From: Chromatiales bacterium
Lineage (GTDB): Bacteria; Pseudomonadota; Gammaproteobacteria; Steroidobacterales; GCA-2729495
DNA: 64,000 nt
NCBI GenBank assembly: GCA_020351875.1
Contig: CP070671.1
Span: 32,011 to 96,010, forward strand
Direction: 5' to 3'
Shown in pieces: positions 1 to 64,000 of this stretch. How positions within the stretch are numbered: position 1 is the stretch's first letter; each line of letters begins with the position of its first letter. The notes beneath the pieces were generated by a model that saw nothing but the letters and a program-made list of their open reading frames with translations, did not search any database and was not told the origin of the DNA. The translations under genes were made by a program, and so were the position numbers.

Positions 1-486
1 ACCCTGAAGCGGCTGAAGGCGGAAGATGTGTACCTGTCGTCACAGTCTTTCGGCTTCGTGCGCATCTTCGCGGCCCAGGTCCAGGACTCCGAGCGCGGCC
101 GCAAGTCCGCACAGGTGATGGACGGTGTGGACAACCTGATGACCACGGCGAAAAAGCTCAGCATCCCGGTGGCCTTCGGCACGGACGCGTTCGGCTCGCT
201 GCGCGCCTACGAGGCGGCGGTGAAAGAATTCGGCTATCGGCTGCGCTGGTTCGACTCGCTGGAGATTCTCAAACAGGCCACGAGCCACAACGCCAAACTG
301 CTCGCACTCACCGGGCCGAGGAACCCCTACCCGGATGGCCCCCTCGGTGTCATCCAGCCGGGCGCCTATGCAGACCTGCTGATCGTGAACGGCGACCCGC
401 TGACCGACGTGCGCGTGCTGGAAGACTACGAGAACAACATCCGGCTGATCATGAAAGACGGCCAGGTGTACAAGAACACGCTCTAG
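1..486 (+). CDS. Amidohydrolase family protein, C-terminal part (cut by window edge)
   Basis: The reading frame is open from base 1, so the N-terminus lies outside the window; only about 161 residues are seen. The segment carries late-barrel and tail signatures of imidazolonepropionase-like metal-dependent amidohydrolases: 'FGTDAFG' (the Asp is a likely metal or catalytic ligand), a helix with 'ATSHNAKLLAL', then 'LGVIQPGAYADLLIVNGDPL' and a short beta tail ending 'MKDGQVYKN'. Family members hydrolyse cyclic amides, dipeptides or related bonds. The substrate cannot be told from this part. The metal-binding HxH motif would lie upstream and is not visible. Confidence 0.85.
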   Translation, partial: TLKRLKAEDVYLSSQSFGFVRIFAAQVQDSERGRKSAQVMDGVDNLMTTAKKLSIPVAFGTDAFGSLRAYEAAVKEFGYRLRWFDSLEILKQATSHNAKLLALTGPRNPYPDGPLGVIQPGAYADLLIVNGDPLTDVRVLEDYENNIRLIMKDGQVYKNTL

Positions 487-510
487 TCGCGGCGCGTCAA
501 CGGTGGCGGG

Positions 511-3087
511 CTAGTTGCAGTTCGCCAGCCCGTTGATCCACGCGTTGATCAGGTTCAGCCCGGCGGTATCTATCTCGTGGGAGCCCAGCGGCGGCATGCC
601 GTTGATATCGCGCACGTTCATGCGCGCGGGCAACACGGAGTTGGCCGCATTGCCCGGCGCGATGATCCGCGCGTTGGGCCCGATGCCCAGATCGCCCGCG
701 TTCGGCACCACGTCGCAGGCGTTGGTATTCGCCAGCGCGGTGTCATAGCGGAAGTCCAGGTTGGTCGGCGTTGGCCCGCCCGGACGGTGGCACTGTGCAC
801 AGTTGGTGTGCAGGTAAGCCCGGGCGCGGTCCGTCAGCGACTCGTTGCCATCGGCCGGGTCGGCCAGAGCCGGCAGTGATGACACCGGTGCCGGCAGCGG
901 GTTGGTGAACATCATGATGTGTTCCAGGGTCTCCAGCTGGTTGGCGGTGATGCCGGTGCTCGGGTAGGTCAGGTCGCCGTTCAGCTGCGCCACTTCGGGC
1001 CCGAGACTGAAGCCTGCCGCGCTGGTGTGGCACTGCATGCACTCGCCTTCGCTGGGATAGATCCAGATCTGGCCACCGACGTCGCGAAGCTTGCCGCCCC
1101 TGACCCGGGTCGCCACCGTTTCCGTGTTGTTCCACTCGTAGGTGTACCCGGCCCAGATACCGTCCGGGTGGCGCATCAGCAGGCGGGTTTCGATCAGCTG
1201 CCCGCCGAGCTCGAAACTCTTCATGATCACCGTGCCGCTGGGGAACACGAAGTCGCCGCTGCCGTCGATGTTGATGGTGGTGCCGTCCGGCAGACCCATC
1301 CACCGGCCCTTCGCTGCCCCGTCCGACCAGAACGGGGCATTGACGGTGTAGGGCACCAGGCCGGAGGCCGGTTGCGTGGGATCGTTCGTATCCACGCAGC
1401 CGGTGGCCTCGAGATCGTCCGGGATGGTGTCCGGCGTGCCGCCACCGCCGGCAACCAGTCGGCGGATGCGGTTGTTGGAGAAATCGGCGAAGTACAGCTC
1501 GTCGTCTTCGCCCAGCGCAAAGGCGGAAATGTTGTACGGCGTGTCGATCAGCAACTCGTTCGTATAGCCACCGAACCCGTCATCCTGCAGCGCCCAGATG
1601 CGGCCGGAACTGAAGTCAGCGAACACGTAGCGGCCGGTCAAACCGGGAATGACAGTGCCCCTGTACACGTAGCCGCCGGTGATGGAGTTATTGCCGCTGC
1701 CATGCGGGTACTCGCTGACCGGGTCGATCAGCCCGCCCGCCGGGCAACCGTTCAGCTCGAAGTTATTCGCGCCCTCGCGGCAGTCCCAGCCGTAGTTACC
1801 GCCACGCTCGATGATGTCGACCTCTTCCCATGCGCCCTGGCCCACGTCGCCGAGCCACAGCTGCCCGGTGGGTTCGTCGAAACCCCACCGCCACGGGTTA
1901 CGCAGGCCCCACGCATAGATCTCCGGACAGTCGTCGCCGTTGTTCTAAGTCGGGCCGCACTTCGCGTTGCCGGCAAAGGGATTGTCGGCCGGCACCTGGT
2001 AGCCGGGCACCGGGAACGCCACGCCGAGCACGTCGATGCGCAGCATCGAACCCAGCAGGTTCGTGGTGTTCTGGCCGGTCTCGTTCGGGTCACCACCACC
2101 ACCGCCGTCACCGAGGCCGAAGTACAGGTAGCCGTCGTCCGGACCAAAGGCGATGTCGCCGCCGTTATGATTGCCGGCGAACTGGTCCACGGTCAGCAAC
2201 ACCTGTTCGGTGACATTGGTAGGTGCCGTGGTGTTATTGAGAATGAACCGGGACACGTGCGACGCACCGTCGCCGGCCCGCGTATAAGACAGGTAGATCT
2301 CCGGAGTTGCCGGGAAGTTCGGATGAAAAGCCATCCCGAGCAGGCCCCGCTCACCGCCGCTGAGCACGGACGACGTAATGTCGACATAGGTGCTGGGTGC
2401 GGCGGGATTGGCAACGTCAAACACTCGCACCACGCCAGACCGCTCGACCACGAACCAGCGCGAACCATCGCCCGGGGCCTGCAGAATCTTGGTGATGGAG
2501 CTGAAACCCGGCGACGCGGGGAATGGATCTTCCGTCCCGACGCTGGCCCCGGCCGTGGGCCGCGGTGGCGCCAGGCACGTGGTGTTGCTGGGCCGCTGCG
2601 ACAAGCCGACCGGGACGCTGGCATCGTCGTCGAAAATCGTGCCGAGCCCGGTGCCGTCAGCCAGGTTTGCGTTGCCACTGAGGTTCGACAAGACCACCGT
2701 CAGCGTCTCGTCGTTCTCTTCGTCGGTGTCACCGACAACCGGCACCGTCATCGTCTGGCTGGTTACGCCGGCGACAAAGGTCAGCGTGCCGTTGGCGGCA
2801 ACGTAGTCCGTCCCCTCGACCGCACTGCCCGCGTTCGTGGCGTAATCGACCGTGATCGTATCCGCATCAGCCGCGGACAGGGTCACCGTGAAATCCAGGT
2901 TCGCCTGCCCGGCATCGCCCTCGGCAACGCTCGCGTCCGTGATGCTGACGTTCACGGGCCCGGGGGGATTCTGGTTCACGGCACCGCCGCCACCACCACC
3001 GCCGCCGCCCGAACACGCGGCCGCAAGCAGCGCAGTGGCCACTGCGGCACCAATCCGGACAAGTTTAACGACGTTTCTCTTCGACAT
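511..3087 (-). pseudogene. Lipoprotein PQQ-type sugar dehydrogenase fused to a diheme cytochrome c, interrupted by an in-frame TAG
   Basis: Two open segments (3087-1948 and 1944-511) lie in one frame and are separated only by a TAG at 1945-1947, codon 381 of about 858. Start at 3087 gives an N-terminus MSKRNVVKLVR, a hydrophobic stretch and lipobox-like 'LAAACSG', then a nine-Gly linker. A Calx-beta-like domain follows ('VAEGDAGQANLDF', 'TDEENDETL'), then a soluble glucose/aldose dehydrogenase propeller; just after the stop comes the conserved 'EIYAWGLRNPWRWGFD...LWLGDVGQ'. The C-terminal third has two CxxCH hemes (CMQCH near codon 683, CAQCH near 763) and resembles the SO2930/HNE_0200 diheme family. 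Likely role: periplasmic oxidation of a sugar or alcohol with internal electron transfer. The stop may be a true nonsense mutation, readthrough, or a sequencing error. Confidence 0.8.
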
Positions 3088-3263
3088 CCGTGTCCCGCGA
3101 ACGCGCACCCGCGAAATAATTGTTACACACCCGATCGGGCAAAATGCGACCCACATCACCGTTGGCGGTGCAGGCCATCGCTTTGCGGTGCGGCGACAGA
3201 GCTTAAGTCACATGCATAGGGCAAGCCAAGTGCAACTTCCAACCTGCCGGGCCGGGTTCGGGC

Positions 3264-3536
3264 TCATGAGTCGCAGACTTCGACGGTAGCCAGGCCACCA
3301 CGCCGCTCGTTGCGCAGCTCGTGCCACTTCGACTGGGCGTGACCCTCGGCCTTGATGCCAGGACTCGACCTGCCGCCGGCGCCATCCTTCAGCCGCCGCC
3401 AGGTGCCGCGAACCCCTTCGACCCGGAGCTCGATGCGCTCACCTTCCCGCATCTCGCGGATGCGCTGCTGCAAAGCCGCGTTGCCGTGTATGTCCTCGAG
3501 CCACAGGGCGTGGTCGCGAACCTGGACGAAACTCAT
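3264..3536 (-). CDS. Small hypothetical protein, 90 aa, downstream of the PrnB-like gene
   Basis: Starts 25 bases after the PrnB-like gene on the same strand, with AAGAGG shortly before its ATG, so co-transcription is likely. The protein is soluble, charged and without membrane segments. It begins MSFVQVRDHALWLEDIHGN, then 'EMREGERIELRVEGVRGTWRRLKDG' and 'GIKAEGHAQSKWHELRNERRG'. The middle looks like a short beta-barrel-type segment. I do not recognise a family. Its position suggests an accessory role to the upstream enzyme, which is inference. Confidence 0.6.
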   Translation of the reverse strand: MSFVQVRDHALWLEDIHGNAALQQRIREMREGERIELRVEGVRGTWRRLKDGAGGRSSPGIKAEGHAQSKWHELRNERRGGLATVEVCDS

Positions 3537-3561
3537 GGGCCTGGCCTCTTGCTGTGTGCTG

Positions 3562-4749
3562 CTAGTCTTCGGGTAGATTCAGCGCGGCGCGGAGCCTTTG
3601 CAGATCGGGGTAACGCGTGGGGATATCGTCGCGATCTGCCGCCAGCCTGAGATCCCGGAGTTTCAACAGCGCATCCATCAGCACGTGCAGCGGCGGACCG
3701 CTGGCAGTCAGTCCCTGCATTCGCTCCGGCGGCAGTTCCTCGGCGGGCCGTTCGATGAACTTGCCGACCAGCGCATTGTGATGACTGGTCGCGGTGCGCC
3801 CGTGGGCCTCACAGACCTCGAGAAACATCCTGCCGTTTTGCTGGAACCAGTCGCGCGACGCCGAGCCATCGATGCACTCCAGCAGATCATCGAGCAGGCT
3901 CTGCCGGCGCATCACGTCCCGCAGCATGTTCTGATCTTCCGGCATCATGAACAGGAATTTGTCCACTAGTAACTGGGAGTAGGAGGGGTTGTCGGCGCGG
4001 CACAGGCCCAGCAGCAGGTCGATGGTGTTGATGCCGGCAAAGTCGCCCGCGTTCGCGCCGCGATACACGTGCTGGCCGACACGGTAAGGTTTGTAATAAG
4101 GCCGCACGCAGTAGAAAAACCGATCCGTGTCGAGCTTGGCAAACAGCAGCTCGTTGGATGCGACGACGTCTTCCAGCGCATCTTTCGCCGTCTTGAACAG
4201 CGCGTAAGCCACGGGATGGGAAATGCCGAGGGGCAGAATCCTCACCAGGGCATCGGCCGCCCGCTTGTAGGCCAGCACGCCCTGCGTGTTGTACTCGAGA
4301 AACACGTACTCCGCTTTCAGTGACGTGAAGCTCTTGTATTCGCCGTCGATGGCGGGGTTGTGGGTGGCGAGGTGGCTGGTGGCAAAGCGCGGCGCTACAC
4401 CCAGGGACGCGCCGATATGCATGGCCAGTGCCGACGCTTCTTTCAGCGGCGACGTGCGTTCGCGGTCGGGATTGGTGATCTCGTGCCGACGGCAGGCCCC
4501 CATGTACAGGCCAACATTACCGAGCAGGTCGAAGGCGCTTTCGTAACCCTCGTCGGTATTGCCTTCGGCCAGCAGCCGAACCACGTGTTCACGCCCCTCG
4601 TCGACGAGCTGCTGCTTCAGCTCGGCGCCCGTATCTTCCACGGCCGCCCGCTGCTCCTGGGCAAAATAGAGTTCTTCCAGCTCGGTGTTCAGGTCCCGGA
4701 AGCGGGTCCGGATCCATTGATCGAAAGCCGCGGCGTTTGAAGTCACCAT
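3562..4749 (-). CDS. PrnB-like (DUF1864) heme dioxygenase-superfamily protein
   Basis: 395 aa from ATG 4749, chosen because AGGAG sits 6-7 bases upstream; a longer frame to 4833 has no such site. Family-type stretches are 'DGEYKSFTSLKAEYVFLEYN' and 'YRGANAGDFAGINTIDLLLG', which I associate with monodechloroaminopyrrolnitrin synthase PrnB and its DUF1864 relatives in the tryptophan/indoleamine dioxygenase superfamily. PrnB rearranges 7-chlorotryptophan in pyrrolnitrin synthesis and binds heme. A 'SHHNALVGKF' segment near residue 320 is a plausible heme-His region by position. No halogenase or other pyrrolnitrin gene is nearby, so the real substrate is probably an unhalogenated indole or amino acid, or something else. 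Confidence 0.7.
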   Translation of the reverse strand: MVTSNAAAFDQWIRTRFRDLNTELEELYFAQEQRAAVEDTGAELKQQLVDEGREHVVRLLAEGNTDEGYESAFDLLGNVGLYMGACRRHEITNPDRERTSPLKEASALAMHIGASLGVAPRFATSHLATHNPAIDGEYKSFTSLKAEYVFLEYNTQGVLAYKRAADALVRILPLGISHPVAYALFKTAKDALEDVVASNELLFAKLDTDRFFYCVRPYYKPYRVGQHVYRGANAGDFAGINTIDLLLGLCRADNPSYSQLLVDKFLFMMPEDQNMLRDVMRRQSLLDDLLECIDGSASRDWFQQNGRMFLEVCEAHGRTATSHHNALVGKFIERPAEELPPERMQGLTASGPPLHVLMDALLKLRDLRLAADRDDIPTRYPDLQRLRAALNLPED

Positions 4750-4854
4750 GTCCAACTCCTGTTCAGACAGTAGTGTTGCGCCGAAACCGGCTGGAAGGCA
4801 AGAAATGCTCGAGCAGGCTGCAGCGCAGCCCAACCGACCGCAATGATCTATGCC

Positions 4855-5049
4855 CTAGGCGGCGGGCCGAACCAGCCGGCGAACCATCCGCACACAGGCG
4901 GAATTCATGTATTGGATAGTGCCGTCTACCGAAACGAGACAATAGCCATCCTGCATACGCTCGAGCACGTATGCCATAGACTGAGTGGCCCGCGGCTGCC
5001 GGTAGCTGTCGCTCGCGCTCACTCCGCGAGTTTCTCCCGAATTGTCCAT
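4855..5049 (-). pseudogene. Short PAS-like fragment, possible gene remnant
   Basis: 64 codons from ATG 5049 with no clear ribosome site. Residues about 25-55 ('MAYVLERMQDGYCLVSVDG', 'TIQYMNSACVRMV') look like the opening of a PAS sensor domain, which then stops at TAG 4855. A PAS domain needs about 100 residues, so this is at best the first half. It may be a truncated regulator gene. It could also be a chance open frame. Confidence 0.3.
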
Positions 5050-5140
5050 TGCTTAGCTTAACATTGCACAGTGAAATACCGATCGAGTGATGGCTGCGAG
5101 CAGTCCTGTCACCAATGGCTGGTAAACAACGGAGGACGCC

Positions 5141-7606
5141 CTGAAAAAATTGCTGATTTCGCTGTTCGTTCTGTGTGCCGTGCTCGTTGCAATGCTGGGT
5201 ATTCTCGCGGTAATCATCGAAGCCAGGTTCAGGCCCGGGGAGCCCGTCGCGATTGCGGTGCCGGCGGAGGCCGGCTACCTGCGAGGCCAGGTCAACGAAT
5301 CGACGGGATGGATTCCGTTCATGCTGCCGGGCATTGCGAACGCGGAGGTTTCACTGAGCCCCGGCGAGGACCGCGCCGTCAGCGACCAGGACGGCGCGTT
5401 TGCAATCGCGGATATCGTGCCGGGCGTTTATTCGGTCACGCTGGCTGCCGACGGTTTCGAAAGCGCAGTGATCGAAGGCGTGGCGATTGGCGGCGGTGTC
5501 GTCACGGCCCTGCCGGACGAGGCCCTGTTTCCCGCGATCAAGGGTCCACCGATCGCGCGGCTGAAGCTCGGCAGCCCGGCGCCTTTCGGCAAGCCGCCCC
5601 AATCCTGGCCCTACCTGACCACCGTGTACCTGGATGCGACGGACAGTGAGAACATCTCGCGAGACGGCATTCGTTTCGAATTCCGCGATGATGACGGCAA
5701 GCTGCTGACCGAGCCGCACTCGGACAACGACGAACCGCTGCAACCCGAAAAATCTCCAGTTCCGGGCGCGTCGCCCGCACTGTTCCTGTTCGAGCCGCCG
5801 CGCCCGGGCCGGTACACCGCGCGCCTGATCCTGACCAACGAAGCGGCACCGGGCGAGGAAGACGTCGCCGAGGTCACCGTGGACGCGGTCAATACGGCGC
5901 CCCGGGCCTTGCCATTCCTGATCGCCGGGCCACAACCGCCGCGGAAAAGGCCGACGGCGGAGCGGCGGGCATCAAGCGGCCTGAACGTGGTCAGACCAGG
6001 CGAACCGGTCTACCTGTTTGGCCAGGGACTGGACCTGAACCACGCCTCACCGGAGCGCTACAACCCGGGCGGCGTGCAACCCGATCTCTACGGCAAGAAC
6101 CAGGACCACCTGCAGCGGCAGTTCGGCTTCACGTGGCAGCTGTTTTACATCGACCCGGACAGCGGAGACCGGATTACCGCGCAGGATCTGCTGCGTGGCC
6201 AGGACGGCACACCCGTGGCTGACGGTCAACTGGTCCACTTCACACCGGAACGCGCCGGCCGCTACGAGGCCGTACTGGCCGTCAGCGACAATGACCCTTA
6301 CGGGCCACTGATCAGTGACGCGGCATCTTTGTCAGTGCTGGTTGTCGACGACGACTCGGCTCACGACGGCACCGCATGTGCCGCCTGCCACCAGGCGCAG
6401 GTAGGCAACTATGAGCTCACCGCCCACGAGCAGGCGGGCGTGGGATGTGAGCGTTGCCACGGGCCGGCCGCGGCGCACCTCGCGATAGACGAAGGCGCAG
6501 AGAATGACCTGGATGCGAAGCGCGCGACCCAGGCCGTGAACCTGGAGTCCGGCGTGTGCGGCCAATGCCATGCCGAGTACGGTGAATGGGAGAAATCGCG
6601 TCACGCGGACGGCATGCCCTTTGGCCACCTGGAAATCGCCCGCCCGCTACTCGTGCAATGTTCCAAGTGCCACTATGCGCGAACCTTCGCAGCGACCGTG
6701 TCCATGGCTGCAGACACTGGCGTGGCGTTCCACGACGTGGAATACAAGATGCGGGCGGGTGGCATCGGCCCGCTGATGCCTGACCTGTCGAAGGTGCCGG
6801 CCGCCGGTGAGACCGCGATCTCCTGCGTGGCCTGCCACAACCCGCACGAAGCTGTGGCCGGCGAGTCGGTCGGGCTGCGCACCGGCGACGCCGGCGCATT
6901 GTGCCAGACCTGTCACGAAGAGAAGTGGCAGAACGCCATCCTGGAAGCCACCGCGGGTACCGTGCGCAACGGCTACGAATATCCGGGCGAGGACTACTCG
7001 TTCAGGAACCCGCACAACACGCCGGCCAAGTGCGTGCTGTGTCACCTGGGCGACCGGAATAGTGCCGTGGATGCGAACGGGGTGCGCGCGGTCGGCGGCC
7101 ATACGCTGCGCATGCGCGACGCAGGACCTGACGGGCGCCTCGGCGGCCTTGGCCCGAGCCCGGCGGATCCGCAAAGCGACAGGGCCGGGGACACGACCGA
7201 CGATATCCTGCACATCGAGCCTTGCCTCGGCTGCCACAGGGATATCGACGGCTTCGACCGGAACGGCGCGCAACGCGAGATACACGCGAGATGGACCCGG
7301 CTCGGCGAATTATTGAAAACCGCCAACAACGGCACGTTGCCCGGCTTTCGTCCCGGCGATAAGTGCGCCACCTGCCATCGCGGCGGCACCGTACCCTTCG
7401 AGGACGACCCGGCGCTCGTGCTCGAGAATGCTTACACGAACTACAAGCTGGTCATGAACGACCGCTCGTGGGGAATCCACAACCCGCAATACATGCGAAA
7501 ACTGCTGGCCGATTCCCTGGCAGCCGTCGAAGCCTATCTTTTGGCTCACGGGCAACGGGTACCTGGCGCCACTGAAATTACGGCAACAACGGTCTCGGAT
7601 CGCTAG
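5141..7606 (+). CDS. Nine-heme cytochrome c with N-terminal carboxypeptidase-regulatory-like and PKD-like domains
   Basis: About 821 aa. GGAGGA at 5131-5136 is 4 bases before CTG 5141, which would give M-K-K-L-L-I-S-L-F, a normal signal/anchor n-region; the next in-frame candidate, TTG 5150, is 13 bases from the site and loses both lysines. After the membrane segment come a carboxypeptidase-regulatory-like beta fold (about 40-115, 'SDQDGAFAIADIVPGVYSV') and Ig/PKD-like sequence. Nine CxxCH motifs follow between residues 413 and 746 (CAACH, CERCH, CGQCH, CSKCH, CVACH, CQTCH, CVLCH, CLGCH, CATCH). The end, 'SWGIHNPQYMRKLLADS', is typical of cytochrome c554/decaheme relatives. Likely periplasmic electron transfer; its redox partner is not in view. 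Confidence 0.85.
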   Translation: MKKLLISLFVLCAVLVAMLGILAVIIEARFRPGEPVAIAVPAEAGYLRGQVNESTGWIPFMLPGIANAEVSLSPGEDRAVSDQDGAFAIADIVPGVYSVTLAADGFESAVIEGVAIGGGVVTALPDEALFPAIKGPPIARLKLGSPAPFGKPPQSWPYLTTVYLDATDSENISRDGIRFEFRDDDGKLLTEPHSDNDEPLQPEKSPVPGASPALFLFEPPRPGRYTARLILTNEAAPGEEDVAEVTVDAVNTAPRALPFLIAGPQPPRKRPTAERRASSGLNVVRPGEPVYLFGQGLDLNHASPERYNPGGVQPDLYGKNQDHLQRQFGFTWQLFYIDPDSGDRITAQDLLRGQDGTPVADGQLVHFTPERAGRYEAVLAVSDNDPYGPLISDAASLSVLVVDDDSAHDGTACAACHQAQVGNYELTAHEQAGVGCERCHGPAAAHLAIDEGAENDLDAKRATQAVNLESGVCGQCHAEYGEWEKSRHADGMPFGHLEIARPLLVQCSKCHYARTFAATVSMAADTGVAFHDVEYKMRAGGIGPLMPDLSKVPAAGETAISCVACHNPHEAVAGESVGLRTGDAGALCQTCHEEKWQNAILEATAGTVRNGYEYPGEDYSFRNPHNTPAKCVLCHLGDRNSAVDANGVRAVGGHTLRMRDAGPDGRLGGLGPSPADPQSDRAGDTTDDILHIEPCLGCHRDIDGFDRNGAQREIHARWTRLGELLKTANNGTLPGFRPGDKCATCHRGGTVPFEDDPALVLENAYTNYKLVMNDRSWGIHNPQYMRKLLADSLAAVEAYLLAHGQRVPGATEITATTVSDR

Positions 7607-7670
7607 CGCCCTCTATTTGAGACAATGCTGCTCGGCCTCAGGCGGCCCGTCACAGCACCAAGGCATGCAG

Positions 7671-8909
7671 ATGAGCGCTCCGTCCTTCGATATCATCGTA
7701 TTCGGTGCCACGAGTTTCGTCGGCCAGATTCTGGCCCGTTACCTGGTGGAGACCTACCCCGAAGCTGGTGACCTCGCGTGGGCGGCCGCCGGTCGCTCGG
7801 CAGCGAAACTGGAAGAACTAAGATCCTCCCTGGGATCCGCAGCGACGGAGTTACCGCTGATCGTAGCCGATGCCCACGATCAGGCGGCACTGACCCGGCT
7901 GTGTGAACAGGCGGCCGTGGTGGTCTCCACCGTCGGGCCTTACGACCTGTATGGCGACACACTGGTCAAGGTTTGCGCAGAAACCGGCACGGATTACTGC
8001 GACCTCACCGGCGAGGTGCGGTGGATGCGACGCATGCTCCAGGCCCACGAACAGACCGCGCAGGATTCCGGCGCGAGGATCGTGCACGCGTGCGGATTCG
8101 ACTCGTTGCCGTCGGACATGGGTGTGGCCTTTCTGCAGCAGCAGGCAATGCAACACTTCGGTGAATACTGCAGCCAGGTGCACATGCGCGTGGTGGCGGC
8201 ATCGGGTGCCTTTTCCGGCGGCACCATCGCCACGCTGCTGAACGAGTCGAAGGCACTGGCGGAGAACCCGGCGCTGATCCGCGAATTGCGCAATCCCTAC
8301 GCCCTCTGCCCGCCCGGCTACAGCAACCCCACGCGCCAGCACCGTATCACTTCAGCGGAGTTCGACCACGAACTGGGTAAATGGATCACGCCGTTCGTGA
8401 TGGCCGCGGTGAACGAGCCCGTCGTGCTGCGTTCCCACGCACTGCTCGGCAACCCGTACGGCGAGCATTTCACATACAACGAAGCGGCGGTGACCGGGCG
8501 GGGCATCAGCGGGCGGATGAAAGCCACCGGCATGTCGGCCTTCGGCAAGCTATTCCTCGGCGCGACCACGAATCGCACGCTGCGGGGGCTGCTGCAGCGG
8601 CACGTGCTGCCGGCGCCCGGCGAAGGACCCGACGAAGACGCGCAGCGCAGGGGATTCTTTGTCCTGAAGTTCCTGGGCCGCACGGACAGCGGTCGCTCAT
8701 TGCAAACCAAGGTCACGGGTGACCGCGACCCCGGTTACGGATCCACGGCGAAGATGCTTGGCCAATGCGCAGTATCCCTGGCGCACGACATTACCGAGGC
8801 GGAGAGACCGGGCGGCTTCTGGACCCCGGCAACGATCTTTGATGATCGCCTGGTCGAACGCCTGCGCGGGCTCGCGGGAATGAGCTTCGAGCTGACGGCC
8901 TCCGACTGA
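7671..8909 (+). CDS. Saccharopine dehydrogenase NADP-binding-like oxidoreductase (trans-acting enoyl reductase type)
   Basis: About 412 aa. ATG 7671 is preferred: AAGG lies about 8 bases upstream, and the protein then opens directly with the Rossmann strand 'FDIIVFGATSFVGQILARYL'. Further family marks are 'VVVSTVGPYDLYG' and 'CDLTGEVRWMRRML', 'HACGFDSLPSDMGV' near residue 140, and a C-terminal 'GYGSTAKMLGQCAVSLAHD'. Relatives include mycobacterial trans-acting enoyl reductases and eukaryotic SCCPDH; none is likely to make lysine here. Substrate unknown, perhaps an acyl chain. Confidence 0.85.
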   Translation: MSAPSFDIIVFGATSFVGQILARYLVETYPEAGDLAWAAAGRSAAKLEELRSSLGSAATELPLIVADAHDQAALTRLCEQAAVVVSTVGPYDLYGDTLVKVCAETGTDYCDLTGEVRWMRRMLQAHEQTAQDSGARIVHACGFDSLPSDMGVAFLQQQAMQHFGEYCSQVHMRVVAASGAFSGGTIATLLNESKALAENPALIRELRNPYALCPPGYSNPTRQHRITSAEFDHELGKWITPFVMAAVNEPVVLRSHALLGNPYGEHFTYNEAAVTGRGISGRMKATGMSAFGKLFLGATTNRTLRGLLQRHVLPAPGEGPDEDAQRRGFFVLKFLGRTDSGRSLQTKVTGDRDPGYGSTAKMLGQCAVSLAHDITEAERPGGFWTPATIFDDRLVERLRGLAGMSFELTASD

Positions 8910-9069
8910 ACCCGGGCAGGCGAGCCAGTCGACCAGTCCCACCCGCCGGCCGCCCGAAATGGTTTTACATAATAGGGCGCCAGTCGAGGGGACAGGCCTG
9001 ACTCACGAGGCCGACGCGACCCAATTGCTTAAATAGATCAACGGCATACGTGTGACTCCCTCTGAATGG

Positions 9070-9098
9070 ACTTACTTGCTTGTTACAAACAAGTAAGT
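9070..9098. promoter_or_regulatory. Palindromic TetR-type operator
   Basis: Two 14-base arms (ACTTACTTGCTTGT and ACAAACAAGTAAGT) flank a single T and match at 13 of 14 positions as an inverted repeat. It lies 19 bases before the TetR gene start and overlaps the predicted -35 and spacer of its promoter, so binding there would block transcription. Autoregulation by the adjacent TetR protein is inferred. Confidence 0.75.
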
Positions 9099-9108
9099 AA
9101 GCTATGCT
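9080..9108 (+). promoter_or_regulatory. Predicted sigma70-type promoter of the tetR-icmF operon
   Basis: TTGTTA at 9080-9085 and TATGCT at 9103-9108 are spaced by 17 bases, each matching 4 of 6 consensus positions. Transcription would start at about 9114-9117, at or next to the ATG at 9117, which has no Shine-Dalgarno sequence. A leaderless mRNA is therefore likely for the first gene. Confidence 0.5.
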
Positions 9109-9116
9109 CCCCGGCG

Positions 9117-9758
9117 ATGAGCAGTCTGACCGCCAAAGTTTCCCGCACCCAGGCCGAGCGCACCGCGGAGTCCGACGCGCGGATGCTGGGGGCCGCCGTC
9201 GAGCTGATCTGCGAACGCGGTGTGGACGGCACCACGCTGAAAGATGTGGGCGAACGCGCGGGCTACAGTCGCGGGCTCGCGAGTTATCGCTTCGGCAACA
9301 AGGCCGGTTTGTTCTGCTTCATCGTGCGGTCCATCGGCGAAGACTGGCTGCGGGAACTGGGCCAGGCCGTCGGCGACCAGGTTGGGCTGAACGCAATCCT
9401 CGCCGCCACCGATGCGCACTACCGTTTCGTGCTCGAGTCGGCAGACCGGATCCGCGCCTTCTACATCCTCTGGTTTCATTCCATCGGCCCCGACCCGGAG
9501 CTGAAGCAGGTGATTGCGAATATTCACGAGCGCCGCCAGCGGGACGTGGAAGCGTGGATCGAAGGCGGCATCCAGGATCACAGCATCAGCGAAAACGCAG
9601 ACATCCGCGCGACGGCCGAACAATTCTGTGCCGCGATCATCGGCATCGTTTACCAGTGGCTGGTCACGCCGGATGCTCACGAACAGATCCGCGAGCTCCA
9701 CGAAGGCCTGAAACAACAGATGGTTCTTGCGCTGGCCGCCGCCCGGCGCGTTGCCTGA
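9117..9758 (+). CDS. TetR family regulator, first gene of the icmF operon
   Basis: 213 aa. An upstream in-frame ATG at 9066 would place the operator inside the gene, so ATG 9117 is preferred. The N-terminal helix-turn-helix is clear ('[20 protein letters not shown]', '[17 protein letters not shown]'); the rest is an all-helical ligand domain. It is 23 bases from icmF and has its own palindromic operator upstream. This suggests that it represses the whole operon and is relieved by an acyl-CoA or similar ligand, which is inference from context. Confidence 0.9.
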
Positions 9759-9781
9759 AACCCCTTATTGAAGGTGTAGTC

Positions 9782-12700
9782 ATGAGCAGTCCTGCAGACA
9801 CTGTCCGATCGGCAACCGAGACCAGCACGGCGCATAGCCCGCTGCGTTTCGTCACGGCCGCATCACTTTTCGACGGCCACGACGCCGCAATCAATGTGAT
9901 GCGCCGGCTGATCCAGTCGAAGGGCGTGGAAGTGATTCACCTGGGGCACAACCGCAGCGTTGCCGACGTGGTGCGCGCGGCGATCCAGGAAGACGCGGAC
10001 GGTATCGCGGTCAGCTCTTACCAGGGCGGGCACAACGAGTACTTTCGCTACATGGTGGACATGCTGCGCGAACACGGTGCCGGGCACATCCGGGTGTTCG
10101 GCGGCGGCGGCGGTACGATCACGCCGGAAGAAATCGCCGCGCTGCATGACTACGGTGTGGAGCGAATCTATCACCCGCACGATGGTATGAACCTGGGTCT
10201 CACCGGGATGATCGACGACCTGGTGCAACGGACCGAGGCCACCCGGCAGCCAACCACAGCGCCGAAGCAGGCCAACCGCACGGACATGCTGTCCGTGGCC
10301 GCCACGTTGTCGGCCCTGGAAGATGGATTGCTGAACGACGCCGAGCTCGAAAAACTCCGCCGGCAGTGGCAACTGGCCGCCGGTCAGACCCCGGTCGTCG
10401 GCATCACCGGCACCGGCGGGGCCGGTAAGAGCAGCGTGACAGATGAACTCCTGTCGCGCTTTTCGCAGTATCACCCGGATCTCAGCATCGCGGTGCTGGC
10501 CGTCGACCCGACCCGCCGGCGCACCGGCGGCGCGCTGCTCGGCGACCGCATCCGGATGAACAGCCTGCGCAACGAATCGATCTTCATGCGCTCCATCGCC
10601 ACGCGGCGCCAGCACCTGGCGACCAGCGCGATGCTCGCAGACGAAGTGCTCTTCCTGAAGTCGCTGGGCTTCGACCTGATCATCGTGGAAACCGCGGGCA
10701 TCGGCCAGAGCGACAGCGAGATCGTCGACCTGGTTGACCTGTCGATGTACGTGATGACCAGCGAGTACGGCGCGGCCAGCCAGCTGGAAAAGATCGACAT
10801 GCTGGACTTCGCGGATATTGTCGTGCTGAACAAATTTGACCGCCGCGGCGCCGAAGACGCGCTGCGCGACATCCGCAAGCAGTGGCGCCGCAACCACGTG
10901 GCTTTCGACACCGCCGACGAGGACATACCCGTTTATCCCACGATCGCGAGCCAGTTCAACGACCCGGGCCTCACGTGGATGTTCGCGCAGCTCTGCGCGA
11001 GGTTGCAGGAAGGCAATGCGGCCGAACAGCGTAACTGGATACCGGAAGCGGACACGAGCGTCCGGGAGCCGCGGGCGACCGTGCTGATTCCCGGCAAACG
11101 CACGCGCTACCTGGCGGAGATCGCGGAGCAGGGTCGCGGCGTAAACGCGAAGATCGAAGCCCTGTGTGACACCGCAAACCGCGTGCAGCACTGCTACGCG
11201 GCGCTGAGCGAACTGGCGGACCCGGAACTGCCCCAGGTGTTGCAGCCCTGCAAGCCGGAGGCGCTGACAGAAGGCGGTGACCGGAGCCTGTCGGTGCTGC
11301 GCCAGCGCTACAACAGCGGCCTAGACGATCTCGGCACCGAGGCGCTGCAGCTGCTGCGCGAATGGCCCGACCGGCTCGCCGGTATCACCGCCGACAAGTA
11401 CAGCTACAAGGTCCGCGATCGCGTGGTCGAAGGCGACAACTACCGGGAGAGCCTGAGTCACCAGCGCATTCCGAAAATCGCGCCGCCGCGCTTCGACGGC
11501 TGGGGTGACCAGCTGCGCTTCCTGATGAAGGAAAACCTGCCGGGCAGCTACCCGTACACCGGTGGCGTTTACCCCTATCGCCGCACCGAAGAAGACCCGA
11601 TCCGGATGTTCGCCGGCGAGGGCACCCCGGAGCGCACGAACCGCCGCTTCCACTACCTTGCGGCCGGCCACACAGCGTCTCGCCTGTCCACGGCCTTTGA
11701 CTCGGTCACGCTGTACGGCGAAGACCCGCACGAGCGGCCGGACATCTACGGCAAGGTGGGCAACTCCGGGGTGTCGATCGCCACCGTGGACGATGCGAAA
11801 AAGCTGTACTCCGGCTTCGACCTGTGTGACCCCACCACGTCGGTGTCCATGACCATCAACGGCCCGGCGCCGACCGTGCTGGCCTTCTATATGAACGCAG
11901 CCATCGACCAGCAGGTCGAGAAATACCTGCTGGAAACGGGCCAGTGGGAAGCGGCGCAGGAAAAGATCGACACCTGGTTCGCCGGCAAGCAGCGGCCGCG
12001 CTATGACGGCGAGCTGCCTGAGGGCAACGACGGCCTGGGCCTGGGGTTACTGGGCATATCCGGCGACAAGGTGATCGATCGCGAGACCTACGAGCGCATC
12101 AAGGCCGAGACGATGAAATCCGTTCGCGGCACGGTGCAGGCCGACATCCTGAAAGAAGACCAGGCGCAGAACACGTGCATCTTCTCCACCGAATTCGCGA
12201 TGCGGGCCATGGGCGACGTGCAGGCCTATTTCATCGAGCATGGCATCCGCAATTTCTACAGCGTGTCCATCAGCGGCTATCACATCGCGGAAGCCGGTGC
12301 GAACCCGATCTCCCAGCTCGCGTTCACGCTGTCGAACGGTTTCACGATCGTCGAGTACTACCTTGCGCGGGGCATGAACATCGATGACTTCTCGCCGAAC
12401 CTGAGCTTTTTCTTCAGCAACGGCATGGACCCGGAGTACTCGGTCATCGGCCGGGTCGCACGCCGGATCTGGGCCCGGGCCATGCGCGAGCGTTACGGTG
12501 CCAGCCCACGCGCCCAGATGCTGAAGTACCACATCCAGACCTCCGGGCGCAGCCTGCACGCGCAGGAAATCAGCTTCAACGACATCCGCACGACCCTGCA
12601 GGCGCTGTACGCGCTGTTCGACAATTGCAACAGCCTGCACACGAATGCCTTCGACGAGGCAATCACTACGCCCACCGAAGGATCAGTGCGCCGCGCAGTG

Positions 12701-13228
12701 GCCATTCAGCTGATCATCAACCGGGAACTGGGGCTGAACTTCTGCGAGAACCCGTGGCAGGGTTCCTTCGTCATCAACGAACTCACGGATCTCGTCGAAG
12801 AAGCCGTGTACGCCGAGTTCGAGCGCATTTCCGAACGCGGCGGCGTGCTGGGGGCGATGGACACGATGTACCAGCGCGGCAAGATCCAGGATGAGAGCCT
12901 TTACTACGAGGCGCAGAAACACGACGGCAGCCTGCCGCTGATCGGCGTGAATACCTTCCTGCCCCCGGCCGGCCAGGAAGACGAGATAACGGAACTGGAA
13001 CTGATGCGTTCCGACGAGGCGGAGAAACAGGCACAGATCGCGTCGGTCAGGAATTTCCATGCGGTGCACGAAGGCGAGACCGGGCCGGCGCTGCAGCGCC
13101 TGCAGCAGGTTGCCCGGGCGCGCGGCAACGTTTTTGAGGAGCTGATGGAAACCGTGAAGACCGCGTCGCTCGGCCAGGTGTCCGACGCGCTCTATTCTGT
13201 CGGCGGCGAATACCGCCGCAACATGTGA
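9782..13228 (+). CDS. icmF: Fused isobutyryl-CoA mutase/GTPase IcmF
   Basis: 1148 aa, close to the usual IcmF size of about 1090. Domain order is diagnostic: N-terminal B12-binding domain ('[13 protein letters not shown]', DxH at Asp31/His33), a G-protein chaperone with P-loop 'GTGGAGKS' near 210-217 and '[15 protein letters not shown]' and 'NKFDRRG', then the TIM-barrel mutase ('[20 protein letters not shown]', '[20 protein letters not shown]'). The enzyme interconverts isobutyryl- and n-butyryl-CoA with adenosylcobalamin, and some homologues act on pivalyl/isovaleryl-CoA; the GTPase domain loads and protects the cofactor. The substrate loop reads 'GGVYPYRR', where IcmFs I recall have Phe. 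It is followed at once by a cobalamin-binding-like gene. Confidence 0.93.
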
Positions 13229-14031
13229 CGGACAACCCGCTCATCGACGCCATCGGCACGCGGCACGAACCGGCCGCCGGGCCGGCGCGCATCGTGAGTC
13301 TGGTGCCGAGTGTTACCGAACTGCTGTGCGACCTCGGCCTCGGCGAGCAGCTGGTGGGTCGCACCGGCTTTTGCGTGCACCCGAAAGAACCTCTGCGTGC
13401 CGTGAACAAGGTGGGCGGTACGAAAGACGTGAATCTCGCAGCCATCCGGGAACTGCGGCCCACGCACGTGGTGCTGAACGTGGACGAGAATCGCCGGGAG
13501 ACGGCCGACGCGCTGGCAGAATTCGTGCCGCACCTGGTCGTCACGCACCCGCAGGGCCCACGGGACAACCTCGGCCTGTATCGGTTACTCGGCGGCATCT
13601 TCCATTGTGAAGACCAGGCCGCCCGTCTCGGCCGCGAGCTGGCAGCCCGGCTGGCCGCGCTCGGAAACCAGGCGGCATGGCCTGAACGAAAGGTCCTGTA
13701 CCTGATCTGGCGGGAGCCGTGGATGACCGTGAGTGCCGACACCTACATTGCGCGCATGCTCGAGCTGGTGAACTGGCAGCCCGTGCCGGTACCGGGCGAG
13801 GCCCGCTATCCCGAGATCGAGCTGGCCGAACTGACCGACCTCCCGGACCTGGTGCTGTTGAGCAGTGAGCCCTACCCGTTCCGCGACCGCCACGTGCCGG
13901 AAATCCAGGCCGAACTGGGCGACGCGACCCCGGTGCACCTGATCGCCGGTGACATGGTGTCCTGGTACGGCAGCCGGGCCGTGGCCGGGGTCGCCTACCT
14001 GGAAGACTTCGCCCGGCAGGTGGCGGCATGA
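13225..14031 (+). CDS. BtuF-like periplasmic-binding-fold protein without a signal peptide
   Basis: 268 aa. The GTG start overlaps the icmF stop by 4 bases (GTGA), so translation is coupled. The sequence has the helical-backbone metal/cobalamin receptor fold: '[20 protein letters not shown]', '[20 protein letters not shown]', '[20 protein letters not shown]'. BtuF and its relatives bind cobalamin or iron chelates for ABC importers and carry a signal peptide. This protein starts [15 protein letters not shown] with no hydrophobic leader and no permease nearby. It probably stays in the cytoplasm, where it could bind or buffer cobalamin for IcmF (inference). Confidence 0.85.
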
Positions 14032-14246
14032 GCGCGAAGCCGGACGCGGCGTCACCGTGCACGAACGTCTGCGTGATGAACGAGCAGAGCGGTTACTGCC
14101 AGGGCTGCTGGCGCACGCTGGAAGAAATTGCCGGCTGGGGCCGATTCTCAGACGCGCGCAAGGCCGCTATTCTGCAACAGCTGCACACCCGCCGGCGGGA
14201 TGAACGAGAGCAGCCCGTGCCGTCACTGTTATACCCGGAACGCTGA
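14028..14246 (+). CDS. DUF1289 family small cysteine-rich protein
   Basis: 72 aa, overlapping the previous stop by 4 bases (ATGA). Cysteines are arranged as CTNVC, then GYCQGCWRTLEEIAGWG, the hallmark of DUF1289: about 50 residues with four Cys likely to bind a metal, followed by an amphipathic helix. Function of the family is unknown. It ends 3 bases before the MoxR start. Confidence 0.9.
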   Translation: MSAKPDAASPCTNVCVMNEQSGYCQGCWRTLEEIAGWGRFSDARKAAILQQLHTRRRDEREQPVPSLLYPER

Positions 14247-14249
14247 TCC

Positions 14250-15104
14250 ATGACTGACAAACGCTTCGAAGGCTCCGATACCTATGTCGCGACCCGCGAC
14301 CTGATGCTGGCGGTGAATGCGGCGGTCACCCTCGGCCGCCCGATCCTGATCAAGGGCGAACCCGGCACCGGCAAGACCCAGCTCGCGGCGGAAATCGCGA
14401 AGGTGCTCGAGCGGCCCCTGCTGCAGTGGCACATCAAGTCCACGACCAGGGCCCAGCAGGGTCTCTACGAATACGACGCGGTGGCACGGTTGCGCGACTC
14501 GCAGCTCGGTGACGATCGCGTGCAGGACATCGCGAACTACATCGTGCCGGGCACGCTGTGGGAAGCCTTCCAGGCTGATACCCAACCGGTAGTGCTGATC
14601 GACGAGATCGACAAGGCGGACATCGAGTTCCCGAACGACCTGTTGCTGGAACTCGACCGCATGGAGTTCTACGTGTACGAAACCCGGCAGACCGTCCGGG
14701 CCCGGCACCGGCCCATCGTGGTGATCACCAGCAACAACGAGAAGGAACTGCCGGATGCCTTCCTCAGGCGCTGCTTTTTCCACTATATCCAGTTTCCGGA
14801 CACGGCCACGATGGAACAGATCGTCGACGTGCATTACCCGGGCCTGAAGAAAGACCTGCTGAGTGCCGCGTTGAATCGTTTTTACGATGTGCGCGAGGTG
14901 CCCGGCCTGAAGAAGAAGCCCTCCACATCGGAACTCCTCGACTGGCTGAAGCTGCTGCTGGCCGAAGACATCCCGGCTGAAGCCCTGAAAGCCGACGACA
15001 AGCGGAGCTGCATCCCGCCGATGTACGGCGCGTTGCTGAAAAACGAACAGGACGTGCAGCTGTTCGAGAGGCTGGTGTTCCTGAACCGGCGCGATGCTCG
15101 CTGA
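14250..15104 (+). CDS. MoxR-family AAA+ ATPase
   Basis: 284 aa. Walker A is 'GEPGTGKT' at about 36-43, Walker B 'VVLIDEIDKAD' at about 114-124, followed by a sensor 1 segment 'PIVVITSNNEKELPDAFLRR'. MoxR proteins act as chaperones for metal- or cofactor-containing enzyme maturation, usually with a VWA protein encoded next to them, as here. Sitting in the icmF operon, a role in maturing or reactivating a B12- or other cofactor enzyme is possible but not shown. Confidence 0.92.
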   Translation: MTDKRFEGSDTYVATRDLMLAVNAAVTLGRPILIKGEPGTGKTQLAAEIAKVLERPLLQWHIKSTTRAQQGLYEYDAVARLRDSQLGDDRVQDIANYIVPGTLWEAFQADTQPVVLIDEIDKADIEFPNDLLLELDRMEFYVYETRQTVRARHRPIVVITSNNEKELPDAFLRRCFFHYIQFPDTATMEQIVDVHYPGLKKDLLSAALNRFYDVREVPGLKKKPSTSELLDWLKLLLAEDIPAEALKADDKRSCIPPMYGALLKNEQDVQLFERLVFLNRRDAR

Positions 15105-16266
15105 TTTTTTCTTTTCGCTGCGCGACGCGGGGCTGAAGCCCTCGATCACGGAGTACCTGACCCTGCTGGAAGCGCTGAAGGCCGACCAGGCGAACGCGTC
15201 AGTGGACGACTTCTACTACCTGTCGCGCGCCACACTGGTGAAGGACGAGGCGCTGTTCGATCGCTTCGATCGCGTGTTTGGCGTGTTCTTCAAAAACATC
15301 GACGATGCGCTGGACTGGGACCAGCTCGAGATCCCGCTGGAATGGCTGCGCAGCCAGGGCGCGCGCCTGCTGAGCGAGAAAGACCGACAGAAGATCGAAG
15401 CGATGGGTGGCTGGGAACAGCTACTGGAAGAATTTCGCAAGCGCGCCGAGGAGCAGGAAGGGCGCCACCAGGGCGGCGATAAGTGGATCGGCACCGGCGG
15501 CACGTCGCCTTACGGTCACGATGGCTATCACCCGGAAGGCATTCGCGTGGGTGGGAAATCCCGGCACCGGCGCGCGGTGAAAGTCTGGGAAAAACGCGAG
15601 TTCAGGAACCTGGACAGCCAGCGGGAAATCGGCACGCGCAACCTGAAGCTCGCGCTGCGGCGCCTGCGCCGCTTCGCGCGCGAAGGCGCCGCCGATCAGC
15701 TGGACCTGGACGGCACCATCGACGCGACGGCCCGCAACGCCGGTTACCTGGACCTGAAAATGGTGCCCGAGCGGCACAACGCGGTGAAGGTGCTGCTGTG
15801 CCTGGACGTCGGCGGTTCGATGAACCCTCACGTGCGACTTTGCGAGCAGCTGTTTTCCGCCGCCCGCGCAGAGTTCAAGCACCTGGAGTACTACTACTTT
15901 CACAACTGCGTGTACGAAAACCTGTGGCGGGACAATCGCCACCGGCGCACCGAGCTGATTCCCACCGCCGAGGTGCTGCACAAGTACGGCCCGGACTACA
16001 AGCTGATCTTCGTCGGTGATGCCAGCATGAGCCCGTATGAACTCGCTTATGCTGGCGGCAGTGTCGAGCACTGGAACGACGAGCCCGGCGCGCTGTGGCT
16101 GAAACGCCTGTTGAATACCTATGCGAAAGCCATCTGGCTGAACCCGGAACCCGAGCAGCACTGGCGCTACACCCAGTCCGTGGGCATGGTCCGGGAACTG
16201 CTGGAAGACCGCATGTACCCGATGACCCTGCAGGGCCTGGACGCCGGCATCCGGCAACTGCAATAG
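15094..16266 (+). CDS. CoxE-like VWA domain protein, MoxR partner
   Basis: 390 aa. The ATG lies 11 bases inside the MoxR gene. The N-terminal half is helical and charged ('FFFSLRDAGLKPSITEYLTL', the start of many MoxR-linked VWA proteins). The VWA domain begins near residue 230 with 'VLLCLDVGGSMNPHVRLCEQ', where the MIDAS Asp and second Ser are kept but the first Ser is Gly, and it continues 'YYYFHNCVYENLW' and 'LIFVGDASMSPYEL'. It probably acts with the ATPase as a substrate adaptor. Confidence 0.9.
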   Translation: MLADFFFSLRDAGLKPSITEYLTLLEALKADQANASVDDFYYLSRATLVKDEALFDRFDRVFGVFFKNIDDALDWDQLEIPLEWLRSQGARLLSEKDRQKIEAMGGWEQLLEEFRKRAEEQEGRHQGGDKWIGTGGTSPYGHDGYHPEGIRVGGKSRHRRAVKVWEKREFRNLDSQREIGTRNLKLALRRLRRFAREGAADQLDLDGTIDATARNAGYLDLKMVPERHNAVKVLLCLDVGGSMNPHVRLCEQLFSAARAEFKHLEYYYFHNCVYENLWRDNRHRRTELIPTAEVLHKYGPDYKLIFVGDASMSPYELAYAGGSVEHWNDEPGALWLKRLLNTYAKAIWLNPEPEQHWRYTQSVGMVRELLEDRMYPMTLQGLDAGIRQLQ

Positions 16267-16303
16267 ACATACGCTGCCGCAACAACAAGGAGCAACTGGA
16301 GCG

Positions 16304-17092
16304 ATGAGTTACGAGACGCTGAAATTTTCTGTCGCCGGGTCGGTAGCGACCATCACGCTGAACCGGCCTGACGCGGCCAACTCGCTGAATCTCCAGATGG
16401 GCAACGACCTGCTGGCAGCGGCCAACCGCTGTACGTCGGACCCGGCCATCCGCGCGGTGATCCTCACCGCCGAGGGCCGCATGTTCTGCGGCGGCGGCGA
16501 CGTGGGCGGCTTTGCCAAGGCGGAGAACCCCGGCGAACTGCTGCGCGGAATTACCACCGGGCTGCACGCGGCGATTGCGCGTTTCCAGCGCATGGACGCG
16601 CCGCTGGTCATCGCGGTGAACGGTGTGGCTGCCGGCGCCGGCATGAGCATTGCGGCGAGCGGTGACTTCGTGCTGGCCGCGGAGTCGGCCAAGTTCACGA
16701 TGGCCTATACCGGCATCGGGCTGTCGCCGGACGGCAGCAGCACCTGGTTCCTGCCCCGGCTGGTGGGACCGATGAAGGCGAAGGCGCTGATGATGCGCAA
16801 CCCGCTGCTGACGGCCGCCGACGCACTGGAACTGGGCCTGGTCAGCGAAGTGGTGGCCGATGATGAGCTGATGAACGCGGCGACGGCACTCGCAACGGAA
16901 CTGGCCGCCGGACCAACGCGGGCTTACGGTGAAGTGAAACGGCTGGTCGCGGCGAGCCTGGACAGCTCACTGGACGCGCAGATGGAGCGCGAGACCCGGG
17001 CAATTGCGGAACTGGCCAACACCACGGAAGACGCCAGGGCCGGCATCACAGCCTTTGTCGCGAAAGAAAAGCCGGAGTTCAACGGGCGCTGA
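16304..17092 (+). CDS. Enoyl-CoA hydratase/isomerase family protein
   Basis: 262 aa with an AAGGAG site before ATG 16304. Crotonase marks: 'VATITLNRPDAANSLNLQMG', oxyanion-loop 'TAEGRMFCGGGDVGGF', and 'GVAAGAGMSIAASGDFVLAA' followed by 'GIGLSPDGSSTWFLPRLVG'. An acidic residue in 'SPDGSS' is where isomerase/hydratase catalytic residues sit. It closes the icmF operon (37-base gap) and probably handles an acyl-CoA made or consumed by the mutase route. Confidence 0.9.
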   Translation: MSYETLKFSVAGSVATITLNRPDAANSLNLQMGNDLLAAANRCTSDPAIRAVILTAEGRMFCGGGDVGGFAKAENPGELLRGITTGLHAAIARFQRMDAPLVIAVNGVAAGAGMSIAASGDFVLAAESAKFTMAYTGIGLSPDGSSTWFLPRLVGPMKAKALMMRNPLLTAADALELGLVSEVVADDELMNAATALATELAAGPTRAYGEVKRLVAASLDSSLDAQMERETRAIAELANTTEDARAGITAFVAKEKPEFNGR

Positions 17093-17098
17093 CGCGGC

Positions 17099-17770
17099 TC
17101 AGTTGGCGGCCGCGTCCAGGTCCGTCGACGGGCGCAGGTACCGTAACTGGTTTTCCAGGTATTCGAGCAGGTGCTGTTCGCGCGCCGGCTCCGCGTGGGT
17201 CAGCGAACTCACCGCCATGCCTTCCAGGAGGTAACGCGACAGGTCCAGCGCCAGGTCGAAGGCTTCCTTGTCGCTCTGCCATTCCGGGAAGGCCTCGAAG
17301 GCCGTGCGGTACCACTCGTCGTAGAACGCGGCCTGCGCCGGTTCCAGGATCGCGTAGAGTTGCGGGTCGGTGCGCGCGGCTACCGTCAATTCGAAAAACG
17401 CGACGAAGGTCGGGTGGCGCACGTGTTCCCAGTAAGCCTGCACGGCCACGTGCACCCGGCCCTTGCCCGGCGGCGGGGCTTTCTTGATGGAATTGCGAAA
17501 GGCCTTCAGGCGTTTCGAATGCAACTCGTCCACCGCCGCCTTCACCACGTCCATCTTGGACGGGAAGTGGTGCAGCATAGCGCCGCGCGACAAACCGGCG
17601 GCGTGTGCAATACGCGTGGTGGTGGTGCGCGCATAGCCCAGGTCTACGAAACACTGAATCGCCGACTCGATGATCAGGTTGCGGGTCGCGGCACTTTTCT
17701 GTGCCTGCCAGCTGGTGGCCTCATCGGCCGACGCGTCCCCCGGGTCGGCGGCTGGCTCACGTTTTTCCAT
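17099..17770 (-). CDS. TetR family regulator, divergent from an SDR gene
   Basis: 223 aa from ATG 17770, chosen because AGAGGA lies 5-6 bases upstream; longer frames reach 17929 without a site. HTH: '[20 protein letters not shown]' then '[17 protein letters not shown]'. The C-terminal region is an all-helical ligand domain. It is transcribed away from the SDR at 17902 across a 131-base gap with a candidate operator, and it converges tail to tail with the enoyl-CoA hydratase. Confidence 0.9.
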
Positions 17771-17843
17771 GGACGTCCTCTCGCCCCGACTTCCCTTGGC
17801 ATTCAGCATGGTGCGTCGATGCAAAAAAGTCAAAGGTGTTTGT

Positions 17844-17864
17844 AACCGGACAGCCTGACTGGTT
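17844..17864. promoter_or_regulatory. Candidate operator between divergent tetR and SDR genes
   Basis: AACCGGACAG, a central C, then CTGACTGGTT: inverted repeat matching 8 of 10 positions, centred in the gap between the TetR start (17770) and SDR start (17902). A TetR dimer bound here could control both genes. A second, weaker AT-rich dyad lies at 17824-17841. Confidence 0.4.
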
Positions 17865-17901
17865 AGACTGCAGGCATTGCCAGGTATCGGGGAGACGGGG
17901 A

Positions 17902-18657
17902 ATGGGCAGAGTGGACGGCAAGGTGGCACTGATCACCGGCGCGGCCTCCGGGCTGGGCCGGGCCGATGCGGAAGCCCTCGCGCGAGAGGGCGCCACGGTG
18001 GTGCTGACCGACATCAACGACGAAGCCGGCGAAGCCGCCGCCGCGGCCATTCGTGACAGTGGCGCGCAGGCCAGTTACCTGCACCACAACGTGGCGGAAG
18101 AAGCGAGCTGGCAGCAGGTCATCGCCAGTATCGAGAAACAACACGGCCGCCTGGACGTACTGGTGAACAATGCCGGCATCGTGATCACCGAAGACCCGGA
18201 ACAGTGTTCGCTGGAGAGCTACCGCAAGCAGAACGCGATCATGAACGAGGGCGTGTTCCTGGGCTGCAAGTACGCGATGCCGCTGATGAGCCAGTCCGGC
18301 GGCGGCTCCATCATCAACATGTCATCCACCGCATCCCACCTCGGGTTCCCGGTGTTCTTCGCGTATAGCGCCGCGAAGGGTGCGGTGCGTTCCATGAGCA
18401 AGGCGATTGCGGTGCACTGCCAGATGAAGGGCTACAACATCCGGGTGAACACCATTCACCCCGGCGCCATCGACACACCGATGATCGACCAGACCGCCGC
18501 CGATCTCGGCCTGGGTGAAAAGGAAAACGTGAGCCCGGTGGTCGGGCTCGGGCAGCCCAGGGATGTCGCCAACGCAGTGCTGTTCCTCGCGTCCGACGAA
18601 TCGCGGTTCATCAACGGCACGGAACTCGTGATCGACAATGCACTGATGATCCAGTAG
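17902..18657 (+). CDS. SDR family NAD(P)-dependent oxidoreductase
   Basis: 251 aa from ATG 17902 behind a purine-rich GGGGAGACGGGGA. Classical SDR: '[20 protein letters not shown]' with an Asp after strand 2 ('VVLTDIND', favouring NAD), 'DVLVNNAGI', and the catalytic 'YSAAK' in '[15 protein letters not shown]'. Close in style to 3-alpha/20-beta-hydroxysteroid and cyclopentanol dehydrogenases. Precise alcohol substrate unknown; likely controlled by the divergent TetR. Confidence 0.9.
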
Positions 18658-18667
18658 TGATGACGTC

Positions 18668-20590
18668 ATGTTGATAGTCGTACACGCGTTTCCCCGCATG
18701 ACACGCTCGCTTGGCGGGCTGGCCATCGTGGCCGCGATGGCGCTGAGTGCGACGGGTTGCGGGGGCGATGCGCCCGCGCCGCCTGAACCGCCGGCTGCAG
18801 CCACCGCAAGAATTCCTTCCGGCGAGTCTGCCTACATCGAACACTGCGCCGAATGCCACAACGGCGGCGTGTACAAGGCGCCGCACAAGATGTTCCTGGC
18901 CATGATGGCGCCGGATGCAATCCTGGCGTCGATGGACGGCATCATGGCCTCCCAGGCCGCCGAACTGGACGATGCACAGAAACAGGCCGTGGCGGAATAT
19001 CTTGCCGGTCGCTCGCTCGACTCAGTGGCCGTCACCAGCCCACCGCCCAGGTGTGACGATGCCGACATCAGCCTCGAGCAGCCGCCCGCACAGCTCGGCT
19101 GGGGCATCGACGAGAACAATTCGCGCTTTCAGTCGGCGGCCAGCGGTGGCCTGACGGGCGATGCGGCGAGTGGCCTGACATTGAAATGGGCCTTCGCCTA
19201 CCCGAACTCTATCCAGGCGCGTTCCCAACCCACCGTGGCAGGCAACTCGGTCTTCGTCGGCAGCCAGGACGGCACGGTCTACGCGCTGGATCACGAGACG
19301 GGCTGCGTCCGCTGGACGTATCGCGCGTCCGCCGAGGTCCGCACCCCGATCGTGATTACGGACTGGTCAGCGGATGACGCCGACGCGAGACCGCAGGCAT
19401 TTTTCGGCGACATCCTCGCGCGAGCCTATGCACTCGACGCACGCACCGGCGAATTACTGTGGGTCACGAAGATCGACGATCATCCGAATGCGACGATTAC
19501 CGGCGCGCCGGTGATCGCGGATGAACGCCTGATCGTGCCGGTGTCTTCACTGGAGGTCAGCGTCGCGGCCGACCCGGCCTATGCGTGCTGTACCTTCCGC
19601 GGTTCCGTGGTGGCGCTGGACACGGTGTCGGGGCGGACGCTGTGGAAGAGCTACACGATTGCAGACGCGCCGGCAGACGCCGGCGTGACCAGCGCCGGTA
19701 CGCAGATCCTCGCCCCGTCCGGCGCACCGGTCTGGAACAGCCCGCTCGTGGACCGCAAGCGTGGCCGCGTCTATGCCGGCACCGGCGAGAACTACTCGTC
19801 GCCGGCCGGCGGCACCAGCGATGCGATCATCGCCTTCGACCTGGAGACCGGCGGGATCGTGTGGGCGAACCAGGCCACGAGCGGCGACGCGTGGAATGTC
19901 GGCTGCCTGTCCGACTACGCGCCGGACCCCGCCAACTGCCCGGAAGAAAACGGGCCGGACTTCGACTTTGCCGCCGGCGTGATGCAGGTGAGCCTCGACG
20001 ACGGCAGCGACCTGCTGATTGCGGGGCAGAAGTCGGGCGACGTGATGGGCATCGACCCGGACAGCGGCGAAACGCGCTGGCGCACGAAGGTAGGCCGTGG
20101 CGGCGTGCAGGGTGGCGTGCATTTCGGCATGGCCACCGACGGCGAACGGATCTACGTGCCGATCAATGACATGGCCTACCCGGAAGACGTCACGCGTTAC
20201 CAGTTTACGACCGAACCGCGCCCGGGGCTGTTTGCGCTGGACCCGGCCACGGGCGAGGAACTGTGGGCACACCCGGCAGACAACGTCTGTCCCGAGGGCA
20301 ACAGCTTTTGCGATCCCGGTATCTCAGCCGCGATCACGGCCGTGCCGGGCGCTGTCGTTGCGGGTCACATGGACGGCCGGGTGCGCATCTACGCGACGGA
20401 CGACGGCGAGCTGCTTTGGGAGTTCGACACGCTGCGGGAATTCGACACGGTTTCCGGCGAGACAGCCCAGGGCGGATCGATGAGCGGTGGCGGTCCCGCC
20501 GTTGCGGACGGCATGGTGTATATCAACTCCGGCTACGGTATCTACATGCACATGCCCGGCAACGTGCTGCTCGCGTTCGGAACCGACTGA
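18668..20590 (+). CDS. Lipoprotein cytochrome c - PQQ-type beta-propeller (polyvinyl-alcohol-dehydrogenase-like)
   Basis: 640 aa from ATG 18668, with ATG 18698 equally possible; neither has a good ribosome site. Signal 'GGLAIVAAMALSATGCGG' looks like a lipobox. One heme motif CAECH near residue 60 sits in a short cytochrome c domain. From about 130 come quinoprotein propeller repeats such as 'VFVGSQDGTVYALDHETGCV', 'AYALDARTGELLWVT', 'GTGENYSSPAGGTSDAIIAF'. The order cytochrome c then propeller matches PVA dehydrogenases. Likely periplasmic alcohol oxidation, possibly co-transcribed with the SDR 10 bases upstream. Confidence 0.85.
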   Translation: MLIVVHAFPRMTRSLGGLAIVAAMALSATGCGGDAPAPPEPPAAATARIPSGESAYIEHCAECHNGGVYKAPHKMFLAMMAPDAILASMDGIMASQAAELDDAQKQAVAEYLAGRSLDSVAVTSPPPRCDDADISLEQPPAQLGWGIDENNSRFQSAASGGLTGDAASGLTLKWAFAYPNSIQARSQPTVAGNSVFVGSQDGTVYALDHETGCVRWTYRASAEVRTPIVITDWSADDADARPQAFFGDILARAYALDARTGELLWVTKIDDHPNATITGAPVIADERLIVPVSSLEVSVAADPAYACCTFRGSVVALDTVSGRTLWKSYTIADAPADAGVTSAGTQILAPSGAPVWNSPLVDRKRGRVYAGTGENYSSPAGGTSDAIIAFDLETGGIVWANQATSGDAWNVGCLSDYAPDPANCPEENGPDFDFAAGVMQVSLDDGSDLLIAGQKSGDVMGIDPDSGETRWRTKVGRGGVQGGVHFGMATDGERIYVPINDMAYPEDVTRYQFTTEPRPGLFALDPATGEELWAHPADNVCPEGNSFCDPGISAAITAVPGAVVAGHMDGRVRIYATDDGELLWEFDTLREFDTVSGETAQGGSMSGGGPAVADGMVYINSGYGIYMHMPGNVLLAFGTD

Positions 20591-20647
20591 GCGTCAGTCG
20601 CAAAGCCCAATGGCGACTATCGGTTGTCGACCAGAGGCAGTAGCTGG

Positions 20648-21187
20648 TCAGCGGGCAGTCGATCCTGGCGCTGAAAACCAGGGATGCCGACCAAACTGAT
20701 TGCGAGGCACCGGCTCGCCCCGGGCCAGATACCACGCAAATCCCTTGATGACGGAGTCCAGGTAAGACTTGAGCATCGGCCGCACGCGGACCAGGTAAGG
20801 CAACCAGCGAATTGCGACGGGGAGATTCTGAAACACGTGCGGATAGACCGTGATACGAAGGGTGCAGCGCCGCTCATCGACAGGACTGATTCGCCACGAG
20901 ACCCAGGACTGGCTGCCGCCGGCTTTGCCGATCTCGAGGTCGTAACCAGTCCCGTCGATCCACCGGCAAAAGCGACGCTCGTAGATCCACCCGTTCAGAT
21001 AATGCACCTCGTCGCGTGAATCGGGACCCGGCCAAACGTGAACGGGGTTTTTCACGCAGAACGGATGGCAGATTTCGAGGTTCCCGGGCATCGAAATCGC
21101 GTTCCATACCGCCTGGGCTGGAGCCGGGATCGACCGCGCGACCGACACCGGCCACCTGAATCTGGAGGGAGGCTCTGACAAGGGCAT
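20648..21187 (-). CDS. SRPBCC (START-like) domain protein
   Basis: 179 aa. 'VARSIPAPAQAVWNAISMPG' is the usual opening of the polyketide-cyclase/lipid-transport fold, followed by 'SWRISPVDERRCTLRITVYP' and a C-terminal helix 'RVRPMLKSYLDSVIKGFAWY'. Such proteins bind hydrophobic ligands in a cavity. No signal peptide. It stands alone and divergent from the VTT gene. Confidence 0.8.
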   Translation of the reverse strand: MPLSEPPSRFRWPVSVARSIPAPAQAVWNAISMPGNLEICHPFCVKNPVHVWPGPDSRDEVHYLNGWIYERRFCRWIDGTGYDLEIGKAGGSQSWVSWRISPVDERRCTLRITVYPHVFQNLPVAIRWLPYLVRVRPMLKSYLDSVIKGFAWYLARGEPVPRNQFGRHPWFSAPGSTAR

Positions 21188-21280
21188 TTTCGGCAGGACG
21201 AGCGGGCGGGTTCGAACTAAGGCCAGGGTTAATCAATCAAGTCTACTACTGAATCGTCACCATGTTACTGTGCATGAGCC

Positions 21281-21988
21281 ATGGCCCTCCGCCGTAACTT
21301 ACGACGCCGCTTTCTTATCGTTGGCATGCTGATCATCGTGGCAGGTCTCATCGCCGCCTCAGATACCCTGCACGACCAGACAGAAGCCATCATTTTCTGG
21401 ACGGAGGGCATGATCTCTCAGGCCCCGCTCCTCGGCATGCTGGTGTTTGTACTGCTCGCGATGCTTTCAGCAATGGTGGCGTTCTTTTCGAGTGCTGTGC
21501 TTGCCCCGGTTGCTGTCTACGCCTGGGGCAAGGCAGGTTGCCTTGCACTCCTCTGGTGCGGCTGGTTCCTGGGTGGCATTGTCTCCTATTGCATCGGACG
21601 ATATTTCGGGCGGTCGGTCGTTTCGATGATTATCGGTGACGAAACCATCGCCAACTGGGAGAGCCAGGTCAGTGAGCGCACCAGGTTTATCCACATACTC
21701 TTTTTTCAGGCCGTCGTGCCATCTGAAATCCCCGGCTACGTGCTTGGCATGCTGCGCTACCGCTTCCTGCTCTATCTGACAGCGCTGGGAATCACTGAAC
21801 TGCCTTATGCTGTCGCCACCGTTTATCTGGGGGAATCCTTTCTGAGACGGGAGAGCATGGTCTTCATACTGGTGGGAATCTGCGTGATCGTGCTGGCCGC
21901 ATTCTTGTTTCAGATACATCGGCGCTTAGTACAACCGGGAAAAGGGAAAAGGGCTATCGAGAACCTCGATAGCACCGGCCGTCTATGA
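21281..21988 (+). CDS. VTT/DedA-like membrane protein
   Basis: 235 aa with a basic N-terminus (MALRRNLRRRF) and about five hydrophobic segments. The family core is visible: 'FFSSAVLAPVAVYAWGKAG', 'FLGGIVSYCIGRYFGRSVV', and 'FFQAVVPSEIPGYVLGMLRY', a re-entrant-loop pattern of VTT/SNARE-associated proteins linked to lipid scrambling or transport. Its base composition is more AT-rich than the operons to the left, and it opens an accessory-looking stretch. Confidence 0.85.
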   Translation: MALRRNLRRRFLIVGMLIIVAGLIAASDTLHDQTEAIIFWTEGMISQAPLLGMLVFVLLAMLSAMVAFFSSAVLAPVAVYAWGKAGCLALLWCGWFLGGIVSYCIGRYFGRSVVSMIIGDETIANWESQVSERTRFIHILFFQAVVPSEIPGYVLGMLRYRFLLYLTALGITELPYAVATVYLGESFLRRESMVFILVGICVIVLAAFLFQIHRRLVQPGKGKRAIENLDSTGRL

Positions 21989-22231
21989 AGCGCCTCCGGG
22001 GAGGCCATCCGGCCAACCCATCACAGCAACTGAGTGCAGACGCCGGCCAACCCGTATCCTGCCAGTGGCGCCGCTGTGCGCACGCTTCTGTGGGAATATC
22101 TGGCCTATCCCTGCCCCCTACACCGGCTTCCGATTTCAGTCCGGTGAGTGCTGCGCATGGCGTCGCGAACGGCCGCTTTCGGCGGCGGTTCACGGAATGA
22201 CCAAAAGAACCGCCGTCAGGCCAAGATCATC

Positions 22232-22582
22232 TCACGCGCGCTTTCGGCTTGTGGCATTCGAGGCCGTGTCCTTTTGCTTGGCAGGCTTCGCCTTAGTCGA
22301 GGTCTTTTCTTTACTTGCCTTGGCAGCTTGCGCTGGCTTGGCCTTCTTTCCGCCGCCGCTCATCTTTTCGCCGATCGACCGAACGCGCCCATAGAAACCG
22401 CTTATGAATTTCTGATTAAAGTCCTTTGCCGCCTGAGTTCGCTCCTTCGAGAAACCCAAGTCTTCCAGGAAGGTCAACGGAACCTCGAAGGTCGATATCC
22501 ACATCTTCTCGCTAGCGCGCAGAAAACCAATTGATCCCTCGGATTCCTTGACAGCGTCAACGTTTTGGTCTTTGTTCGTCAT
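22232..22582 (-). CDS. Small protein with Lys/Ala-rich tail, possibly phasin-like
   Basis: 116 aa with AAGGA about 9 bases before ATG 22582. The first 75 residues form a helical region ('MWISTFEVPLTFLEDLGFSK', 'AAKDFNQKFISGFYGRVRSI'), and the last 40 are a basic, Ala/Lys-rich low-complexity tail ('GGGKKAKPAQAAKASKEKTS'). The layout recalls phasins or histone-H1-like tails. No PHA gene is nearby, so the function is unknown. A nested inverted repeat lies in its 5' leader. Confidence 0.65.
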   Translation of the reverse strand: MTNKDQNVDAVKESEGSIGFLRASEKMWISTFEVPLTFLEDLGFSKERTQAAKDFNQKFISGFYGRVRSIGEKMSGGGKKAKPAQAAKASKEKTSTKAKPAKQKDTASNATSRKRA

Positions 22583-23029
22583 GATCGTAGGTCCTTTTTT
22601 ACAAACCGAACCGGAGCACCATATGGCGCTTTCAACTAAGACTTCTGCAGTCTCACGATGCTCCGGCTAGCAGCCCCGTCGGCTGTTTGCTGCCTGGACT
22701 TCGTAACACATTTTTCCGGTCTTTTTGGATTGCACAACGACTCTCCTGGACTCGGTCGCATCATCTTAGGGCACAAGATAGCGAACGCATCCAAGACTGA
22801 CACTAGGTAAAAGTGTCTAGGTGCAAGTATGTATGCGTGGCAAAGACGCATTGCCAAATCAGGGCGTGTTGAACGTCTGCCTTGGGTTGCGGATTCAACT
22901 GGTACCTGACGCCCAAAAGGGGGAGTTACGAGAAGCCTCTGTCACAAATCTCTGGACGCCGCCCCCCCTTATCTGGGTCGAGGCGCTCGATACTGCTTTG
23001 GTCAATCCGCACCCCCTTTGCATGGAGCT
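22583..23029. other. 447-base gap without a supported gene
   Basis: Short open frames here look like noise. It holds the structured leader at 22611-22666 and a small dyad GACACT-AGGTAAA-AGTGTC around 22798-22816. Otherwise I see nothing coding. Confidence 0.6.
22611..22666 (-). repeat. Nested inverted repeat in the leader of the Lys/Ala-rich protein gene
   Basis: Outer arms CCGGAGCA (22611-22618) and TGCTCCGG (22659-22666) are perfect complements. Inside, AGACT (22639-22643) and AGTCT (22649-22653) form a second stem. On the minus strand this lies about 30-85 bases upstream of the ATG and just before the ribosome site, so it would fold in the 5' leader mRNA. Confidence 0.5.
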
Positions 23030-24244
23030 CTACCATTCCTTTACTCCGGGAGTCTCCCCGAAAGTCGTGCCGATGCACTGCCCAATGTCGGCGACTTCCT
23101 CGAGGATCTCGACCAGTGCTCTGACGGTGACCTCGTGGCCATCGATTTCTGTATCGATCCTGAACTCGAGCATGGCGTTGCATTCCGCTCGGCAGTATTT
23201 GTGGGCTAGCCACTCTTGGTATAGACCCACTCGCCAGTGCTCCTTGTTAGCATCACCGAAGCCGAGGTTTGCCGCAATCTTAACTACCTCGGATGGCCCC
23301 CTGGGCCGACCAAGGGGATCGGGTAGAGAGAGTAGTCGGTAACCAGGATAACTACAGTTCGCCTTAATTACTGCGATCGTGCGAAACGAGAGCGGCATCA
23401 GTTTCACTTTGAGCTGCTCCCTTAAATCCGCCGGCGGAGAAATCTGGCACGCTTTGGGAAGCGAACTCGGATCGGCCATTAGATTCTGCAGCGTTACAAT
23501 CTGTTTCTCATATGCCTGCAGTACTCGGGACACCTCCTGGTCTGAGAATTTCTGATGCTCGACCTTTGCCGGGGCAGCCTGATCATCTGTTGCAGTCGAC
23601 GCAGCAAACATGGCTTGCAGCTCTTGCTTGTAGTCAGCCGTTAACCAGTCCGTCAGCACATCCATCGAGTCCGCCAACATTCCGGCCTGTGTCGGATCGA
23701 GCCTGATTAAGGCGGCAAGCTGCTCTTTCGCCGACTCCTCGTCGCCAGCGTAGATATAGTTGACGCCGAGGAAATATCGTGCTTCCGCGTAGTCCGTATG
23801 AAGATTCACGGCTTCCTCGCAGGCGGCGATCGCCCGTTTGCTCCCGGGCTTGCGCCGACGGCAAAGTTTTAGGGCCTCCGCTGCGGCTGACGGTATGCCC
23901 GCATCCGCTCGGTGAAGTGCAAGCAGCCCTTGCCAAAATGGCGCTCCCGAATCTATACGAACGAGCTGTTCCAGCGCTTCGATCGCATCGTCGAGACGGT
24001 CAGCGTGTCGGTATGCCTCGTATAGCTCAAACCAGGCGTCCATGAAATCGGGATAGATGGCGACCGCGCGCTCCATTTCTGCAATCGCGTCCCCCAGCCG
24101 GCCTGCTTCCTTATACGCCTGGCCGGATTCGAAGGCTTCGATGGCCTCTGGCGGGGCACACTCTGCGGCATGAGCCGAACACGCCAGGCTCAAGAGTAGC
24201 GCGGCCAAAAACACCATGTCCCGAAAGGTCCCCACATGCTTCAT
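23030..24244 (-). CDS. Secreted TPR-repeat protein
   Basis: 404 aa. Signal peptide 'MVFLAALLLSLACSAHAAEC' with likely cleavage after AHA. Residues about 30-200 contain tetratricopeptide-type helices: 'FESGQAYKEAGRLGDAIAEM', 'LYEAYRHADRLDDAIEALEQ', 'ARYFLGVNYIYAGDEESAKE'. The C-terminal half is unique, with scattered cysteines ('ANCSYPGYRLLSLPDPLGRP', 'HKYCRAECNAML') that could form disulfides in the periplasm. Function unknown; moderately AT-rich region. Confidence 0.75.
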   Translation of the reverse strand: MKHVGTFRDMVFLAALLLSLACSAHAAECAPPEAIEAFESGQAYKEAGRLGDAIAEMERAVAIYPDFMDAWFELYEAYRHADRLDDAIEALEQLVRIDSGAPFWQGLLALHRADAGIPSAAAEALKLCRRRKPGSKRAIAACEEAVNLHTDYAEARYFLGVNYIYAGDEESAKEQLAALIRLDPTQAGMLADSMDVLTDWLTADYKQELQAMFAASTATDDQAAPAKVEHQKFSDQEVSRVLQAYEKQIVTLQNLMADPSSLPKACQISPPADLREQLKVKLMPLSFRTIAVIKANCSYPGYRLLSLPDPLGRPRGPSEVVKIAANLGFGDANKEHWRVGLYQEWLAHKYCRAECNAMLEFRIDTEIDGHEVTVRALVEILEEVADIGQCIGTTFGETPGVKEW

Positions 24245-24327
24245 CTTGGGTATAGCCCATGCTTCCGCGTATCGTTAGTTGTACTCATGCAAGAACGCAA
24301 TTGGTCAAAGCGGGCGCTTAGTGCATT

Positions 24328-24648
24328 CTAGGAACTTATCCTTGCGGTCAGGATCTTGCCTATAACTACGATCGCGGCGGCACTAATCAAGGCGCTCGCA
24401 TTTGAAAGAATGGCCGTCAGGAAGTCGCCGATCTCGGGCACCACATCCAACGAGTTGGCAGCAGTAGCTAAGGCAACGGCCATGACCAAAAAGAGAAGGC
24501 GGTCTGAATCACCAATACCCAGGAATCCGAGTACCAACCCAAGTATGATCAGCGCAAACGCTCCATATGGAACATCGATGAATGCGCCTACTAAGGCGAG
24601 CACCAAGCCGACAATCAGCGTGATCTTAATTGCATTCGATGTATTCAT
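24328..24648 (-). CDS. Small hydrophobic membrane protein
   Basis: 106 aa from ATG 24648, preferred because GGTGA lies 5 bases upstream; the ATG at 24660 has no site. Three to four hydrophobic segments: 'ITLIVGLVLALVGAFIDVPY', 'ALIILGLVLGFLGIGDSD', 'LLFLVMAVALATAA' and 'ALISAAAIVVIGKI'. No recognised family; the compact helices resemble small inner-membrane proteins of unknown role. Confidence 0.65.
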   Translation of the reverse strand: MNTSNAIKITLIVGLVLALVGAFIDVPYGAFALIILGLVLGFLGIGDSDRLLFLVMAVALATAANSLDVVPEIGDFLTAILSNASALISAAAIVVIGKILTARISS

Positions 24649-24660
24649 TTTGTCACCCAT

Positions 24661-24871
24661 CTAAATAAGAATCGTCTTACAGCCCATCGATTTCTATGAA
24701 AGCCTAAACTTAAAGGGTTAGGCCCATAGCGCCGGACTGGCAGCTCGGGGTCGTTAGCGGACCCTTAACGCAGATGCTGCATTATCCGGTGCCTGGAGCG
24801 GCCTGACCGGCAGCTAACGGCCATGAGCGGACACCCGGCACCCATCAATTATGCGACCTTTGTGGTACTTG
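24661..24871. other. Intergenic stretch with dyads, possible dispersed-repeat relic
   Basis: Contains CGTTA...TAACG within about 24753-24771 and GGTGCC...GGCACC around 24800-24842, and phrases such as 'CAGCTAACGGCCATGAGCGG' that resemble sequences I have seen scattered in environmental proteobacterial genomes. No coding potential seen. Confidence 0.35.
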
Positions 24872-25708
24872 CTAGGTCGTATGGTCCCGGTGGCACATCA
24901 AGCACTCCATGTGCCCTTGCTGGTTCCACCTCGGCGCTTTTTTGGTGGCAGTGGACGGCCCGTGGCACATGACACAGTGCGAGATCTCTTCTGATGGTTT
25001 CCAAGCAGGCGCAACCCATTCGCCCTTGAAAAACTCGTTGAGTGCCAGCGTCACCGTGTATGCAACTTCACCAACCACCTTCGCGCAACGTTCTATTTTC
25101 TCAGCTGTATTAATATTCGCGCCCGCTGCCAGCGCCCATTTCGAAACGGACGTATGGCACAGAGGCGACATGGCCTTCACCCTGATCTGATCGGGAATTG
25201 GAGAGATATCGTCAAATCGGTCAGTCGGAAATTCTTGCTCCGCATACCACCAGAACAATCGGTCGACAATCTGGTTATTCTGGAGAATCTTGTCGCGTTC
25301 CTCGCCGAAGGTGACCATGTTGATAATCGTGGAGGCACCAGCCAGCGCACCGCACAACGTGCCATGTCCGCCGAAGCCTGACGCCGCATGAGCCATCATC
25401 ATGTCGGGCAACGTCGTCCACGGGTGACCGACTTCCTCCTTCAGTAGACTAAGTATGCTCAGGAATGAACCTGTGCCGCAGCCACCCTTATCCTTGTAGA
25501 AGCGATAGGCACGCCGTCCAGCTTCCAATGGGTCGAGCGTTGTCCAAGGCCATGGCAGTGGCGTTGCGGCGGGCCGCGGCGCAGCTTCGCCCGTCGCACC
25601 CGCTGACCTGTTGATTGATCCAACGGCTCCTCCCGCGAGCAAAACTGCTGATGCCGCCAGTACATCGCGTCTGGGCCACTTACTGCGTGTCGGGTGTTGG
25701 GCGTTCAT
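24872..25708 (-). CDS. Tat-exported split-Soret-type diheme cytochrome (C_GCAxxG_C_C-like)
   Basis: 278 aa from ATG 25708 with GGAG 6 bases upstream. A twin-arginine leader 'WPRRDVLAASAVLLAGGA' suggests export after folding. The middle holds a Cys-bearing helical domain ('YKDKGGCGTGSFLSILSLL', 'FGGHGTLCGALAGASTI'), as in C_GCAxxG_C_C proteins. Two hemes lie at the end: CVMCHGPST and CLMCHRDHT. Split-Soret cytochromes are dimeric diheme proteins of unknown physiological role, best known in sulfate reducers; Tat export of such a cytochrome is notable. Confidence 0.8.
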   Translation of the reverse strand: MNAQHPTRSKWPRRDVLAASAVLLAGGAVGSINRSAGATGEAAPRPAATPLPWPWTTLDPLEAGRRAYRFYKDKGGCGTGSFLSILSLLKEEVGHPWTTLPDMMMAHAASGFGGHGTLCGALAGASTIINMVTFGEERDKILQNNQIVDRLFWWYAEQEFPTDRFDDISPIPDQIRVKAMSPLCHTSVSKWALAAGANINTAEKIERCAKVVGEVAYTVTLALNEFFKGEWVAPAWKPSEEISHCVMCHGPSTATKKAPRWNQQGHMECLMCHRDHTT

Positions 25709-26061
25709 GTTCGTCTCCAAGGCAAGTTAACCGCCGAATCAGAACTCGATCTCCGGAGCGTGGATGTCAACGTCGACCGACAAGCCAGCGCGTTTGTGCT
25801 TCACCTGCGCACCGGAGCAGCGATAGAAAATATCGCCCCTTAGTGAACGGGCCTCAATACGGTATTTCCGATAAACGACATGGATGTCGATTCTGCGAAC
25901 AGCTCCCGGGGCGCTGTAGGGTCTCCCGCGCAATGTCTGCTTTGGGTCGAAAGCAGTCGTCCGCCGCGTTGCGGCAGGATAACTCGCCCTGGGGAGTTCA
26001 CCTGATTTTTGACCCGGTACGAAATAACGATGAGGGCCAGGTCGTCGTTTGGGATATCCGG
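25709..26061. other. Gap with a possible decayed gene tail and an inverted repeat
   Basis: On the minus strand the frame ending at 25739 reads protein-like only over its last 50 codons ('IDIHVVYRKYRIEARSLRGD', 'IFYRCSGAQVKHKRAGLSVD'), with no start codon of its own. It may be the tail of a lost gene. At 25937-25956 CTGCTTT-GGGTCG-AAAGCAG forms a perfect 7-bp hairpin of a dispersed-repeat style. Confidence 0.4.
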
Positions 26062-27525
26062 TCACGGTCTTTCGAAAACCTGGCGCCAATCCGAACGCGG
26101 ATCCAGCGAGACCGGCTTGACGTCCCCCGGTCGTCGGCCTTGTTTTTCGCAGGCCGAAAGATAGGCCGCTTCGGCGTCGCCGTTCACCTGCAAAGTCTGC
26201 GCGGGCCGGAGCTGGCCCATCTGAACGGCCCATCGATAATGAACATTCTCCTGCAACCGCTGCTCCAGGTCATGGGCCGGTGGCGGTGACCTGGCGAACA
26301 ACGTGTAACCGGCGCCATCGGGTGCCAGCAAGCAAAACCCCCTGACGTCGAGATCGCGGATGATGGAAGCAACAAAGGCGTCCGTTAACTTTTCACCACA
26401 GATGTCCGACACCAGGTCCTGGCGGCCGAGAAAGCGAATGCAGGGCGTTCTCTCCAGGAACCCCGTCACTGCGACACGATCTCCCAGCCGGTACCGCAAC
26501 AGGCCACCTCCGGTCGTCACGATGACGGTGCCCTCGTCGCCCTCGCGTAAGTCAGCGACTCGCAACAGGCGGCCGTCATCCTGCTCGAACTCGAAGTAGT
26601 GGCTGGTAATTGCCAGCGGGCGCTGGCCACGGAATGGCAGGGAAACAAAAGCCTCTGTCGCAATCAGTCCCTTGGGCTGAATTGGCGTCTCCGGGAACCA
26701 CCGCTTCAAAGTTGCCAGCTGTCCCTGGGCCTGGCCATCGGTCCAGCACGAGATGAGTCCTAGTCTCGGCCAGGGGTTGGACAGTACCTCTCTCTGCAGA
26801 CGGCGCCCGCAAACGGTCACCCCGTCGCGAAGTTCCGCCAGCAGCGCATCGCGATCGCGTTCGAATTCCCGCATCAGGCTGGTCAGAAAGCTTGGATTCC
26901 AGACCGAGATCAGCCGCAGCTCCGGTTCGGCCAGAAGCAGCAGCAGTGTCGCGCGGCGAAAGTTATCTACCGACAGGTGGCGTACCTCAGCGGGAACGGC
27001 CAGGACCCGGTCCATTAGGAACTTGCCGTAGCGCCCGAGATAGGCGCTGTCTTCCTCGAACCCGACGGGGATACCGCCAGGCGTTCGCTGCTGTTGGAAG
27101 ACCGGCGATATTGACCAGTAAGCAGGGCCTGCCAGCAACGCGGGCTGCCGTGATAGCAGGTCATAAGCCCACGCGTGGATCGCCCGATTGAACTGCCGGC
27201 GCAACAACGGTGTGGAAGGCACGAGCTTGTTTGCCGCGCTGCTGCCACTGGTGGGCTCGAACCGCGTAATCGCCTGGCGCGTCAGGACATTAGGCTGGCC
27301 CTGGGCCGCGCGCTGCACCAGGGGCAGAAAGTCCTCCCAGGTGCGAGGCGCGAGTTCCTCGAAGCGCCCGGTCATCACAGCCGTGTCGCTCGAGTGCCGG
27401 CAGATTTCGGCCAGGACCGCGGCCTGCGCGCGTTCCGGATCACGCAAGGCCGCGTTGAACCGGCGCCAGTCGGGGAGACACGTGGCCACCCAGGCAGTGT
27501 TTGATACGGTCGCCGAGAGTTTCAT
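26062..27525 (-). CDS. GH3-family acyl-adenylating (amido synthetase-like) enzyme
   Basis: 487 aa, last gene of a seven-gene overlapping operon (ATGA overlap with the gene before). GH3 signatures: phosphate loop 'FEPTSGSSAANKLVPST' at about 90-105, 'GLIATEAFVSLPF', 'VTTGGGLLRYRLGDRV' and 'LVSDICGEKLTDAF'. Plant GH3 enzymes activate carboxylic acids with ATP and join them to amino acids; bacterial members occur in specialised clusters. Here it probably forms the last amide or ester bond of an unknown product, the acyl part likely coming from the radical SAM steps (inference). Confidence 0.85.
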   Translation of the reverse strand: MKLSATVSNTAWVATCLPDWRRFNAALRDPERAQAAVLAEICRHSSDTAVMTGRFEELAPRTWEDFLPLVQRAAQGQPNVLTRQAITRFEPTSGSSAANKLVPSTPLLRRQFNRAIHAWAYDLLSRQPALLAGPAYWSISPVFQQQRTPGGIPVGFEEDSAYLGRYGKFLMDRVLAVPAEVRHLSVDNFRRATLLLLLAEPELRLISVWNPSFLTSLMREFERDRDALLAELRDGVTVCGRRLQREVLSNPWPRLGLISCWTDGQAQGQLATLKRWFPETPIQPKGLIATEAFVSLPFRGQRPLAITSHYFEFEQDDGRLLRVADLREGDEGTVIVTTGGGLLRYRLGDRVAVTGFLERTPCIRFLGRQDLVSDICGEKLTDAFVASIIRDLDVRGFCLLAPDGAGYTLFARSPPPAHDLEQRLQENVHYRWAVQMGQLRPAQTLQVNGDAEAAYLSACEKQGRRPGDVKPVSLDPRSDWRQVFERP

Positions 27526-28244
27526 TCGCCCGTTACGCGACGCCAGACCCGGCGACCGGCCGGTGTCAGATTGTCGGACGATATGCGAGTGATGCAGGCC
27601 AGCTCGTCACCCCGCAAGTGCCCCGGGTTCGCCTTGACGAAGAATTCGACATCCGGGTTGCGGAGTTGCCGCTCGTCAACCGGGGACACCCCTTCCCTCA
27701 AGGCTCCCCCGCCGGGCAGACACACGACGCCATCCTGATAGCGGGCGCCGAAGCGTCGTTGCGCCAGGGTGTCGAGCAAGGCCTGCGCGGACGGCGGCGT
27801 CTGCGCATCGTAACGAGGCCAGAATTCCTTGAAGAAAGTCGGCAGGTATCGATAGGTGCGATACCCGCTGCAGATCAAAAACCAGTAAAGGGGCGACTGG
27901 TGCTGCTCACTGGTCCGCACGGCCAACTCGAGCCAGCAACGCTCCAGGATCCCCGATCCCCAGTATGCGCGGTCGACAATCGTGTCGCCGGAGAACAGCA
28001 CCGGCAGTTCATCGCCGTTAATTCGTTCCAGGCTTGTCTGTGCCGTTGAAAACCCAACCAGCTCGGCACCCGCGTAGATCAGGATCACATGATCTTTGTC
28101 AGCGAGATCGGCTTCGAAAGTACTTCGGTCACGATGCACAAAATACTTCTGGAACAGCTCATACATGGCCTCGATGGTCGGCGGCCCCACGGCCTCCTGC
28201 CTGACGATCCTGCCCTCCATGGTTTCCGGTTCTCGAAGCCTCAC
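27522..28244 (-). CDS. GNAT-like protein in the radical SAM/GH3 operon
   Basis: 240 aa, overlapping both neighbours by 4 bases. 'DLADKDHVILIYAGAELVGF' and 'STAQTSLERI' look like the first strands of an acetyltransferase fold, and 'FSGDTIVDRAYWGSGILERC' like the acyl-CoA loop. A long central part, 'LYWFLICSGYRTYRYLPTFF', is unlike standard GNATs. Possibly an N- or O-acyltransferase for the pathway product; function otherwise unknown. Confidence 0.65.
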   Translation of the reverse strand: MRLREPETMEGRIVRQEAVGPPTIEAMYELFQKYFVHRDRSTFEADLADKDHVILIYAGAELVGFSTAQTSLERINGDELPVLFSGDTIVDRAYWGSGILERCWLELAVRTSEQHQSPLYWFLICSGYRTYRYLPTFFKEFWPRYDAQTPPSAQALLDTLAQRRFGARYQDGVVCLPGGGALREGVSPVDERQLRNPDVEFFVKANPGHLRGDELACITRISSDNLTPAGRRVWRRVTGE

Positions 28245-29338
28245 AGCGTGGCGATCTCCAGGTGCGCGGGACGCTGATCGATTCCCGAAATCTCATCACG
28301 ATGGCCTGCCCATACCGCAAGACACAGCAGAGACCACTGTGCCGTGCCGCCAAAGTGCGCTTTGACGGCCGGAAGGCGTGGATCACGCTCGGAGAAACCC
28401 GTCGTCAGGTTGGGTATGGCGCGATCACGGGCACCGCCATAGGCATGAGACAGCAGGGCCAATGTGAGTTCCTGGTCGTCGTCATCCACCGCGAGGTGAG
28501 ACAGGTAAGCGTGGGCGAAAGCGCTGCCGCGTGCCGGCAGGTGGGGCACACTCAAAAGCGGCGCTGCGAGGTTTACCAGGCCCCGAGTCAATTTAATCGC
28601 GCGCGCGTAATTCTTGATCACGGACTGCTTGAATGCGCTCTGGTCCCAGAGCGCCACGCAACCAATAATGCGCCCGCCATCATGGGCGACGGTGAAGTCC
28701 GAGATCGACAACCCCAACGTGCGTACCTGGTCATGAAAGTCTTCGGCTTTCCAAGCCACCGCGAACTGCCGGCGCGCACCGTTGCGGCGCAGGCAGGCGA
28801 CGATGCCTTCCAGGTCCTCCTCGCTAGCCGCTCGCACTGCGAAATCTTCGTTGGCGCGCCGCCGCCGCCACGTGGGGATGACCAGCGTGCAGATCCGCTC
28901 AACGGGCACGAACTCCGGTAGAAAAGGCTTCGGTGCATGCAGCAGGCTCCGGGTGACGGAGCTGTCTGCCATCATCGTCGTGATCCCCCAGCTGTCCCCG
29001 TGCTCGTTCATGAGCTGGTGAAGGTATTGAAAGGCGGCCGGGGTCACGCGCCCGCGCCGCCACTCTGACTCCACGCGCGCCATGGTCATATAGCCGACCT
29101 CATGTACGGCGCCGTTCACGAACATGTCACGACGAGCGTAGGTACCGGTTCCCACCAGGCGATCGCCGACGCGAATTGCAACGATATCGACCTGATCGCC
29201 CTCGATGCCTGCGGCCCGGAAAAAGCTCGGCTCGCGTTCGAAGGCCACGGTAATCGCCCCCGGCACGTGAATGTCCCGCATCAGGCGCCGCAACCCGGCA
29301 TCATCAGCTGCGGAGGCAATCTCGACCACCGGTTCCAT
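28241..29338 (-). CDS. GNAT-like acyltransferase, apparent tandem fold
   Basis: 365 aa, translationally coupled to both neighbours (4-base overlap before, 1 base after). The N-terminal half has 'IRVGDRLVGTGTYARRDMFV' and 'VGYMTMARVESEWRRGR', an acetyl-CoA-loop-like pattern. The second half repeats a weaker version ('AVRAASEEDLEGIVACLRRN', 'HDGGRIIGCVALWDQ'). It may be a double-GNAT enzyme, one half catalytic. Likely acylates an intermediate of the operon's product. Confidence 0.7.
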   Translation of the reverse strand: MEPVVEIASAADDAGLRRLMRDIHVPGAITVAFEREPSFFRAAGIEGDQVDIVAIRVGDRLVGTGTYARRDMFVNGAVHEVGYMTMARVESEWRRGRVTPAAFQYLHQLMNEHGDSWGITTMMADSSVTRSLLHAPKPFLPEFVPVERICTLVIPTWRRRRANEDFAVRAASEEDLEGIVACLRRNGARRQFAVAWKAEDFHDQVRTLGLSISDFTVAHDGGRIIGCVALWDQSAFKQSVIKNYARAIKLTRGLVNLAAPLLSVPHLPARGSAFAHAYLSHLAVDDDDQELTLALLSHAYGGARDRAIPNLTTGFSERDPRLPAVKAHFGGTAQWSLLCLAVWAGHRDEISGIDQRPAHLEIATL

Positions 29339-30711
29339 CAGCCTTCCGCCTTGAGGTATTCCCCGCGCCAGCCTTCGTCACCCAGCGGATAGTAGTCGCG
29401 AGCACTGACATCGCTCCGCAGCAAGCCGTTGATCAGGAAAAAGTTTCTCAGCATGAAGGCGTCCGCGCGATTGACCGGATCCATGCTGCGCCTGAGGATG
29501 CTGGGCCAGGTGTAGAACTTGGCCCTGGCCCCCACGCACTGACGTTGCAGTTCCTCGGGCGACATTCTGGTGGGGCGGAAGGGAATTCGGTTATAGCTGT
29601 ACTCGGGATCCAGCCACCACGCGTCGTACAACAATCGCGACTCGCGCTGCAGGCGCTCGTACAGGGCCGTACCCGGAAATGGCGTGAGGTGATTGAAGGC
29701 CGCGATATAGAACTTGTGGCGCTTGGAAAATTCCACCGTAGCCCGGAACGTGTCCACGGTGTCGTCGTCGTAGCCAAAGATGAAGGTGGGATAAAGCCGG
29801 ATACAGAACCGGCGCAGGTTTTCCAGGGCTTTCTCGTAGCCGCCTTTCATGGTGTTGAAGCCTTTCCCCATGCGCTTCAGGTTGGCCTCGTTCAGGCTCT
29901 CGAAGCCAATCAGCACACCCATGCAGCCCGAGTCGCGAATCAGCCCCAGGAACTCTTCGTCGTGCGCGGCGTTGATGCTGGCCTGACTCACCCAGCGGAC
30001 ATTCAGCGCACCGAGTTCGCGAAAGAACTCCTTCGCCTCCTGCAGATTCGACGTGATGTTGTCGTCAACGAAAAAGATCAGCTTGTGGCCATGTTTCGCC
30101 TTGATCTCTGCCAACTCGGCCAGCACATCGCCCGTGTCGCGACGCGTCTGCTGATGCTCGAACACGGTTTGTACGGCACAGAACTCACACCGAAAATGGC
30201 AGCCACGGCCGACTTCCACCAGGCCGATCGGCAGGTAGCGCTTGCTCGAGAATATGCTGCGGTCAGGTGAGTATCCGCGGAGTTCCGGACGGCGGGGCGC
30301 GCGATAGACTTTCTGCGGCGTGCCCGCGCGATAGTCATCGATGACACCTGCCCAGATCTCCTCCGCCTCCCCGATGACAGTCGAATCGGCCCATTGCTGC
30401 ACCTCCTCCGGAACCAGCGTGGCGTGAAAGCCACCCATGACCACGGGCACCCCGCGCCGCCGGTATTCGCTGGCAATCTGATAAGCCCGCTTCGCCGTAT
30501 AGGTTTCTACAGATATGCCGACCAGGTCTGTCGGCTCGTCGAACGGTATCTCCTCCATTCGATCATCGTAGAAGCGGATGTCGACATCCGACGGTGTCAG
30601 GCCCGCGATCATTGCGGGTGGCAATGGCTCCATTTGCCATGAGCGAATATACGGCTGCCCCACTCGGCGACCGATGCAGGGGTGGACCAGGGTAAGGCGG
30701 AAACGGCTCAT
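29338..30711 (-). CDS. B12-binding domain radical SAM protein 4
   Basis: 457 aa from ATG 30711, which overlaps the preceding stop by 4 bases; longer frames are artefacts. The N-terminal Rossmann-like B12 domain ('VDIRFYDDRMEEIPFDEPTD', 'GVPVVMGGFHATLVPEE') lacks DxHxxG, as usual in this class. The cluster motif is CHFRCEFC (Cys171/175/178). Later come 'LIFFVDDNITSNLQEAKEFF', 'GVLIGFESLNEANLKRMGKG' and a C-terminal 'PFRPTRMSPEEL' domain. Such enzymes methylate or form C-C bonds at unactivated carbons, or do ring chemistry. It is nearest to copies 1 and 2 by eye. Confidence 0.88.
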   Translation of the reverse strand: MSRFRLTLVHPCIGRRVGQPYIRSWQMEPLPPAMIAGLTPSDVDIRFYDDRMEEIPFDEPTDLVGISVETYTAKRAYQIASEYRRRGVPVVMGGFHATLVPEEVQQWADSTVIGEAEEIWAGVIDDYRAGTPQKVYRAPRRPELRGYSPDRSIFSSKRYLPIGLVEVGRGCHFRCEFCAVQTVFEHQQTRRDTGDVLAELAEIKAKHGHKLIFFVDDNITSNLQEAKEFFRELGALNVRWVSQASINAAHDEEFLGLIRDSGCMGVLIGFESLNEANLKRMGKGFNTMKGGYEKALENLRRFCIRLYPTFIFGYDDDTVDTFRATVEFSKRHKFYIAAFNHLTPFPGTALYERLQRESRLLYDAWWLDPEYSYNRIPFRPTRMSPEELQRQCVGARAKFYTWPSILRRSMDPVNRADAFMLRNFFLINGLLRSDVSARDYYPLGDEGWRGEYLKAEG

Positions 30712-32045
30712 CGGGCTGGGGTCGAAACCTCCTGGCCAACGAACCAGTCGCAGTTGTAGTGGGTGTGCAGATGGTGGGCGTAAAAGCGATAGCCCAGGTT
30801 TGCGGCGATGCTGATCGGGAGCTGCAGTCTGCTTCTCGCCAGCCGCCGGAAGATACTGCGCCGACTGTAGACATGTTTCCACGTCCACTCGTGCCCCGCA
30901 GCGAGTTCCTGGACGCTCATCTGGCTGGGCTGGAACACCACGTGCTGACCGTCATAGATGTCCCAGTCCCGGGTGAGGATCCGCCCCTCTTGGTGCAGTC
31001 GCTGGTACAGGGCCGTGCCGGGAAACGGTGTTGCGATCGCAAAACGCGGGAGATCAATTGCGGCATCGATCGCAAACCTGGCGGTTTCCTCGAACACCTT
31101 CGGCGTGTCGCTATCGAGCCCGAACACGAAAGTGCCCATCAGCGCAATGCGATGACGATGCAATAGGCGAACGAACTCGTGAAAATTGATGGTCTGGTTA
31201 AACCGCTTGCACGATACATCCAGGCTGTCCTGGTTCACGGATTCCAGGCCGACCAGCAGACCCCTGCAGCCACTGCGGGCCATCAGTTCCAGCAAGTCCC
31301 GGTCGTGCTCCAGCAGCACGGTTGCCAGGCCAAACCAGCGGATATCCAGGGGTACGAGGGCCTCGAACAGGCGCCGCGCGTAGCCCCTGTCCGCAATCAG
31401 GTTGAGGTCGATGAACAGTGCCTTCCGCGTGCCCGTTGAGCGGATATCCCTGACGACGTCGGCCACCGGCTTCTGGTAGGGCCGCCGCCCCCATGCCGCG
31501 GGCACCACGCAGAATTCGCAATTGTGGGCGCAACCCCTGGTCGCCTCGAAGACACTGGTCGTCGAGTATTTTTTCGCTGCCAGCAAATCCCGCCGCGGTA
31601 ACGGCAGGCCCGACAGGTCGAGTTGCCCCTGATCGTAGCGCGGCTGCATGTTTCCGGCGGCAAAGTCCCGCAGCAGCTGTGGCCACGTGTGTTCCGCATA
31701 ACCGGTGACGATGCAATCCGCGTGCGGCGCGGCGTCCTCCGGGATCAACGTCACGTGGGGGCCACCCATGACTACCGGGATACCCTGAGCGCGATAACGT
31801 GCCGCCAGTTCGTAAGCACGTTTCGCCGAACCGGTAATCACGGTCATCGCAATAAGGTCCGCATCCGGACGACTCGGTGCCGCCTCGATGCCTTCATCAA
31901 CAATCTGCACCTCCGCATCGAGCTCGTCCGGGATATAAGCCGCGAGCGTCACCAGCGTGAGCGGGGAATATCGGAGGCTCTTGCGGAAGATGCCGCCGCG
32001 GTAGCGATACAGTGGCCCGGCGGGTGAAATAAAGACTATTTTCAT
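30708..32045 (-). CDS. B12-binding domain radical SAM protein 3 (most divergent copy)
   Basis: 445 aa from ATG 32045, overlapping the previous stop by 4 bases. B12 domain: 'VQIVDEGIEAAPSRPDADLI' and 'GIPVVMGGPHVTLIPED'. Cluster motif CAHNCEFC (Cys172/176/179), then 'KALFIDLNLIADRGYARRLF' where the other three copies have a 'VDDN' motif, and 'GLLVGLESVNQDSLD'. The C-terminus 'HVVFQPSQMSVQELAAGHEW' also differs. It therefore probably performs a different step from its three neighbours. Confidence 0.88.
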   Translation of the reverse strand: MKIVFISPAGPLYRYRGGIFRKSLRYSPLTLVTLAAYIPDELDAEVQIVDEGIEAAPSRPDADLIAMTVITGSAKRAYELAARYRAQGIPVVMGGPHVTLIPEDAAPHADCIVTGYAEHTWPQLLRDFAAGNMQPRYDQGQLDLSGLPLPRRDLLAAKKYSTTSVFEATRGCAHNCEFCVVPAAWGRRPYQKPVADVVRDIRSTGTRKALFIDLNLIADRGYARRLFEALVPLDIRWFGLATVLLEHDRDLLELMARSGCRGLLVGLESVNQDSLDVSCKRFNQTINFHEFVRLLHRHRIALMGTFVFGLDSDTPKVFEETARFAIDAAIDLPRFAIATPFPGTALYQRLHQEGRILTRDWDIYDGQHVVFQPSQMSVQELAAGHEWTWKHVYSRRSIFRRLARSRLQLPISIAANLGYRFYAHHLHTHYNCDWFVGQEVSTPAR

Positions 32046-33400
32046 CGTGGCCTCACCAAATGTCTCGACAGCCCGAATAACATGCCCTGCTTCAGCAAAG
32101 CCTCGCGCGCAACCAGCGGATTGTATTGGAGGTAGATGCCGAGTCGCGTCAGCGAGCTCAGGTGCGTCTTGAAATCCCAGACGCGGCGGAAAATGGACGC
32201 CTTGGTGTTGAACTTCTTCCTGCAATAGTACGCCGCTTCCGTCAGCTGATCCGGCGTCATGTTCCTAGGGACGAACGCGGCGTGGTTGAACCGGTAGTCG
32301 GGATGCAACCACCACTGGCCATCAAACAGCAGACGATTTTCCGCCGCCAGCTGATCGTACAGAGGCGTTCCCGGATACGGCATCAGGATGTTGAATGCGG
32401 CAAAGCAAAACTTGTTCTCGATCGCGAAATCGACCGTCTCCCGCACCGATTGTTCTGTGTCGTGGTCGCAACCCAGGACAAAAGCCGCCCACGTCTGGAG
32501 GTGATGAGCACGCAGGATCTCGCATTGTGCCTGGTACCTGTCCCAGTCACCCCGCAACAAATTCGGCGCTTTTCTCATCTCGCGCAAGCTTCGTGGATCG
32601 AGAGACTCGAACCCAACCACGTGCCCGAGACAGCCGCTGGCCTCGAGCAGATCCATGAGTTCCGGGTCGTCGGCCATATCAATCGACGCCTGGGATACCC
32701 ACCGGACCCCCAGGGGAATCAGCTCGCGCAGAAAGGGCTTCGCGGCTTCGTGATCAGCCAGGAAATTATCGTCGACAAAAAAGATGACGCGGTCGTCCAG
32801 TTGCTCGATCTCGGCGAGAACCTCGTTCGTGGGGCGAACGCTGTGATTGTGATGAAAGAAGCCGTGGATAGCACAGAAACTGCAGCCATACCTGCAGCCC
32901 CGGCTGAACTGCATCAACGCGATGGGCAAATAGTCTTTGTCGGCGAACAGGTCGCGGCGGGGCAGGACACCCCCGACCTGGGGTGCGCCCACTGGAGCGC
33001 TGTAACGCGCTTTCAACTCACCGTTCCTGGCATCTTCAATGACGTCGGCCCACTGAAACTCGGCGTCGCCCGTGTACACCGCATCGGAGTGCTGCGCGGC
33101 CTCGTCGGGCGCCAGGGTCGGGTGAAAGCCGCCCATGACCACCGGGACACCACGCTTGCGGAACTCCGCCGAGATTTCATAGGCCCTGCGCGCGGTATAC
33201 GTGTGGGCCGAGATCGCCACGAGATCCGTCGGTTCGTCGTACGGAATCGCTTCGATACGGTCGTCGTAGAGGGCGCACTCTACGTCCGGCGGCGTCAGGC
33301 CCGCCAGGACTGCCATCTCCAGCGGCTCCATGCGCCCGTCATCGAGGAACGGGCCTGACGGGAGCCGCCCGATATTCGGCCTGATGAATGTCGTCTTCAT
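32042..33400 (-). CDS. B12-binding domain radical SAM protein 2
   Basis: 452 aa; ATG shares one base with the previous stop (TGATG). Order: B12-binding domain ('CALYDDRIEAIPYDEPTDLV', 'GVPVVMGGFHPTLAPDE'), cluster motif CRYGCSFC (Cys169/173/176), 'RVIFFVDDNFLADHEAAKPF', 'GHVVGFESLDPRSLREMRKA', and a C-terminal 'NHAAFVPRNMTPDQLTEAAY' region. Same architecture as copies 1 and 4, so tandem duplication followed by divergence is likely. Confidence 0.88.
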   Translation of the reverse strand: MKTTFIRPNIGRLPSGPFLDDGRMEPLEMAVLAGLTPPDVECALYDDRIEAIPYDEPTDLVAISAHTYTARRAYEISAEFRKRGVPVVMGGFHPTLAPDEAAQHSDAVYTGDAEFQWADVIEDARNGELKARYSAPVGAPQVGGVLPRRDLFADKDYLPIALMQFSRGCRYGCSFCAIHGFFHHNHSVRPTNEVLAEIEQLDDRVIFFVDDNFLADHEAAKPFLRELIPLGVRWVSQASIDMADDPELMDLLEASGCLGHVVGFESLDPRSLREMRKAPNLLRGDWDRYQAQCEILRAHHLQTWAAFVLGCDHDTEQSVRETVDFAIENKFCFAAFNILMPYPGTPLYDQLAAENRLLFDGQWWLHPDYRFNHAAFVPRNMTPDQLTEAAYYCRKKFNTKASIFRRVWDFKTHLSSLTRLGIYLQYNPLVAREALLKQGMLFGLSRHLVRPR

Positions 33401-34734
33401 CAGGTACTGACCGCCGGTCTCCCGAGGGTGGGCGCGCCAAGCTGACGACCCTGCTTGGCGTGAATCTCATGCCTGGACACGAGGTTGGACAACAGGTAAA
33501 TACCGGCACGGTACGGTGTTCGCAGATTCGCGTGCGGATCGAGCAATCGCCTGACTATTGATGACGCGGTGTTGAATGCCGTTCTCGCGCGGTAGCAGCC
33601 TTTCGTCAGCTCCTGCGCTGTCATACCGCGCGGATGGAACGTGGCTTCGCCATACCGGAAGCGGCTGTCCAGCCACCACTTGTCGTAGATCAGGCGCCCT
33701 TCACGTTTCAGCCGCTCATAAAGATCGGCCTTGGGTGTCGGTGTCAACGGATTGAAGTTGGCCAGCAGAAACTTGTGCTCGATGCTGAACTCGACTGCCG
33801 GTTCGAATGCGTCCGGGCCATCCTGGTCATAGCCGAAGACAAAGGTCCCGTAGATCATGATCCCGGCGTCCCGGAAGCGCCGGATCGCCGTCGGATAATC
33901 AATCCACTTGCTGTTCCAGCCTTTGCGCATTTGCTGCAAATTAGCCGGGTCCAGCGACTCGAACCCGACTAACACGGATAGACAACCGCTTTTCGCCATC
34001 AGTTCCACGATCTCAGGATATCGAGCGATGTCGATGGAAACCTGGCACGACCAGCGAATGTTCAGCGGGATCAGCGCGGTGAAAAGCTCCTTCGCCCGAT
34101 CTACGTCGACAAAGATGTTGTCGTCGACCAGGAACACGTGACGCTTGTTCTGGCGTTCAATTTCCGCCACCACATCCCGGACTGGTCGTTGCCGCAGGTT
34201 CGTGCCATAGAAAGCGTGGATCGAGCAGAACTCGCAATTGAACCGGCATCCACGACCATACTGGACCAGTGCGAGTGGCGAGTAGCGCTTGCCGGCAAAA
34301 ATGCTGCGGTCCGGTTTCAGGCCTTCCAGCGTTGGTTGGAAATACGGTCCGTATCGGGGCCGCAGGCGCCCGGCCCTGGCGTCCCTGACCACCTGCTCCC
34401 AAACGCCCTCGGCGTCACCGAGGACGACGGCATCCGCAAACATCGAGGCCTCGTCCGGCATAAAGGTCGGGTGATAACCGCCCATGACGACCGGGATGCC
34501 ATGTTGGCGGTACTGCGAGGCAACCTGGTAGGCGCGCCGCGCGGTGTAGGTCTCGACGGTCATTGCCACCAGGTCCGTCGGCTCGTCGACGGGAAGCGAC
34601 TCCAGTCTCTCGTCGTACAGGACGGTCTCGATGTCAGGCGGCGTGAGACTCTTCAGGATCGCGAAACACAGCGGCTCCATCGCGTCATAGGAACGCGCTG
34701 GATAAAAGTTCGGTCTCACAAAGGTAATTTTCAT
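33400..34734 (-). CDS. B12-binding domain radical SAM protein 1, first of four
   Basis: 444 aa, first gene of the overlapping operon and 64 bases after the RND gene on the same strand. B12 domain to about 120 ('TVLYDERLESLPVDEPTDLV', 'GIPVVMGGYHPTFMPDE'), cluster motif CRFNCEFC (Cys163/167/170), 'HVFLVDDNIFVDVDRAKELF', 'SVLVGFESLDPANLQQMRKG', and the C-terminal 'EATFHPRGMTAQELTKGCYR'. Uses a [4Fe-4S] cluster, SAM and probably cobalamin in the cytoplasm. Confidence 0.9.
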   Translation of the reverse strand: MKITFVRPNFYPARSYDAMEPLCFAILKSLTPPDIETVLYDERLESLPVDEPTDLVAMTVETYTARRAYQVASQYRQHGIPVVMGGYHPTFMPDEASMFADAVVLGDAEGVWEQVVRDARAGRLRPRYGPYFQPTLEGLKPDRSIFAGKRYSPLALVQYGRGCRFNCEFCSIHAFYGTNLRQRPVRDVVAEIERQNKRHVFLVDDNIFVDVDRAKELFTALIPLNIRWSCQVSIDIARYPEIVELMAKSGCLSVLVGFESLDPANLQQMRKGWNSKWIDYPTAIRRFRDAGIMIYGTFVFGYDQDGPDAFEPAVEFSIEHKFLLANFNPLTPTPKADLYERLKREGRLIYDKWWLDSRFRYGEATFHPRGMTAQELTKGCYRARTAFNTASSIVRRLLDPHANLRTPYRAGIYLLSNLVSRHEIHAKQGRQLGAPTLGRPAVST

Positions 34735-34798
34735 AGCGCTGCAGAAACGCGCAAGTGCCTGTTTTTACAACTAGAGCCGCATTTCAGGCACCGGTCAA

Positions 34799-37066
34799 TC
34801 AGGGTTTATCGCTATGGGTTGCTGCTGCCGGCTCTCGGGTGACTCTCCACGGTACGATACGGAGTGCAGCCGGCAGCAGTACCAGGTCGGCCAACAAAGC
34901 TGTTAGCACAATGATGGCGGTGACCAGGCCAACCTGCTGGCTGGGCACGAAGCGCCCGAGCGTCAGGACCGCAAAGCTCGCGGCCAGTATCAGGCTGGTA
35001 ATCACGACCGGCCGGCCGACTTCCTCTATCGTCGCGCCGATGGCGTCATTCACGTGCATCCGGTCGCGCAGGTAACGCCGGAACGCCGTCAGGAAGTGGA
35101 CGGTATCATCCACCACAATTCCAAGGGCAATGGCACCCACCATCACCGTACCCGGATTCAGACCGATGCCCATCAGGTACATGGCGCCGAGGCCGACAGC
35201 GATCGGGGTCAGGTTGGGGATCATCGCGAACAACGCGAGCCGCCAGGACCGGAAAAGCAACACCATCATCAGCGTGATCACGGCGAATGCCATGGCCAGG
35301 CTCTCAATCTGACCCTCAATAACGTACTTTTCCATCGTCGCCATCAGTCGTGCATACCCGGTCATTTCGACCTGCAGCGCATCGTCGGCGAAGTGGGCCT
35401 TCATCTGCGTTTCTATGGCCGGCACCTGGCCGATGAGCTCCGTCGCCCGGGACAGCGGGACACGGGCGGACAGGCGACCCACCGAATAATCGGCGCTCAC
35501 CCACAGATCCTGGTAACCCCGCCGGTCCAGGCCATCAAGCAACATGTCCGTGACCAGCGTCGTTTTGGGCAACTGCAGTTCCTTTGATTCCTCGCCCTGA
35601 GCAACGCGCATGGCCTCTTTCAGGATGTCCGCTACGGAGAGCACACGACTGATCGCAGTGTTTTCCTCCAGCCACCGCTCGAATTCGTCCAGCCGCGCCA
35701 GGGCGGCCGGCTCCCGCAAGCCGCCTTCGGCAGTCGTGACGAGAAACTCCAGCGAGACGCTGCCGCCGAGCGCAGCGTCGATTCTCTCGGTATCCAGGCG
35801 CGCCGGATCGTCCTCAGGGAACCAGGACATGGGATCCGCCCCCACCTGTACCCGGGCAGCCAGTACGATGAACGCGACGCTGCCGATCGCGAATGCGGGC
35901 ACGATGAGCCGCTCGACGGCCCTTGGCATCGAACCCAGCCAACCCAGCAGCGCGCTCAGCCCGCTGCTGCTCTGCCGATCCAGGTACCGCTGCTCCGGAA
36001 CTCGCAGCAGTCCCAGCGCGGTGGGCAAAAAGAGCATGCTGATCACGAAAGCTGCCATCACGCCAGCGGCCGCGACGACTGCAAATTCCCGGATTGGCTC
36101 GAGGTCGCTCGTGAGTAGCGACAGCAGACCAGCAGCCGTCGTCGCGGAGGTAAAAAAGCACGGGGTCAACAGCCGCGCAATGGTTCTCTCCACCGCGATC
36201 TCCCGGGTGTTCCCGGTCGCGAGCAGCCGGCGATAATGGGCGATCACGTGAATTGAATCCGCAACGCCCACCGCCAACAACAGAGGCAACAGTGCCGTCG
36301 ATATGAGTGTCGTGCGCAACCCGGAAAGCCCCATCAGACCATATGCCCAGATCGCAGCCATCAACACGACGATTAGCGGCAATAACGCAAGCATCAGCCG
36401 GCGGAAAATCAGCTGTGCAAAGACGACAATGATCGCGATCATGATCGGGATCATTAATCTGAGATCGTGTTCGTTGTGACGCATAGCTGCGTCGTCGGTG
36501 ACCGGTGTGCCGGACAGGCTCACCTGCACCGGTATTCCGGATGTTTCACCGGAAACGATCGATCGGAGTGCTTCGACCAACGTTCTCTTATTGGCGAACG
36601 TATTGCCCTCGCGCGTCACCTGGACAACGATGGCGGCGGTCCGGGCATCGGCAGTCAGCAAGGTTCCCGTCAGCACTGAATTGGCCAGCGTTTTTTCCCG
36701 AAAATCCGGATCCGAGGTAGCCGCACCGAGGATGCTCGGGCTCGTGAAGGACAACACACGGTGCACGAACGGGGCCTGTTCCGCGGCCCGGGAGATTCCA
36801 TCGATCGCAGCAACGATCTCCGGTGAAAATATGTCATCCGCAAAGAGCGCGATGACGACGATCTCATCGGCACGAAAGCGCCGCGCAAATTCGTTGTAGA
36901 CCAGCAGGTCAGGGTCATTTTCCAGGAACCAGACTTCGATCGAATGGTCCGTGGTCACGCGAGTGGCGAACACGGCCAACCCGGCGGTGATAACGACAAC
37001 GAGCAGCGCGACTACAAGGCGATGCCGGAATAACAGAACCGCGAGCCTCTGGGCACTAAACGACAC
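34799..37066 (-). CDS. RND/MMPL-family transporter
   Basis: 755 aa if GTG 37066 is the start (GGGA about 8 bases upstream); a TTG at 37099 is the alternative. Two halves each begin with one membrane helix and a large periplasmic loop, then five helices: 'LAVLLFRHRLVVALLVVVIT'... and 'LIVPAFAIGSVAFIVLAARV'... Typical segments are 'LLLAVGVADSIHVIAHYRRL' and 'AIALGIVVDDTVHFLTAFRR', carrying the Asp residues used for proton coupling. At this size it resembles hopanoid/lipid exporters (HpnN, MMPL) more than drug pumps. Lying just upstream of the radical SAM operon, it may export the product. Confidence 0.88.
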   Translation of the reverse strand: MSFSAQRLAVLLFRHRLVVALLVVVITAGLAVFATRVTTDHSIEVWFLENDPDLLVYNEFARRFRADEIVVIALFADDIFSPEIVAAIDGISRAAEQAPFVHRVLSFTSPSILGAATSDPDFREKTLANSVLTGTLLTADARTAAIVVQVTREGNTFANKRTLVEALRSIVSGETSGIPVQVSLSGTPVTDDAAMRHNEHDLRLMIPIMIAIIVVFAQLIFRRLMLALLPLIVVLMAAIWAYGLMGLSGLRTTLISTALLPLLLAVGVADSIHVIAHYRRLLATGNTREIAVERTIARLLTPCFFTSATTAAGLLSLLTSDLEPIREFAVVAAAGVMAAFVISMLFLPTALGLLRVPEQRYLDRQSSSGLSALLGWLGSMPRAVERLIVPAFAIGSVAFIVLAARVQVGADPMSWFPEDDPARLDTERIDAALGGSVSLEFLVTTAEGGLREPAALARLDEFERWLEENTAISRVLSVADILKEAMRVAQGEESKELQLPKTTLVTDMLLDGLDRRGYQDLWVSADYSVGRLSARVPLSRATELIGQVPAIETQMKAHFADDALQVEMTGYARLMATMEKYVIEGQIESLAMAFAVITLMMVLLFRSWRLALFAMIPNLTPIAVGLGAMYLMGIGLNPGTVMVGAIALGIVVDDTVHFLTAFRRYLRDRMHVNDAIGATIEEVGRPVVITSLILAASFAVLTLGRFVPSQQVGLVTAIIVLTALLADLVLLPAALRIVPWRVTREPAAATHSDKP

Positions 37067-37258
37067 GTGACTGGTCCCGCATCCCCCTGCCGCTCTCAAG
37101 CGCGGCCAGAAATTCAGACTAGCACAGGCCCCGCCAGGGCGAGCTGCGACGAAATGGAAGTCGTGTCGTCCCTCGCAAGCTCAACCGCTCGGTCAGTCCG
37201 ACAACGGTACTTATCGGTGGCGCCGAGGTCGCGTCACATGAGCGCTCAGCCCTGAGCG

Positions 37259-37846
37259 TCAGTCGCGGCGGTAGACGGGGTCGCCTCTGCCGCGTTCGCC
37301 GCGGATATCCAGGACCTTGAACATGCCCTCGTTCCAGATCGAAGTCGTGGGCAGGTTCTGGTTCCAGTCCATCACGACGGTGCGGCGCTTGATTCGCCAC
37401 TCGCCGTCGCGCTTTTCCAGCTTGTCGACGTAACGCCCACCGTAGAAAAAGTCCTGCGGCCCCTCCTGGCCAGGGTCGATGCCGAGCTGGGCCAGGTAAG
37501 TGGGCCCGAAGATGTCGCGAATCCGTTCCGTTGAACCTTTCACACGGTGATAGGCGAGGAGATAGGCCTCCGTGTAAGCCACATCAACGTCCAGTTCCAT
37601 GTGCACGTTGCAGATCGCGTGCTGGGTCACCTCGAACCAGTTCTGGATTTCCTCGACGATGAATTCCGCGAACTCCTCGGCGTTACCATTGAAGACGCCA
37701 TGTTCGTCGTAGCCGTCGGGCCAGTAGACCGTCTTCATCAATTCCACGTCGGCACGATCCAGGGCCCGGCAGTACCGGGTCAGCACGTCGTAGATCTTCT
37801 GCCGGTCGACGACTTCCTGCAGTTCAGCATTGTCGATCACTTTCAT
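37259..37846 (-). CDS. SnoaL/NTF2-like protein (bile-acid dehydratase/ring-hydroxylating beta-like fold)
   Basis: About 195 aa from ATG 37846; longer starts at 37870 and 37879 run into a palindrome, so they are less likely. 'VVDRQKIYDVLTRYCRALDR' then 'LMKTVYWPDGYDEHGVFNG' is the SnoaL_4 opening with the Tyr/Asp pair, and the fold closes with 'FFYGGRYVDKLEKRDGEWRI'. Members act as dehydratases, isomerases or small subunits. Stands alone, but two related proteins occur downstream in the catabolic region. Confidence 0.85.
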   Translation of the reverse strand: MKVIDNAELQEVVDRQKIYDVLTRYCRALDRADVELMKTVYWPDGYDEHGVFNGNAEEFAEFIVEEIQNWFEVTQHAICNVHMELDVDVAYTEAYLLAYHRVKGSTERIRDIFGPTYLAQLGIDPGQEGPQDFFYGGRYVDKLEKRDGEWRIKRRTVVMDWNQNLPTTSIWNEGMFKVLDIRGERGRGDPVYRRD

Positions 37847-37869
37847 GCTCCTGGCGGCTGTCGGGGCCA

Positions 37870-37918
37870 TCGGGGACATTCTTCTTTTCCGCCTAGCGGA
37901 AAAGAAGAATGTCCCCGA
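37870..37918. repeat. Perfect 49-bp palindrome, REP-like element
   Basis: Two 23-base arms (37870-37892 and 37896-37918) are exact reverse complements around a 3-base CTA centre; arms contain GGGGACATTCTTCTTTTCCG. This exact style (GGGGACA...CTTTTCC) is familiar from REP sequences of environmental gammaproteobacteria spread by RAYT transposases. It lies just upstream of the SnoaL gene, and its RNA would form a strong hairpin. Confidence 0.75.
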
Positions 37919-38021
37919 CCGGACCTACATCATAGCTGACAAAGCTTGCAGTCATTTTTTTGCCCAAATAGAATCCCACCAAGGGGACCACACACTCAAC
38001 TAATCACAACGGAGCAGTGCA

Positions 38022-38618
38022 ATGTCAGAAGAGACCCAGAAAACACCCAAATTCGATCCGATTACACTCGAGCAGGTCGATGTAAACAAAGATTATCCGA
38101 TGGAGCCCGATGAATTCGAGATACTGTACAAGCACAATTGCTATTGCCACATGGCGCACATATCTCAATACGGCTACCCAATTGTTACCCCCATGTTCTA
38201 CGTGGTTTTGGAAGACGGACATATTTATATCAGTAGCGTCCAAAAGTACCGCAAGAAAATAGAACACCTTATTGAGAATCCAAAGATATCCGTCAGCATC
38301 AGTAATGATGGGTCAAACGCGAAACGGCAGAAATCGATTCAGATTATCGGCAAGGCAGAAGTCTCTTTCGATCAGGAATTGCTGACCAAAGTTCACTGGG
38401 CAATTATTGATAAGTACTGGTGGGACCTCAAAGGCAACGAAGAGATGCGCCAGGCAGCGTTTAAAGGCGTGCACACACCTAACCGGGCCATCATAAAAGT
38501 CATTCCAAACAAGAATTCACCAACGTCCTGGGATTTCGGCAAAATGGTTCAAAGTTACGAGAGAGGCGTTTGGTTTAATGAGGCTTACGAGATGTGCAAG
38601 CCTTACGACGTCCGGTAG
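38022..38618 (+). CDS. Pyridoxamine-5'-phosphate-oxidase-like flavin-binding split-barrel protein
   Basis: 198 aa with GGAG about 8 bases before the ATG. 'HNCYCHMAHISQYGYPIVTP' and 'MFYVVLEDGHIYISSVQKYR', followed by 'KKIEHLIENPKISVSISND', is the FMN-binding split-barrel pattern. Members reduce or oxidise small substrates or bind heme/F420. The gene is clearly more AT-rich than its neighbours and uses different codons, which suggests transfer. A tRNA-Gly remnant follows 40 bases later. Confidence 0.85.
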   Translation: MSEETQKTPKFDPITLEQVDVNKDYPMEPDEFEILYKHNCYCHMAHISQYGYPIVTPMFYVVLEDGHIYISSVQKYRKKIEHLIENPKISVSISNDGSNAKRQKSIQIIGKAEVSFDQELLTKVHWAIIDKYWWDLKGNEEMRQAAFKGVHTPNRAIIKVIPNKNSPTSWDFGKMVQSYERGVWFNEAYEMCKPYDVR

Positions 38619-38660
38619 TACAATAACGCCTCGCGCGTGCACGGTCCGCTGAGTAGTTGA

Positions 38661-38731
38661 GCAGCGCGTGAATGGCAGGGCCCCAGCTTTCCAAGCAGAA
38701 AACGACGGTTCGATTTCCTTCGCCCGCTCCA
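38661..38731 (+). pseudogene. Decayed tRNA-Gly remnant
   Basis: The 3' half matches tRNA-Gly of the CCC/UCC kind: anticodon loop TTTCCAA (anticodon TCC), T-loop TTCGATT, and 3' end CGCCCGCTCCA with encoded CCA. Both stems have mismatches (A-A and C-A in the anticodon stem, C-C in the T stem), and the 5' acceptor and D arm are short and do not pair. It looks like a non-functional copy, such as those left at integration sites. Confidence 0.6.
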
Positions 38732-38734
38732 GAA

Positions 38735-38760
38735 ACCAAAGCCCCGTCAGGGGCTTTGGT
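38735..38760. terminator. Hairpin terminator, probably bidirectional
   Basis: ACCAAAGCCCC-GTCA-GGGGCTTTGGT, an 11-bp perfect stem with a 4-base loop, lies between genes that converge (38618 and 38778). T-rich bases follow on both sides, though the runs are short. It starts 4 bases after the tRNA CCA, as terminators of tRNA genes often do. Confidence 0.65.
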
Positions 38761-38777
38761 GTTTCTGCTTACGTATC

Positions 38778-39218
38778 TCAAGCCATATCGGCGCGATGCC
38801 GGCTCAGGTCACCCAGCAGGTCCGGAGAAATATCGCGCTTCGTGAATCGCCACTCGCCGCCGACCTGCTCGAAGACATCGCGATAGTGCCCGGAAAAGAT
38901 GGGTTGCAGCGGGAAACCGGGCGGTACCGCCTGGAAGACCGTGATGTAGCACTGGGCGGTGGCGTGATTGTCCCCCGGTCCCAGGTCGATCTGTACGTTG
39001 GTCATCGCGTGCTTCGTCAGCGGCTTGCCGTCGTACAGGATCACGTGTTTCAGCGTCTCCATCATCGCCTCGGCGCCGGGCTCACCGCCGCGGGGATCGC
39101 CGAGTACCCGCCACGTGCCGTGCTCGAATAACCGCGCGCAGCCGGCCATGTCGCCTGCATCGAGCCGGAAACAGTACTCGTTCATCAGTGCCTGGATGGC
39201 TTCGCGCGCCTCGGTCAT
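38778..39218 (-). CDS. SnoaL/NTF2-like protein
   Basis: 146 aa. 'AIQALMNEYCFRLDAGDMAG', then 'CARLFEHGTWRVLGDPRGG' is the SnoaL pattern, closing with 'FSGHYRDVFEQVGGEWRFTK'. It is the last gene of a four-gene operon with two ABM-type proteins and an acyl-CoA ligase, so it probably acts on an intermediate of that catabolic route. Confidence 0.85.
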   Translation of the reverse strand: MTEAREAIQALMNEYCFRLDAGDMAGCARLFEHGTWRVLGDPRGGEPGAEAMMETLKHVILYDGKPLTKHAMTNVQIDLGPGDNHATAQCYITVFQAVPPGFPLQPIFSGHYRDVFEQVGGEWRFTKRDISPDLLGDLSRHRADMA

Positions 39219-39239
39219 GGTTCCCGCCTCCAGCCGCCG

Positions 39240-39533
39240 CTATTCCACGAGGTCGAAGAACTGCAGATCCATTTCTTCGGCCAGCGCCTCCAGGATCGGC
39301 GGCACCAGCCGCTCGTGGTCCGGTGCGTCCTGGTGCACCTGGAAGGCCACTTCGTCCTTGAAACGCGAATACACCACGTAGGTGTTCGGCGCTTCCCGGT
39401 GCTTCAGGAAGTCGTAGACGAGTGTGTCCGGCTCGGTGTCGTGGGTGATGTCCGACAACTCCTTCTGCAGAGCTTCGAACTCCGCGATTTTGTCGGGCTT
39501 CACGACCAGCCGGGCGATAAATGCCGTCTGCAT
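39240..39533 (-). CDS. ABM-domain (antibiotic biosynthesis monooxygenase-like) protein
   Basis: 97 aa from ATG 39533 with AGGAG 7 bases upstream. 'FIARLVVKPDKIAEFEALQK' and 'YVVYSRFKDEVAFQVHQDAP' fit the dimeric alpha-beta barrel of quinol monooxygenase YgiN-like proteins. These enzymes work without cofactors or metals on quinol-type substrates, or act as isomerases. Related in shape to the first gene of this operon. Confidence 0.8.
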   Translation of the reverse strand: MQTAFIARLVVKPDKIAEFEALQKELSDITHDTEPDTLVYDFLKHREAPNTYVVYSRFKDEVAFQVHQDAPDHERLVPPILEALAEEMDLQFFDLVE

Positions 39534-39558
39534 AATGACTCTCCTGGTATCGAGTGCT

Positions 39559-41217
39559 TCAGGCCAGGCCAAGCTCTTGCGTGAGCTGGTCCCGGAGCCG
39601 GAATTTCTGGATCTTGCTGGTGGACATGGGCCATTCGGTCACAAACCGAACGTAGCGCGGCACCTTGAAGCCAGCGATCTCGCCCTTGCAGAAGGCCACC
39701 AATTCTTCTTCCGTGGCCTGCTGACCATCTTCCAGTTCGATGAAGGCAGCCGCGACTTCCTGCAGCCGCTCATCGGGGATGCCTACGACCTGGGCCAGCT
39801 TCACGGCCGGGTGCCGGGCGAGGAAAGACTCGATCTCGGCGGCCGCGACGTTTTCGCCGCCGACTTTCAACATGTCCTTGAAGCGGCCGTGGAACATGAT
39901 CTGGCCGTTCGCATCGAAAGAGCCCATGTCGCCGGTGCGGAAGAAGCCGTCGTCGTCGAAAGCGGCCGCGGTCTTCTCCGGGTCCTTGTAGTAGCCGTCG
40001 AACAGGCTGTAGCCGCGCACCAGTATCTCGCCCTGCTCTCCGGCGGGCACTGGCTCGCCAGTGTCGATATCGACAATCTTCACCTCGAGCCCCGGCAGCG
40101 GCGTGCCCAGGCGCGTGCAGCGCAGTTCCAGGCTGTCCGTCAGCTCGCTGGTACACACGGTGCCGCCCGTTTCCGTCATTCCATACGTGCCCACGTAAAC
40201 GGTGTCGGGAATCGCTTCCAGCATGGCGTCCTTGATAGCCGGCGGCTGCACCGCGAAATTGCTGTTCATCAGCCTGACGCGGCTGAGGTCGGTAGTCGGG
40301 AAATCCGGGTGATGGATCAGGTCGGACATGATGGTGACAAAACAGGGATAGGTCGCTGTGGCCCGTTCAGACTCGAGCATCTTCAGTGCGACGCCCGCAT
40401 CGAAATAGCTCATGGTCAGGTACGCGCCCGCCACGTCGAATATGGCCACCATGGGCAGGATCGCCGCAATGTGGAACATTGGCAACGGCGACCAGAAGCG
40501 ATCTTCCTGGCGCAACCGGTAACGGTAGCGTCCAAGCGCGATGCTGTTCCGGACAATAGCCTCATGGCTGATGGGACAGCCCTTCGGATTCGCCGTGGTT
40601 CCCGACGTGTAGAGCATGATGGCCGGGTCACGCACGCGGGTTCGCATCCGGGTGGCCTGGACATCGTCCACGGCCACCGCCTCGGCGAGACCTTCGAACT
40701 GCTGTTCCGTGATAAAGCCCGGCGGCGTCGATTTGCCCAGCACAACGATGTTGCGCAGCCTCGGCGCCGCGGCCACTGAAAGATTCAGGGAATCCGTTGA
40801 GTCCGCAAGGCCAGGCAGGCCCTCACCGAGCCGCTCGACGAAATTCACATGCTCGGCGATCTGATCTGTCGTTATCACCGTGACCAGGTCTGCGTTCTCG
40901 ATCACGTACTGCAGTTCGCCGGCCCGGAAACGCGCGTTGATGGGGACCGTCACGGCCCCACAAAGGGCAATACCGAACAGGAATTCCGGAAACTCAAAGC
41001 AGGTGGGCAACAACAGTCCGACGTGGTCGCCCGGCTTCACTCCCAGGGCCTGCAGACCCCGCGCCCGTTCATAGGCGCATTCGGCAAGCTCCGCGAAGCT
41101 CTGGCGTCCCTCCGGGAACACAATCGCGTCGGCATCCGGGTGCTCGTCGGCGGCCCGCAGCAGCAGGTCACCAAGCGTGGTCGCGCGTATCGGGTGTTCG
41201 AAAGCCGGCACGGACAC
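39559..41217 (-). CDS. Class I acyl-CoA ligase (FadD-like)
   Basis: 552 aa from GTG 41217 (GTG 41211 also possible); it begins 5 bases after the ABM gene ends. Adenylate-forming motifs: 'IMLYTSGTTANPKGCPISHE', 'YVGTYGMTETGG', 'GYYKDPEKTAAAFDDDGFFR' + 'TGDMG', and the C-terminal catalytic Lys in 'STSKIQKFRLRDQL'. Activates a carboxylic acid to its CoA ester with ATP; the operon context suggests a steroid- or aromatic-type acid. Confidence 0.9.
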   Translation of the reverse strand: MSVPAFEHPIRATTLGDLLLRAADEHPDADAIVFPEGRQSFAELAECAYERARGLQALGVKPGDHVGLLLPTCFEFPEFLFGIALCGAVTVPINARFRAGELQYVIENADLVTVITTDQIAEHVNFVERLGEGLPGLADSTDSLNLSVAAAPRLRNIVVLGKSTPPGFITEQQFEGLAEAVAVDDVQATRMRTRVRDPAIMLYTSGTTANPKGCPISHEAIVRNSIALGRYRYRLRQEDRFWSPLPMFHIAAILPMVAIFDVAGAYLTMSYFDAGVALKMLESERATATYPCFVTIMSDLIHHPDFPTTDLSRVRLMNSNFAVQPPAIKDAMLEAIPDTVYVGTYGMTETGGTVCTSELTDSLELRCTRLGTPLPGLEVKIVDIDTGEPVPAGEQGEILVRGYSLFDGYYKDPEKTAAAFDDDGFFRTGDMGSFDANGQIMFHGRFKDMLKVGGENVAAAEIESFLARHPAVKLAQVVGIPDERLQEVAAAFIELEDGQQATEEELVAFCKGEIAGFKVPRYVRFVTEWPMSTSKIQKFRLRDQLTQELGLA

Positions 41218-41222
41218 GGCTG

Positions 41223-41525
41223 CTATTCCATCGGGTCCAGGTACTCGCGCGTGTAGGGCGGATCGCCCCCTTCCATGCAGTCGAGCAGGTTCGGCGCGAT
41301 TTCCTGCAGGTAGGCCGTGTTCATGTGCAACTCTTCGGCAGCCTCGTCCTTGAAAGACTCCATCACGGCAAACTCGCGTGGTCCGCGCAGCCGGAAGAAA
41401 CGGTAGTAAAGCGTATCCGGTTCGTTCGCGTGCACCTGCCGCTCGAGTTCCCGGGCGAGGCGCATAAATTCGTCCTCGCGACCCTCTTTGACCGTCATCC
41501 GGGCCAGGAAAGATACGTTTGCCAC
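41223..41525 (-). CDS. ABM-domain monooxygenase-like protein, first gene of the ligase operon
   Basis: 100 aa with a GTG start at 41525, supported by AAGGAG 6 bases upstream. 'NVSFLARMTVKEGREDEFMR' and 'FRLRGPREFAVMESFKDEAA' match the ABM/YgiN fold. An 18-bp operator-like palindrome (41574-41591) lies 50 bases upstream and is shared with the divergent Rieske ferredoxin gene. Confidence 0.82.
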   Translation of the reverse strand: MANVSFLARMTVKEGREDEFMRLARELERQVHANEPDTLYYRFFRLRGPREFAVMESFKDEAAEELHMNTAYLQEIAPNLLDCMEGGDPPYTREYLDPME

Positions 41526-41573
41526 GTCGCACTCCTTATATATGCGTTTGTGATGATAGCACCGGCGGCAAAA

Positions 41574-41591
41574 AAACAGTCAGATTTGTTT
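41574..41591. promoter_or_regulatory. Operator-like palindrome, site A of a shared pair
   Basis: AAACAGTCAGATTTGTTT, nearly palindromic. It lies between the divergent ABM-ligase operon and the Rieske ferredoxin gene. It matches a site at 63363-63380 at 16 of 18 bases. A TetR-type regulator is the likely binder; TetR genes lie at 17099 and 52924. Confidence 0.6.
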
Positions 41592-41646
41592 TTTTTATAA
41601 CGCGGATGTTAACTTGCGCTGGCCCCAGGTGCAGGAGCCGCCCACA

Positions 41647-41964
41647 TTGAACGACGCGTCATTTCAGTTCGCCGCCAATGCCGACGACATTCCGGTCGGC
41701 AAGACCCTGCCCCTGGAATTCGACGGCCAGCACGTGCTGCTCTGCCATACGAAGGAAGGCATCTTCGCGATCGAAAATCTCTGCAGTCATGCTCTGGCCC
41801 ACCTCAGTGCCGGCAAGCTGCGCGGTTTTCGCATCATCTGCCCGTTGCACGGCGGTTCTTTCGACGTGCGCGACGGTTGCGCAACAGGCAAACCCGCCAC
41901 CGTCGACATCCGGACATATCCCGTGCGTGTGATCGACAACCGCATCGAGGTACAACTCGGCTAG
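41647..41964 (+). CDS. Rieske-type ferredoxin
   Basis: About 105 aa from TTG 41647 (GGAG 9 bases upstream; TTG 41614 is an alternative start). Both halves of the [2Fe-2S] Rieske motif are present: 'NLCSHALAHL' (CxH) and 'CPLHGGSFDV' (CxxH). The small size fits a soluble ferredoxin that feeds a ring-hydroxylating oxygenase. A Rieske oxygenase gene with a matching promoter site lies at 63414. The 3' end overlaps the convergent MaoC gene by 4 bases. Confidence 0.88.
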   Translation: MNDASFQFAANADDIPVGKTLPLEFDGQHVLLCHTKEGIFAIENLCSHALAHLSAGKLRGFRIICPLHGGSFDVRDGCATGKPATVDIRTYPVRVIDNRIEVQLG

Positions 41965-42824
41965 GCCGGCGCGATCACCGCGCGACCGTTGTTCAACACC
42001 ACGGCATCGCGCGCGTCCACACGGGCCCGGAACGACACCTCGTCACCGTCCTGCCAGACTTCGATACGGATCGTTTCCCCGGGAAACACCGGCGCGGAAA
42101 AGCGCAGGCCGAAGCTGCGCAACCGGGCGACATCGGCGATCTGCAGGGCCTGCAGCACCGCGCGCGCCGCGATGCCGTAACTCGCCAGGCCGTGGAGTAT
42201 CGGCGCCGGGAAGCCGGCCTTCTCCGCCACCGCCGGGTCGGCATGCAGCGGATTGTAGTCGCCACTGAGGCGGTACAGCAACGCCGCCTGCGTCGCCACC
42301 GGGATATCCACTGCAGCGTCGGGCGAGCGCTCCGGCAACGCGTGGGGCCTGGCGCTCCTGGTCACCGGTCCGCCGAACCCGCCGTTGTTTCGGGCAAAGA
42401 TCACCGCGGTCTGGGTCGACAGGTGGTCGCCGGAGGCCTGCTCGTAGATCTTTCGCTCCACGTGGATCAACGCGCCGCGCCCTTCGCCCTTGTCGATAAT
42501 TTCGGCCACGCGGTTGCGCGCCACGATGGTGCCTTCGGCGGGCAGCGGTGCATGAATGTCCAGGTGCTGTTCACCATGCAGCACCTTCAGGAAATCGATA
42601 CCGGTATCCGGATTCGTCATCCAGGAGCCGGGATGTCCCAGCACCACCGGCATGGTCGGAAAAGCCTGCAATCCCTTCTCGTAGACGAAGCGCAGCTCGT
42701 CGGCAGCCGTGGGATTGAAACCGAAGCCCAGGCCCAGCGCGTACAGCATCGTGTCGCGTGGCGTATAGCTCTGCGTGACCTCGTCGAAGGGCCAGTTCAG
42801 CAGTCGCTCGTAGTCCAGCGCCAT
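41961..42824 (-). CDS. MaoC-type 2-enoyl-CoA hydratase (double hot-dog)
   Basis: 287 aa, the size of hydratase-2 domains of MFE-2 and ChsH3-like proteins. The catalytic motif lies in the C-terminal half: 'LYRLSGDYNPLHADPAVAEK' then 'AGFPAPILHGLASYGIAARA', with Asp and His for hydration. The N-terminal half is a degenerate hot-dog domain ('LGLGFGFNPTAADELRFVYE'). Hydrates trans-2-enoyl-CoA to the 3R-hydroxyacyl-CoA. Last gene of a five-gene operon, 9 bases after an MFE-2-type SDR. Confidence 0.92.
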   Translation of the reverse strand: MALDYERLLNWPFDEVTQSYTPRDTMLYALGLGFGFNPTAADELRFVYEKGLQAFPTMPVVLGHPGSWMTNPDTGIDFLKVLHGEQHLDIHAPLPAEGTIVARNRVAEIIDKGEGRGALIHVERKIYEQASGDHLSTQTAVIFARNNGGFGGPVTRSARPHALPERSPDAAVDIPVATQAALLYRLSGDYNPLHADPAVAEKAGFPAPILHGLASYGIAARAVLQALQIADVARLRSFGLRFSAPVFPGETIRIEVWQDGDEVSFRARVDARDAVVLNNGRAVIAPA

Positions 42825-42833
42825 AAGGGGCGA

Positions 42834-43754
42834 CTACACGGGCTCCCAGTTGAACACACTGGCCGTGACGTCCAGGGGATACATCGACGGGCCGAAAGCC
42901 GGCAATACACGTTCGCACACGGACGCAGGCGTCCAGCCTTCTTCCGTGTGCGCCGCCCGTATCGGCCGAGACTGGCTCATCAGGAAAATCTCGTTCTTGC
43001 GCACCGCGAAAATTTGCCCGCTGACCTCTTTCGCCGCGTCGCTGAACAGCGCGACCGCCAGCGGCGCGATCTTCTCCGGTGTCATCTGCTTGATCTTCTC
43101 GACCCTGGCCTTTTGCTCCGGCGTCTCGGTGGGCACCTTCCCGAACAGCCGGCTCCACGCGAAGGGCGAGATGCAGTTCGAGCGTACGTTATAGCGGGCC
43201 ATATCCAGCGCAATGCTCTTGGACAACCCGACGATGCCGAGCTTCGCTGCCATGTAGTTGGCCTGCCCGAGGTTACCGATCAGGCCAGACGTGGAGGTCA
43301 TGTGCACCAGGCAGCCGCTTTCCTGCTGGCGAAAGTGCGGCGCACAGGCCCGGCTCATGTTGAAGGAACCTTTCAGGTGGACCTGCAGCACGATGTCGAA
43401 CTGCTCTTCGGTCATCTTGTGGAAGATCGTGTCGCGCAGGATGCCCGCGTTGTTCACGACCCCGTCGATGCGGCCGAACTTGTCGATCGCGGCCTGGATA
43501 ATCGCGTGCGCGCTGCCCCATTCCGCGACGCTGTTGAAGTTCGCGATGGCCTTGCCGCCTCGTGACTCGATTTCGCTCACCACCTCGTCCGCCGGCGTGG
43601 CGTCCTCGCCCTCGCCCTCGGCGCTGCCGCCGATATCGTTCACCACCACCTGCGCGCCATGGTCGGCCAGCATGATGGCAATGGCCCGGCCGATGCCGCG
43701 CCCGCCGCCCGTCACCACAATGGCCTTGCCGTCCAGCATCTTGTCGTCGCTCAT
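42834..43754 (-). CDS. MFE-2-like 3-hydroxyacyl-CoA dehydrogenase (SDR)
   Basis: 306 aa. 'KAIVVTGGGRGIGRAIAIML' then 'VVVNDIGGSAEGEGEDATPA' is the distinctive opening of the HSD17B4/MFE-2 dehydrogenase domain. The active site is 'MTSTSGLIGNLGQANYMAAK' (Ser, Tyr, Lys), and the C-terminus 'VFNWEPV' fits too. It oxidises 3R-hydroxyacyl-CoA, pairing with the MaoC hydratase next door. Together they equal a split MFE-2. Confidence 0.92.
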   Translation of the reverse strand: MSDDKMLDGKAIVVTGGGRGIGRAIAIMLADHGAQVVVNDIGGSAEGEGEDATPADEVVSEIESRGGKAIANFNSVAEWGSAHAIIQAAIDKFGRIDGVVNNAGILRDTIFHKMTEEQFDIVLQVHLKGSFNMSRACAPHFRQQESGCLVHMTSTSGLIGNLGQANYMAAKLGIVGLSKSIALDMARYNVRSNCISPFAWSRLFGKVPTETPEQKARVEKIKQMTPEKIAPLAVALFSDAAKEVSGQIFAVRKNEIFLMSQSRPIRAAHTEEGWTPASVCERVLPAFGPSMYPLDVTASVFNWEPV

Positions 43755-43788
43755 TGTTCTCTCCGGTTCAGCGTCGGGGCAGGCGCCG

Positions 43789-44280
43789 TCATTCGGAACT
43801 CGCGGCCGGTGAAGTCATCTCCGCACCCGGGACCGGGTTGAAGTAGTGAATGACCACGCTGCGCTTCGCGATCTTCCAGGTGCCGTCGCGGCGTTCGAAA
43901 TCGTCGGTGTAGGTGGCGCCGACCATCTGCACCACGTCATCTTTCGTCGCGCCCATGCAATCCACGTCGCACACGCCGCGCGCGTGGTCGGCATCCGTAA
44001 ATTCGACGCGCAGGTTCGTGGTCCAGTGATGCGTTTCTCGCCACACCGGGTACAGCACCTCGTGCACGGCACGGTGGATGCCTTCATGGCCTTCGAACAC
44101 GCCAAAGGGCGGGCCGATGTCCCACACCGCGTCCGGGTGCCAGATGCCGATGAAACGATCCCAGTCGTGGCCGTCGAAACCCTGGCAGTAATCCGTGACC
44201 AGGTCGCGCAGCGCGGCCCGGCTTTCCAGTTCATCGACCCGGCGCAACAGCGCGTCGATCTGCGCCTGCTGGTCGGTCAT
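43789..44280 (-). CDS. SnoaL-like protein
   Basis: 163 aa with a 4-base overlap with the flavoprotein gene before it. 'LRDLVTDYCQGFDGHDWDRF' and 'IGIWHPDAVWDIGPPFG' carry the SnoaL_4 Tyr and Asp; 'ATYTDDFERRDGTWKIAKR' closes the fold. Its coupling to the KstD-like flavoprotein suggests dehydration or isomerisation of the same ring substrate (inference). Confidence 0.85.
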   Translation of the reverse strand: MTDQQAQIDALLRRVDELESRAALRDLVTDYCQGFDGHDWDRFIGIWHPDAVWDIGPPFGVFEGHEGIHRAVHEVLYPVWRETHHWTTNLRVEFTDADHARGVCDVDCMGATKDDVVQMVGATYTDDFERRDGTWKIAKRSVVIHYFNPVPGAEMTSPAASSE

Positions 44281-46025
44281 GCGTCAGCGCCCGCCGGCGT
44301 TTCGTCGTGGGCCGCGTTCGCCGCGATATAGCCGAAAGTCACTGCGTGGCCGAGGGTATGGCCGGCGCCGTAGTAGGCCTCGCGGGACGGGCTGGCAATG
44401 CAGTTTCCCGCACCGTACAGACCGGGAATTGGCTGATCCTGCGTGTCCAGCACGCGCGCCTTCGCATCGATGACCGGCCCGCCGCAGGTGTCCAGCGCGC
44501 CGGCCGCCAGGATGATGGCGTAATAAGGGCCCTCGTCCCGCAGCGGGTGCATTGTAATGTTCGGCGAATCGTTCGCCGGCCAGTCGGTATCGGCACGCAT
44601 CGGCGAGAAGACCGGGTGCCACTCCGTGTCATACGCCGCTTCGCCCCGCCGAAAGTCGTCATCCCGCCCGGCTTGCGCGAAACCGTTGAAACGGGCGACG
44701 GTCGTCGCGAGCTTGTCCGCAAACGCCGGATCGAGTCGCAGCCCGCCGGTCTGGTCGGCGATTTCCGCAAGCCGCGCGTCCAGCTTGTCGGCCAGGTCGG
44801 CGAGACTGTCGCCTGCAATGGCTGGCGCGTCCGCGGGTTTCGACGGAATCGGATACACACCCGCAAAGGCCTCCGCGGTGCGCTGGTCGTAGACCATGAA
44901 CATCAGCTGGTTCGGGAACTCGGCACGCGACGGGTTGTAGACGCTGTGGATCTCGGTCCGGTCGTTGTAATTGCGGTGCTCGTTCACCGCTCGCATCCCG
45001 TAACGGTTCACCTGCAGCATCGAATCGCCCGGCGGATAGAACACGCCCGCACCGAGCACCCGGTTGACCAGGACCTCGTCGAGCACCACCTGTGAACGCC
45101 ATGCGCAGCTCAGGTTACCCAGCCGTGCACCGGCCGCGCCGCCAATGTTGATGAAGTCGCCGGTGGAATCGGGCTTCGCGCAGGCACCCACCAGGGCCGT
45201 GCGCTGGTACTTCGAGATGAATTCGGGATTGTGCACGTAGCCGCCGGTGCCAAAGATCACGGCCTTGCGGGCACCGACAGACAGAATCGCGCCGTCCTTG
45301 TCGGCCTCCACACCCACGACACGTCCGTCGCCGTTGAGGACCACGCGCACCACCCGGTGCCCCGTGAGCACCGGTATGTCGCGCGCGTTGATGGCGGCGT
45401 GCAGCTGCTCCATCAGCAAGGTCCCGAGACCCATCTTTCCTTCGGCATCCACGGGACCCAGGGCCCGGCCCGCGGGGACCTTGTTTTCCGGCACGTTGTC
45501 CAGGTAGTCGGTGGCCGGGCGGTCGAGGGCAAACATTCGCCACTCGGCGAGGTTCAGGGCACCGGCGTCACGCAGCCTGTCCATCGCGGGTGACGCGTTG
45601 TCGTAAAACGCCTCCAGCAGCGAAAACTCACCGGGACTCACGCCCAGTGTCGGACTGTTGACGTCGTAACGCTCCGGATAGGCGAATCGCGCCATGTACC
45701 TGAGGCAATCGTCCCGCAGGTCCTCGATGCCGCGTTCGCGAAGCGTGAAGTTGTCGGGCACCCAGAGCACGCCCGCGGATTTCGCGGCGGTCCCGCCGAC
45801 GGTCGATGCCTTTTCCAGCATCAGCACCGAGTCGCCGTTGTCGCTGGCGATCACGGCGGCGGTGGCAGCGGCGGCGCCACTGCCCACCACGACGATGTCC
45901 ACTGCCTGGTCCCACTGGCGGCCCGGGCTCGCCTGGCACGCACCGAGGGCCCCGGCGCCGAGGGTAGCCGCCGCCGCACCCGTCAGCAGGTCGCGTCGCG
46001 ATACCGGCTTGCTGGAATCACTCAT
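44277..46025 (-). CDS. KstD/fumarate-reductase-type flavoprotein with Tat signal
   Basis: 582 aa from ATG 46025 (GTG 46037 possible). The leader 'VSRRDLLTGAAAATLGAGAL' is a twin-arginine signal followed by 'GAC', a possible lipobox. Then the FAD fold: 'DIVVVGSGAAAATAAVIASD', 'STVGGTAAKSAGVLWVP', and the C-terminal 'IPGLYGAGNCIASPSREAYY' + 'GAGHTLGHAVTFG'. This is the 3-ketosteroid-delta1-dehydrogenase/flavocytochrome group. KstD proteins are normally cytoplasmic; export implies action outside the inner membrane and a quinone or cytochrome acceptor. Confidence 0.87.
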   Translation of the reverse strand: MSDSSKPVSRRDLLTGAAAATLGAGALGACQASPGRQWDQAVDIVVVGSGAAAATAAVIASDNGDSVLMLEKASTVGGTAAKSAGVLWVPDNFTLRERGIEDLRDDCLRYMARFAYPERYDVNSPTLGVSPGEFSLLEAFYDNASPAMDRLRDAGALNLAEWRMFALDRPATDYLDNVPENKVPAGRALGPVDAEGKMGLGTLLMEQLHAAINARDIPVLTGHRVVRVVLNGDGRVVGVEADKDGAILSVGARKAVIFGTGGYVHNPEFISKYQRTALVGACAKPDSTGDFINIGGAAGARLGNLSCAWRSQVVLDEVLVNRVLGAGVFYPPGDSMLQVNRYGMRAVNEHRNYNDRTEIHSVYNPSRAEFPNQLMFMVYDQRTAEAFAGVYPIPSKPADAPAIAGDSLADLADKLDARLAEIADQTGGLRLDPAFADKLATTVARFNGFAQAGRDDDFRRGEAAYDTEWHPVFSPMRADTDWPANDSPNITMHPLRDEGPYYAIILAAGALDTCGGPVIDAKARVLDTQDQPIPGLYGAGNCIASPSREAYYGAGHTLGHAVTFGYIAANAAHDETPAGADA

Positions 46026-46064
46026 GGCGCGTGTCACGAAGACTCGAAGGCAAGGGCGCCGCGC

Positions 46065-47726
46065 TCAGCGCTTCAGTTCGATGCCCGCGGCCTCGCGATC
46101 CCAGCAGTCGGCCGTGATGCCCTCGTCTTTCAGCTTGAACTTCTCCACGCGCTCGCTGGGTGTCTTCGGCAGCGAGTCGCGTATCGCGATGTAGCGCGGA
46201 ATCGCGAAGTAGGCCATGCGCGGCTCGCACCAGCGAATCAGCTCCTCTTCGCTGGCTGTCTGGCCGGGCTTCAGCACTACAACGGCCTTGACCTCTTCCT
46301 CGCCGACATCGGATGGCACGCCGACCACGCAGGATTCCAGCACGGCCTCGTGGGAACTGAGTACACCTTCGACTTCGAAAGACGAAATGTTCTCGCCGCG
46401 ACGCCGGATCGCCTGCTTCTTGCGGTCCACGAAGAAGAAATAACCGTCCTCGTCCATCCGGCCGAGGTCGCCCGTATGGATCCAGTTATTCTTGAACAGC
46501 TCCAGCGTGGCTTCCGGTTTCTTGTAGTACCCGGTGGTACCGACCCACATGCGATCGGAACGGCAGATGAACTCGCCGAGCTTGCCGGGTTCGCATTCGT
46601 TGTCGTCGTCGTCGACGATGCGCACGTCCCAGCCGGTGATCGGCTTGCCGCAGGCGCCAGCCCGGGGTTCGTCGTAGGGACTGGCCAGGCAGACGTAGCA
46701 TTCCGTCATGCCATAGACCTCCAGGATCTTCGTATTGAAACGTTCCTGGAAGGCATGCCACTCGTCCTGCGGTGCTGCTGCGCCCACCATGAGCCGGATC
46801 GGATTGTCGGCGTCCTCTTCCCGGGGCTCCTGTTTCAACAGGATCGGAATGATCCCGCCGATGTAGTTGGCCTCGGTGCACTCCCAGCGACGGCAGTCGT
46901 CCCACAGCCGGCTGGCGGAGAAGCGATCCACGATCACTGCCTTCGCATCGGCGAGGATCGCCGGCCCGATCGTGATGCCCTGCGCGTTGCCGTGGAAGAA
47001 CGGCAGCCCCGTGTAGAGCACGTCGTCCTCGGTGTAACGCGAGTACTTCACCGATTCAGACCAGACCGCGTACCAGTAGTAGTGGCTCATCTCCACACCC
47101 TTCGACACGCCGGTGGTGCCAGAGGTGTACAGGATCGAGGCCATATCGCTGTAGTGAACCTGCGCATCCGGCGTGTCGCCCGACCGGTCCGTCAGCGCCG
47201 CGTAGCTCATCGTCTCGATGCCCTGCCAACTCGGCAAGGCCGGCGCGTCGTCACCCGTCTGGATGAACGCCGTGTGGTTCAGTTTCTTCAGATCGTCCGA
47301 GACTTCGTCCAGGCGGTCCAGGTACTGGGTATCGGCGACCATCGCGACGCAGTCGGACTGGTCGATCTGGTAGTGCAGGCCGTTGCCTTTCAGCGCCACG
47401 TTGATCGGCACCTCGACCGCGCCGATCTTGTTCAGCCCGAACCAGGCATACAGGAACTCGGGGCAATTCGGCAGCATGATGGCCACCTTGTCACCGCGCT
47501 TCACGCCGAGTTCGAGGAAGCCGTTCGCTGCTTTGTTGATCTGCTCGTTGAACTCGGCGAGCGTGATCGGATCGTCACGGAACTGCCAGACCACGTGATC
47601 CGGGTATTGCCTCGCTTTATCCTCGATGATCTTGGTCAGGATACGATCGTGCTGCGAGTACTCCTGCATGTTCCAGGAGTCCCACTTCTTCGCATGTTTT
47701 TCGAATTTGTCGTCCCAGCGACCCAT
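46065..47726 (-). CDS. Class I acyl-CoA ligase (CaiC/FadD-like)
   Basis: 553 aa with GGAGG 8 bases before ATG 47726; first gene of a five-gene operon. Motifs: 'SILYTSGTTGVSKGVEMSHY', 'EVYGMTECYVC', 'NNWIHTGDLGRMDEDGYFFF', and the C-terminal 'KTPSERVEKFKLKDEG' with the catalytic Lys. The 'GRMDEDGYFFFVDRKKQAIR' style is seen in crotonobetaine/steroid-acid ligases. Probably primes the acid that the rest of the operon degrades. Confidence 0.9.
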   Translation of the reverse strand: MGRWDDKFEKHAKKWDSWNMQEYSQHDRILTKIIEDKARQYPDHVVWQFRDDPITLAEFNEQINKAANGFLELGVKRGDKVAIMLPNCPEFLYAWFGLNKIGAVEVPINVALKGNGLHYQIDQSDCVAMVADTQYLDRLDEVSDDLKKLNHTAFIQTGDDAPALPSWQGIETMSYAALTDRSGDTPDAQVHYSDMASILYTSGTTGVSKGVEMSHYYWYAVWSESVKYSRYTEDDVLYTGLPFFHGNAQGITIGPAILADAKAVIVDRFSASRLWDDCRRWECTEANYIGGIIPILLKQEPREEDADNPIRLMVGAAAPQDEWHAFQERFNTKILEVYGMTECYVCLASPYDEPRAGACGKPITGWDVRIVDDDDNECEPGKLGEFICRSDRMWVGTTGYYKKPEATLELFKNNWIHTGDLGRMDEDGYFFFVDRKKQAIRRRGENISSFEVEGVLSSHEAVLESCVVGVPSDVGEEEVKAVVVLKPGQTASEEELIRWCEPRMAYFAIPRYIAIRDSLPKTPSERVEKFKLKDEGITADCWDREAAGIELKR

Positions 47727-47822
47727 GTCACTTACCTCCGCGAATCAGTTGCCCGGCGGGCTTGTCGGACATTTTCTGCTTCCCTCGCTGTCGAAAAGTC
47801 TTGACCAAGTGTTCGAAATAAA

Positions 47823-47852
47823 AGCGCCGGCCGGATGCCTCCGGGCGGCGCT
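47823..47852 (-). terminator. Rho-independent terminator of the TonB-dependent receptor gene
   Basis: Arms AGCGCCGGCCGGA and TCCGGGCGGCGCT (12 of 13 pair) around a TGCC loop. Read on the minus strand it comes 6 bases after the receptor stop and is followed by TTTATTTCG, a U-rich tail. Confidence 0.75.
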
Positions 47853-47858
47853 CGTTGC

Positions 47859-50087
47859 TCAGAACGAGTAGACCACCTCGGCGCCCCACGTGCGCGGCGC
47901 TCGCGGCGCGGCATAGGTCCACAGGGTCGCCACGTCGAAACCGATGCCGTAGCCGTCTTCGTCCGTCAGGTTCCGTCCGTAGACGCTGAACGTCCAGTTC
48001 TCCAGGCCGTAATTCACTGAACCGTCGACCAGGTGTTGGGAGTCATTGGACGTCTGCGGCGAGTTCAGCAGCGTCATCTCGTGCTCGTCGATGTAGTGGT
48101 AGCCGGCGCGAACCCAGGCATTACCCGGTCCGAGTTGCCACTCGTACTCCGCGTTCAGGGCTCCCGTCCACTCGGGAGCCCGACGGAACTCCAGATCAGA
48201 GTTATCCGTTATGACCCCGTCGCCCGTGAGATCAGCGTCGAAGTCGTCATACTCAGCGTCCAGGTAACCGAGGTTCGCGCGCAGCGTCAGCCCGTCGATG
48301 GGATACCAGAGCGCCTCCAGCTCCACCCCCCATACGGTGGCTTCCGCCGCGTTTGCAATCACAGTCTGCTGGCCTGTGCCACCAGCACCCAGGGGTACCG
48401 ATTCGCTGACCTCTTCCTGCTTGTCGTCATAGAGGGAAACAAAGATTGCGCCGTTCAGAGTCAGAGTACGGTCGAACCACTCAGTTTTCGCCCCGAGCTC
48501 GAAGTTGTCGAGGGTTTCCGGATCGTAGGGGTCGATCGCCACAGCCGCTTCGTCCGGCCGGCCAACGAAGCCACCGCTGCGATAGCCGCGGACATAACTC
48601 AGATAGGCCATCGCTTCATCGTTGAAGGTATAGCGCAGCGCCAGTTTAGGAGTGAACTCGTCCCAGTTCTCATGCTGGGTGTCGATGGTTGGCACGCCGG
48701 TGTGCCTGGTCGTCTTGTCGTCCTTGGTCCAGCGCAGACCGGCGGTCAGGGTCCACTGGTCGTTGAAATCCCAGTCGCCCTCGAAGAACAGCGCGTAGGA
48801 GTCAGTCGTCTGCTTGCTGGTTCGTGGGACAGTTACGGGGGCTGGCAACCGGAAGAATGAAAGCGTAGGAACATCAAACCCAAAGCCGATGAAGCTTTCC
48901 AGCTGGATTTCGTATTCCGAGTCCCACCAGTAGGCGCCCACGGTATAGGACAGCGGAAGGTTTTCCTCCTGGCGATTCAGCCGGAGTTCGACACTGGTCT
49001 GGTCGTACTGTTCGGGCCGGTTGGTTTCGAACAGTATCTCCGGTGTCGCATCAAAGTCCTGGAATACGTTTTCGTTGATATCGCGATAGCCAATGATCGC
49101 GTCGACGCTCATGTTGTCGGTCCACTCAAAGTTGCCCTGCAGGATGTAGGTATCGACTTCGAAGTCGGCATCGTTACGGCCCTGCTGCGTGACGTCGTAG
49201 CGATCGCCGCCCAGCGGATCGTCCGTATTGGGCGCGCAGTACCCGAACTCCGTACCCGAAGCGTCTGCAGAATCACAATAGACCTGGCCCGGCTGACCCA
49301 CATAGTTCAGCGGCGGCGTGTCCTGGTCGGTGCGCTCGATGTCGTAGGTGAAATCCAGCGAAAGTCGATCAGTAGCGTTCCACAGGATCCGGGCGCCGAC
49401 CTGGTAGTACTCGATTTCGCCATCTTCACCACCGTTGATCAGGTTGTCAAAGTAACCCTCGTCCTGATTCCGGTAGGAACCAAAGAGCTTGATACCGACT
49501 TCTTCGTTGCCAAAGTTGAAGATGCCATCCGCGTAGGTGGTGTCGTAGTCGCCGGCACCCACCCGCAACTTGCCGCCCAGCTCACCGGTGGGCTTCGTGC
49601 GGTTCAGCTGTATCACGCCACCGATCGCATTGCGACCGAACAGGGTGCCTTGCGGGCCACGCAGCACTTCCATGCGCTCGACGTCGAAGGTCTTGTGAAG
49701 GCCGCCGGAAAGCTTGCCGTGATAAACGCCGTCGATGACCGTGGCCACGGCCGGATCAAAGTTGGATTCCACGTCCGCAACGCCGACACCTCGAATATAG
49801 ACAGCCGCAACGCCACCTGGTCCCTGCGCAGTGTCGTCGATGACGAGGTTAGGCGAAATATCCACCATGTCGCGGATGTCCTGCACAAAACGTCGTTCGA
49901 TTTCCTGTTGAGTCGCGGCGCTCACGGAGATCGCAACGTCCTGGAGTTTCTCTTCCTTCTTACGCGCCAGAACCAGGATCTCTTCGAAGTCACCAGAAGA
50001 CTGGGCAAGCACCCCCGTCGTTGGAGCCAACAAAACCGTCGCAGCAATGCCAACAACTGCAACCGACAGACTACGCACTCTCGTCAT
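47859..50087 (-). CDS. TonB-dependent outer-membrane receptor
   Basis: 742 aa from ATG 50087 with GGGG about 8 bases upstream (ATG 50108 possible). Signal peptide 'SVAVVGIAATVLLAPTTGVL' + 'AQ'. Plug domain: 'DISPNLVIDDTAQGPGGVAA', 'YIRGVGVADVESNFDPAVAT', 'MEVLRGPQGTLFGRNAIGGV'. Long beta-barrel with a final aromatic strand 'WGAEVVYSF'. Likely imports the hydrophobic or bulky substrate degraded by the surrounding genes. Divergent from the catabolic operon at 50261. Confidence 0.93.
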   Translation of the reverse strand: MTRVRSLSVAVVGIAATVLLAPTTGVLAQSSGDFEEILVLARKKEEKLQDVAISVSAATQQEIERRFVQDIRDMVDISPNLVIDDTAQGPGGVAAVYIRGVGVADVESNFDPAVATVIDGVYHGKLSGGLHKTFDVERMEVLRGPQGTLFGRNAIGGVIQLNRTKPTGELGGKLRVGAGDYDTTYADGIFNFGNEEVGIKLFGSYRNQDEGYFDNLINGGEDGEIEYYQVGARILWNATDRLSLDFTYDIERTDQDTPPLNYVGQPGQVYCDSADASGTEFGYCAPNTDDPLGGDRYDVTQQGRNDADFEVDTYILQGNFEWTDNMSVDAIIGYRDINENVFQDFDATPEILFETNRPEQYDQTSVELRLNRQEENLPLSYTVGAYWWDSEYEIQLESFIGFGFDVPTLSFFRLPAPVTVPRTSKQTTDSYALFFEGDWDFNDQWTLTAGLRWTKDDKTTRHTGVPTIDTQHENWDEFTPKLALRYTFNDEAMAYLSYVRGYRSGGFVGRPDEAAVAIDPYDPETLDNFELGAKTEWFDRTLTLNGAIFVSLYDDKQEEVSESVPLGAGGTGQQTVIANAAEATVWGVELEALWYPIDGLTLRANLGYLDAEYDDFDADLTGDGVITDNSDLEFRRAPEWTGALNAEYEWQLGPGNAWVRAGYHYIDEHEMTLLNSPQTSNDSQHLVDGSVNYGLENWTFSVYGRNLTDEDGYGIGFDVATLWTYAAPRAPRTWGAEVVYSF

Positions 50088-50260
50088 GCTCAAGGCCCCC
50101 ACAACCATTGATTAGATCCGGGCTATACCCAGCGTATAAGCTCAACAAACTTGAACTTTATTCAAATCTTTCACAGACTATGTCCCGTGTCAAGTTCAGT
50201 CGCGCCTGCGCCGCGCAACGGTGGTGGGCGTTCAACCTCAATGGATAAGTGGAGTTGCCG
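50088..50260. promoter_or_regulatory. Divergent promoter region, receptor versus catabolic operon
   Basis: 173 bases, AT-rich in the middle. ACTTGAACTTTATTCAAATC around 50150-50170 contains TTGAA and TTCAA as a 5-bp dyad, a possible regulator site. No close match to the 18-bp site at 41574 is seen. Exact -35 and -10 boxes are not clear. Confidence 0.35.
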
Positions 50261-51031
50261 ATGGCCGACATTGAAGTCGAAGTAAAAGGTGAAGTCACCT
50301 GGATACGCATGAACCGGCCCGACCGGATGAACGCCTACGACGCGTCGATGGCCCAGGAGCTGATCGAGGCCGTCGAAGGCGCTTCGGCCAGCGGCGTGAT
50401 CGTGCTGACGGGTACCGGGCGGGCCTTCTGCGCCGGCGGGTTTCTCGCCAACCTGAGCGATCCCGACCCTGCCGAACTTCGCAGCATGTTTTATGGTTCG
50501 CTGAAGCTGGTTGAAGCGATTCGTACGAGCCCGCGACCGGTGATTGCCGCCGTGAACGGCGCGGCAGCCGGCGGCGGCAACGAGCTGGTGGTGGCCTGCG
50601 ACCTCGCGGTGGCTGCTGAGAAGGCCACCTTCGGACAGACCGGCGTGCGCGTGGGCAGCGCACCGGTGCTCGGCGGCACCAATTTCCTGACCATGAACGT
50701 CGGCGAGAAACGCGGCAAGGAAATCGCGTTCATGTGCCGCCGCTACAAGGCCCAACAGGCGCTGGAAATGGGCCTGATCAACGCCGTCGTCCCTGGCGAG
50801 GAACTCGAAGAGGAAGTCACCAAATGGGCGGACGAGCTGCTCTACATGAGCCCGCGTTACCTCGAGATCGCGAAGATCAGTTCCAACTTCTGGTGGAACC
50901 AGGCCCGCGACAGCTACCTGAGCGGGCTCGGCATGCTCGTGCAGGCCATCGGCTCCCACGACATGATCGAGGGCGCGAGCGCCTTCATGGAGAAGCGCCG
51001 GCCACAGTTCGAAGGGCGCAAGCCCAAGTAG
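50261..51031 (+). CDS. Enoyl-CoA hydratase/isomerase family protein
   Basis: 256 aa from ATG 50261 with GGAG 6 bases upstream. 'VTWIRMNRPDRMNAYDASMA', 'VLTGTGRAFCAGGFLANLSD', 'AVNGAAAGGGNELVVACDLA' and 'GVRVGSAPVLGGTNFLTMNV'. The last part resembles DHNA-CoA synthase and cyclic-ketone hydrolases (MenB/BadI-like) rather than simple hydratases, so ring opening is possible. First gene of an eight-gene operon. Confidence 0.88.
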   Translation: MADIEVEVKGEVTWIRMNRPDRMNAYDASMAQELIEAVEGASASGVIVLTGTGRAFCAGGFLANLSDPDPAELRSMFYGSLKLVEAIRTSPRPVIAAVNGAAAGGGNELVVACDLAVAAEKATFGQTGVRVGSAPVLGGTNFLTMNVGEKRGKEIAFMCRRYKAQQALEMGLINAVVPGEELEEEVTKWADELLYMSPRYLEIAKISSNFWWNQARDSYLSGLGMLVQAIGSHDMIEGASAFMEKRRPQFEGRKPK

Positions 51032-51041
51032 CGGAACCCTG

Positions 51042-52175
51042 ATGAACTTCGAGCTGGAGCCTCGCTACCTGGAAATACAGGGGCGCGCCCGCGAACTCGC
51101 GCAGCAGGTCGAGTCGGTTGCCGCCGAAGCCGACGAGTGCAATACGGTGCACCCGGCCGTGCTGGAGGCACTGCGCGCCAGCCGGCTTAGCGAACTGATG
51201 GTGCCGGCGGAATATGGCGGCCGGGACAAGCGTCCGGATCCGCTCGCCATCTGCGTCGTGCGCGAAGCACTGATGGCTACCTCGGCGCACCTCGACTCCC
51301 TGTTCGCACTGCAGGGCATCGGCAGCTACGCCATCACCGTGGGCGGCTCTCAGTCGCAGCGGGAAACCTGGCTGCCGCGCGTCGCCAGTGCCGACGCGCT
51401 CGCGGCGCTGGGGCTGACCGAGCCCGATACTGGCTCGGACCTGAAAGCGATCACCACGAGCATCATCGAGTCCGGTGACGGCCTGGTACTGAACGGCGCA
51501 AAGTCGTGGATCTCCAACGGCGGCGCCGCGGCCTTCTACGTGGTACTCGCGAAGGACCAGCACGACAGTTTCTCGATGGTCCTCGTGCCCGCCGACGCGC
51601 CGGGCGTGTCCGTCACGCCTACGCCCCAGATCATCGCGCCGCACGTGCTGGGCGAAGTGGCCTTCGACAACGTGCAACTGCCGGCCGATGCGTTTCTCGG
51701 GGAAGCGGGCTGCGGCATGGACCTGGTCTTCGGCACTCTCGGCGTGTTCCGGGTCTCCGTTGCCGGCGCATCCGTGGGTCTCGCCCAGGCCGCGCTGGAA
51801 GAAGCGGTTCGCCACACGCGCACGCGCGAGGGCTTCGGCCGCCCGCTCGCGAAACTGGGTCCGGTGGCGCAGATGCTGGCTGACTGCTGGACGGAGATCG
51901 AGCAGGCGCGGTTGCTGACCTACCGCGCGGCATCCATGGCCCGCGAGGATCCCGCCGGGACGCTGCACCATTCGTCCATGGCCAAGCTGGCCGCCAGCGA
52001 AATGGCCGGGCGCGTCGTTGACCGCTGCGTACAGATGATGGGCCGCTTCGGCCTGATTCGTGATTCCAAGATCGAGCGACTGTACCGCCAGGCCCGGCCG
52101 ATGCGCATCTACGAAGGCGCGTCGGAAATCCTGCGCCTGGGGATAGCGCGCGAACTCACCAGGACGGTGCCATGA
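51042..52175 (+). CDS. Acyl-CoA dehydrogenase
   Basis: 377 aa. FAD-binding 'ALGLTEPDTGSDLKAITTSI', 'LNGAKSWISNGGAAAFYVVL', and 'MMGRFGLIRDSKIERLYRQA' followed by 'RIYEGASEILRLGIARELT', where the Glu in YEGAS is the usual catalytic base. Introduces the alpha-beta double bond that the MaoC proteins downstream would hydrate. Ends in a 4-base overlap with the SDR. Confidence 0.92.
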   Translation: MNFELEPRYLEIQGRARELAQQVESVAAEADECNTVHPAVLEALRASRLSELMVPAEYGGRDKRPDPLAICVVREALMATSAHLDSLFALQGIGSYAITVGGSQSQRETWLPRVASADALAALGLTEPDTGSDLKAITTSIIESGDGLVLNGAKSWISNGGAAAFYVVLAKDQHDSFSMVLVPADAPGVSVTPTPQIIAPHVLGEVAFDNVQLPADAFLGEAGCGMDLVFGTLGVFRVSVAGASVGLAQAALEEAVRHTRTREGFGRPLAKLGPVAQMLADCWTEIEQARLLTYRAASMAREDPAGTLHHSSMAKLAASEMAGRVVDRCVQMMGRFGLIRDSKIERLYRQARPMRIYEGASEILRLGIARELTRTVP

Positions 52176-52924
52176 TCGATCTCGAACTCGACGGCAAGGT
52201 GGCCATTGTGACCGGCGCGAGCCGCGGACTCGGGCGCGGGGCGGCCGAGGCCCTCGCGGCGCAGGGGGTGCGCGTGCTCGCCGCGGCCCGCTCGGAGCAA
52301 GACCTGCAGGCACTCGCGCAGAGCGCGCCGGAGCACATCCGGGCGCAGCCCTGCGACATGCTGGACATGGCCGCCCTTGCAGCGCTGCCGGAGCAGGCGG
52401 TCGCAGCCTTTGGGCGGCTCGACATCGTGGTGAACAACGCAGGAATAGCGCCGGCCGGCAAGTTCCTGGAACAGGACCCGGCCGTCTGGGACCAGGTGAT
52501 GACAGTGAACGTCACCGCTCCCGCAACGCTGGCCCGGGCCGCCGGCCGGATACTGGTGAACCAGGGGTCGGGCAAAATCATCAACATCGCGTCCACGTCC
52601 GGCATCCTCGGCAAGGCGGCGCTGGTGGCCTATTCGTCGTCGAAGGGTGCGCTGCTGCAGTTCACCAAGGCACTGGCGGCCGAATGGGGCAAGACCGGCG
52701 TGCAGGTCAACGCGATCGCACCGGGCGCCTTCGAGACCGATGCGCAGTCAGCCGTCCTCGAATCCCCGGACATCCTGAAACGCCGGCTGGGCAAGATACC
52801 GGCCCGGCGCATGGGCCTGGTCGACGAGATGGGCCCGCTGGTCTGCTATCTCGCATCGCCGCAGTCGGACTTCGTGACCGGCAGCGTGTTCGTGATCGAC
52901 GGCGGGGAGTCCTGCAAGCTCTGA
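52172..52924 (+). CDS. SDR family oxidoreductase
   Basis: 250 aa. 'VAIVTGASRGLGRGAAEALA' with Ala-Ala-Arg after strand 2 (favours NADP), 'DIVVNNAGIAPAGKFLEQDP', 'ASTSGILGKAALVAYSSSKG' active site. Overlaps the genes on both sides by 4 and 1 bases. Probably oxidises a hydroxy intermediate of the operon's pathway. Confidence 0.9.
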   Translation: MIDLELDGKVAIVTGASRGLGRGAAEALAAQGVRVLAAARSEQDLQALAQSAPEHIRAQPCDMLDMAALAALPEQAVAAFGRLDIVVNNAGIAPAGKFLEQDPAVWDQVMTVNVTAPATLARAAGRILVNQGSGKIINIASTSGILGKAALVAYSSSKGALLQFTKALAAEWGKTGVQVNAIAPGAFETDAQSAVLESPDILKRRLGKIPARRMGLVDEMGPLVCYLASPQSDFVTGSVFVIDGGESCKL

Positions 52925-53559
52925 TGCCGAACCGAACGGAAATCCAGGCAGATTTCTCGGACACGCCGGGCTCGCCGAGGGGCGAACAACGACGCCGCCG
53001 CATTCTGCAGGCGCTGCACGATTGTGTGATCGACAGCGGCTTCGCGAAAACCACGCTGGCAGACATCGCTCGGGCAGCCGACATGTCGCCCAGCCACCTG
53101 CTGTACTACTTCGACGGCAAGGACGCGATCCTCGAGGACTATTTCGACAGCGTGGCCGCGCGCATCCGCGCGCGTATCGACGGCTTTCGCGACGAACCCG
53201 TGAAACGCCAGGTGGACCTGCTGGCCGATCTGTTTTTCGGCGGCAAGGGCATCACCCGCTCGGAAATCGGCTTCATGCTCGAATGCTTTGGGGCCGCCGT
53301 GCACGACAGCAAGTTGCGCGAGTACAAGACGGAGCTGGACCGGTTCTGCAAAGCCTACCTGCAGGAACTGTTCCGCCAGGCTCCCAATCGAACCGCATCC
53401 GCGAAAGACTGCGCCGAGGTGGCCTATGCGATGTTGATCGGCCTGCGCACCGCGGCCTATTTCGATCAGCGACTCGCGCTGCCGCAGGCACGGCGCCTGT
53501 TCCGCGGCCAGGTGCGCAATCTTGCCCAGGGCGGGCGCACCGCCGCTAAGACCCTATGA
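52924..53559 (+). CDS. TetR family regulator inside the catabolic operon
   Basis: 211 aa; ATG shares one base with the SDR stop and the 3' end overlaps the next gene by 4 bases. HTH: 'GFAKTTLADIARAADMSPSH' then 'LLYYFDGKDAILEDYFDS'. Embedding the repressor in the operon gives feedback control. It is a candidate to bind the paired 18-bp sites at 41574 and 63363 (inference). Confidence 0.88.
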   Translation: MPNRTEIQADFSDTPGSPRGEQRRRRILQALHDCVIDSGFAKTTLADIARAADMSPSHLLYYFDGKDAILEDYFDSVAARIRARIDGFRDEPVKRQVDLLADLFFGGKGITRSEIGFMLECFGAAVHDSKLREYKTELDRFCKAYLQELFRQAPNRTASAKDCAEVAYAMLIGLRTAAYFDQRLALPQARRLFRGQVRNLAQGGRTAAKTL

Positions 53560-54011
53560 GCTCCCTGCTGACCCCAGAGCTGCTGGCCCATATCGGCCGA
53601 TCGGCGCCGCCACACCGGGAGCTGGTGACGCGCCGCGATATCCGCAAGTACGCCATTGCCACCGGCCAGCGGCTGCGCAAGTACCTGGACGGAGACGAAG
53701 CGCCGCCGATGTTTCACGTGGCGCTGTTCTGGCCGGTGGTCGAACGCGACGAAATCGCGCCGGACGGCGTCGCCATCGACTCTTTCCTGCCCGACTTCCC
53801 GCTGAAACGCGCGATGGCCGGTGGCCTGAAGATCGAGTACGCGCGCCCGGTCTTTCCCGGCGACTGGCTCACGGCAACTCGGACCCTGACCGACATCTAC
53901 GAAAAGCAGGGGCGCTCCGGGCCGCTGATCTTTTACGAAGTGGTGATGCAGGTGACGAACGACGCCGGCGACGCCGTGCTGACCGAAACCACGACGCGGA
54001 TCCTGCGCTGA
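53556..54011 (+). CDS. MaoC-like dehydratase subunit (FAS1-type, N-terminal hot-dog)
   Basis: 151 aa. 'LVTRRDIRKYAIATGQRLRK' and 'APPMFHVALFWPVVERDEIA' are typical of the N-terminal domain of hydroxyacyl-ACP dehydratase/mesaconyl-CoA hydratases; 'RAMAGGLKIEYARPVFPGDW' follows. By itself it lacks the hydratase Asp-His motif. It likely pairs with the next gene as a heteromeric hydratase, as ChsH1/ChsH2 do in steroid side-chain breakdown. Confidence 0.85.
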   Translation: MSSLLTPELLAHIGRSAPPHRELVTRRDIRKYAIATGQRLRKYLDGDEAPPMFHVALFWPVVERDEIAPDGVAIDSFLPDFPLKRAMAGGLKIEYARPVFPGDWLTATRTLTDIYEKQGRSGPLIFYEVVMQVTNDAGDAVLTETTTRILR

Positions 54012-54019
54012 GCGTCGCG

Positions 54020-54433
54020 ATGAACATCGACACCCTGAACATCGGCGATGAGCTGCCCACCAGGGACGTGGAATGCGACGTGGTGCAGCTGTTCCAATAC
54101 AACGCGGCGCTGTGGAATGCGCACCGGATTCATTTCGATTATCCCTATGCCACGCAGGAAGAGGGCTACCCGGGCCTGGTGATCGCCGGGCCGCTGATGG
54201 GCGACTGGCTGAGCCAGTGTGTGATCGAATGGCTGGGCGATCACGGGCGCCTGGTGTCCATCGAGTACTCGAACCGGGCCGCGGCCTATGTCGGGGAGGT
54301 GCTGCACGTGGGCGGCATTGTAACCGCGGTGGATCCGGCCGCCCGCACGGTAAGCGTGGAGCTTTACGTGCGCAACGACGCGGGCGAAACCATTACGCCC
54401 GGGGCGGCGGTCGTCGAGCTGGGGGCAGGCTGA
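54020..54433 (+). CDS. MaoC-like hydratase subunit (C-terminal hot-dog)
   Basis: 137 aa from ATG 54020, 8 bases after its partner. 'DVVQLFQYNAALWNAHRIHF' then 'DYPYATQEEGYPGLVIAGPL' holds the N-x-H active-site motif of the HTD2/mesaconyl hydratase group. Together with the upstream protein it would hydrate an enoyl-CoA to give the beta-hydroxyacyl-CoA cleaved by the aldolase encoded next. Confidence 0.88.
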   Translation: MNIDTLNIGDELPTRDVECDVVQLFQYNAALWNAHRIHFDYPYATQEEGYPGLVIAGPLMGDWLSQCVIEWLGDHGRLVSIEYSNRAAAYVGEVLHVGGIVTAVDPAARTVSVELYVRNDAGETITPGAAVVELGAG

Positions 54434-54436
54434 TTC

Positions 54437-55603
54437 ATGAGTTCGTTACGCGGCAAGGTGGCCATCGTCGGCGCTGCAGATACCCGGGTCGGCAAGCTAC
54501 CGGAATTCAGTGCGACACAACTTTGCGTAGATGCGGCGCTGCGGGCCCTGGCCGATGCCGGCATCGGCAAGGACCAGGTCGACGGCCTGGTCACCTGCAA
54601 CTCCATGGCCGAACCGCACATGTACCACGCGGAAATGATCGCGGAGTACCTGCAGATTTTTCCGCGCTACTGCATGACCGCGTCGGCCGGCGGTGGCACG
54701 GCTTTCGCCGTGCTCCAGCACGCCGCGTCGGCAATCGTGACCGGCGTGTGCGACACGGTCGTGGTGTCCATGGCCGACAGCCTGCGCACCGGGCTCACCC
54801 GCGAGCAGGCAATGGTCATGCAGTCATCTGCGGGCCACCAGCAGTTCGAGACCCCGTTCGGCCCGACGGTACCGGCCTTTTACGCGCTGATTGCCCAGGC
54901 ACACATGGCAGCTTACGGCACCACGCCGGAACAGCTCGCCGCGGTGGCCGTAGCCTGCCGCAAGCACGCCGCCCGCAATCCCACCGCGCAGATGCGCGAG
55001 CCGATCAGCGTCGACGACGTGCTGGAATCACGGCTCATTGCCGACCCGCTGCACCTGCTCGACTGTTCGCTGGTCTCCGACGGCGGCTCGGCCATCGTGC
55101 TCACCAGCGCCGATCGGGCGGGGGATTTCCCGCACGACCCGGTGTACCTGCTGGGCGTCGGCGAAGGGCACGGGCACGAACACATCAGCCAGGCGCGCAG
55201 CCTGACGACGTCGGCGGCCGTCGATGCCGGGCGGCGGGCCTACGACATGGCCGGCTTGCAGGCTAAAGACATCGACGTGGCCGGCATCTACGACTGCTTT
55301 ACGCCGGTCGTACTCGTGGAACTGGAAGACCTCGGCTTCTGCGAGAAAGGGGAAGCCGGTGCCTTCGTGGCCGATGGCGGGCTGGACCTGGATGGTTCGC
55401 TGCCGACCAATACCCACGGCGGCCTGATGTCGCACTGCCATCCCGGGAACCCGGGGTCGATGTATCACCTGACGGAATGCGTCGCACAACTGCGCCGGCA
55501 GGCCGGCGACCGGCAGGTTGCCGATGCAGAAGTGGCGCTGGTGCACGCGCAGGGCGGCGTGATGTCGAGCCACTGCACGCTGATTCTCGGGCGCGAGGTC
55601 TGA
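54437..55603 (+). CDS. Thiolase-like protein, probable Ltp2-type retro-aldolase
   Basis: 388 aa, SCP-x/lipid-transfer thiolase fold: 'VAIVGAADTRVGKLPEFSAT', 'SAGGGTAFAVLQHAASAIVT', 'DCSLVSDGGSAIVLTSAD', 'NTHGGLMSHCHPGNPGS'. The usual nucleophilic thiolase Cys region reads 'YCMTASAGGG', not the canonical one. Tyr285 in 'GIYDCFT' and Tyr343 in 'GSMYHLTE' lie near the two tyrosines proposed for Ltp2 catalysis (294 and 344 in the actinobacterial enzyme, from memory). With a DUF35 gene next, cleavage of a beta-hydroxyacyl-CoA to a ketone plus short acyl-CoA is likely. Confidence 0.85.
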   Translation: MSSLRGKVAIVGAADTRVGKLPEFSATQLCVDAALRALADAGIGKDQVDGLVTCNSMAEPHMYHAEMIAEYLQIFPRYCMTASAGGGTAFAVLQHAASAIVTGVCDTVVVSMADSLRTGLTREQAMVMQSSAGHQQFETPFGPTVPAFYALIAQAHMAAYGTTPEQLAAVAVACRKHAARNPTAQMREPISVDDVLESRLIADPLHLLDCSLVSDGGSAIVLTSADRAGDFPHDPVYLLGVGEGHGHEHISQARSLTTSAAVDAGRRAYDMAGLQAKDIDVAGIYDCFTPVVLVELEDLGFCEKGEAGAFVADGGLDLDGSLPTNTHGGLMSHCHPGNPGSMYHLTECVAQLRRQAGDRQVADAEVALVHAQGGVMSSHCTLILGREV

Positions 55604-55604
55604 C

Positions 55605-56018
55605 ATGGGCGCACACGACGGCAAGTTCCTGCCCAGGCCGACGCCGGAGACCGAGATCTTCTGGTTGGGCTGCCGGAACAACCAGCTGATGATCCAGCGC
55701 TGCACCGCCTGCGGCCATCACCAGTTCTACCCGCGCATGCTGTGCACGGAATGCGCGAGCGCCCAGGTGGACTGGGTCCAGGCGAGCGGCCGCGGCACGG
55801 TGAAGAGTTTCACGATCGTGCGCCGGCCGGTGACCGAGGCTTACGCAGCCGAGACACCGTACGTGATCGCATTGATCGAACTCGATGAAGGCCCCACGTT
55901 GATGAGCAACGTGACGGCCTGCGATGTGGAAAAGGTACACATCGGCATGCCGGTCACCGTGAGTTTCGAAGCCTGGTCTGACGACATCACGATGCCGTTG
56001 TTCCGGCCCGCCACCTGA
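55605..56018 (+). CDS. DUF35 Zn-ribbon/OB-fold protein, aldolase partner
   Basis: 137 aa starting 1 base after the aldolase ends. Zinc ribbon 'QRCTACGHHQFYPRMLCTEC', then the OB-fold with 'SGRGTVKSFTIVRRPVTEAY' and 'PYVIALIELDEGPTLMSNV'. DUF35 proteins bind acyl-CoA and form tight complexes with thiolase-like enzymes; Ltp2 needs one for activity. In actinobacteria it is fused to a MaoC domain (ChsH2), while here it stands alone. Confidence 0.9.
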   Translation: MGAHDGKFLPRPTPETEIFWLGCRNNQLMIQRCTACGHHQFYPRMLCTECASAQVDWVQASGRGTVKSFTIVRRPVTEAYAAETPYVIALIELDEGPTLMSNVTACDVEKVHIGMPVTVSFEAWSDDITMPLFRPAT

Positions 56019-56023
56019 CGCAG

Positions 56024-56848
56024 CTAACGTCGCCGCAAATCGCGTTTGCGCATCCCGTCCGGGTCGATCACGTCGCGGATCAGCCGCACCTGGGCCTGCG
56101 TCGGCACCTGCGTTTCTGGCGCTCCGTCTTCCGATAACAGCAGCTCGAAGCCGGTCGCCGCCTGCACTTCCTCCACCGTGTGGCCCGGGTGCACCGACTT
56201 CAGGCGCATGCGCTTGCTGTCGGGGTGAAAGTCCATGACCGCGAGATTGCTCACCACGATCTGCGGCCCGCCACCCAGGCCCAGCCGCTCGCGCGCATCG
56301 CCGCCGTCCAGGTAACCGGCGCCGCTGATGAAATCCACTCTTGCCACCAGGCTGCGGGGCGAATGGTTCGGGTTCCAGTAGTAAAGCTGCTTGCCGATGG
56401 AACACAGGTCGGCCAGGCCGGCGGTACCCGGCAGGCGCACCTTCGGTGCGTGGTAGTCAGTGCCGATCACCGAGTTGTTCGCGTTGCCGTACTGGTCGAG
56501 CTGGGCGGCACCCACGCAGAATTTCCCGATCCACCGGCCGTTCAACACGTAGGTCCAGAAGTCGCTGTACTGCTCCAGGTACATCACGGAATCGCGCCAC
56601 AGCGGCGCTTCCAGCGTGGACGCCGGAATGCGTTTCGGTCGTGGCTCCAGGCCCACGGAGCTCGCCAGCCACACCAGCTCCGGCGCGTGCGTGGCCCGCG
56701 CGAGCATGAACGCCGCCACCGGGATGAACGACGCCATGCCATTGCAGGCCTGGTCGCCATCGTGAAACTGGTCGGCCAGCACCGTGACCATCAGTTCGTC
56801 GACGGAGTAATCCATCGCGGGCGGGCTGCTGCGCCAGTCGTCGCTCAA
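56024..56848 (-). CDS. CoA-transferase family beta subunit (IpdB-like)
   Basis: 274 aa with TTG start 56848, supported by GGAGG about 7 bases upstream and a 4-base overlap with the alpha subunit stop. 'DYSVDELMVTVLADQFHDGD', 'LEQYSDFWTYVLNGRWIGKF', 'CVGAAQLDQYGNANNSVIG' and 'GGPQIVVSNLAVMDF' fit the small subunit of glutaconate-CoA-transferase-like enzymes. IpdAB hydrolyses the last carbon ring of steroid catabolites; another 3-oxoacid transfer reaction remains possible. Confidence 0.82.
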   Translation of the reverse strand: MSDDWRSSPPAMDYSVDELMVTVLADQFHDGDQACNGMASFIPVAAFMLARATHAPELVWLASSVGLEPRPKRIPASTLEAPLWRDSVMYLEQYSDFWTYVLNGRWIGKFCVGAAQLDQYGNANNSVIGTDYHAPKVRLPGTAGLADLCSIGKQLYYWNPNHSPRSLVARVDFISGAGYLDGGDARERLGLGGGPQIVVSNLAVMDFHPDSKRMRLKSVHPGHTVEEVQAATGFELLLSEDGAPETQVPTQAQVRLIRDVIDPDGMRKRDLRRR

Positions 56849-57738
56849 GCGCCTTCCTCCCAGTCTGCGATGCGTTGCAGGGCCGCCGCGCCACCGGCCG
56901 CGTGCAGATATTCCTGCTGATTGATCGGCGCCAGCACGTAGCGGTCGATGAAGTCTTTCGCCCGGGCATCGTCCCGCGCGACTTCGGTCCAGCGCCGGTG
57001 GAACACCGCGTCGTAGCCGTAGTTCGGGAAGAACGATGTCGGATGGGCGCCGTACGGGACCTCCACGACCGCATCCACGGTGAACCCCGGCAGGATCGTG
57101 CGATCGGGATTGCGCCGCAGCACGTCGGTGTCCACGATTTCTTCCACGGTCACGAGCACCCGCTTCGCGGCTTTCGGCATGATCGCGATGTCCGGCCAGA
57201 TCGCGGTGGGTTCGTATTGCACGTTGCCGTAGCGGTCGGCGCGGTGTGCGTGCACCAGGGCAACGTCCGGCACCAGCGCGCGACAGGCGAGCACCGTGTC
57301 ACCGCCGAAGGGGTCTTCGATCAGCTGCAGGTTGTCGGGATTCAGCGCGATCAGGTCCGTACCGAGGGCACCGCGCGTCGGCAGGAACGGCAGGTTACGG
57401 GCACCGGCGCCGAGCCGCGCGTTCAGCAATGACTCGGACAGTTCCTCGACGCGAACCCGGCCGCCCTCGACAGCCCTGCGGTACTGCTGGCACAGGCCGA
57501 ACTGCTCCATGGTCACCGCCGCGCCGATCAGCCGGTCGATCACACCGGCCGTCGCGAGCCAGTCCACCGCCATGCCGCCCACCAGCACGACGAGCCCGAT
57601 GCCTCGCTTCCGCTGCCGGATCAGTTCGCGGACCAGCGCCATCGGCGCAGCCTGCGTGGCCATGTTCTGCAGTGCGACCACGTCGCCATCGCTGACCAGC
57701 GCGACGGCCTGCTCGAGCGTGGCGACCTTGTCTTTCAT
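56845..57738 (-). CDS. CoA-transferase family alpha subunit (IpdA-like)
   Basis: 297 aa, coupled by 4-base overlaps to the SDR upstream and the beta subunit downstream. 'LEQAVALVSDGDVVALQNMA', 'RGIGLVVLVGGMAVDWLATA', 'DPFGGDTVLACRALVPDVAL' and 'HAHRADRYGNVQYEPTAIW' are alpha-subunit signatures. Together with the beta subunit it would form an alpha2beta2 cytoplasmic enzyme. The steroid assignment comes from context. Confidence 0.85.
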   Translation of the reverse strand: MKDKVATLEQAVALVSDGDVVALQNMATQAAPMALVRELIRQRKRGIGLVVLVGGMAVDWLATAGVIDRLIGAAVTMEQFGLCQQYRRAVEGGRVRVEELSESLLNARLGAGARNLPFLPTRGALGTDLIALNPDNLQLIEDPFGGDTVLACRALVPDVALVHAHRADRYGNVQYEPTAIWPDIAIMPKAAKRVLVTVEEIVDTDVLRRNPDRTILPGFTVDAVVEVPYGAHPTSFFPNYGYDAVFHRRWTEVARDDARAKDFIDRYVLAPINQQEYLHAAGGAAALQRIADWEEGA

Positions 57739-58526
57739 CGCACCATGAACGAGCCGTTCTGCGGCAGCAGTGCGCCGCCGTCCACCACGATGGTCTGCCC
57801 GGTGACATACGCGGCATCATCACTCGCGAGGTACAACATCGCCTTCGCGATTTCGTCGGGTTCGCCCCAGCGTTTCAGCGGCACGTACTGGGCCATCAGG
57901 TCACGGCGGCGCTCCGACAGCGCCTGCTCCGTGCCTTCCGTCAATACCAGGCCCGGTTCCACGCCGTTCACGGTGATCTTGTGCGGCGCCAGCTCGAACG
58001 CAGCCGCGCGGATGAAACCATTGATGCCGCCCTTCGACGCCGCATAGTGCGACGAACCCGGCACCGCGGTGCGATTGCCCTGCACCGACGATGTGAACAG
58101 GATGCGACCGCCATGCTGCGCCTTCATGCTCGGAATGCAGGCCCGGGTCAGGCGAAACGCGCCGGTCAGGTTCACGTCGATCACCTGCTGCCACGCGCTG
58201 TCTTCCATGTCCTCGAGGGGGTTATAGGGGAAAACGCCGGCGTTGTGCACCAGGATGTCGATCTGCCCAAATGCGTCGACGCTTGCATCGACGAGCGTTT
58301 GCACTCCATCTGCGGTGCCAATGTCTGCCGTCACACCATGTGCCACGTCACCGGCATTCTCGATGGCGGCAACGACCCCGCTGACGTGGGCCTGGGTCCG
58401 GGCATTGACGACCACCCGCGCACCCTCCCCGGCGAACAGCCGGGCCACCGACGCGCCGATGCCGCGACCCGCGCCGGTCACGATTGCCACCTTGCCGGCC
58501 AGACGCCTGTTGTTGTTCTTATTCAT
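57735..58526 (-). CDS. SDR family oxidoreductase
   Basis: 263 aa, first gene of the SDR-IpdAB-like operon. 'VAIVTGAGRGIGASVARLFA', 'RVVVNARTQAHVSG', 'DILVHNAGVFPYNPLEDMED', active site 'SSHYAASKGGINGFIRAAAF', end 'VTGQTIVVDGGALLPQNGSF'. No clear ribosome site before ATG 58526. Divergent from the amidohydrolase gene. Confidence 0.9.
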   Translation of the reverse strand: MNKNNNRRLAGKVAIVTGAGRGIGASVARLFAGEGARVVVNARTQAHVSGVVAAIENAGDVAHGVTADIGTADGVQTLVDASVDAFGQIDILVHNAGVFPYNPLEDMEDSAWQQVIDVNLTGAFRLTRACIPSMKAQHGGRILFTSSVQGNRTAVPGSSHYAASKGGINGFIRAAAFELAPHKITVNGVEPGLVLTEGTEQALSERRRDLMAQYVPLKRWGEPDEIAKAMLYLASDDAAYVTGQTIVVDGGALLPQNGSFMVR

Positions 58527-58550
58527 GCGGAATACCTGCCAGCTTCCAGA

Positions 58551-58586
58551 CTGGTTTACGCTATCGCCAATGATTAATCAAACCAG
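58551..58586. repeat. Inverted repeat across the SDR/amidohydrolase divergent promoter
   Basis: CTGGTTT (58551-58557) and AAACCAG (58580-58586), perfect 7-base arms with a 22-base centre, span the only 43 bases between two divergent starts. May be a regulator site; could be chance. Confidence 0.3.
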
Positions 58587-59556
58587 CGCGGCGGCAAGCG
58601 AAGAGGCACTCGATCCGGAACTCGCCATCTGCGATCCGCACCATCACCTGTGGGACTACCCGGACAGCCGCTACCTGGTCGACGAGTTTCTCGGCGACCT
58701 CGCGGGTGGCCACCAGGTTGCATGCACCGTGTACGTGGAGTGCCAGCACGGCTGGCGCAAGGACGGGCCGGAAAGCCTGCGGCCGGTGGGCGAAACGGAG
58801 TACGTCGCCAAGCTCACTAATGCAAAACAGGGCGGCGACGGCACCCGGGTTGCGGCCGGCATCGTCGCCTTCGCCGATCTGACCCTGGGCACAGCAGTGC
58901 AACCGGTGCTGGCAGCGCAACTGGAGGCCAGCGACCGGGTGCGCGGCATTCGCTACCTCGGCGCGTGGGATCCAAGCGACCAGGTGCACAACTCGCAAAC
59001 GAAGCCGCCGCAGCACCTGCTGCTCGACGCGACTTTCCAAGCCGGCTTCGCGCACCTGAAAGATTTCGACCTGGTGTTCGACGCGTGGGTCTACCACCCG
59101 CAGATCGCGGACGTGACCGCACTGGCCCGCGCCTTCCCGGAGCAGACGATCGTACTGAACCACGTGGGCGGGCCGCTGGGCATCGGCCCGTACAAGAATC
59201 GGCGCACCGAAGTCTTCGACGCCTGGCAGCCGGCCATCGAAGAACTGGCAACGTGCCCGAACGTGCAGGTGAAGCTCGGCGGTCTCGCGATGTCCATGGC
59301 CGGCTTCGGATGGCACAAGCGCGAGGTGCCACCGGACTCGGCGGAACTCGCCGCAGCCTGGACGCCGTACTTCCTGACCTGCATCGATGCGTTCGGTGCG
59401 GAACGTTGCATGTTCGAGAGCAATTTCCCGGTGGACAAGGTGGCGTGCTCGTACACGACCTTGTGGAATGCGTTCAAACGCGTGGCGCGGGAATACTCTG
59501 ACAAGGAGAGAGCCGCGCTGCTGCACGACACTGCGGTGCGCACCTACCGGCTGTGA
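58570..59556 (+). CDS. Amidohydrolase-2 family metal-dependent hydrolase
   Basis: 328 aa from ATG 58570; the longer frame to 58243 runs antisense to the SDR. 'LAICDPHHHLWDYPDSRYLV' has the HxH metal site. 'DAWVYHPQIADVTALARAFP', 'TIVLNHVGGPLGI' and 'ERCMFESNFPVDKVACSYTT' (late Asp/Asn region) complete the barrel. Relatives hydrolyse lactones or decarboxylate aromatic acids (L-rhamnono-lactonase, ACMSD group). Probably lactone or ring-cleavage product hydrolysis here. Confidence 0.88.
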   Translation: MINQTSAAASEEALDPELAICDPHHHLWDYPDSRYLVDEFLGDLAGGHQVACTVYVECQHGWRKDGPESLRPVGETEYVAKLTNAKQGGDGTRVAAGIVAFADLTLGTAVQPVLAAQLEASDRVRGIRYLGAWDPSDQVHNSQTKPPQHLLLDATFQAGFAHLKDFDLVFDAWVYHPQIADVTALARAFPEQTIVLNHVGGPLGIGPYKNRRTEVFDAWQPAIEELATCPNVQVKLGGLAMSMAGFGWHKREVPPDSAELAAAWTPYFLTCIDAFGAERCMFESNFPVDKVACSYTTLWNAFKRVAREYSDKERAALLHDTAVRTYRL

Positions 59557-59573
59557 CGGGCTGAGCCGGGTGG

Positions 59574-60734
59574 TTATCGGCGCTGGTCGAAGCGCCGGCC
59601 GACCATCGCGCTCGCGATGTTGACCTTCTGGATGTCGATCGCGCCGCCGGCGATGCCCCAGCCCCACGCATCGCGCAGCCGGCGTTCCATCGGGTACTCC
59701 TTCGAGTACCCGTAGCCGCCCATCAGCTGCACTGCGTGGCCGGTGACGTTGCGCGCGATTTCATTCGCGTAACACTTGGCGAGCGACGAGTCGAGAATGC
59801 TCGGCAGGCCCTCTTCCGCATTCGCCGCGGCCCGGTAGATCAGCAGGCGCGCGCTTTCGACCTGCATCTTCATTTCCGCCAGGCGCAGCTGCACGGCCTG
59901 GAAGTCGACGATGGGTTTCCCGAACTGTTCGCGTTCCTGCACATAGGCCGTCACGTCCTCCAGCGCGCCGGAGGCCTGGGCCAGCGCCATGGTCGCGTTG
60001 CCACAGCGCTCCAGGTCGAAGGCTTCCATCAGCTTGCGAAAGCCGCCGGCCGGCACGATCACATGGTGCGCGGGCACCGTCACGTTATCGAGGAACACGT
60101 CCGATGACGGGATACCGCGGAAGCCCATCAGGTTCTCCGCGCTGCCGAAGCTCAGCCCCGGTGTGTCTTTTTCGACATACACCGCGCCGATACCCCGTGC
60201 GCCGGCGTCTTCGGACATGCGGCAGTAGACCACGTAGCCGTCGGCGTGCCCGCCGCCCGAACACCAGCGCTTGGTGCCGTTGATCACGACCTGGTCACCC
60301 TGCACCTCGGCACGGGTCTTCAGGTCCGTCAGCGCGGTGCCGGCCGCCGGTTCCGACATCGATACGGCCACCAGCTTTTCGCCCTGGCATACGGCCGGCA
60401 CGATCTCGGCGGCCAGCTGCGGGTCACCGAAACGCTCGATCGCACGCACCGGGCCCACGCAGGATTCGAAGATCGGGAACGCGACTGCGGAGGAAATCTG
60501 CCCGAATTCCTCCAGTACGATCAGCGCCTCGAGATTGCCGAGCCCCAGGCCACCGTATTCCTGCGGCACGTTGATGCCCAGGAATCCCAGCTCCGCAAAC
60601 TCTTTCACGAGTTCGCGGCTCGGTGCTTCGTTGGCGGCTTCCAGGTGTTCGGCGATGTCGGGCAGGCGTTCGCGCGCGAAGCGCCGGGCGGCTTCCTGCA
60701 GCTGTTGTTGATCTTCTGTGAGTCGAAAGTCCAT
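59574..60734 (-). CDS. Acyl-CoA dehydrogenase, usual catalytic Glu absent at the YEGT position
   Basis: 386 aa. 'LTEDQQQLQEAARRFARERL' opening, 'SMSEPAAGTALTDLKTRAEV', 'INGTKRWCSGGGHADGYVVY' and 'LMGGYGYSKEYPMERRLRDA'. Where most relatives have YEGT the sequence is 'WGWGIAGGAIDIQKVNIASA', with no Glu. It either uses a base elsewhere, needs a partner subunit (as in alpha2beta2 steroid dehydrogenases), or has another role. Last gene of an operon behind three GSTs. Confidence 0.9.
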   Translation of the reverse strand: MDFRLTEDQQQLQEAARRFARERLPDIAEHLEAANEAPSRELVKEFAELGFLGINVPQEYGGLGLGNLEALIVLEEFGQISSAVAFPIFESCVGPVRAIERFGDPQLAAEIVPAVCQGEKLVAVSMSEPAAGTALTDLKTRAEVQGDQVVINGTKRWCSGGGHADGYVVYCRMSEDAGARGIGAVYVEKDTPGLSFGSAENLMGFRGIPSSDVFLDNVTVPAHHVIVPAGGFRKLMEAFDLERCGNATMALAQASGALEDVTAYVQEREQFGKPIVDFQAVQLRLAEMKMQVESARLLIYRAAANAEEGLPSILDSSLAKCYANEIARNVTGHAVQLMGGYGYSKEYPMERRLRDAWGWGIAGGAIDIQKVNIASAMVGRRFDQRR

Positions 60735-60740
60735 GGCGGC

Positions 60741-61661
60741 CTATTCTAGCGGCAACACCCGGTAACCGAGGCGCGGGAAATGCACGACCAGGTCACCGAA
60801 GTCATCGGTCCGGCGGTGAACCGCGATCTCCAGCGCGGACGCGGTGACGAGCGCGCCGTCGACGGCACCGCGATCGGAAAAATCGTCAGCGGCCACCCGC
60901 ACCTGCATGCCGGCCGCCAGCTTCTGCGGATCGTCCGGGTCGATGTCCGGCGACAAATCGGGCTGCTGTTCGCGAGCTTCTGCATGGGCCACCGACACGT
61001 CGATGTCGGTGCGTTCGCCCTGGCCCAGCGCTGCAACCCGGGCTTCCCAGCCAGGCAGGTGCCGGAATTGTCCGAGCAGCTGCTCGGTGACGGGCAAGGC
61101 CGCGCGCGTAAACCACGGCACGCCGAAGGCCTGGATGTCGGCGAGCCCCGGTTGATCGCCGGTCAGGAACGCGCGGCCGTCGGCGAGCTGTGCATCGAGC
61201 AGGGCCGCGCTGGCACGCAGCTGCGCCATTGCGTGTTCGACGTCGTCGCCCAGTTGATCGAAGTCCACGTGCGTGAAGATCGCCTTGCGGTCGGCGAGAA
61301 AGGCCGGGTCCCAGTCCGGCCCGAGTATCGCCAGCGCCATGGTCAGCCCTGCCTGGAAAAATTCGTCGCCCCATTTCACCAGCGCGTAGGCGAGCCCGGG
61401 ATCGTTGCCGGGAAACAGGCTGGGCTCCGGCCAGCGGCGCTCCAGCTCCCGCGCGATGCACTGGCTGTCGATGTAGATGTCGGCGCCGATCTGCATCACC
61501 GGCGTGCCGCGATAACCGCCGGTCAGGCAGACCAGGTCGGGCTTCGGCAGGATCATCGGCGTTTCGACGGAACGCCATGCCAGCCCTTTCAGCCCGAGCA
61601 TGCGCTGGGCTTTCTGGGTGAACGGCGACGCGTCGTAGTGATGCAGGATGATATCGCTCAT
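60741..61661 (-). CDS. Glutathione S-transferase-like protein with C-terminal extension (copy 2)
   Basis: 306 aa against about 210-230 for ordinary GSTs. Thioredoxin-like N-domain 'ILHHYDASPFTQKAQRMLGL', 'GYRGTPVMQIGADIYIDSQC', then a helical domain ('LLDAQLADGRAFLTGDQPGL'). After about residue 225 follows an extra beta-rich module: 'DPDDPQKLAAGMQVRVAADD' ... 'LVVHFPRLGYRVL'. The protein is clearly paralogous to the one at 62391 over its whole length. Starts in a 4-base overlap. Confidence 0.85.
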   Translation of the reverse strand: MSDIILHHYDASPFTQKAQRMLGLKGLAWRSVETPMILPKPDLVCLTGGYRGTPVMQIGADIYIDSQCIARELERRWPEPSLFPGNDPGLAYALVKWGDEFFQAGLTMALAILGPDWDPAFLADRKAIFTHVDFDQLGDDVEHAMAQLRASAALLDAQLADGRAFLTGDQPGLADIQAFGVPWFTRAALPVTEQLLGQFRHLPGWEARVAALGQGERTDIDVSVAHAEAREQQPDLSPDIDPDDPQKLAAGMQVRVAADDFSDRGAVDGALVTASALEIAVHRRTDDFGDLVVHFPRLGYRVLPLE

Positions 61662-62371
61662 GAATCGCGGCCCGTGTCCTGTTCCGTTTGCTGCCGGGTT
61701 TGCTCGTCCACCATGTCGGCGGTCTGACCATACAGGAAGCGATAGCCTTCGCGGTCCATCATTTTTTCGTGCCCGAGATTAAAGCCGCGCTGCACGGCAG
61801 GCCGCGCGCGCACGGATTCGAACCAGCGCTCCAGGTGCGGGAAGTCACCCAGCTCCTGCCCCTGGCGCTCGTGGGGCACGATCCAGGGCCAGCAGGCGAT
61901 GTCGGCGATGGAATACTCGCCCGCCAGGTACTCGTGCGTGGCGAGCTGGCGGTCCATCACGCCGTACAGCCGGTTGCATTCGTCGGTATAGCGCTTGATG
62001 CCGTACGGGACTTGCTCGCTCGCAAAGGCGCGGAAGTGGTGGGCCTGGCCGGCCATTGGCCCGAGCCCGCCGACCTGCCAGAACAGCCAGCTCAGGCACT
62101 GCATGCGGTCGCCGGGCGCAGCCGGCAGGAAGCGGCCGGCCTTCTCGGCGAGGTACACCAGGATCGCGCCGCTTTCGAAAACCGGGATACCCGTGTCGCG
62201 ATCGACGATGGCCGGGATCTTGTTGTTCGGATTGATCGCGAGATAGTCCGGGTGGAACTGTTCGCCGCGACCGATATTCACCGGCTTCACCTCGTAGGGC
62301 AGCCCGCACTCCTCGAGCATGATCGCGATCTTCAGCCCGTTCGGCGACGGAAAGAAATACAGTTCGATCAT
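61658..62371 (-). CDS. Glutathione S-transferase (YfcG/nu-class-like)
   Basis: 237 aa from ATG 62371; the longer frame to 62473 runs into the preceding gene. 'MIELYFFPSPNGLKIAIMLE', 'LAINPNNKIPAIVDRDTGIP' and 'FESGAILVYLAEKAGRFLP' give the glutathione site, and 'EYLAGEYSIADIACWPWIVP' the C-terminal domain. Probably a disulfide reductase or peroxidase, or a glutathione-dependent ether/isomerase step in the pathway. Confidence 0.9.
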   Translation of the reverse strand: MIELYFFPSPNGLKIAIMLEECGLPYEVKPVNIGRGEQFHPDYLAINPNNKIPAIVDRDTGIPVFESGAILVYLAEKAGRFLPAAPGDRMQCLSWLFWQVGGLGPMAGQAHHFRAFASEQVPYGIKRYTDECNRLYGVMDRQLATHEYLAGEYSIADIACWPWIVPHERQGQELGDFPHLERWFESVRARPAVQRGFNLGHEKMMDREGYRFLYGQTADMVDEQTRQQTEQDTGRDS

Positions 62372-62390
62372 CGTGGAGCCGCGCGTGCGT

Positions 62391-63305
62391 TCAGGCCGCT
62401 TCGACCTTATACCCGCGACGCGGGAAATTGACCACGACCTCACCAGCCCGCCGGTCTTCACGCCGTATCCCAATGTCGTCGATGGTCAGCCGCACAAGGT
62501 CGCCCGCAACCGGGACCATGCCGTAGTCATCCGGCGACACGGTCACGCGGTCACCAGCCGACAACTGCAGCGGATCATCCGGGTCGACTTCCGCCTGCGT
62601 CTCGGTGGGCGTATCCCGTGCGACTTGCAGCGCTTGTTCGGCGTCGATTTCCGCGCGTTCGCCGTGGCCGAAGGCCGCCACCCGGTCTGCCCACGCGGCC
62701 AGTGCCTTGAAGGGGCCGAGCAGGGCTTCGATGTCCTGCACATTGCCCCGCACCATCCACACCGGGAAATACGCGAGGATGTCCGCCCAGCCTGGCTGGT
62801 CGCCGAGCAGGTACGGCCTGCCGTCGGCGAGCTGGCGATCCACCAGCGCGACATGGCTGCGCAGTTGGCCATAGAGATGCGGCAGGCTGTCGGCCAGCGT
62901 GTCGAAGTCCATGAAATTGAAGAACGCCTTGCGGTCTGCAAGCAGTGGCTCCGGAATCTCGGCGTTGGTGCCCATGGCCAGGCCGGCGCCCGGTTCGAAG
63001 AAGGCCTTGTCGCTCCACGCGGACAGTGCGAACGCGAGCCCTTCGTTGCCCCCGGGGAACAGACCGGGTTCCGGGTAGCGACGTTCGAGTTCCGCGGCGA
63101 TGCGCTGGGTATCGCAGTAGATGTCGGCGCCGATCTGCATGACCGGCGTCTTGCGATAACCGCCGGTCAGCGCCTCGAGATCCGGCTTCGGCATGATCAG
63201 TGGAATCTGCACCGACTGCCAGGCCAGGCCCTTGAAACCCAGGGCCAGCCGCGCCTTTTCCGCGAAAGGCGACAGGTCGAAATGATGCAGGATGATGTCG
63301 GCCAT
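62391..63305 (-). CDS. Glutathione S-transferase-like protein with C-terminal extension (copy 1)
   Basis: 304 aa, first gene of the GST-acyl-CoA dehydrogenase operon. 'ILHHFDLSPFAEKARLALGF', 'GYRKTPVMQIGADIYCDTQR', 'LVDRQLADGRPYLLGDQPGW'. The same extra tail as its paralogue follows: 'DPDDPLQLSAGDRVTVSPDD' and 'VVVNFPRRGYKVEAA'. Its promoter region, shared with the divergent Rieske oxygenase, holds an 18-bp operator-like site. Confidence 0.87.
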   Translation of the reverse strand: MADIILHHFDLSPFAEKARLALGFKGLAWQSVQIPLIMPKPDLEALTGGYRKTPVMQIGADIYCDTQRIAAELERRYPEPGLFPGGNEGLAFALSAWSDKAFFEPGAGLAMGTNAEIPEPLLADRKAFFNFMDFDTLADSLPHLYGQLRSHVALVDRQLADGRPYLLGDQPGWADILAYFPVWMVRGNVQDIEALLGPFKALAAWADRVAAFGHGERAEIDAEQALQVARDTPTETQAEVDPDDPLQLSAGDRVTVSPDDYGMVPVAGDLVRLTIDDIGIRREDRRAGEVVVNFPRRGYKVEAA

Positions 63306-63362
63306 GGGGCTTGAGGCTGTTGGGGTTCGGGACGTTCAATCCTACGCGCGCCCCCCGAAAAA

Positions 63363-63380
63363 AAACAGTCAGGTCTGTTT
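63363..63380. promoter_or_regulatory. Operator-like palindrome, site B of a shared pair
   Basis: AAACAGTCAGGTCTGTTT; arms AAACAGTC and GTCTGTTT pair at 7 of 8 positions. Matches site A (41574-41591) at 16 of 18 bases. It lies between the divergent GST operon and the Rieske oxygenase, overlapping the probable -35 of the latter. Confidence 0.65.
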
Positions 63381-63401
63381 CTTATCGTCGAGGCCCTCCC
63401 T

Positions 63402-63407
63402 TATACT
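63402..63407 (+). promoter_or_regulatory. Probable -10 box of the Rieske oxygenase gene
   Basis: TATACT (5 of 6 to TATAAT) lies 6 bases before ATG 63414. No Shine-Dalgarno sequence is visible, so the message is likely leaderless. The -35 region (about 63379-63384) is poor and overlaps operator site B, which would fit a regulated promoter. Confidence 0.5.
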
Positions 63408-63413
63408 GAATTC

Positions 63414-64000
63414 ATGGGCCCCCAAGTCATGGAAAAACTGGCCTCCCGCATCGAAACGGAACGGGCCCGCCGGGAGCCGCCGGCCGGTTTTCCGGCCTTA
63501 CCGGACATCCCGCCGGGCCGTTACACCGCCCGTGACTTCCTGGCCCTGGAAGCCGAGCACCTGTGGCACAAGGCCTGGCTGTACGCTGCCCATGTCGACG
63601 AGTTACCCGGCGCCGGCAGTTACAAACTCTGGCAACGCAACGGTTCGCCCATCGTGATCCTGCGCGACCACGATGACGACATCCGGGCCTTCTACAACAT
63701 CTGCCGGCACCGGGGCGGGCCGCTGGTTACCGCCGATGCGGGCATGCTGGACGGCGGGCTCGTCTGCAACTACCACGGCTGGACCTATAACTTGAACGGC
63801 GAGCTGGTGAACCTGCGCGACCGCCGCGACTTCATTGGCCTGGACCCGGGTTGCCGCAACCTGGTCCCCGTTCGCTGCGAACGCCTTGGTAACTGGATAT
63901 TCGTTACCGAAGACCCGGACGCGCCGGCGCTGGCGGATTACCTCGGGCCCGTGCACGACTATTTCACTGCGCTGCCGATCGACAACCTGCGCCTGGTTAG
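63414..64000 (+). CDS. Aromatic-ring-hydroxylating Rieske oxygenase alpha subunit, N-terminal part (cut by window edge)
   Basis: About 195 residues visible, open to the window end. The Rieske [2Fe-2S] ligands are clear: 'NICRHRGGPLV' (CxH) near residue 100 and 'VCNYHGWTYNLNGELV' (CxxH) near 120. The catalytic mononuclear-iron domain lies beyond the window. The preceding 'LEAEHLWHKAWLYAAHVDEL' is the usual lead-in. Hydroxylates or demethylates a ring substrate; the ferredoxin at 41647 is a good candidate electron donor because of the shared promoter site. Confidence 0.9.
   Translation, partial: MGPQVMEKLASRIETERARREPPAGFPALPDIPPGRYTARDFLALEAEHLWHKAWLYAAHVDELPGAGSYKLWQRNGSPIVILRDHDDDIRAFYNICRHRGGPLVTADAGMLDGGLVCNYHGWTYNLNGELVNLRDRRDFIGLDPGCRNLVPVRCERLGNWIFVTEDPDAPALADYLGPVHDYFTALPIDNLRLV

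Follow-up and report, generated by a model that had tools for sequence, protein, structure and literature searches.

Most known B12-binding radical SAM (rSAM) enzymes work singly or two at a time on a given product, and the question raised by this locus is what four of them, encoded beside two GNAT-like proteins, a GH3-type ligase and an RND permease, could be making together. The genes lie in the window (the whole stretch of DNA analysed, 64,000 nucleotides) as follows:

34799-37066, minus strand: RND, MMPL-type permease; GTG start, with TTG at 37099 as a possible alternative start
33400-34734, minus strand: rS1, B12-binding radical SAM paralog 1; PF04055 and PF02310
32042-33400, minus strand: rS2, B12-binding radical SAM paralog 2; PF04055, with PF02310 at 32.0 against 32.1 bits
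30708-32045, minus strand: rS3, B12-binding radical SAM paralog 3 (core); PF04055 and PF02310
29338-30711, minus strand: rS4, B12-binding radical SAM paralog 4 (core); PF04055 and PF02310
28241-29338, minus strand: GNAT1, tandem-GNAT acyltransferase (core triad); predicted N-myristoyltransferase fold
27522-28244 (GTG start) or 27522-28220 (ATG start), minus strand: GNAT2, predicted single GNAT fold (core triad); no Pfam or NCBIfam match
26062-27525, minus strand: GH3-type acyl-adenylating amide ligase, putative (core triad); PF03321 and PF23571

The ORF calls agree with a sequence-only reading of this DNA, in which seven overlapping minus-strand genes run from 34734 to 26062 with the RND/MMPL gene 64 bases upstream of rS1; the overlaps from rS1 to GH3 are 1, 4, 4, 1, 4 and 4 bases. 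The window operon contains no PKS, NRPS or carrier protein gene, and the overlaps and the one 64-base gap leave no room between the genes for a short ORF encoding a peptide precursor.

The same reading described four B12-binding rSAMs, each with a CxxxCxxC site, and this description stands. The radical SAM core (PF04055) is above cut-off in all four, with the sites RGCRFNCEFC, RGCRYGCSFC, RGCAHNCEFC and RGCHFRCEFC, and the N-terminal cobalamin-binding domain (PF02310) is above cut-off in rS1, rS3 and rS4 and falls 0.1 bits short in rS2; from this domain match, all four would be expected to use cobalamin. The motif R[GS]CxxxCxFC is present in 32/32 rS1, 27/27 rS2, 60/69 rS3 and 68/68 rS4 orthologs. 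The four window proteins are 34-46% identical to one another, as might be seen if a single rSAM gene had been duplicated in tandem in this strain; however, each copy resembles its orthologs from other phyla (mostly 50-70%, with rS3 at around 60%) more closely than its neighbours. In the tree that had been called for, each copy falls into a clade of its own (support 99 for rS1, with 27 rows, 100 for rS2, 99 for rS3 and 85 for rS4), which rules out strain-specific duplication; the chance that the array reflects this, or mere juxtaposition, is negligible. The four separate clades therefore argue that these are old, functionally distinct paralogs. The distance matrices of rS3 and rS4 correlate, with r 0.90.

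Known rSAM identities were rejected for all four, since every NCBIfam model tested scored below its cut-off. The BchE model (TIGR02026, cut-off 481) gave 90.8, 73.6, 92.9 and 98.8 bits with the four proteins and HpnJ (TIGR03471, cut-off 578) gave 76-94 bits (best 93.6), while the best scores elsewhere were 88.1 bits for PhpK (TIGR04479, cut-off 600), 76.0 for the ladderane-associated TIGR04072 (cut-off 360), 65.8 for AprD4 (NF033070, cut-off 500) and 58.4 for HpnR (TIGR04367, cut-off 650). Weak sub-threshold matches were also seen to ApyD and TIGR03975, and the AprD4 structure 6fd2 was matched with E 1e-17. The expectation of a heavily C-methylated product is not borne out by these results: the nearest matches include BchE and AprD4, which are not methylases, so this rSAM branch need not consist of methylases. 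Because all of these matches also lie below cut-off, the reaction may be methylation, C-C coupling or other radical chemistry. No cobalamin riboswitch was detected near the operon in the window at E 0.1, or in six other loci at gathering score, and the best TonB receptor of the genome scored 305.8 bits for BtuB (cut-off 599.7). Judged from the genome, uptake of B12 by the host is plausible.

Conservation of the operon was assessed in 72 loci gathered with one rSAM probe. At least three core genes are adjacent in 63 of these, in shuffled order, in Pseudomonadota, Verrucomicrobiota, Chloroflexota, Planctomycetota and other phyla; this clustering is far above chance. The same seven-gene set occurs in other orders in 21 further loci, a five-gene core is found in 54 of 65 analysed loci, and bacteria from eight phyla or more share the gene set. 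Its constant part consists of GNAT1, GNAT2 and GH3 with rS3 and rS4, and rS1, rS2 and RND are optional. Thus rS1 is found in 31/72 probe loci, mostly together with rS2, and it was ruled out that two-rSAM clusters keep rS1/rS2 elsewhere, as both are absent genome-wide from all 24 two-rSAM genomes tested. The RND gene adjoins the cluster in only 6/72 probe loci, in addition to the window and one further locus (L027), mainly in Gammaproteobacteria. The combination proposed earlier for a genome search, at least three B12-rSAM genes plus RND beside GH3, is therefore not the defining one. The proposed co-occurrence of GH3 with the rSAM genes, by comparison, is kept even when the genes are unlinked. 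GNAT2 is still present in 10/12 genomes, and GH3 in 11/12, where rS3 loci lack part or the whole of the triad; several genomes of Chloroflexota and Riflebacteria keep the core genes in scattered form. Among 369 gammaproteobacterial genomes GNAT2 occurs in 9 and rS3 in 4, all of them GNAT2 holders, and in Verrucomicrobiota GNAT2 occurs in 9/195 genomes, with GNAT1 and GH3 nearby in 9/9 (loci L096 and L099 among them).

The distribution is also patchy. The cluster was found in 0/4 other genomes of the same genus, and identity within phyla is hardly higher than identity between them. A complete copy lies on a mobilizable Citrobacter plasmid, and no close relative of it at high DNA identity was found in E. 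coli genomes or other plasmids. The gene set is shared and exchanged among bacterial phyla and is a real conserved system. Synteny in unrelated phyla, the check named in the sequence-only reading, is thus seen, and the arrangement is not peculiar to one strain. That reading would have given way to a described pathway with the same gene set; none was found in the literature covered, outside which lie most subscription papers and all bioRxiv preprints.

Both GNAT-like proteins belong to the constant core and are confidently predicted to have GNAT folds, in line with their first description. GNAT1 has only a sub-threshold GNAT match in Pfam (PF13527) and no Pfam N-myristoyltransferase match. The best matches of its AlphaFold2 model (pLDDT 95.5) are N-myristoyltransferases (Foldseek E 4e-14), and the whole predicted chain superposes on one (VIA Z 24.6, rmsd 3.3, 301 residues); these matches inform on fold alone. 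GNAT1 is accordingly modelled as a tandem-GNAT N-myristoyltransferase fold, for which long-chain N-acyl transfer is therefore a precedent. The model of GNAT2 (pLDDT 95.2) has a GNAT fold with Z around 12.8, and S77-G78-D79-T80, W113, G119, N198 and C209 are invariant in 54 homologs. The GH3 protein exceeds the cut-offs of PF03321 (87 bits) and PF23571 (53 bits), its family profile matches plant GH3 structures with E 2e-35, and R344-Y345, D349, E378-K379 and K470 are invariant in 46 orthologs. The model of OlsH (NF052613, cut-off 620 bits) is matched weakly by 42 of these 46 orthologs (best E 1.4e-20; 49 bits for the GH3 of locus L105), and the window protein gave no match to it at E 0.001. By these profile scores the GH3 is a distant relative of OlsH, a characterised bacterial GH3 that, supplied with ATP and Mg, joins fatty acid and ornithine into N-acyl-ornithine (PMC12493201), and the existence of this relative lends weight to the earlier suggestion that GH3 forms an amide. 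The RND protein scores 115 bits with the MMPL family (PF03176); it remains below cut-off for the nearest NCBIfam model, TIGR00921 HAE3 (210.9 against 351.9 bits), and for TIGR03480 HpnN (101.9 against 751.9 bits).

Taken together, we consider there to be about an even chance that this operon serves the biosynthesis of a so far undescribed N-acyl amide with B12-rSAM-modified carbons, most likely a lipoamino-acid type of lipid. Both amide formation and a lipid substrate are suggested by the gene families. GH3 would couple a fatty-acid-derived carboxylate to an amine or amino acid (using ATP, via an acyl-adenylate, to give an amide), and acyl groups would be transferred from acyl-CoA or acyl-ACP by GNAT1 and GNAT2. 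Unactivated carbons in the chain or scaffold would be modified by rS3 and rS4, here with rS1 and rS2, through SAM radicals and cobalamin, whether by C-methylation, by forming C-C bonds or by other radical chemistry, and the RND permease would remove the product from the inner membrane. It is plausible that the scaffold comes from central metabolism, as fatty acid plus amine or amino acid. Genes recurring beside the 72 loci encode a membrane fatty acid desaturase (28), SnoaL-like proteins (22), alpha/beta hydrolases (15) and PAP2 phosphatases (14), and these lipid-type neighbours were counted for the amide-lipid reading. Against it, the fold does not fix the substrate, as sugars, proteins and small amines are also acetylated by GNATs; the desaturase, like RND, is not constant across loci; the GH3 scores lie well under the OlsH cut-off; and no cobalamin riboswitch was detected in the loci searched.

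Alternatively, the product could be a small natural product outside the membrane, such as an acylated amine or an amide derived from an amino acid, perhaps an antibiotic or signal, for which rSAM methylation, GNAT acylation and GH3 amidation are tailoring steps and RND is an efflux pump. We regard this as rather unlikely, although the patchy spread (9/369 gammaproteobacterial genomes, 0/4 of the genus), the plasmid copy and the similar identities within and between phyla are typical of exchangeable secondary-metabolite clusters. The AurF-like, Rieske and UnbUV proteins also seen among the neighbours would suit such a tailored product as well, UnbU/UnbV being known from enediyne clusters. However, the lack of PKS, NRPS and carrier protein genes in the window operon speaks against it, long chains are indicated by the N-myristoyltransferase fold and by the neighbouring genes for a membrane desaturase and PAP2, and scattered genes persist in several Chloroflexota and Riflebacteria genomes, unlike those of most antibiotic clusters. 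RiPP clusters are a familiar setting for tandem B12-rSAM genes, and with the weak ApyD and TIGR03975 matches this raises the modification of a peptide or protein, methylated or cross-linked by the rSAMs and acylated by the GNATs. This is improbable, as the window genes leave no space for a precursor ORF between them, no CDS shorter than 190 aa is annotated in the full Citrobacter cluster from GNAT2 to the desaturase, and the scores are far under the RiPP model cut-offs. Equally improbable is an anaerobic pathway of tetrapyrrole- or hopanoid-type cyclisation or modification: BchE (74-99 bits) and HpnJ (76-94 bits) count among the highest-scoring NCBIfam models, but neither cut-off is reached, GH3, a tandem GNAT and a desaturase have no known place in such pathways, and no such genes are prominent among the recurrent neighbours.

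A broader form of the amide-lipid reading, which we consider less likely than not, is of an undescribed class of amide lipids, spread horizontally between bacteria, in which a fixed GNAT1-GNAT2-GH3 triad is joined by interchangeable O2-independent or O2-linked carbon-modifying modules, giving the same or close products with or without O2. The O2-independent module may be two or four B12-rSAMs, and the O2-linked ones may be a UnbU/UnbV fusion, a Rieske oxygenase, an AurF-like diiron enzyme or desaturases. Four gammaproteobacterial GNAT2 genomes have a UnbU-type protein and no rSAM of the rS1-rS4 family, and in the three where this protein was seen whole it is a UnbU-UnbV fusion. Fisher tests of module exclusion count loci as independent, though related genomes are not. 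A third variant, with non-B12 HMPTM-type rSAMs replacing the B12-rSAMs (genome G557, locus L124), was rejected since that genome carries rS3 and rS4 at another place. A parallel for O2-independent and O2-linked modules standing in for one another is offered by BchE and AcsF, which carry out a chlorophyll step without or with oxygen.

Four distinct, anciently separated B12-rSAM paralogs are kept together next to an acylation triad for which no role has been described. Since cultured carriers of the set exist (Chthoniobacter flavus, Neoroseomonas oryzicola and Budvicia aquatica) and it is complete on the Citrobacter plasmid, the product can be sought directly. The potential gain is a new class of lipid or metabolite, functions for four orphan rSAM families and a GNAT family that Pfam does not model, and a way to test whether an aerobic and an anaerobic enzyme stand in for each other in one pathway.

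Compared with known systems, eukaryotic N-myristoyltransferase superposes on the entire predicted GNAT1, but identity is around 15% and GNAT1 is bacterial and lies within a biosynthetic operon. The enediyne-associated UnbU/UnbV stand beside the same triad in place of the B12-rSAMs in the four gammaproteobacterial genomes; the genes seen next to the triad there include no PKS, and the variant is absent from the window. The anaerobic cyclase BchE and the diol dehydratase AprD4 are among the closest to the window rSAMs by score, but the window proteins fall below those cut-offs and the partner genes differ. In the OlsH/OlsI ornithine-lipid pathway of Singulisphaera acidiphila a GH3-type ligase likewise couples fatty acid and amino acid, and an alpha/beta-hydrolase-like protein adjoins some clusters here as OlsI adjoins OlsH; however, that system is described with neither rSAM nor GNAT (PMC12493201), whereas here there are two GNATs and two to four B12-rSAMs. 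Finally, the hopanoid methylase HpnR, HpnJ and TIGR04072 share the B12-binding plus radical SAM architecture and are linked to lipid carbon chemistry, but differ in that here two or four paralogs stand alongside a putative amide-forming triad.

Open reading frame calls gave the seven-gene operon and the RND gene preceding it exactly as the sequence-only reading had laid them out. The window genome is a single contig of 3.49 Mb; among the named loci, those related to it are gammaproteobacterial. The relevant features are:

34734-26062, minus strand: rS1, rS2, rS3 and rS4 (B12-binding radical SAM paralogs), GNAT1 and GNAT2 (GNAT-fold proteins) and GH3 (GH3-type ligase), in that order
34799-37066, upstream: RND (MMPL-type permease)
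24872-25720, downstream of GH3: a C_GCAxxG_C_C protein similar to split-Soret cytochrome c (132.6 bits to NF047622, whose cut-off is 400)
37259-42824, upstream of RND: SnoaL-like proteins, an acyl-CoA-ligase-like protein and a dehydratase-like gene, as judged by eye

Pfam and NCBIfam identify the four B12-binding radical SAM proteins, the GH3 ligase and the MMPL-type RND permease; one of the two GNATs has only a sub-threshold match and the other none, and none of the four radical SAM proteins reaches the cut-off of a named radical SAM family in NCBIfam. The C_GCAxxG_C_C protein is absent from the recurrent neighbours of clusters elsewhere, and the genes at 37259-42824 lie outside the conserved cluster.

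The gene cluster is a conserved system. Searching the order for GH3 brought up clusters in two more genomes, where the seven genes recur in a different arrangement, and a third cluster interrupted by a contig end. A probe derived from rS3 found 72 loci, whose neighbours were mapped by tblastn: rS4 in 65, GNAT1 in 63, GNAT2 in 59, GH3 in 56, rS1 in 31, rS2 in 27 and RND in 6. At least three of the five core genes (rS3, rS4, GNAT1, GNAT2 and GH3) occur together in 63 of these loci, a few of which come from genomes already found by the GH3 search; they fall in Pseudomonadota (23), Verrucomicrobiota (15), Chloroflexota (9), Planctomycetota (6), Myxococcota, Acidobacteriota and Gemmatimonadota (2 each), Fidelibacterota and Lentisphaerota (1 each), with 2 unassigned. 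Since gene order and strand differ between loci, the grouping is more than the inheritance of one arrangement. Distance matrices of the core genes correlate (rS3-rS4, r 0.90; GNAT2-GH3, 0.88) and mean rS3 identity is only slightly higher within phyla (0.66) than between them (0.61), as would be expected of genes that travel together. At L055:4610-5963, on the same contig as L029, the rS4 of a metagenome-assembled genome is broken by an apparent frameshift, possibly a sequencing error, while its neighbours are open.

All seven genes are present in 22 of the 65 loci analysed, the window included, and only the five core genes in 28. In 24 genomes with clusters lacking rS1 and rS2, whole-genome rS2-like matches end at 50% identity, no better than the rS4 level, so both genes are truly missing. 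When GNAT2 was searched independently of rS3 it was found in 9 of 369 gammaproteobacterial genomes, among them all 4 with rS3 orthologs; in Verrucomicrobiota it was found in 9 of 195, with GNAT1 and GH3 nearby in every case and rS3-like genes in at least 8. Twelve genomes whose rS3 locus misses part of the GNAT1-GNAT2-GH3 triad were searched whole, and GNAT2 was recovered in 10 and GH3 in 11; their retention though scattered argues for a shared task. The earlier proposal of a B12-radical SAM/GNAT/GH3/RND operon was right in kind, but its centre should shift to the triad with rS3-rS4.

In L083, L084 and L085 (Chloroflexota) and L101 and L103 (Riflebacteria) the rS genes lie among unrelated genes or are distant rS3 homologs (35-38%), with GNAT2 and GH3 elsewhere in the same genome. 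Genome G444 divides the cluster between L108:9156-15269 and L117:7807-13272, one part holding GNAT2-rS1-rS2-AurF-like-hexapeptide-desaturase and the other GH3-rS3-rS4-GNAT1.

Five of the nine gammaproteobacterial GNAT2 genomes have no rS3 ortholog. Four (G006, G180, G341 and G401) carry GNAT2, GH3 and GNAT1 with an NQR2/RnfD-type UnbU-like protein, which is a fused UnbU-UnbV in the three where it is whole; the G006 contig ends inside it. The fifth, G354, has a distant, looser triad. A genome-wide search at E 1e-30 found zero radical SAM proteins of the rS1-rS4 family in all five. GNAT2-GH3-GNAT1 adjoins a fused NQR2/RnfD-FG-GAP-UnbV protein of about 900 aa at L105:1901-8074, L107:9393-15488 and L111:3554-9728, with Rieske and SnoaL-like genes in all three and a desaturase in L105 and L107; the rS1-rS4 family was not found in these genomes. 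To our knowledge the roles of UnbU and UnbV are themselves unsolved.

Some accessory genes divide along the same line as rS1/rS2. A small membrane protein is present in 13 of 29 loci with rS1/rS2 and 0 of 36 without, whereas an alpha/beta-hydrolase-like protein, assigned from its sequence pattern with no Pfam match, is present in 0 of 29 and 16 of 36. The counts take no account of relatedness, and contig ends truncate some loci; restricting them to the 28 loci flanked by 4 kb on either side leaves the same exclusion (p about 0.03). A Rieske oxygenase accompanies the hydrolase-like protein in 14 of 16 loci; a membrane desaturase, a SnoaL-like protein and a PAP2 phosphatase are found with both kinds. 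At L124:5500-6816 (Verrucomicrobiota) a radical SAM protein with an HMPTM zinc-ribbon domain adjoins the triad; the archaeal tetraether synthase belongs to the same family, and this would be a hint of a lipid substrate.

A complete cluster is carried by an IncFIB/IncFII plasmid, typed as mobilizable, of Citrobacter portucalensis from a gull:

L127:13720-25815 (NZ_CP134684.1 51417-63512): GNAT2, GH3, rS3, rS4, GNAT1, rS1, rS2, PAP2, SnoaL-like, a fifth B12-radical SAM protein and a desaturase

Against the Budvicia aquatica cluster the plasmid proteins range from 48% identity for GNAT1 to 81% for rS3, and no near copy was found in the E. coli genomes or other plasmids searched. GNAT2 was found in none of the four other genomes of the window's genus. 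Existing annotation of the plasmid cluster gives family names only, and no description of the gene system was found in the literature searched, as far as which shows it is undescribed.

In a tree of 182 radical SAM sequences (FastTree only) the paralogs form four groups, each spanning phyla (support: rS1 99, rS2 100, rS3 99, rS4 85); the long-branched rS1 of L042 lies outside its group. The window proteins are 34-46% identical among themselves and closer to their own orthologs elsewhere. The quartet is therefore four lineages kept adjacent, not recent duplicates, and four different functions would follow naturally. Identity between phyla is 0.61 for the radical SAM proteins, against 0.31 for GNAT1 and 0.39 for both GNAT2 and GH3, although protein families evolve at different rates and the loci were picked by rS3; the difference would be in keeping with radical chemistry that stays constant and acts on a shared portion of the molecule, while the acyl or amine parts vary.

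GH3 proteins convert a carboxylate to an acyl-adenylate and then transfer it to an amine. High-confidence structure prediction gives GNAT1 an N-myristoyltransferase fold along its full length; GNAT2 is predicted to have a GNAT fold and conserves an S-G-D-T stretch. The presence of three enzymes for acyl transfer or amide formation points to an acylated amine or amino acid, whose unactivated carbons the radical SAM proteins may then alter; BchE and AprD4 are among their nearest relatives, so methylation is only one option. Our best guess for the product is an N-acyl amide lipid, which we give about an even chance. OlsH, a bacterial GH3 enzyme with assays, produces N-acyl-ornithine and needs its motif-1 serine (PMC12493201); the GH3 family of the clusters retains the core residues and is distantly related to OlsH.
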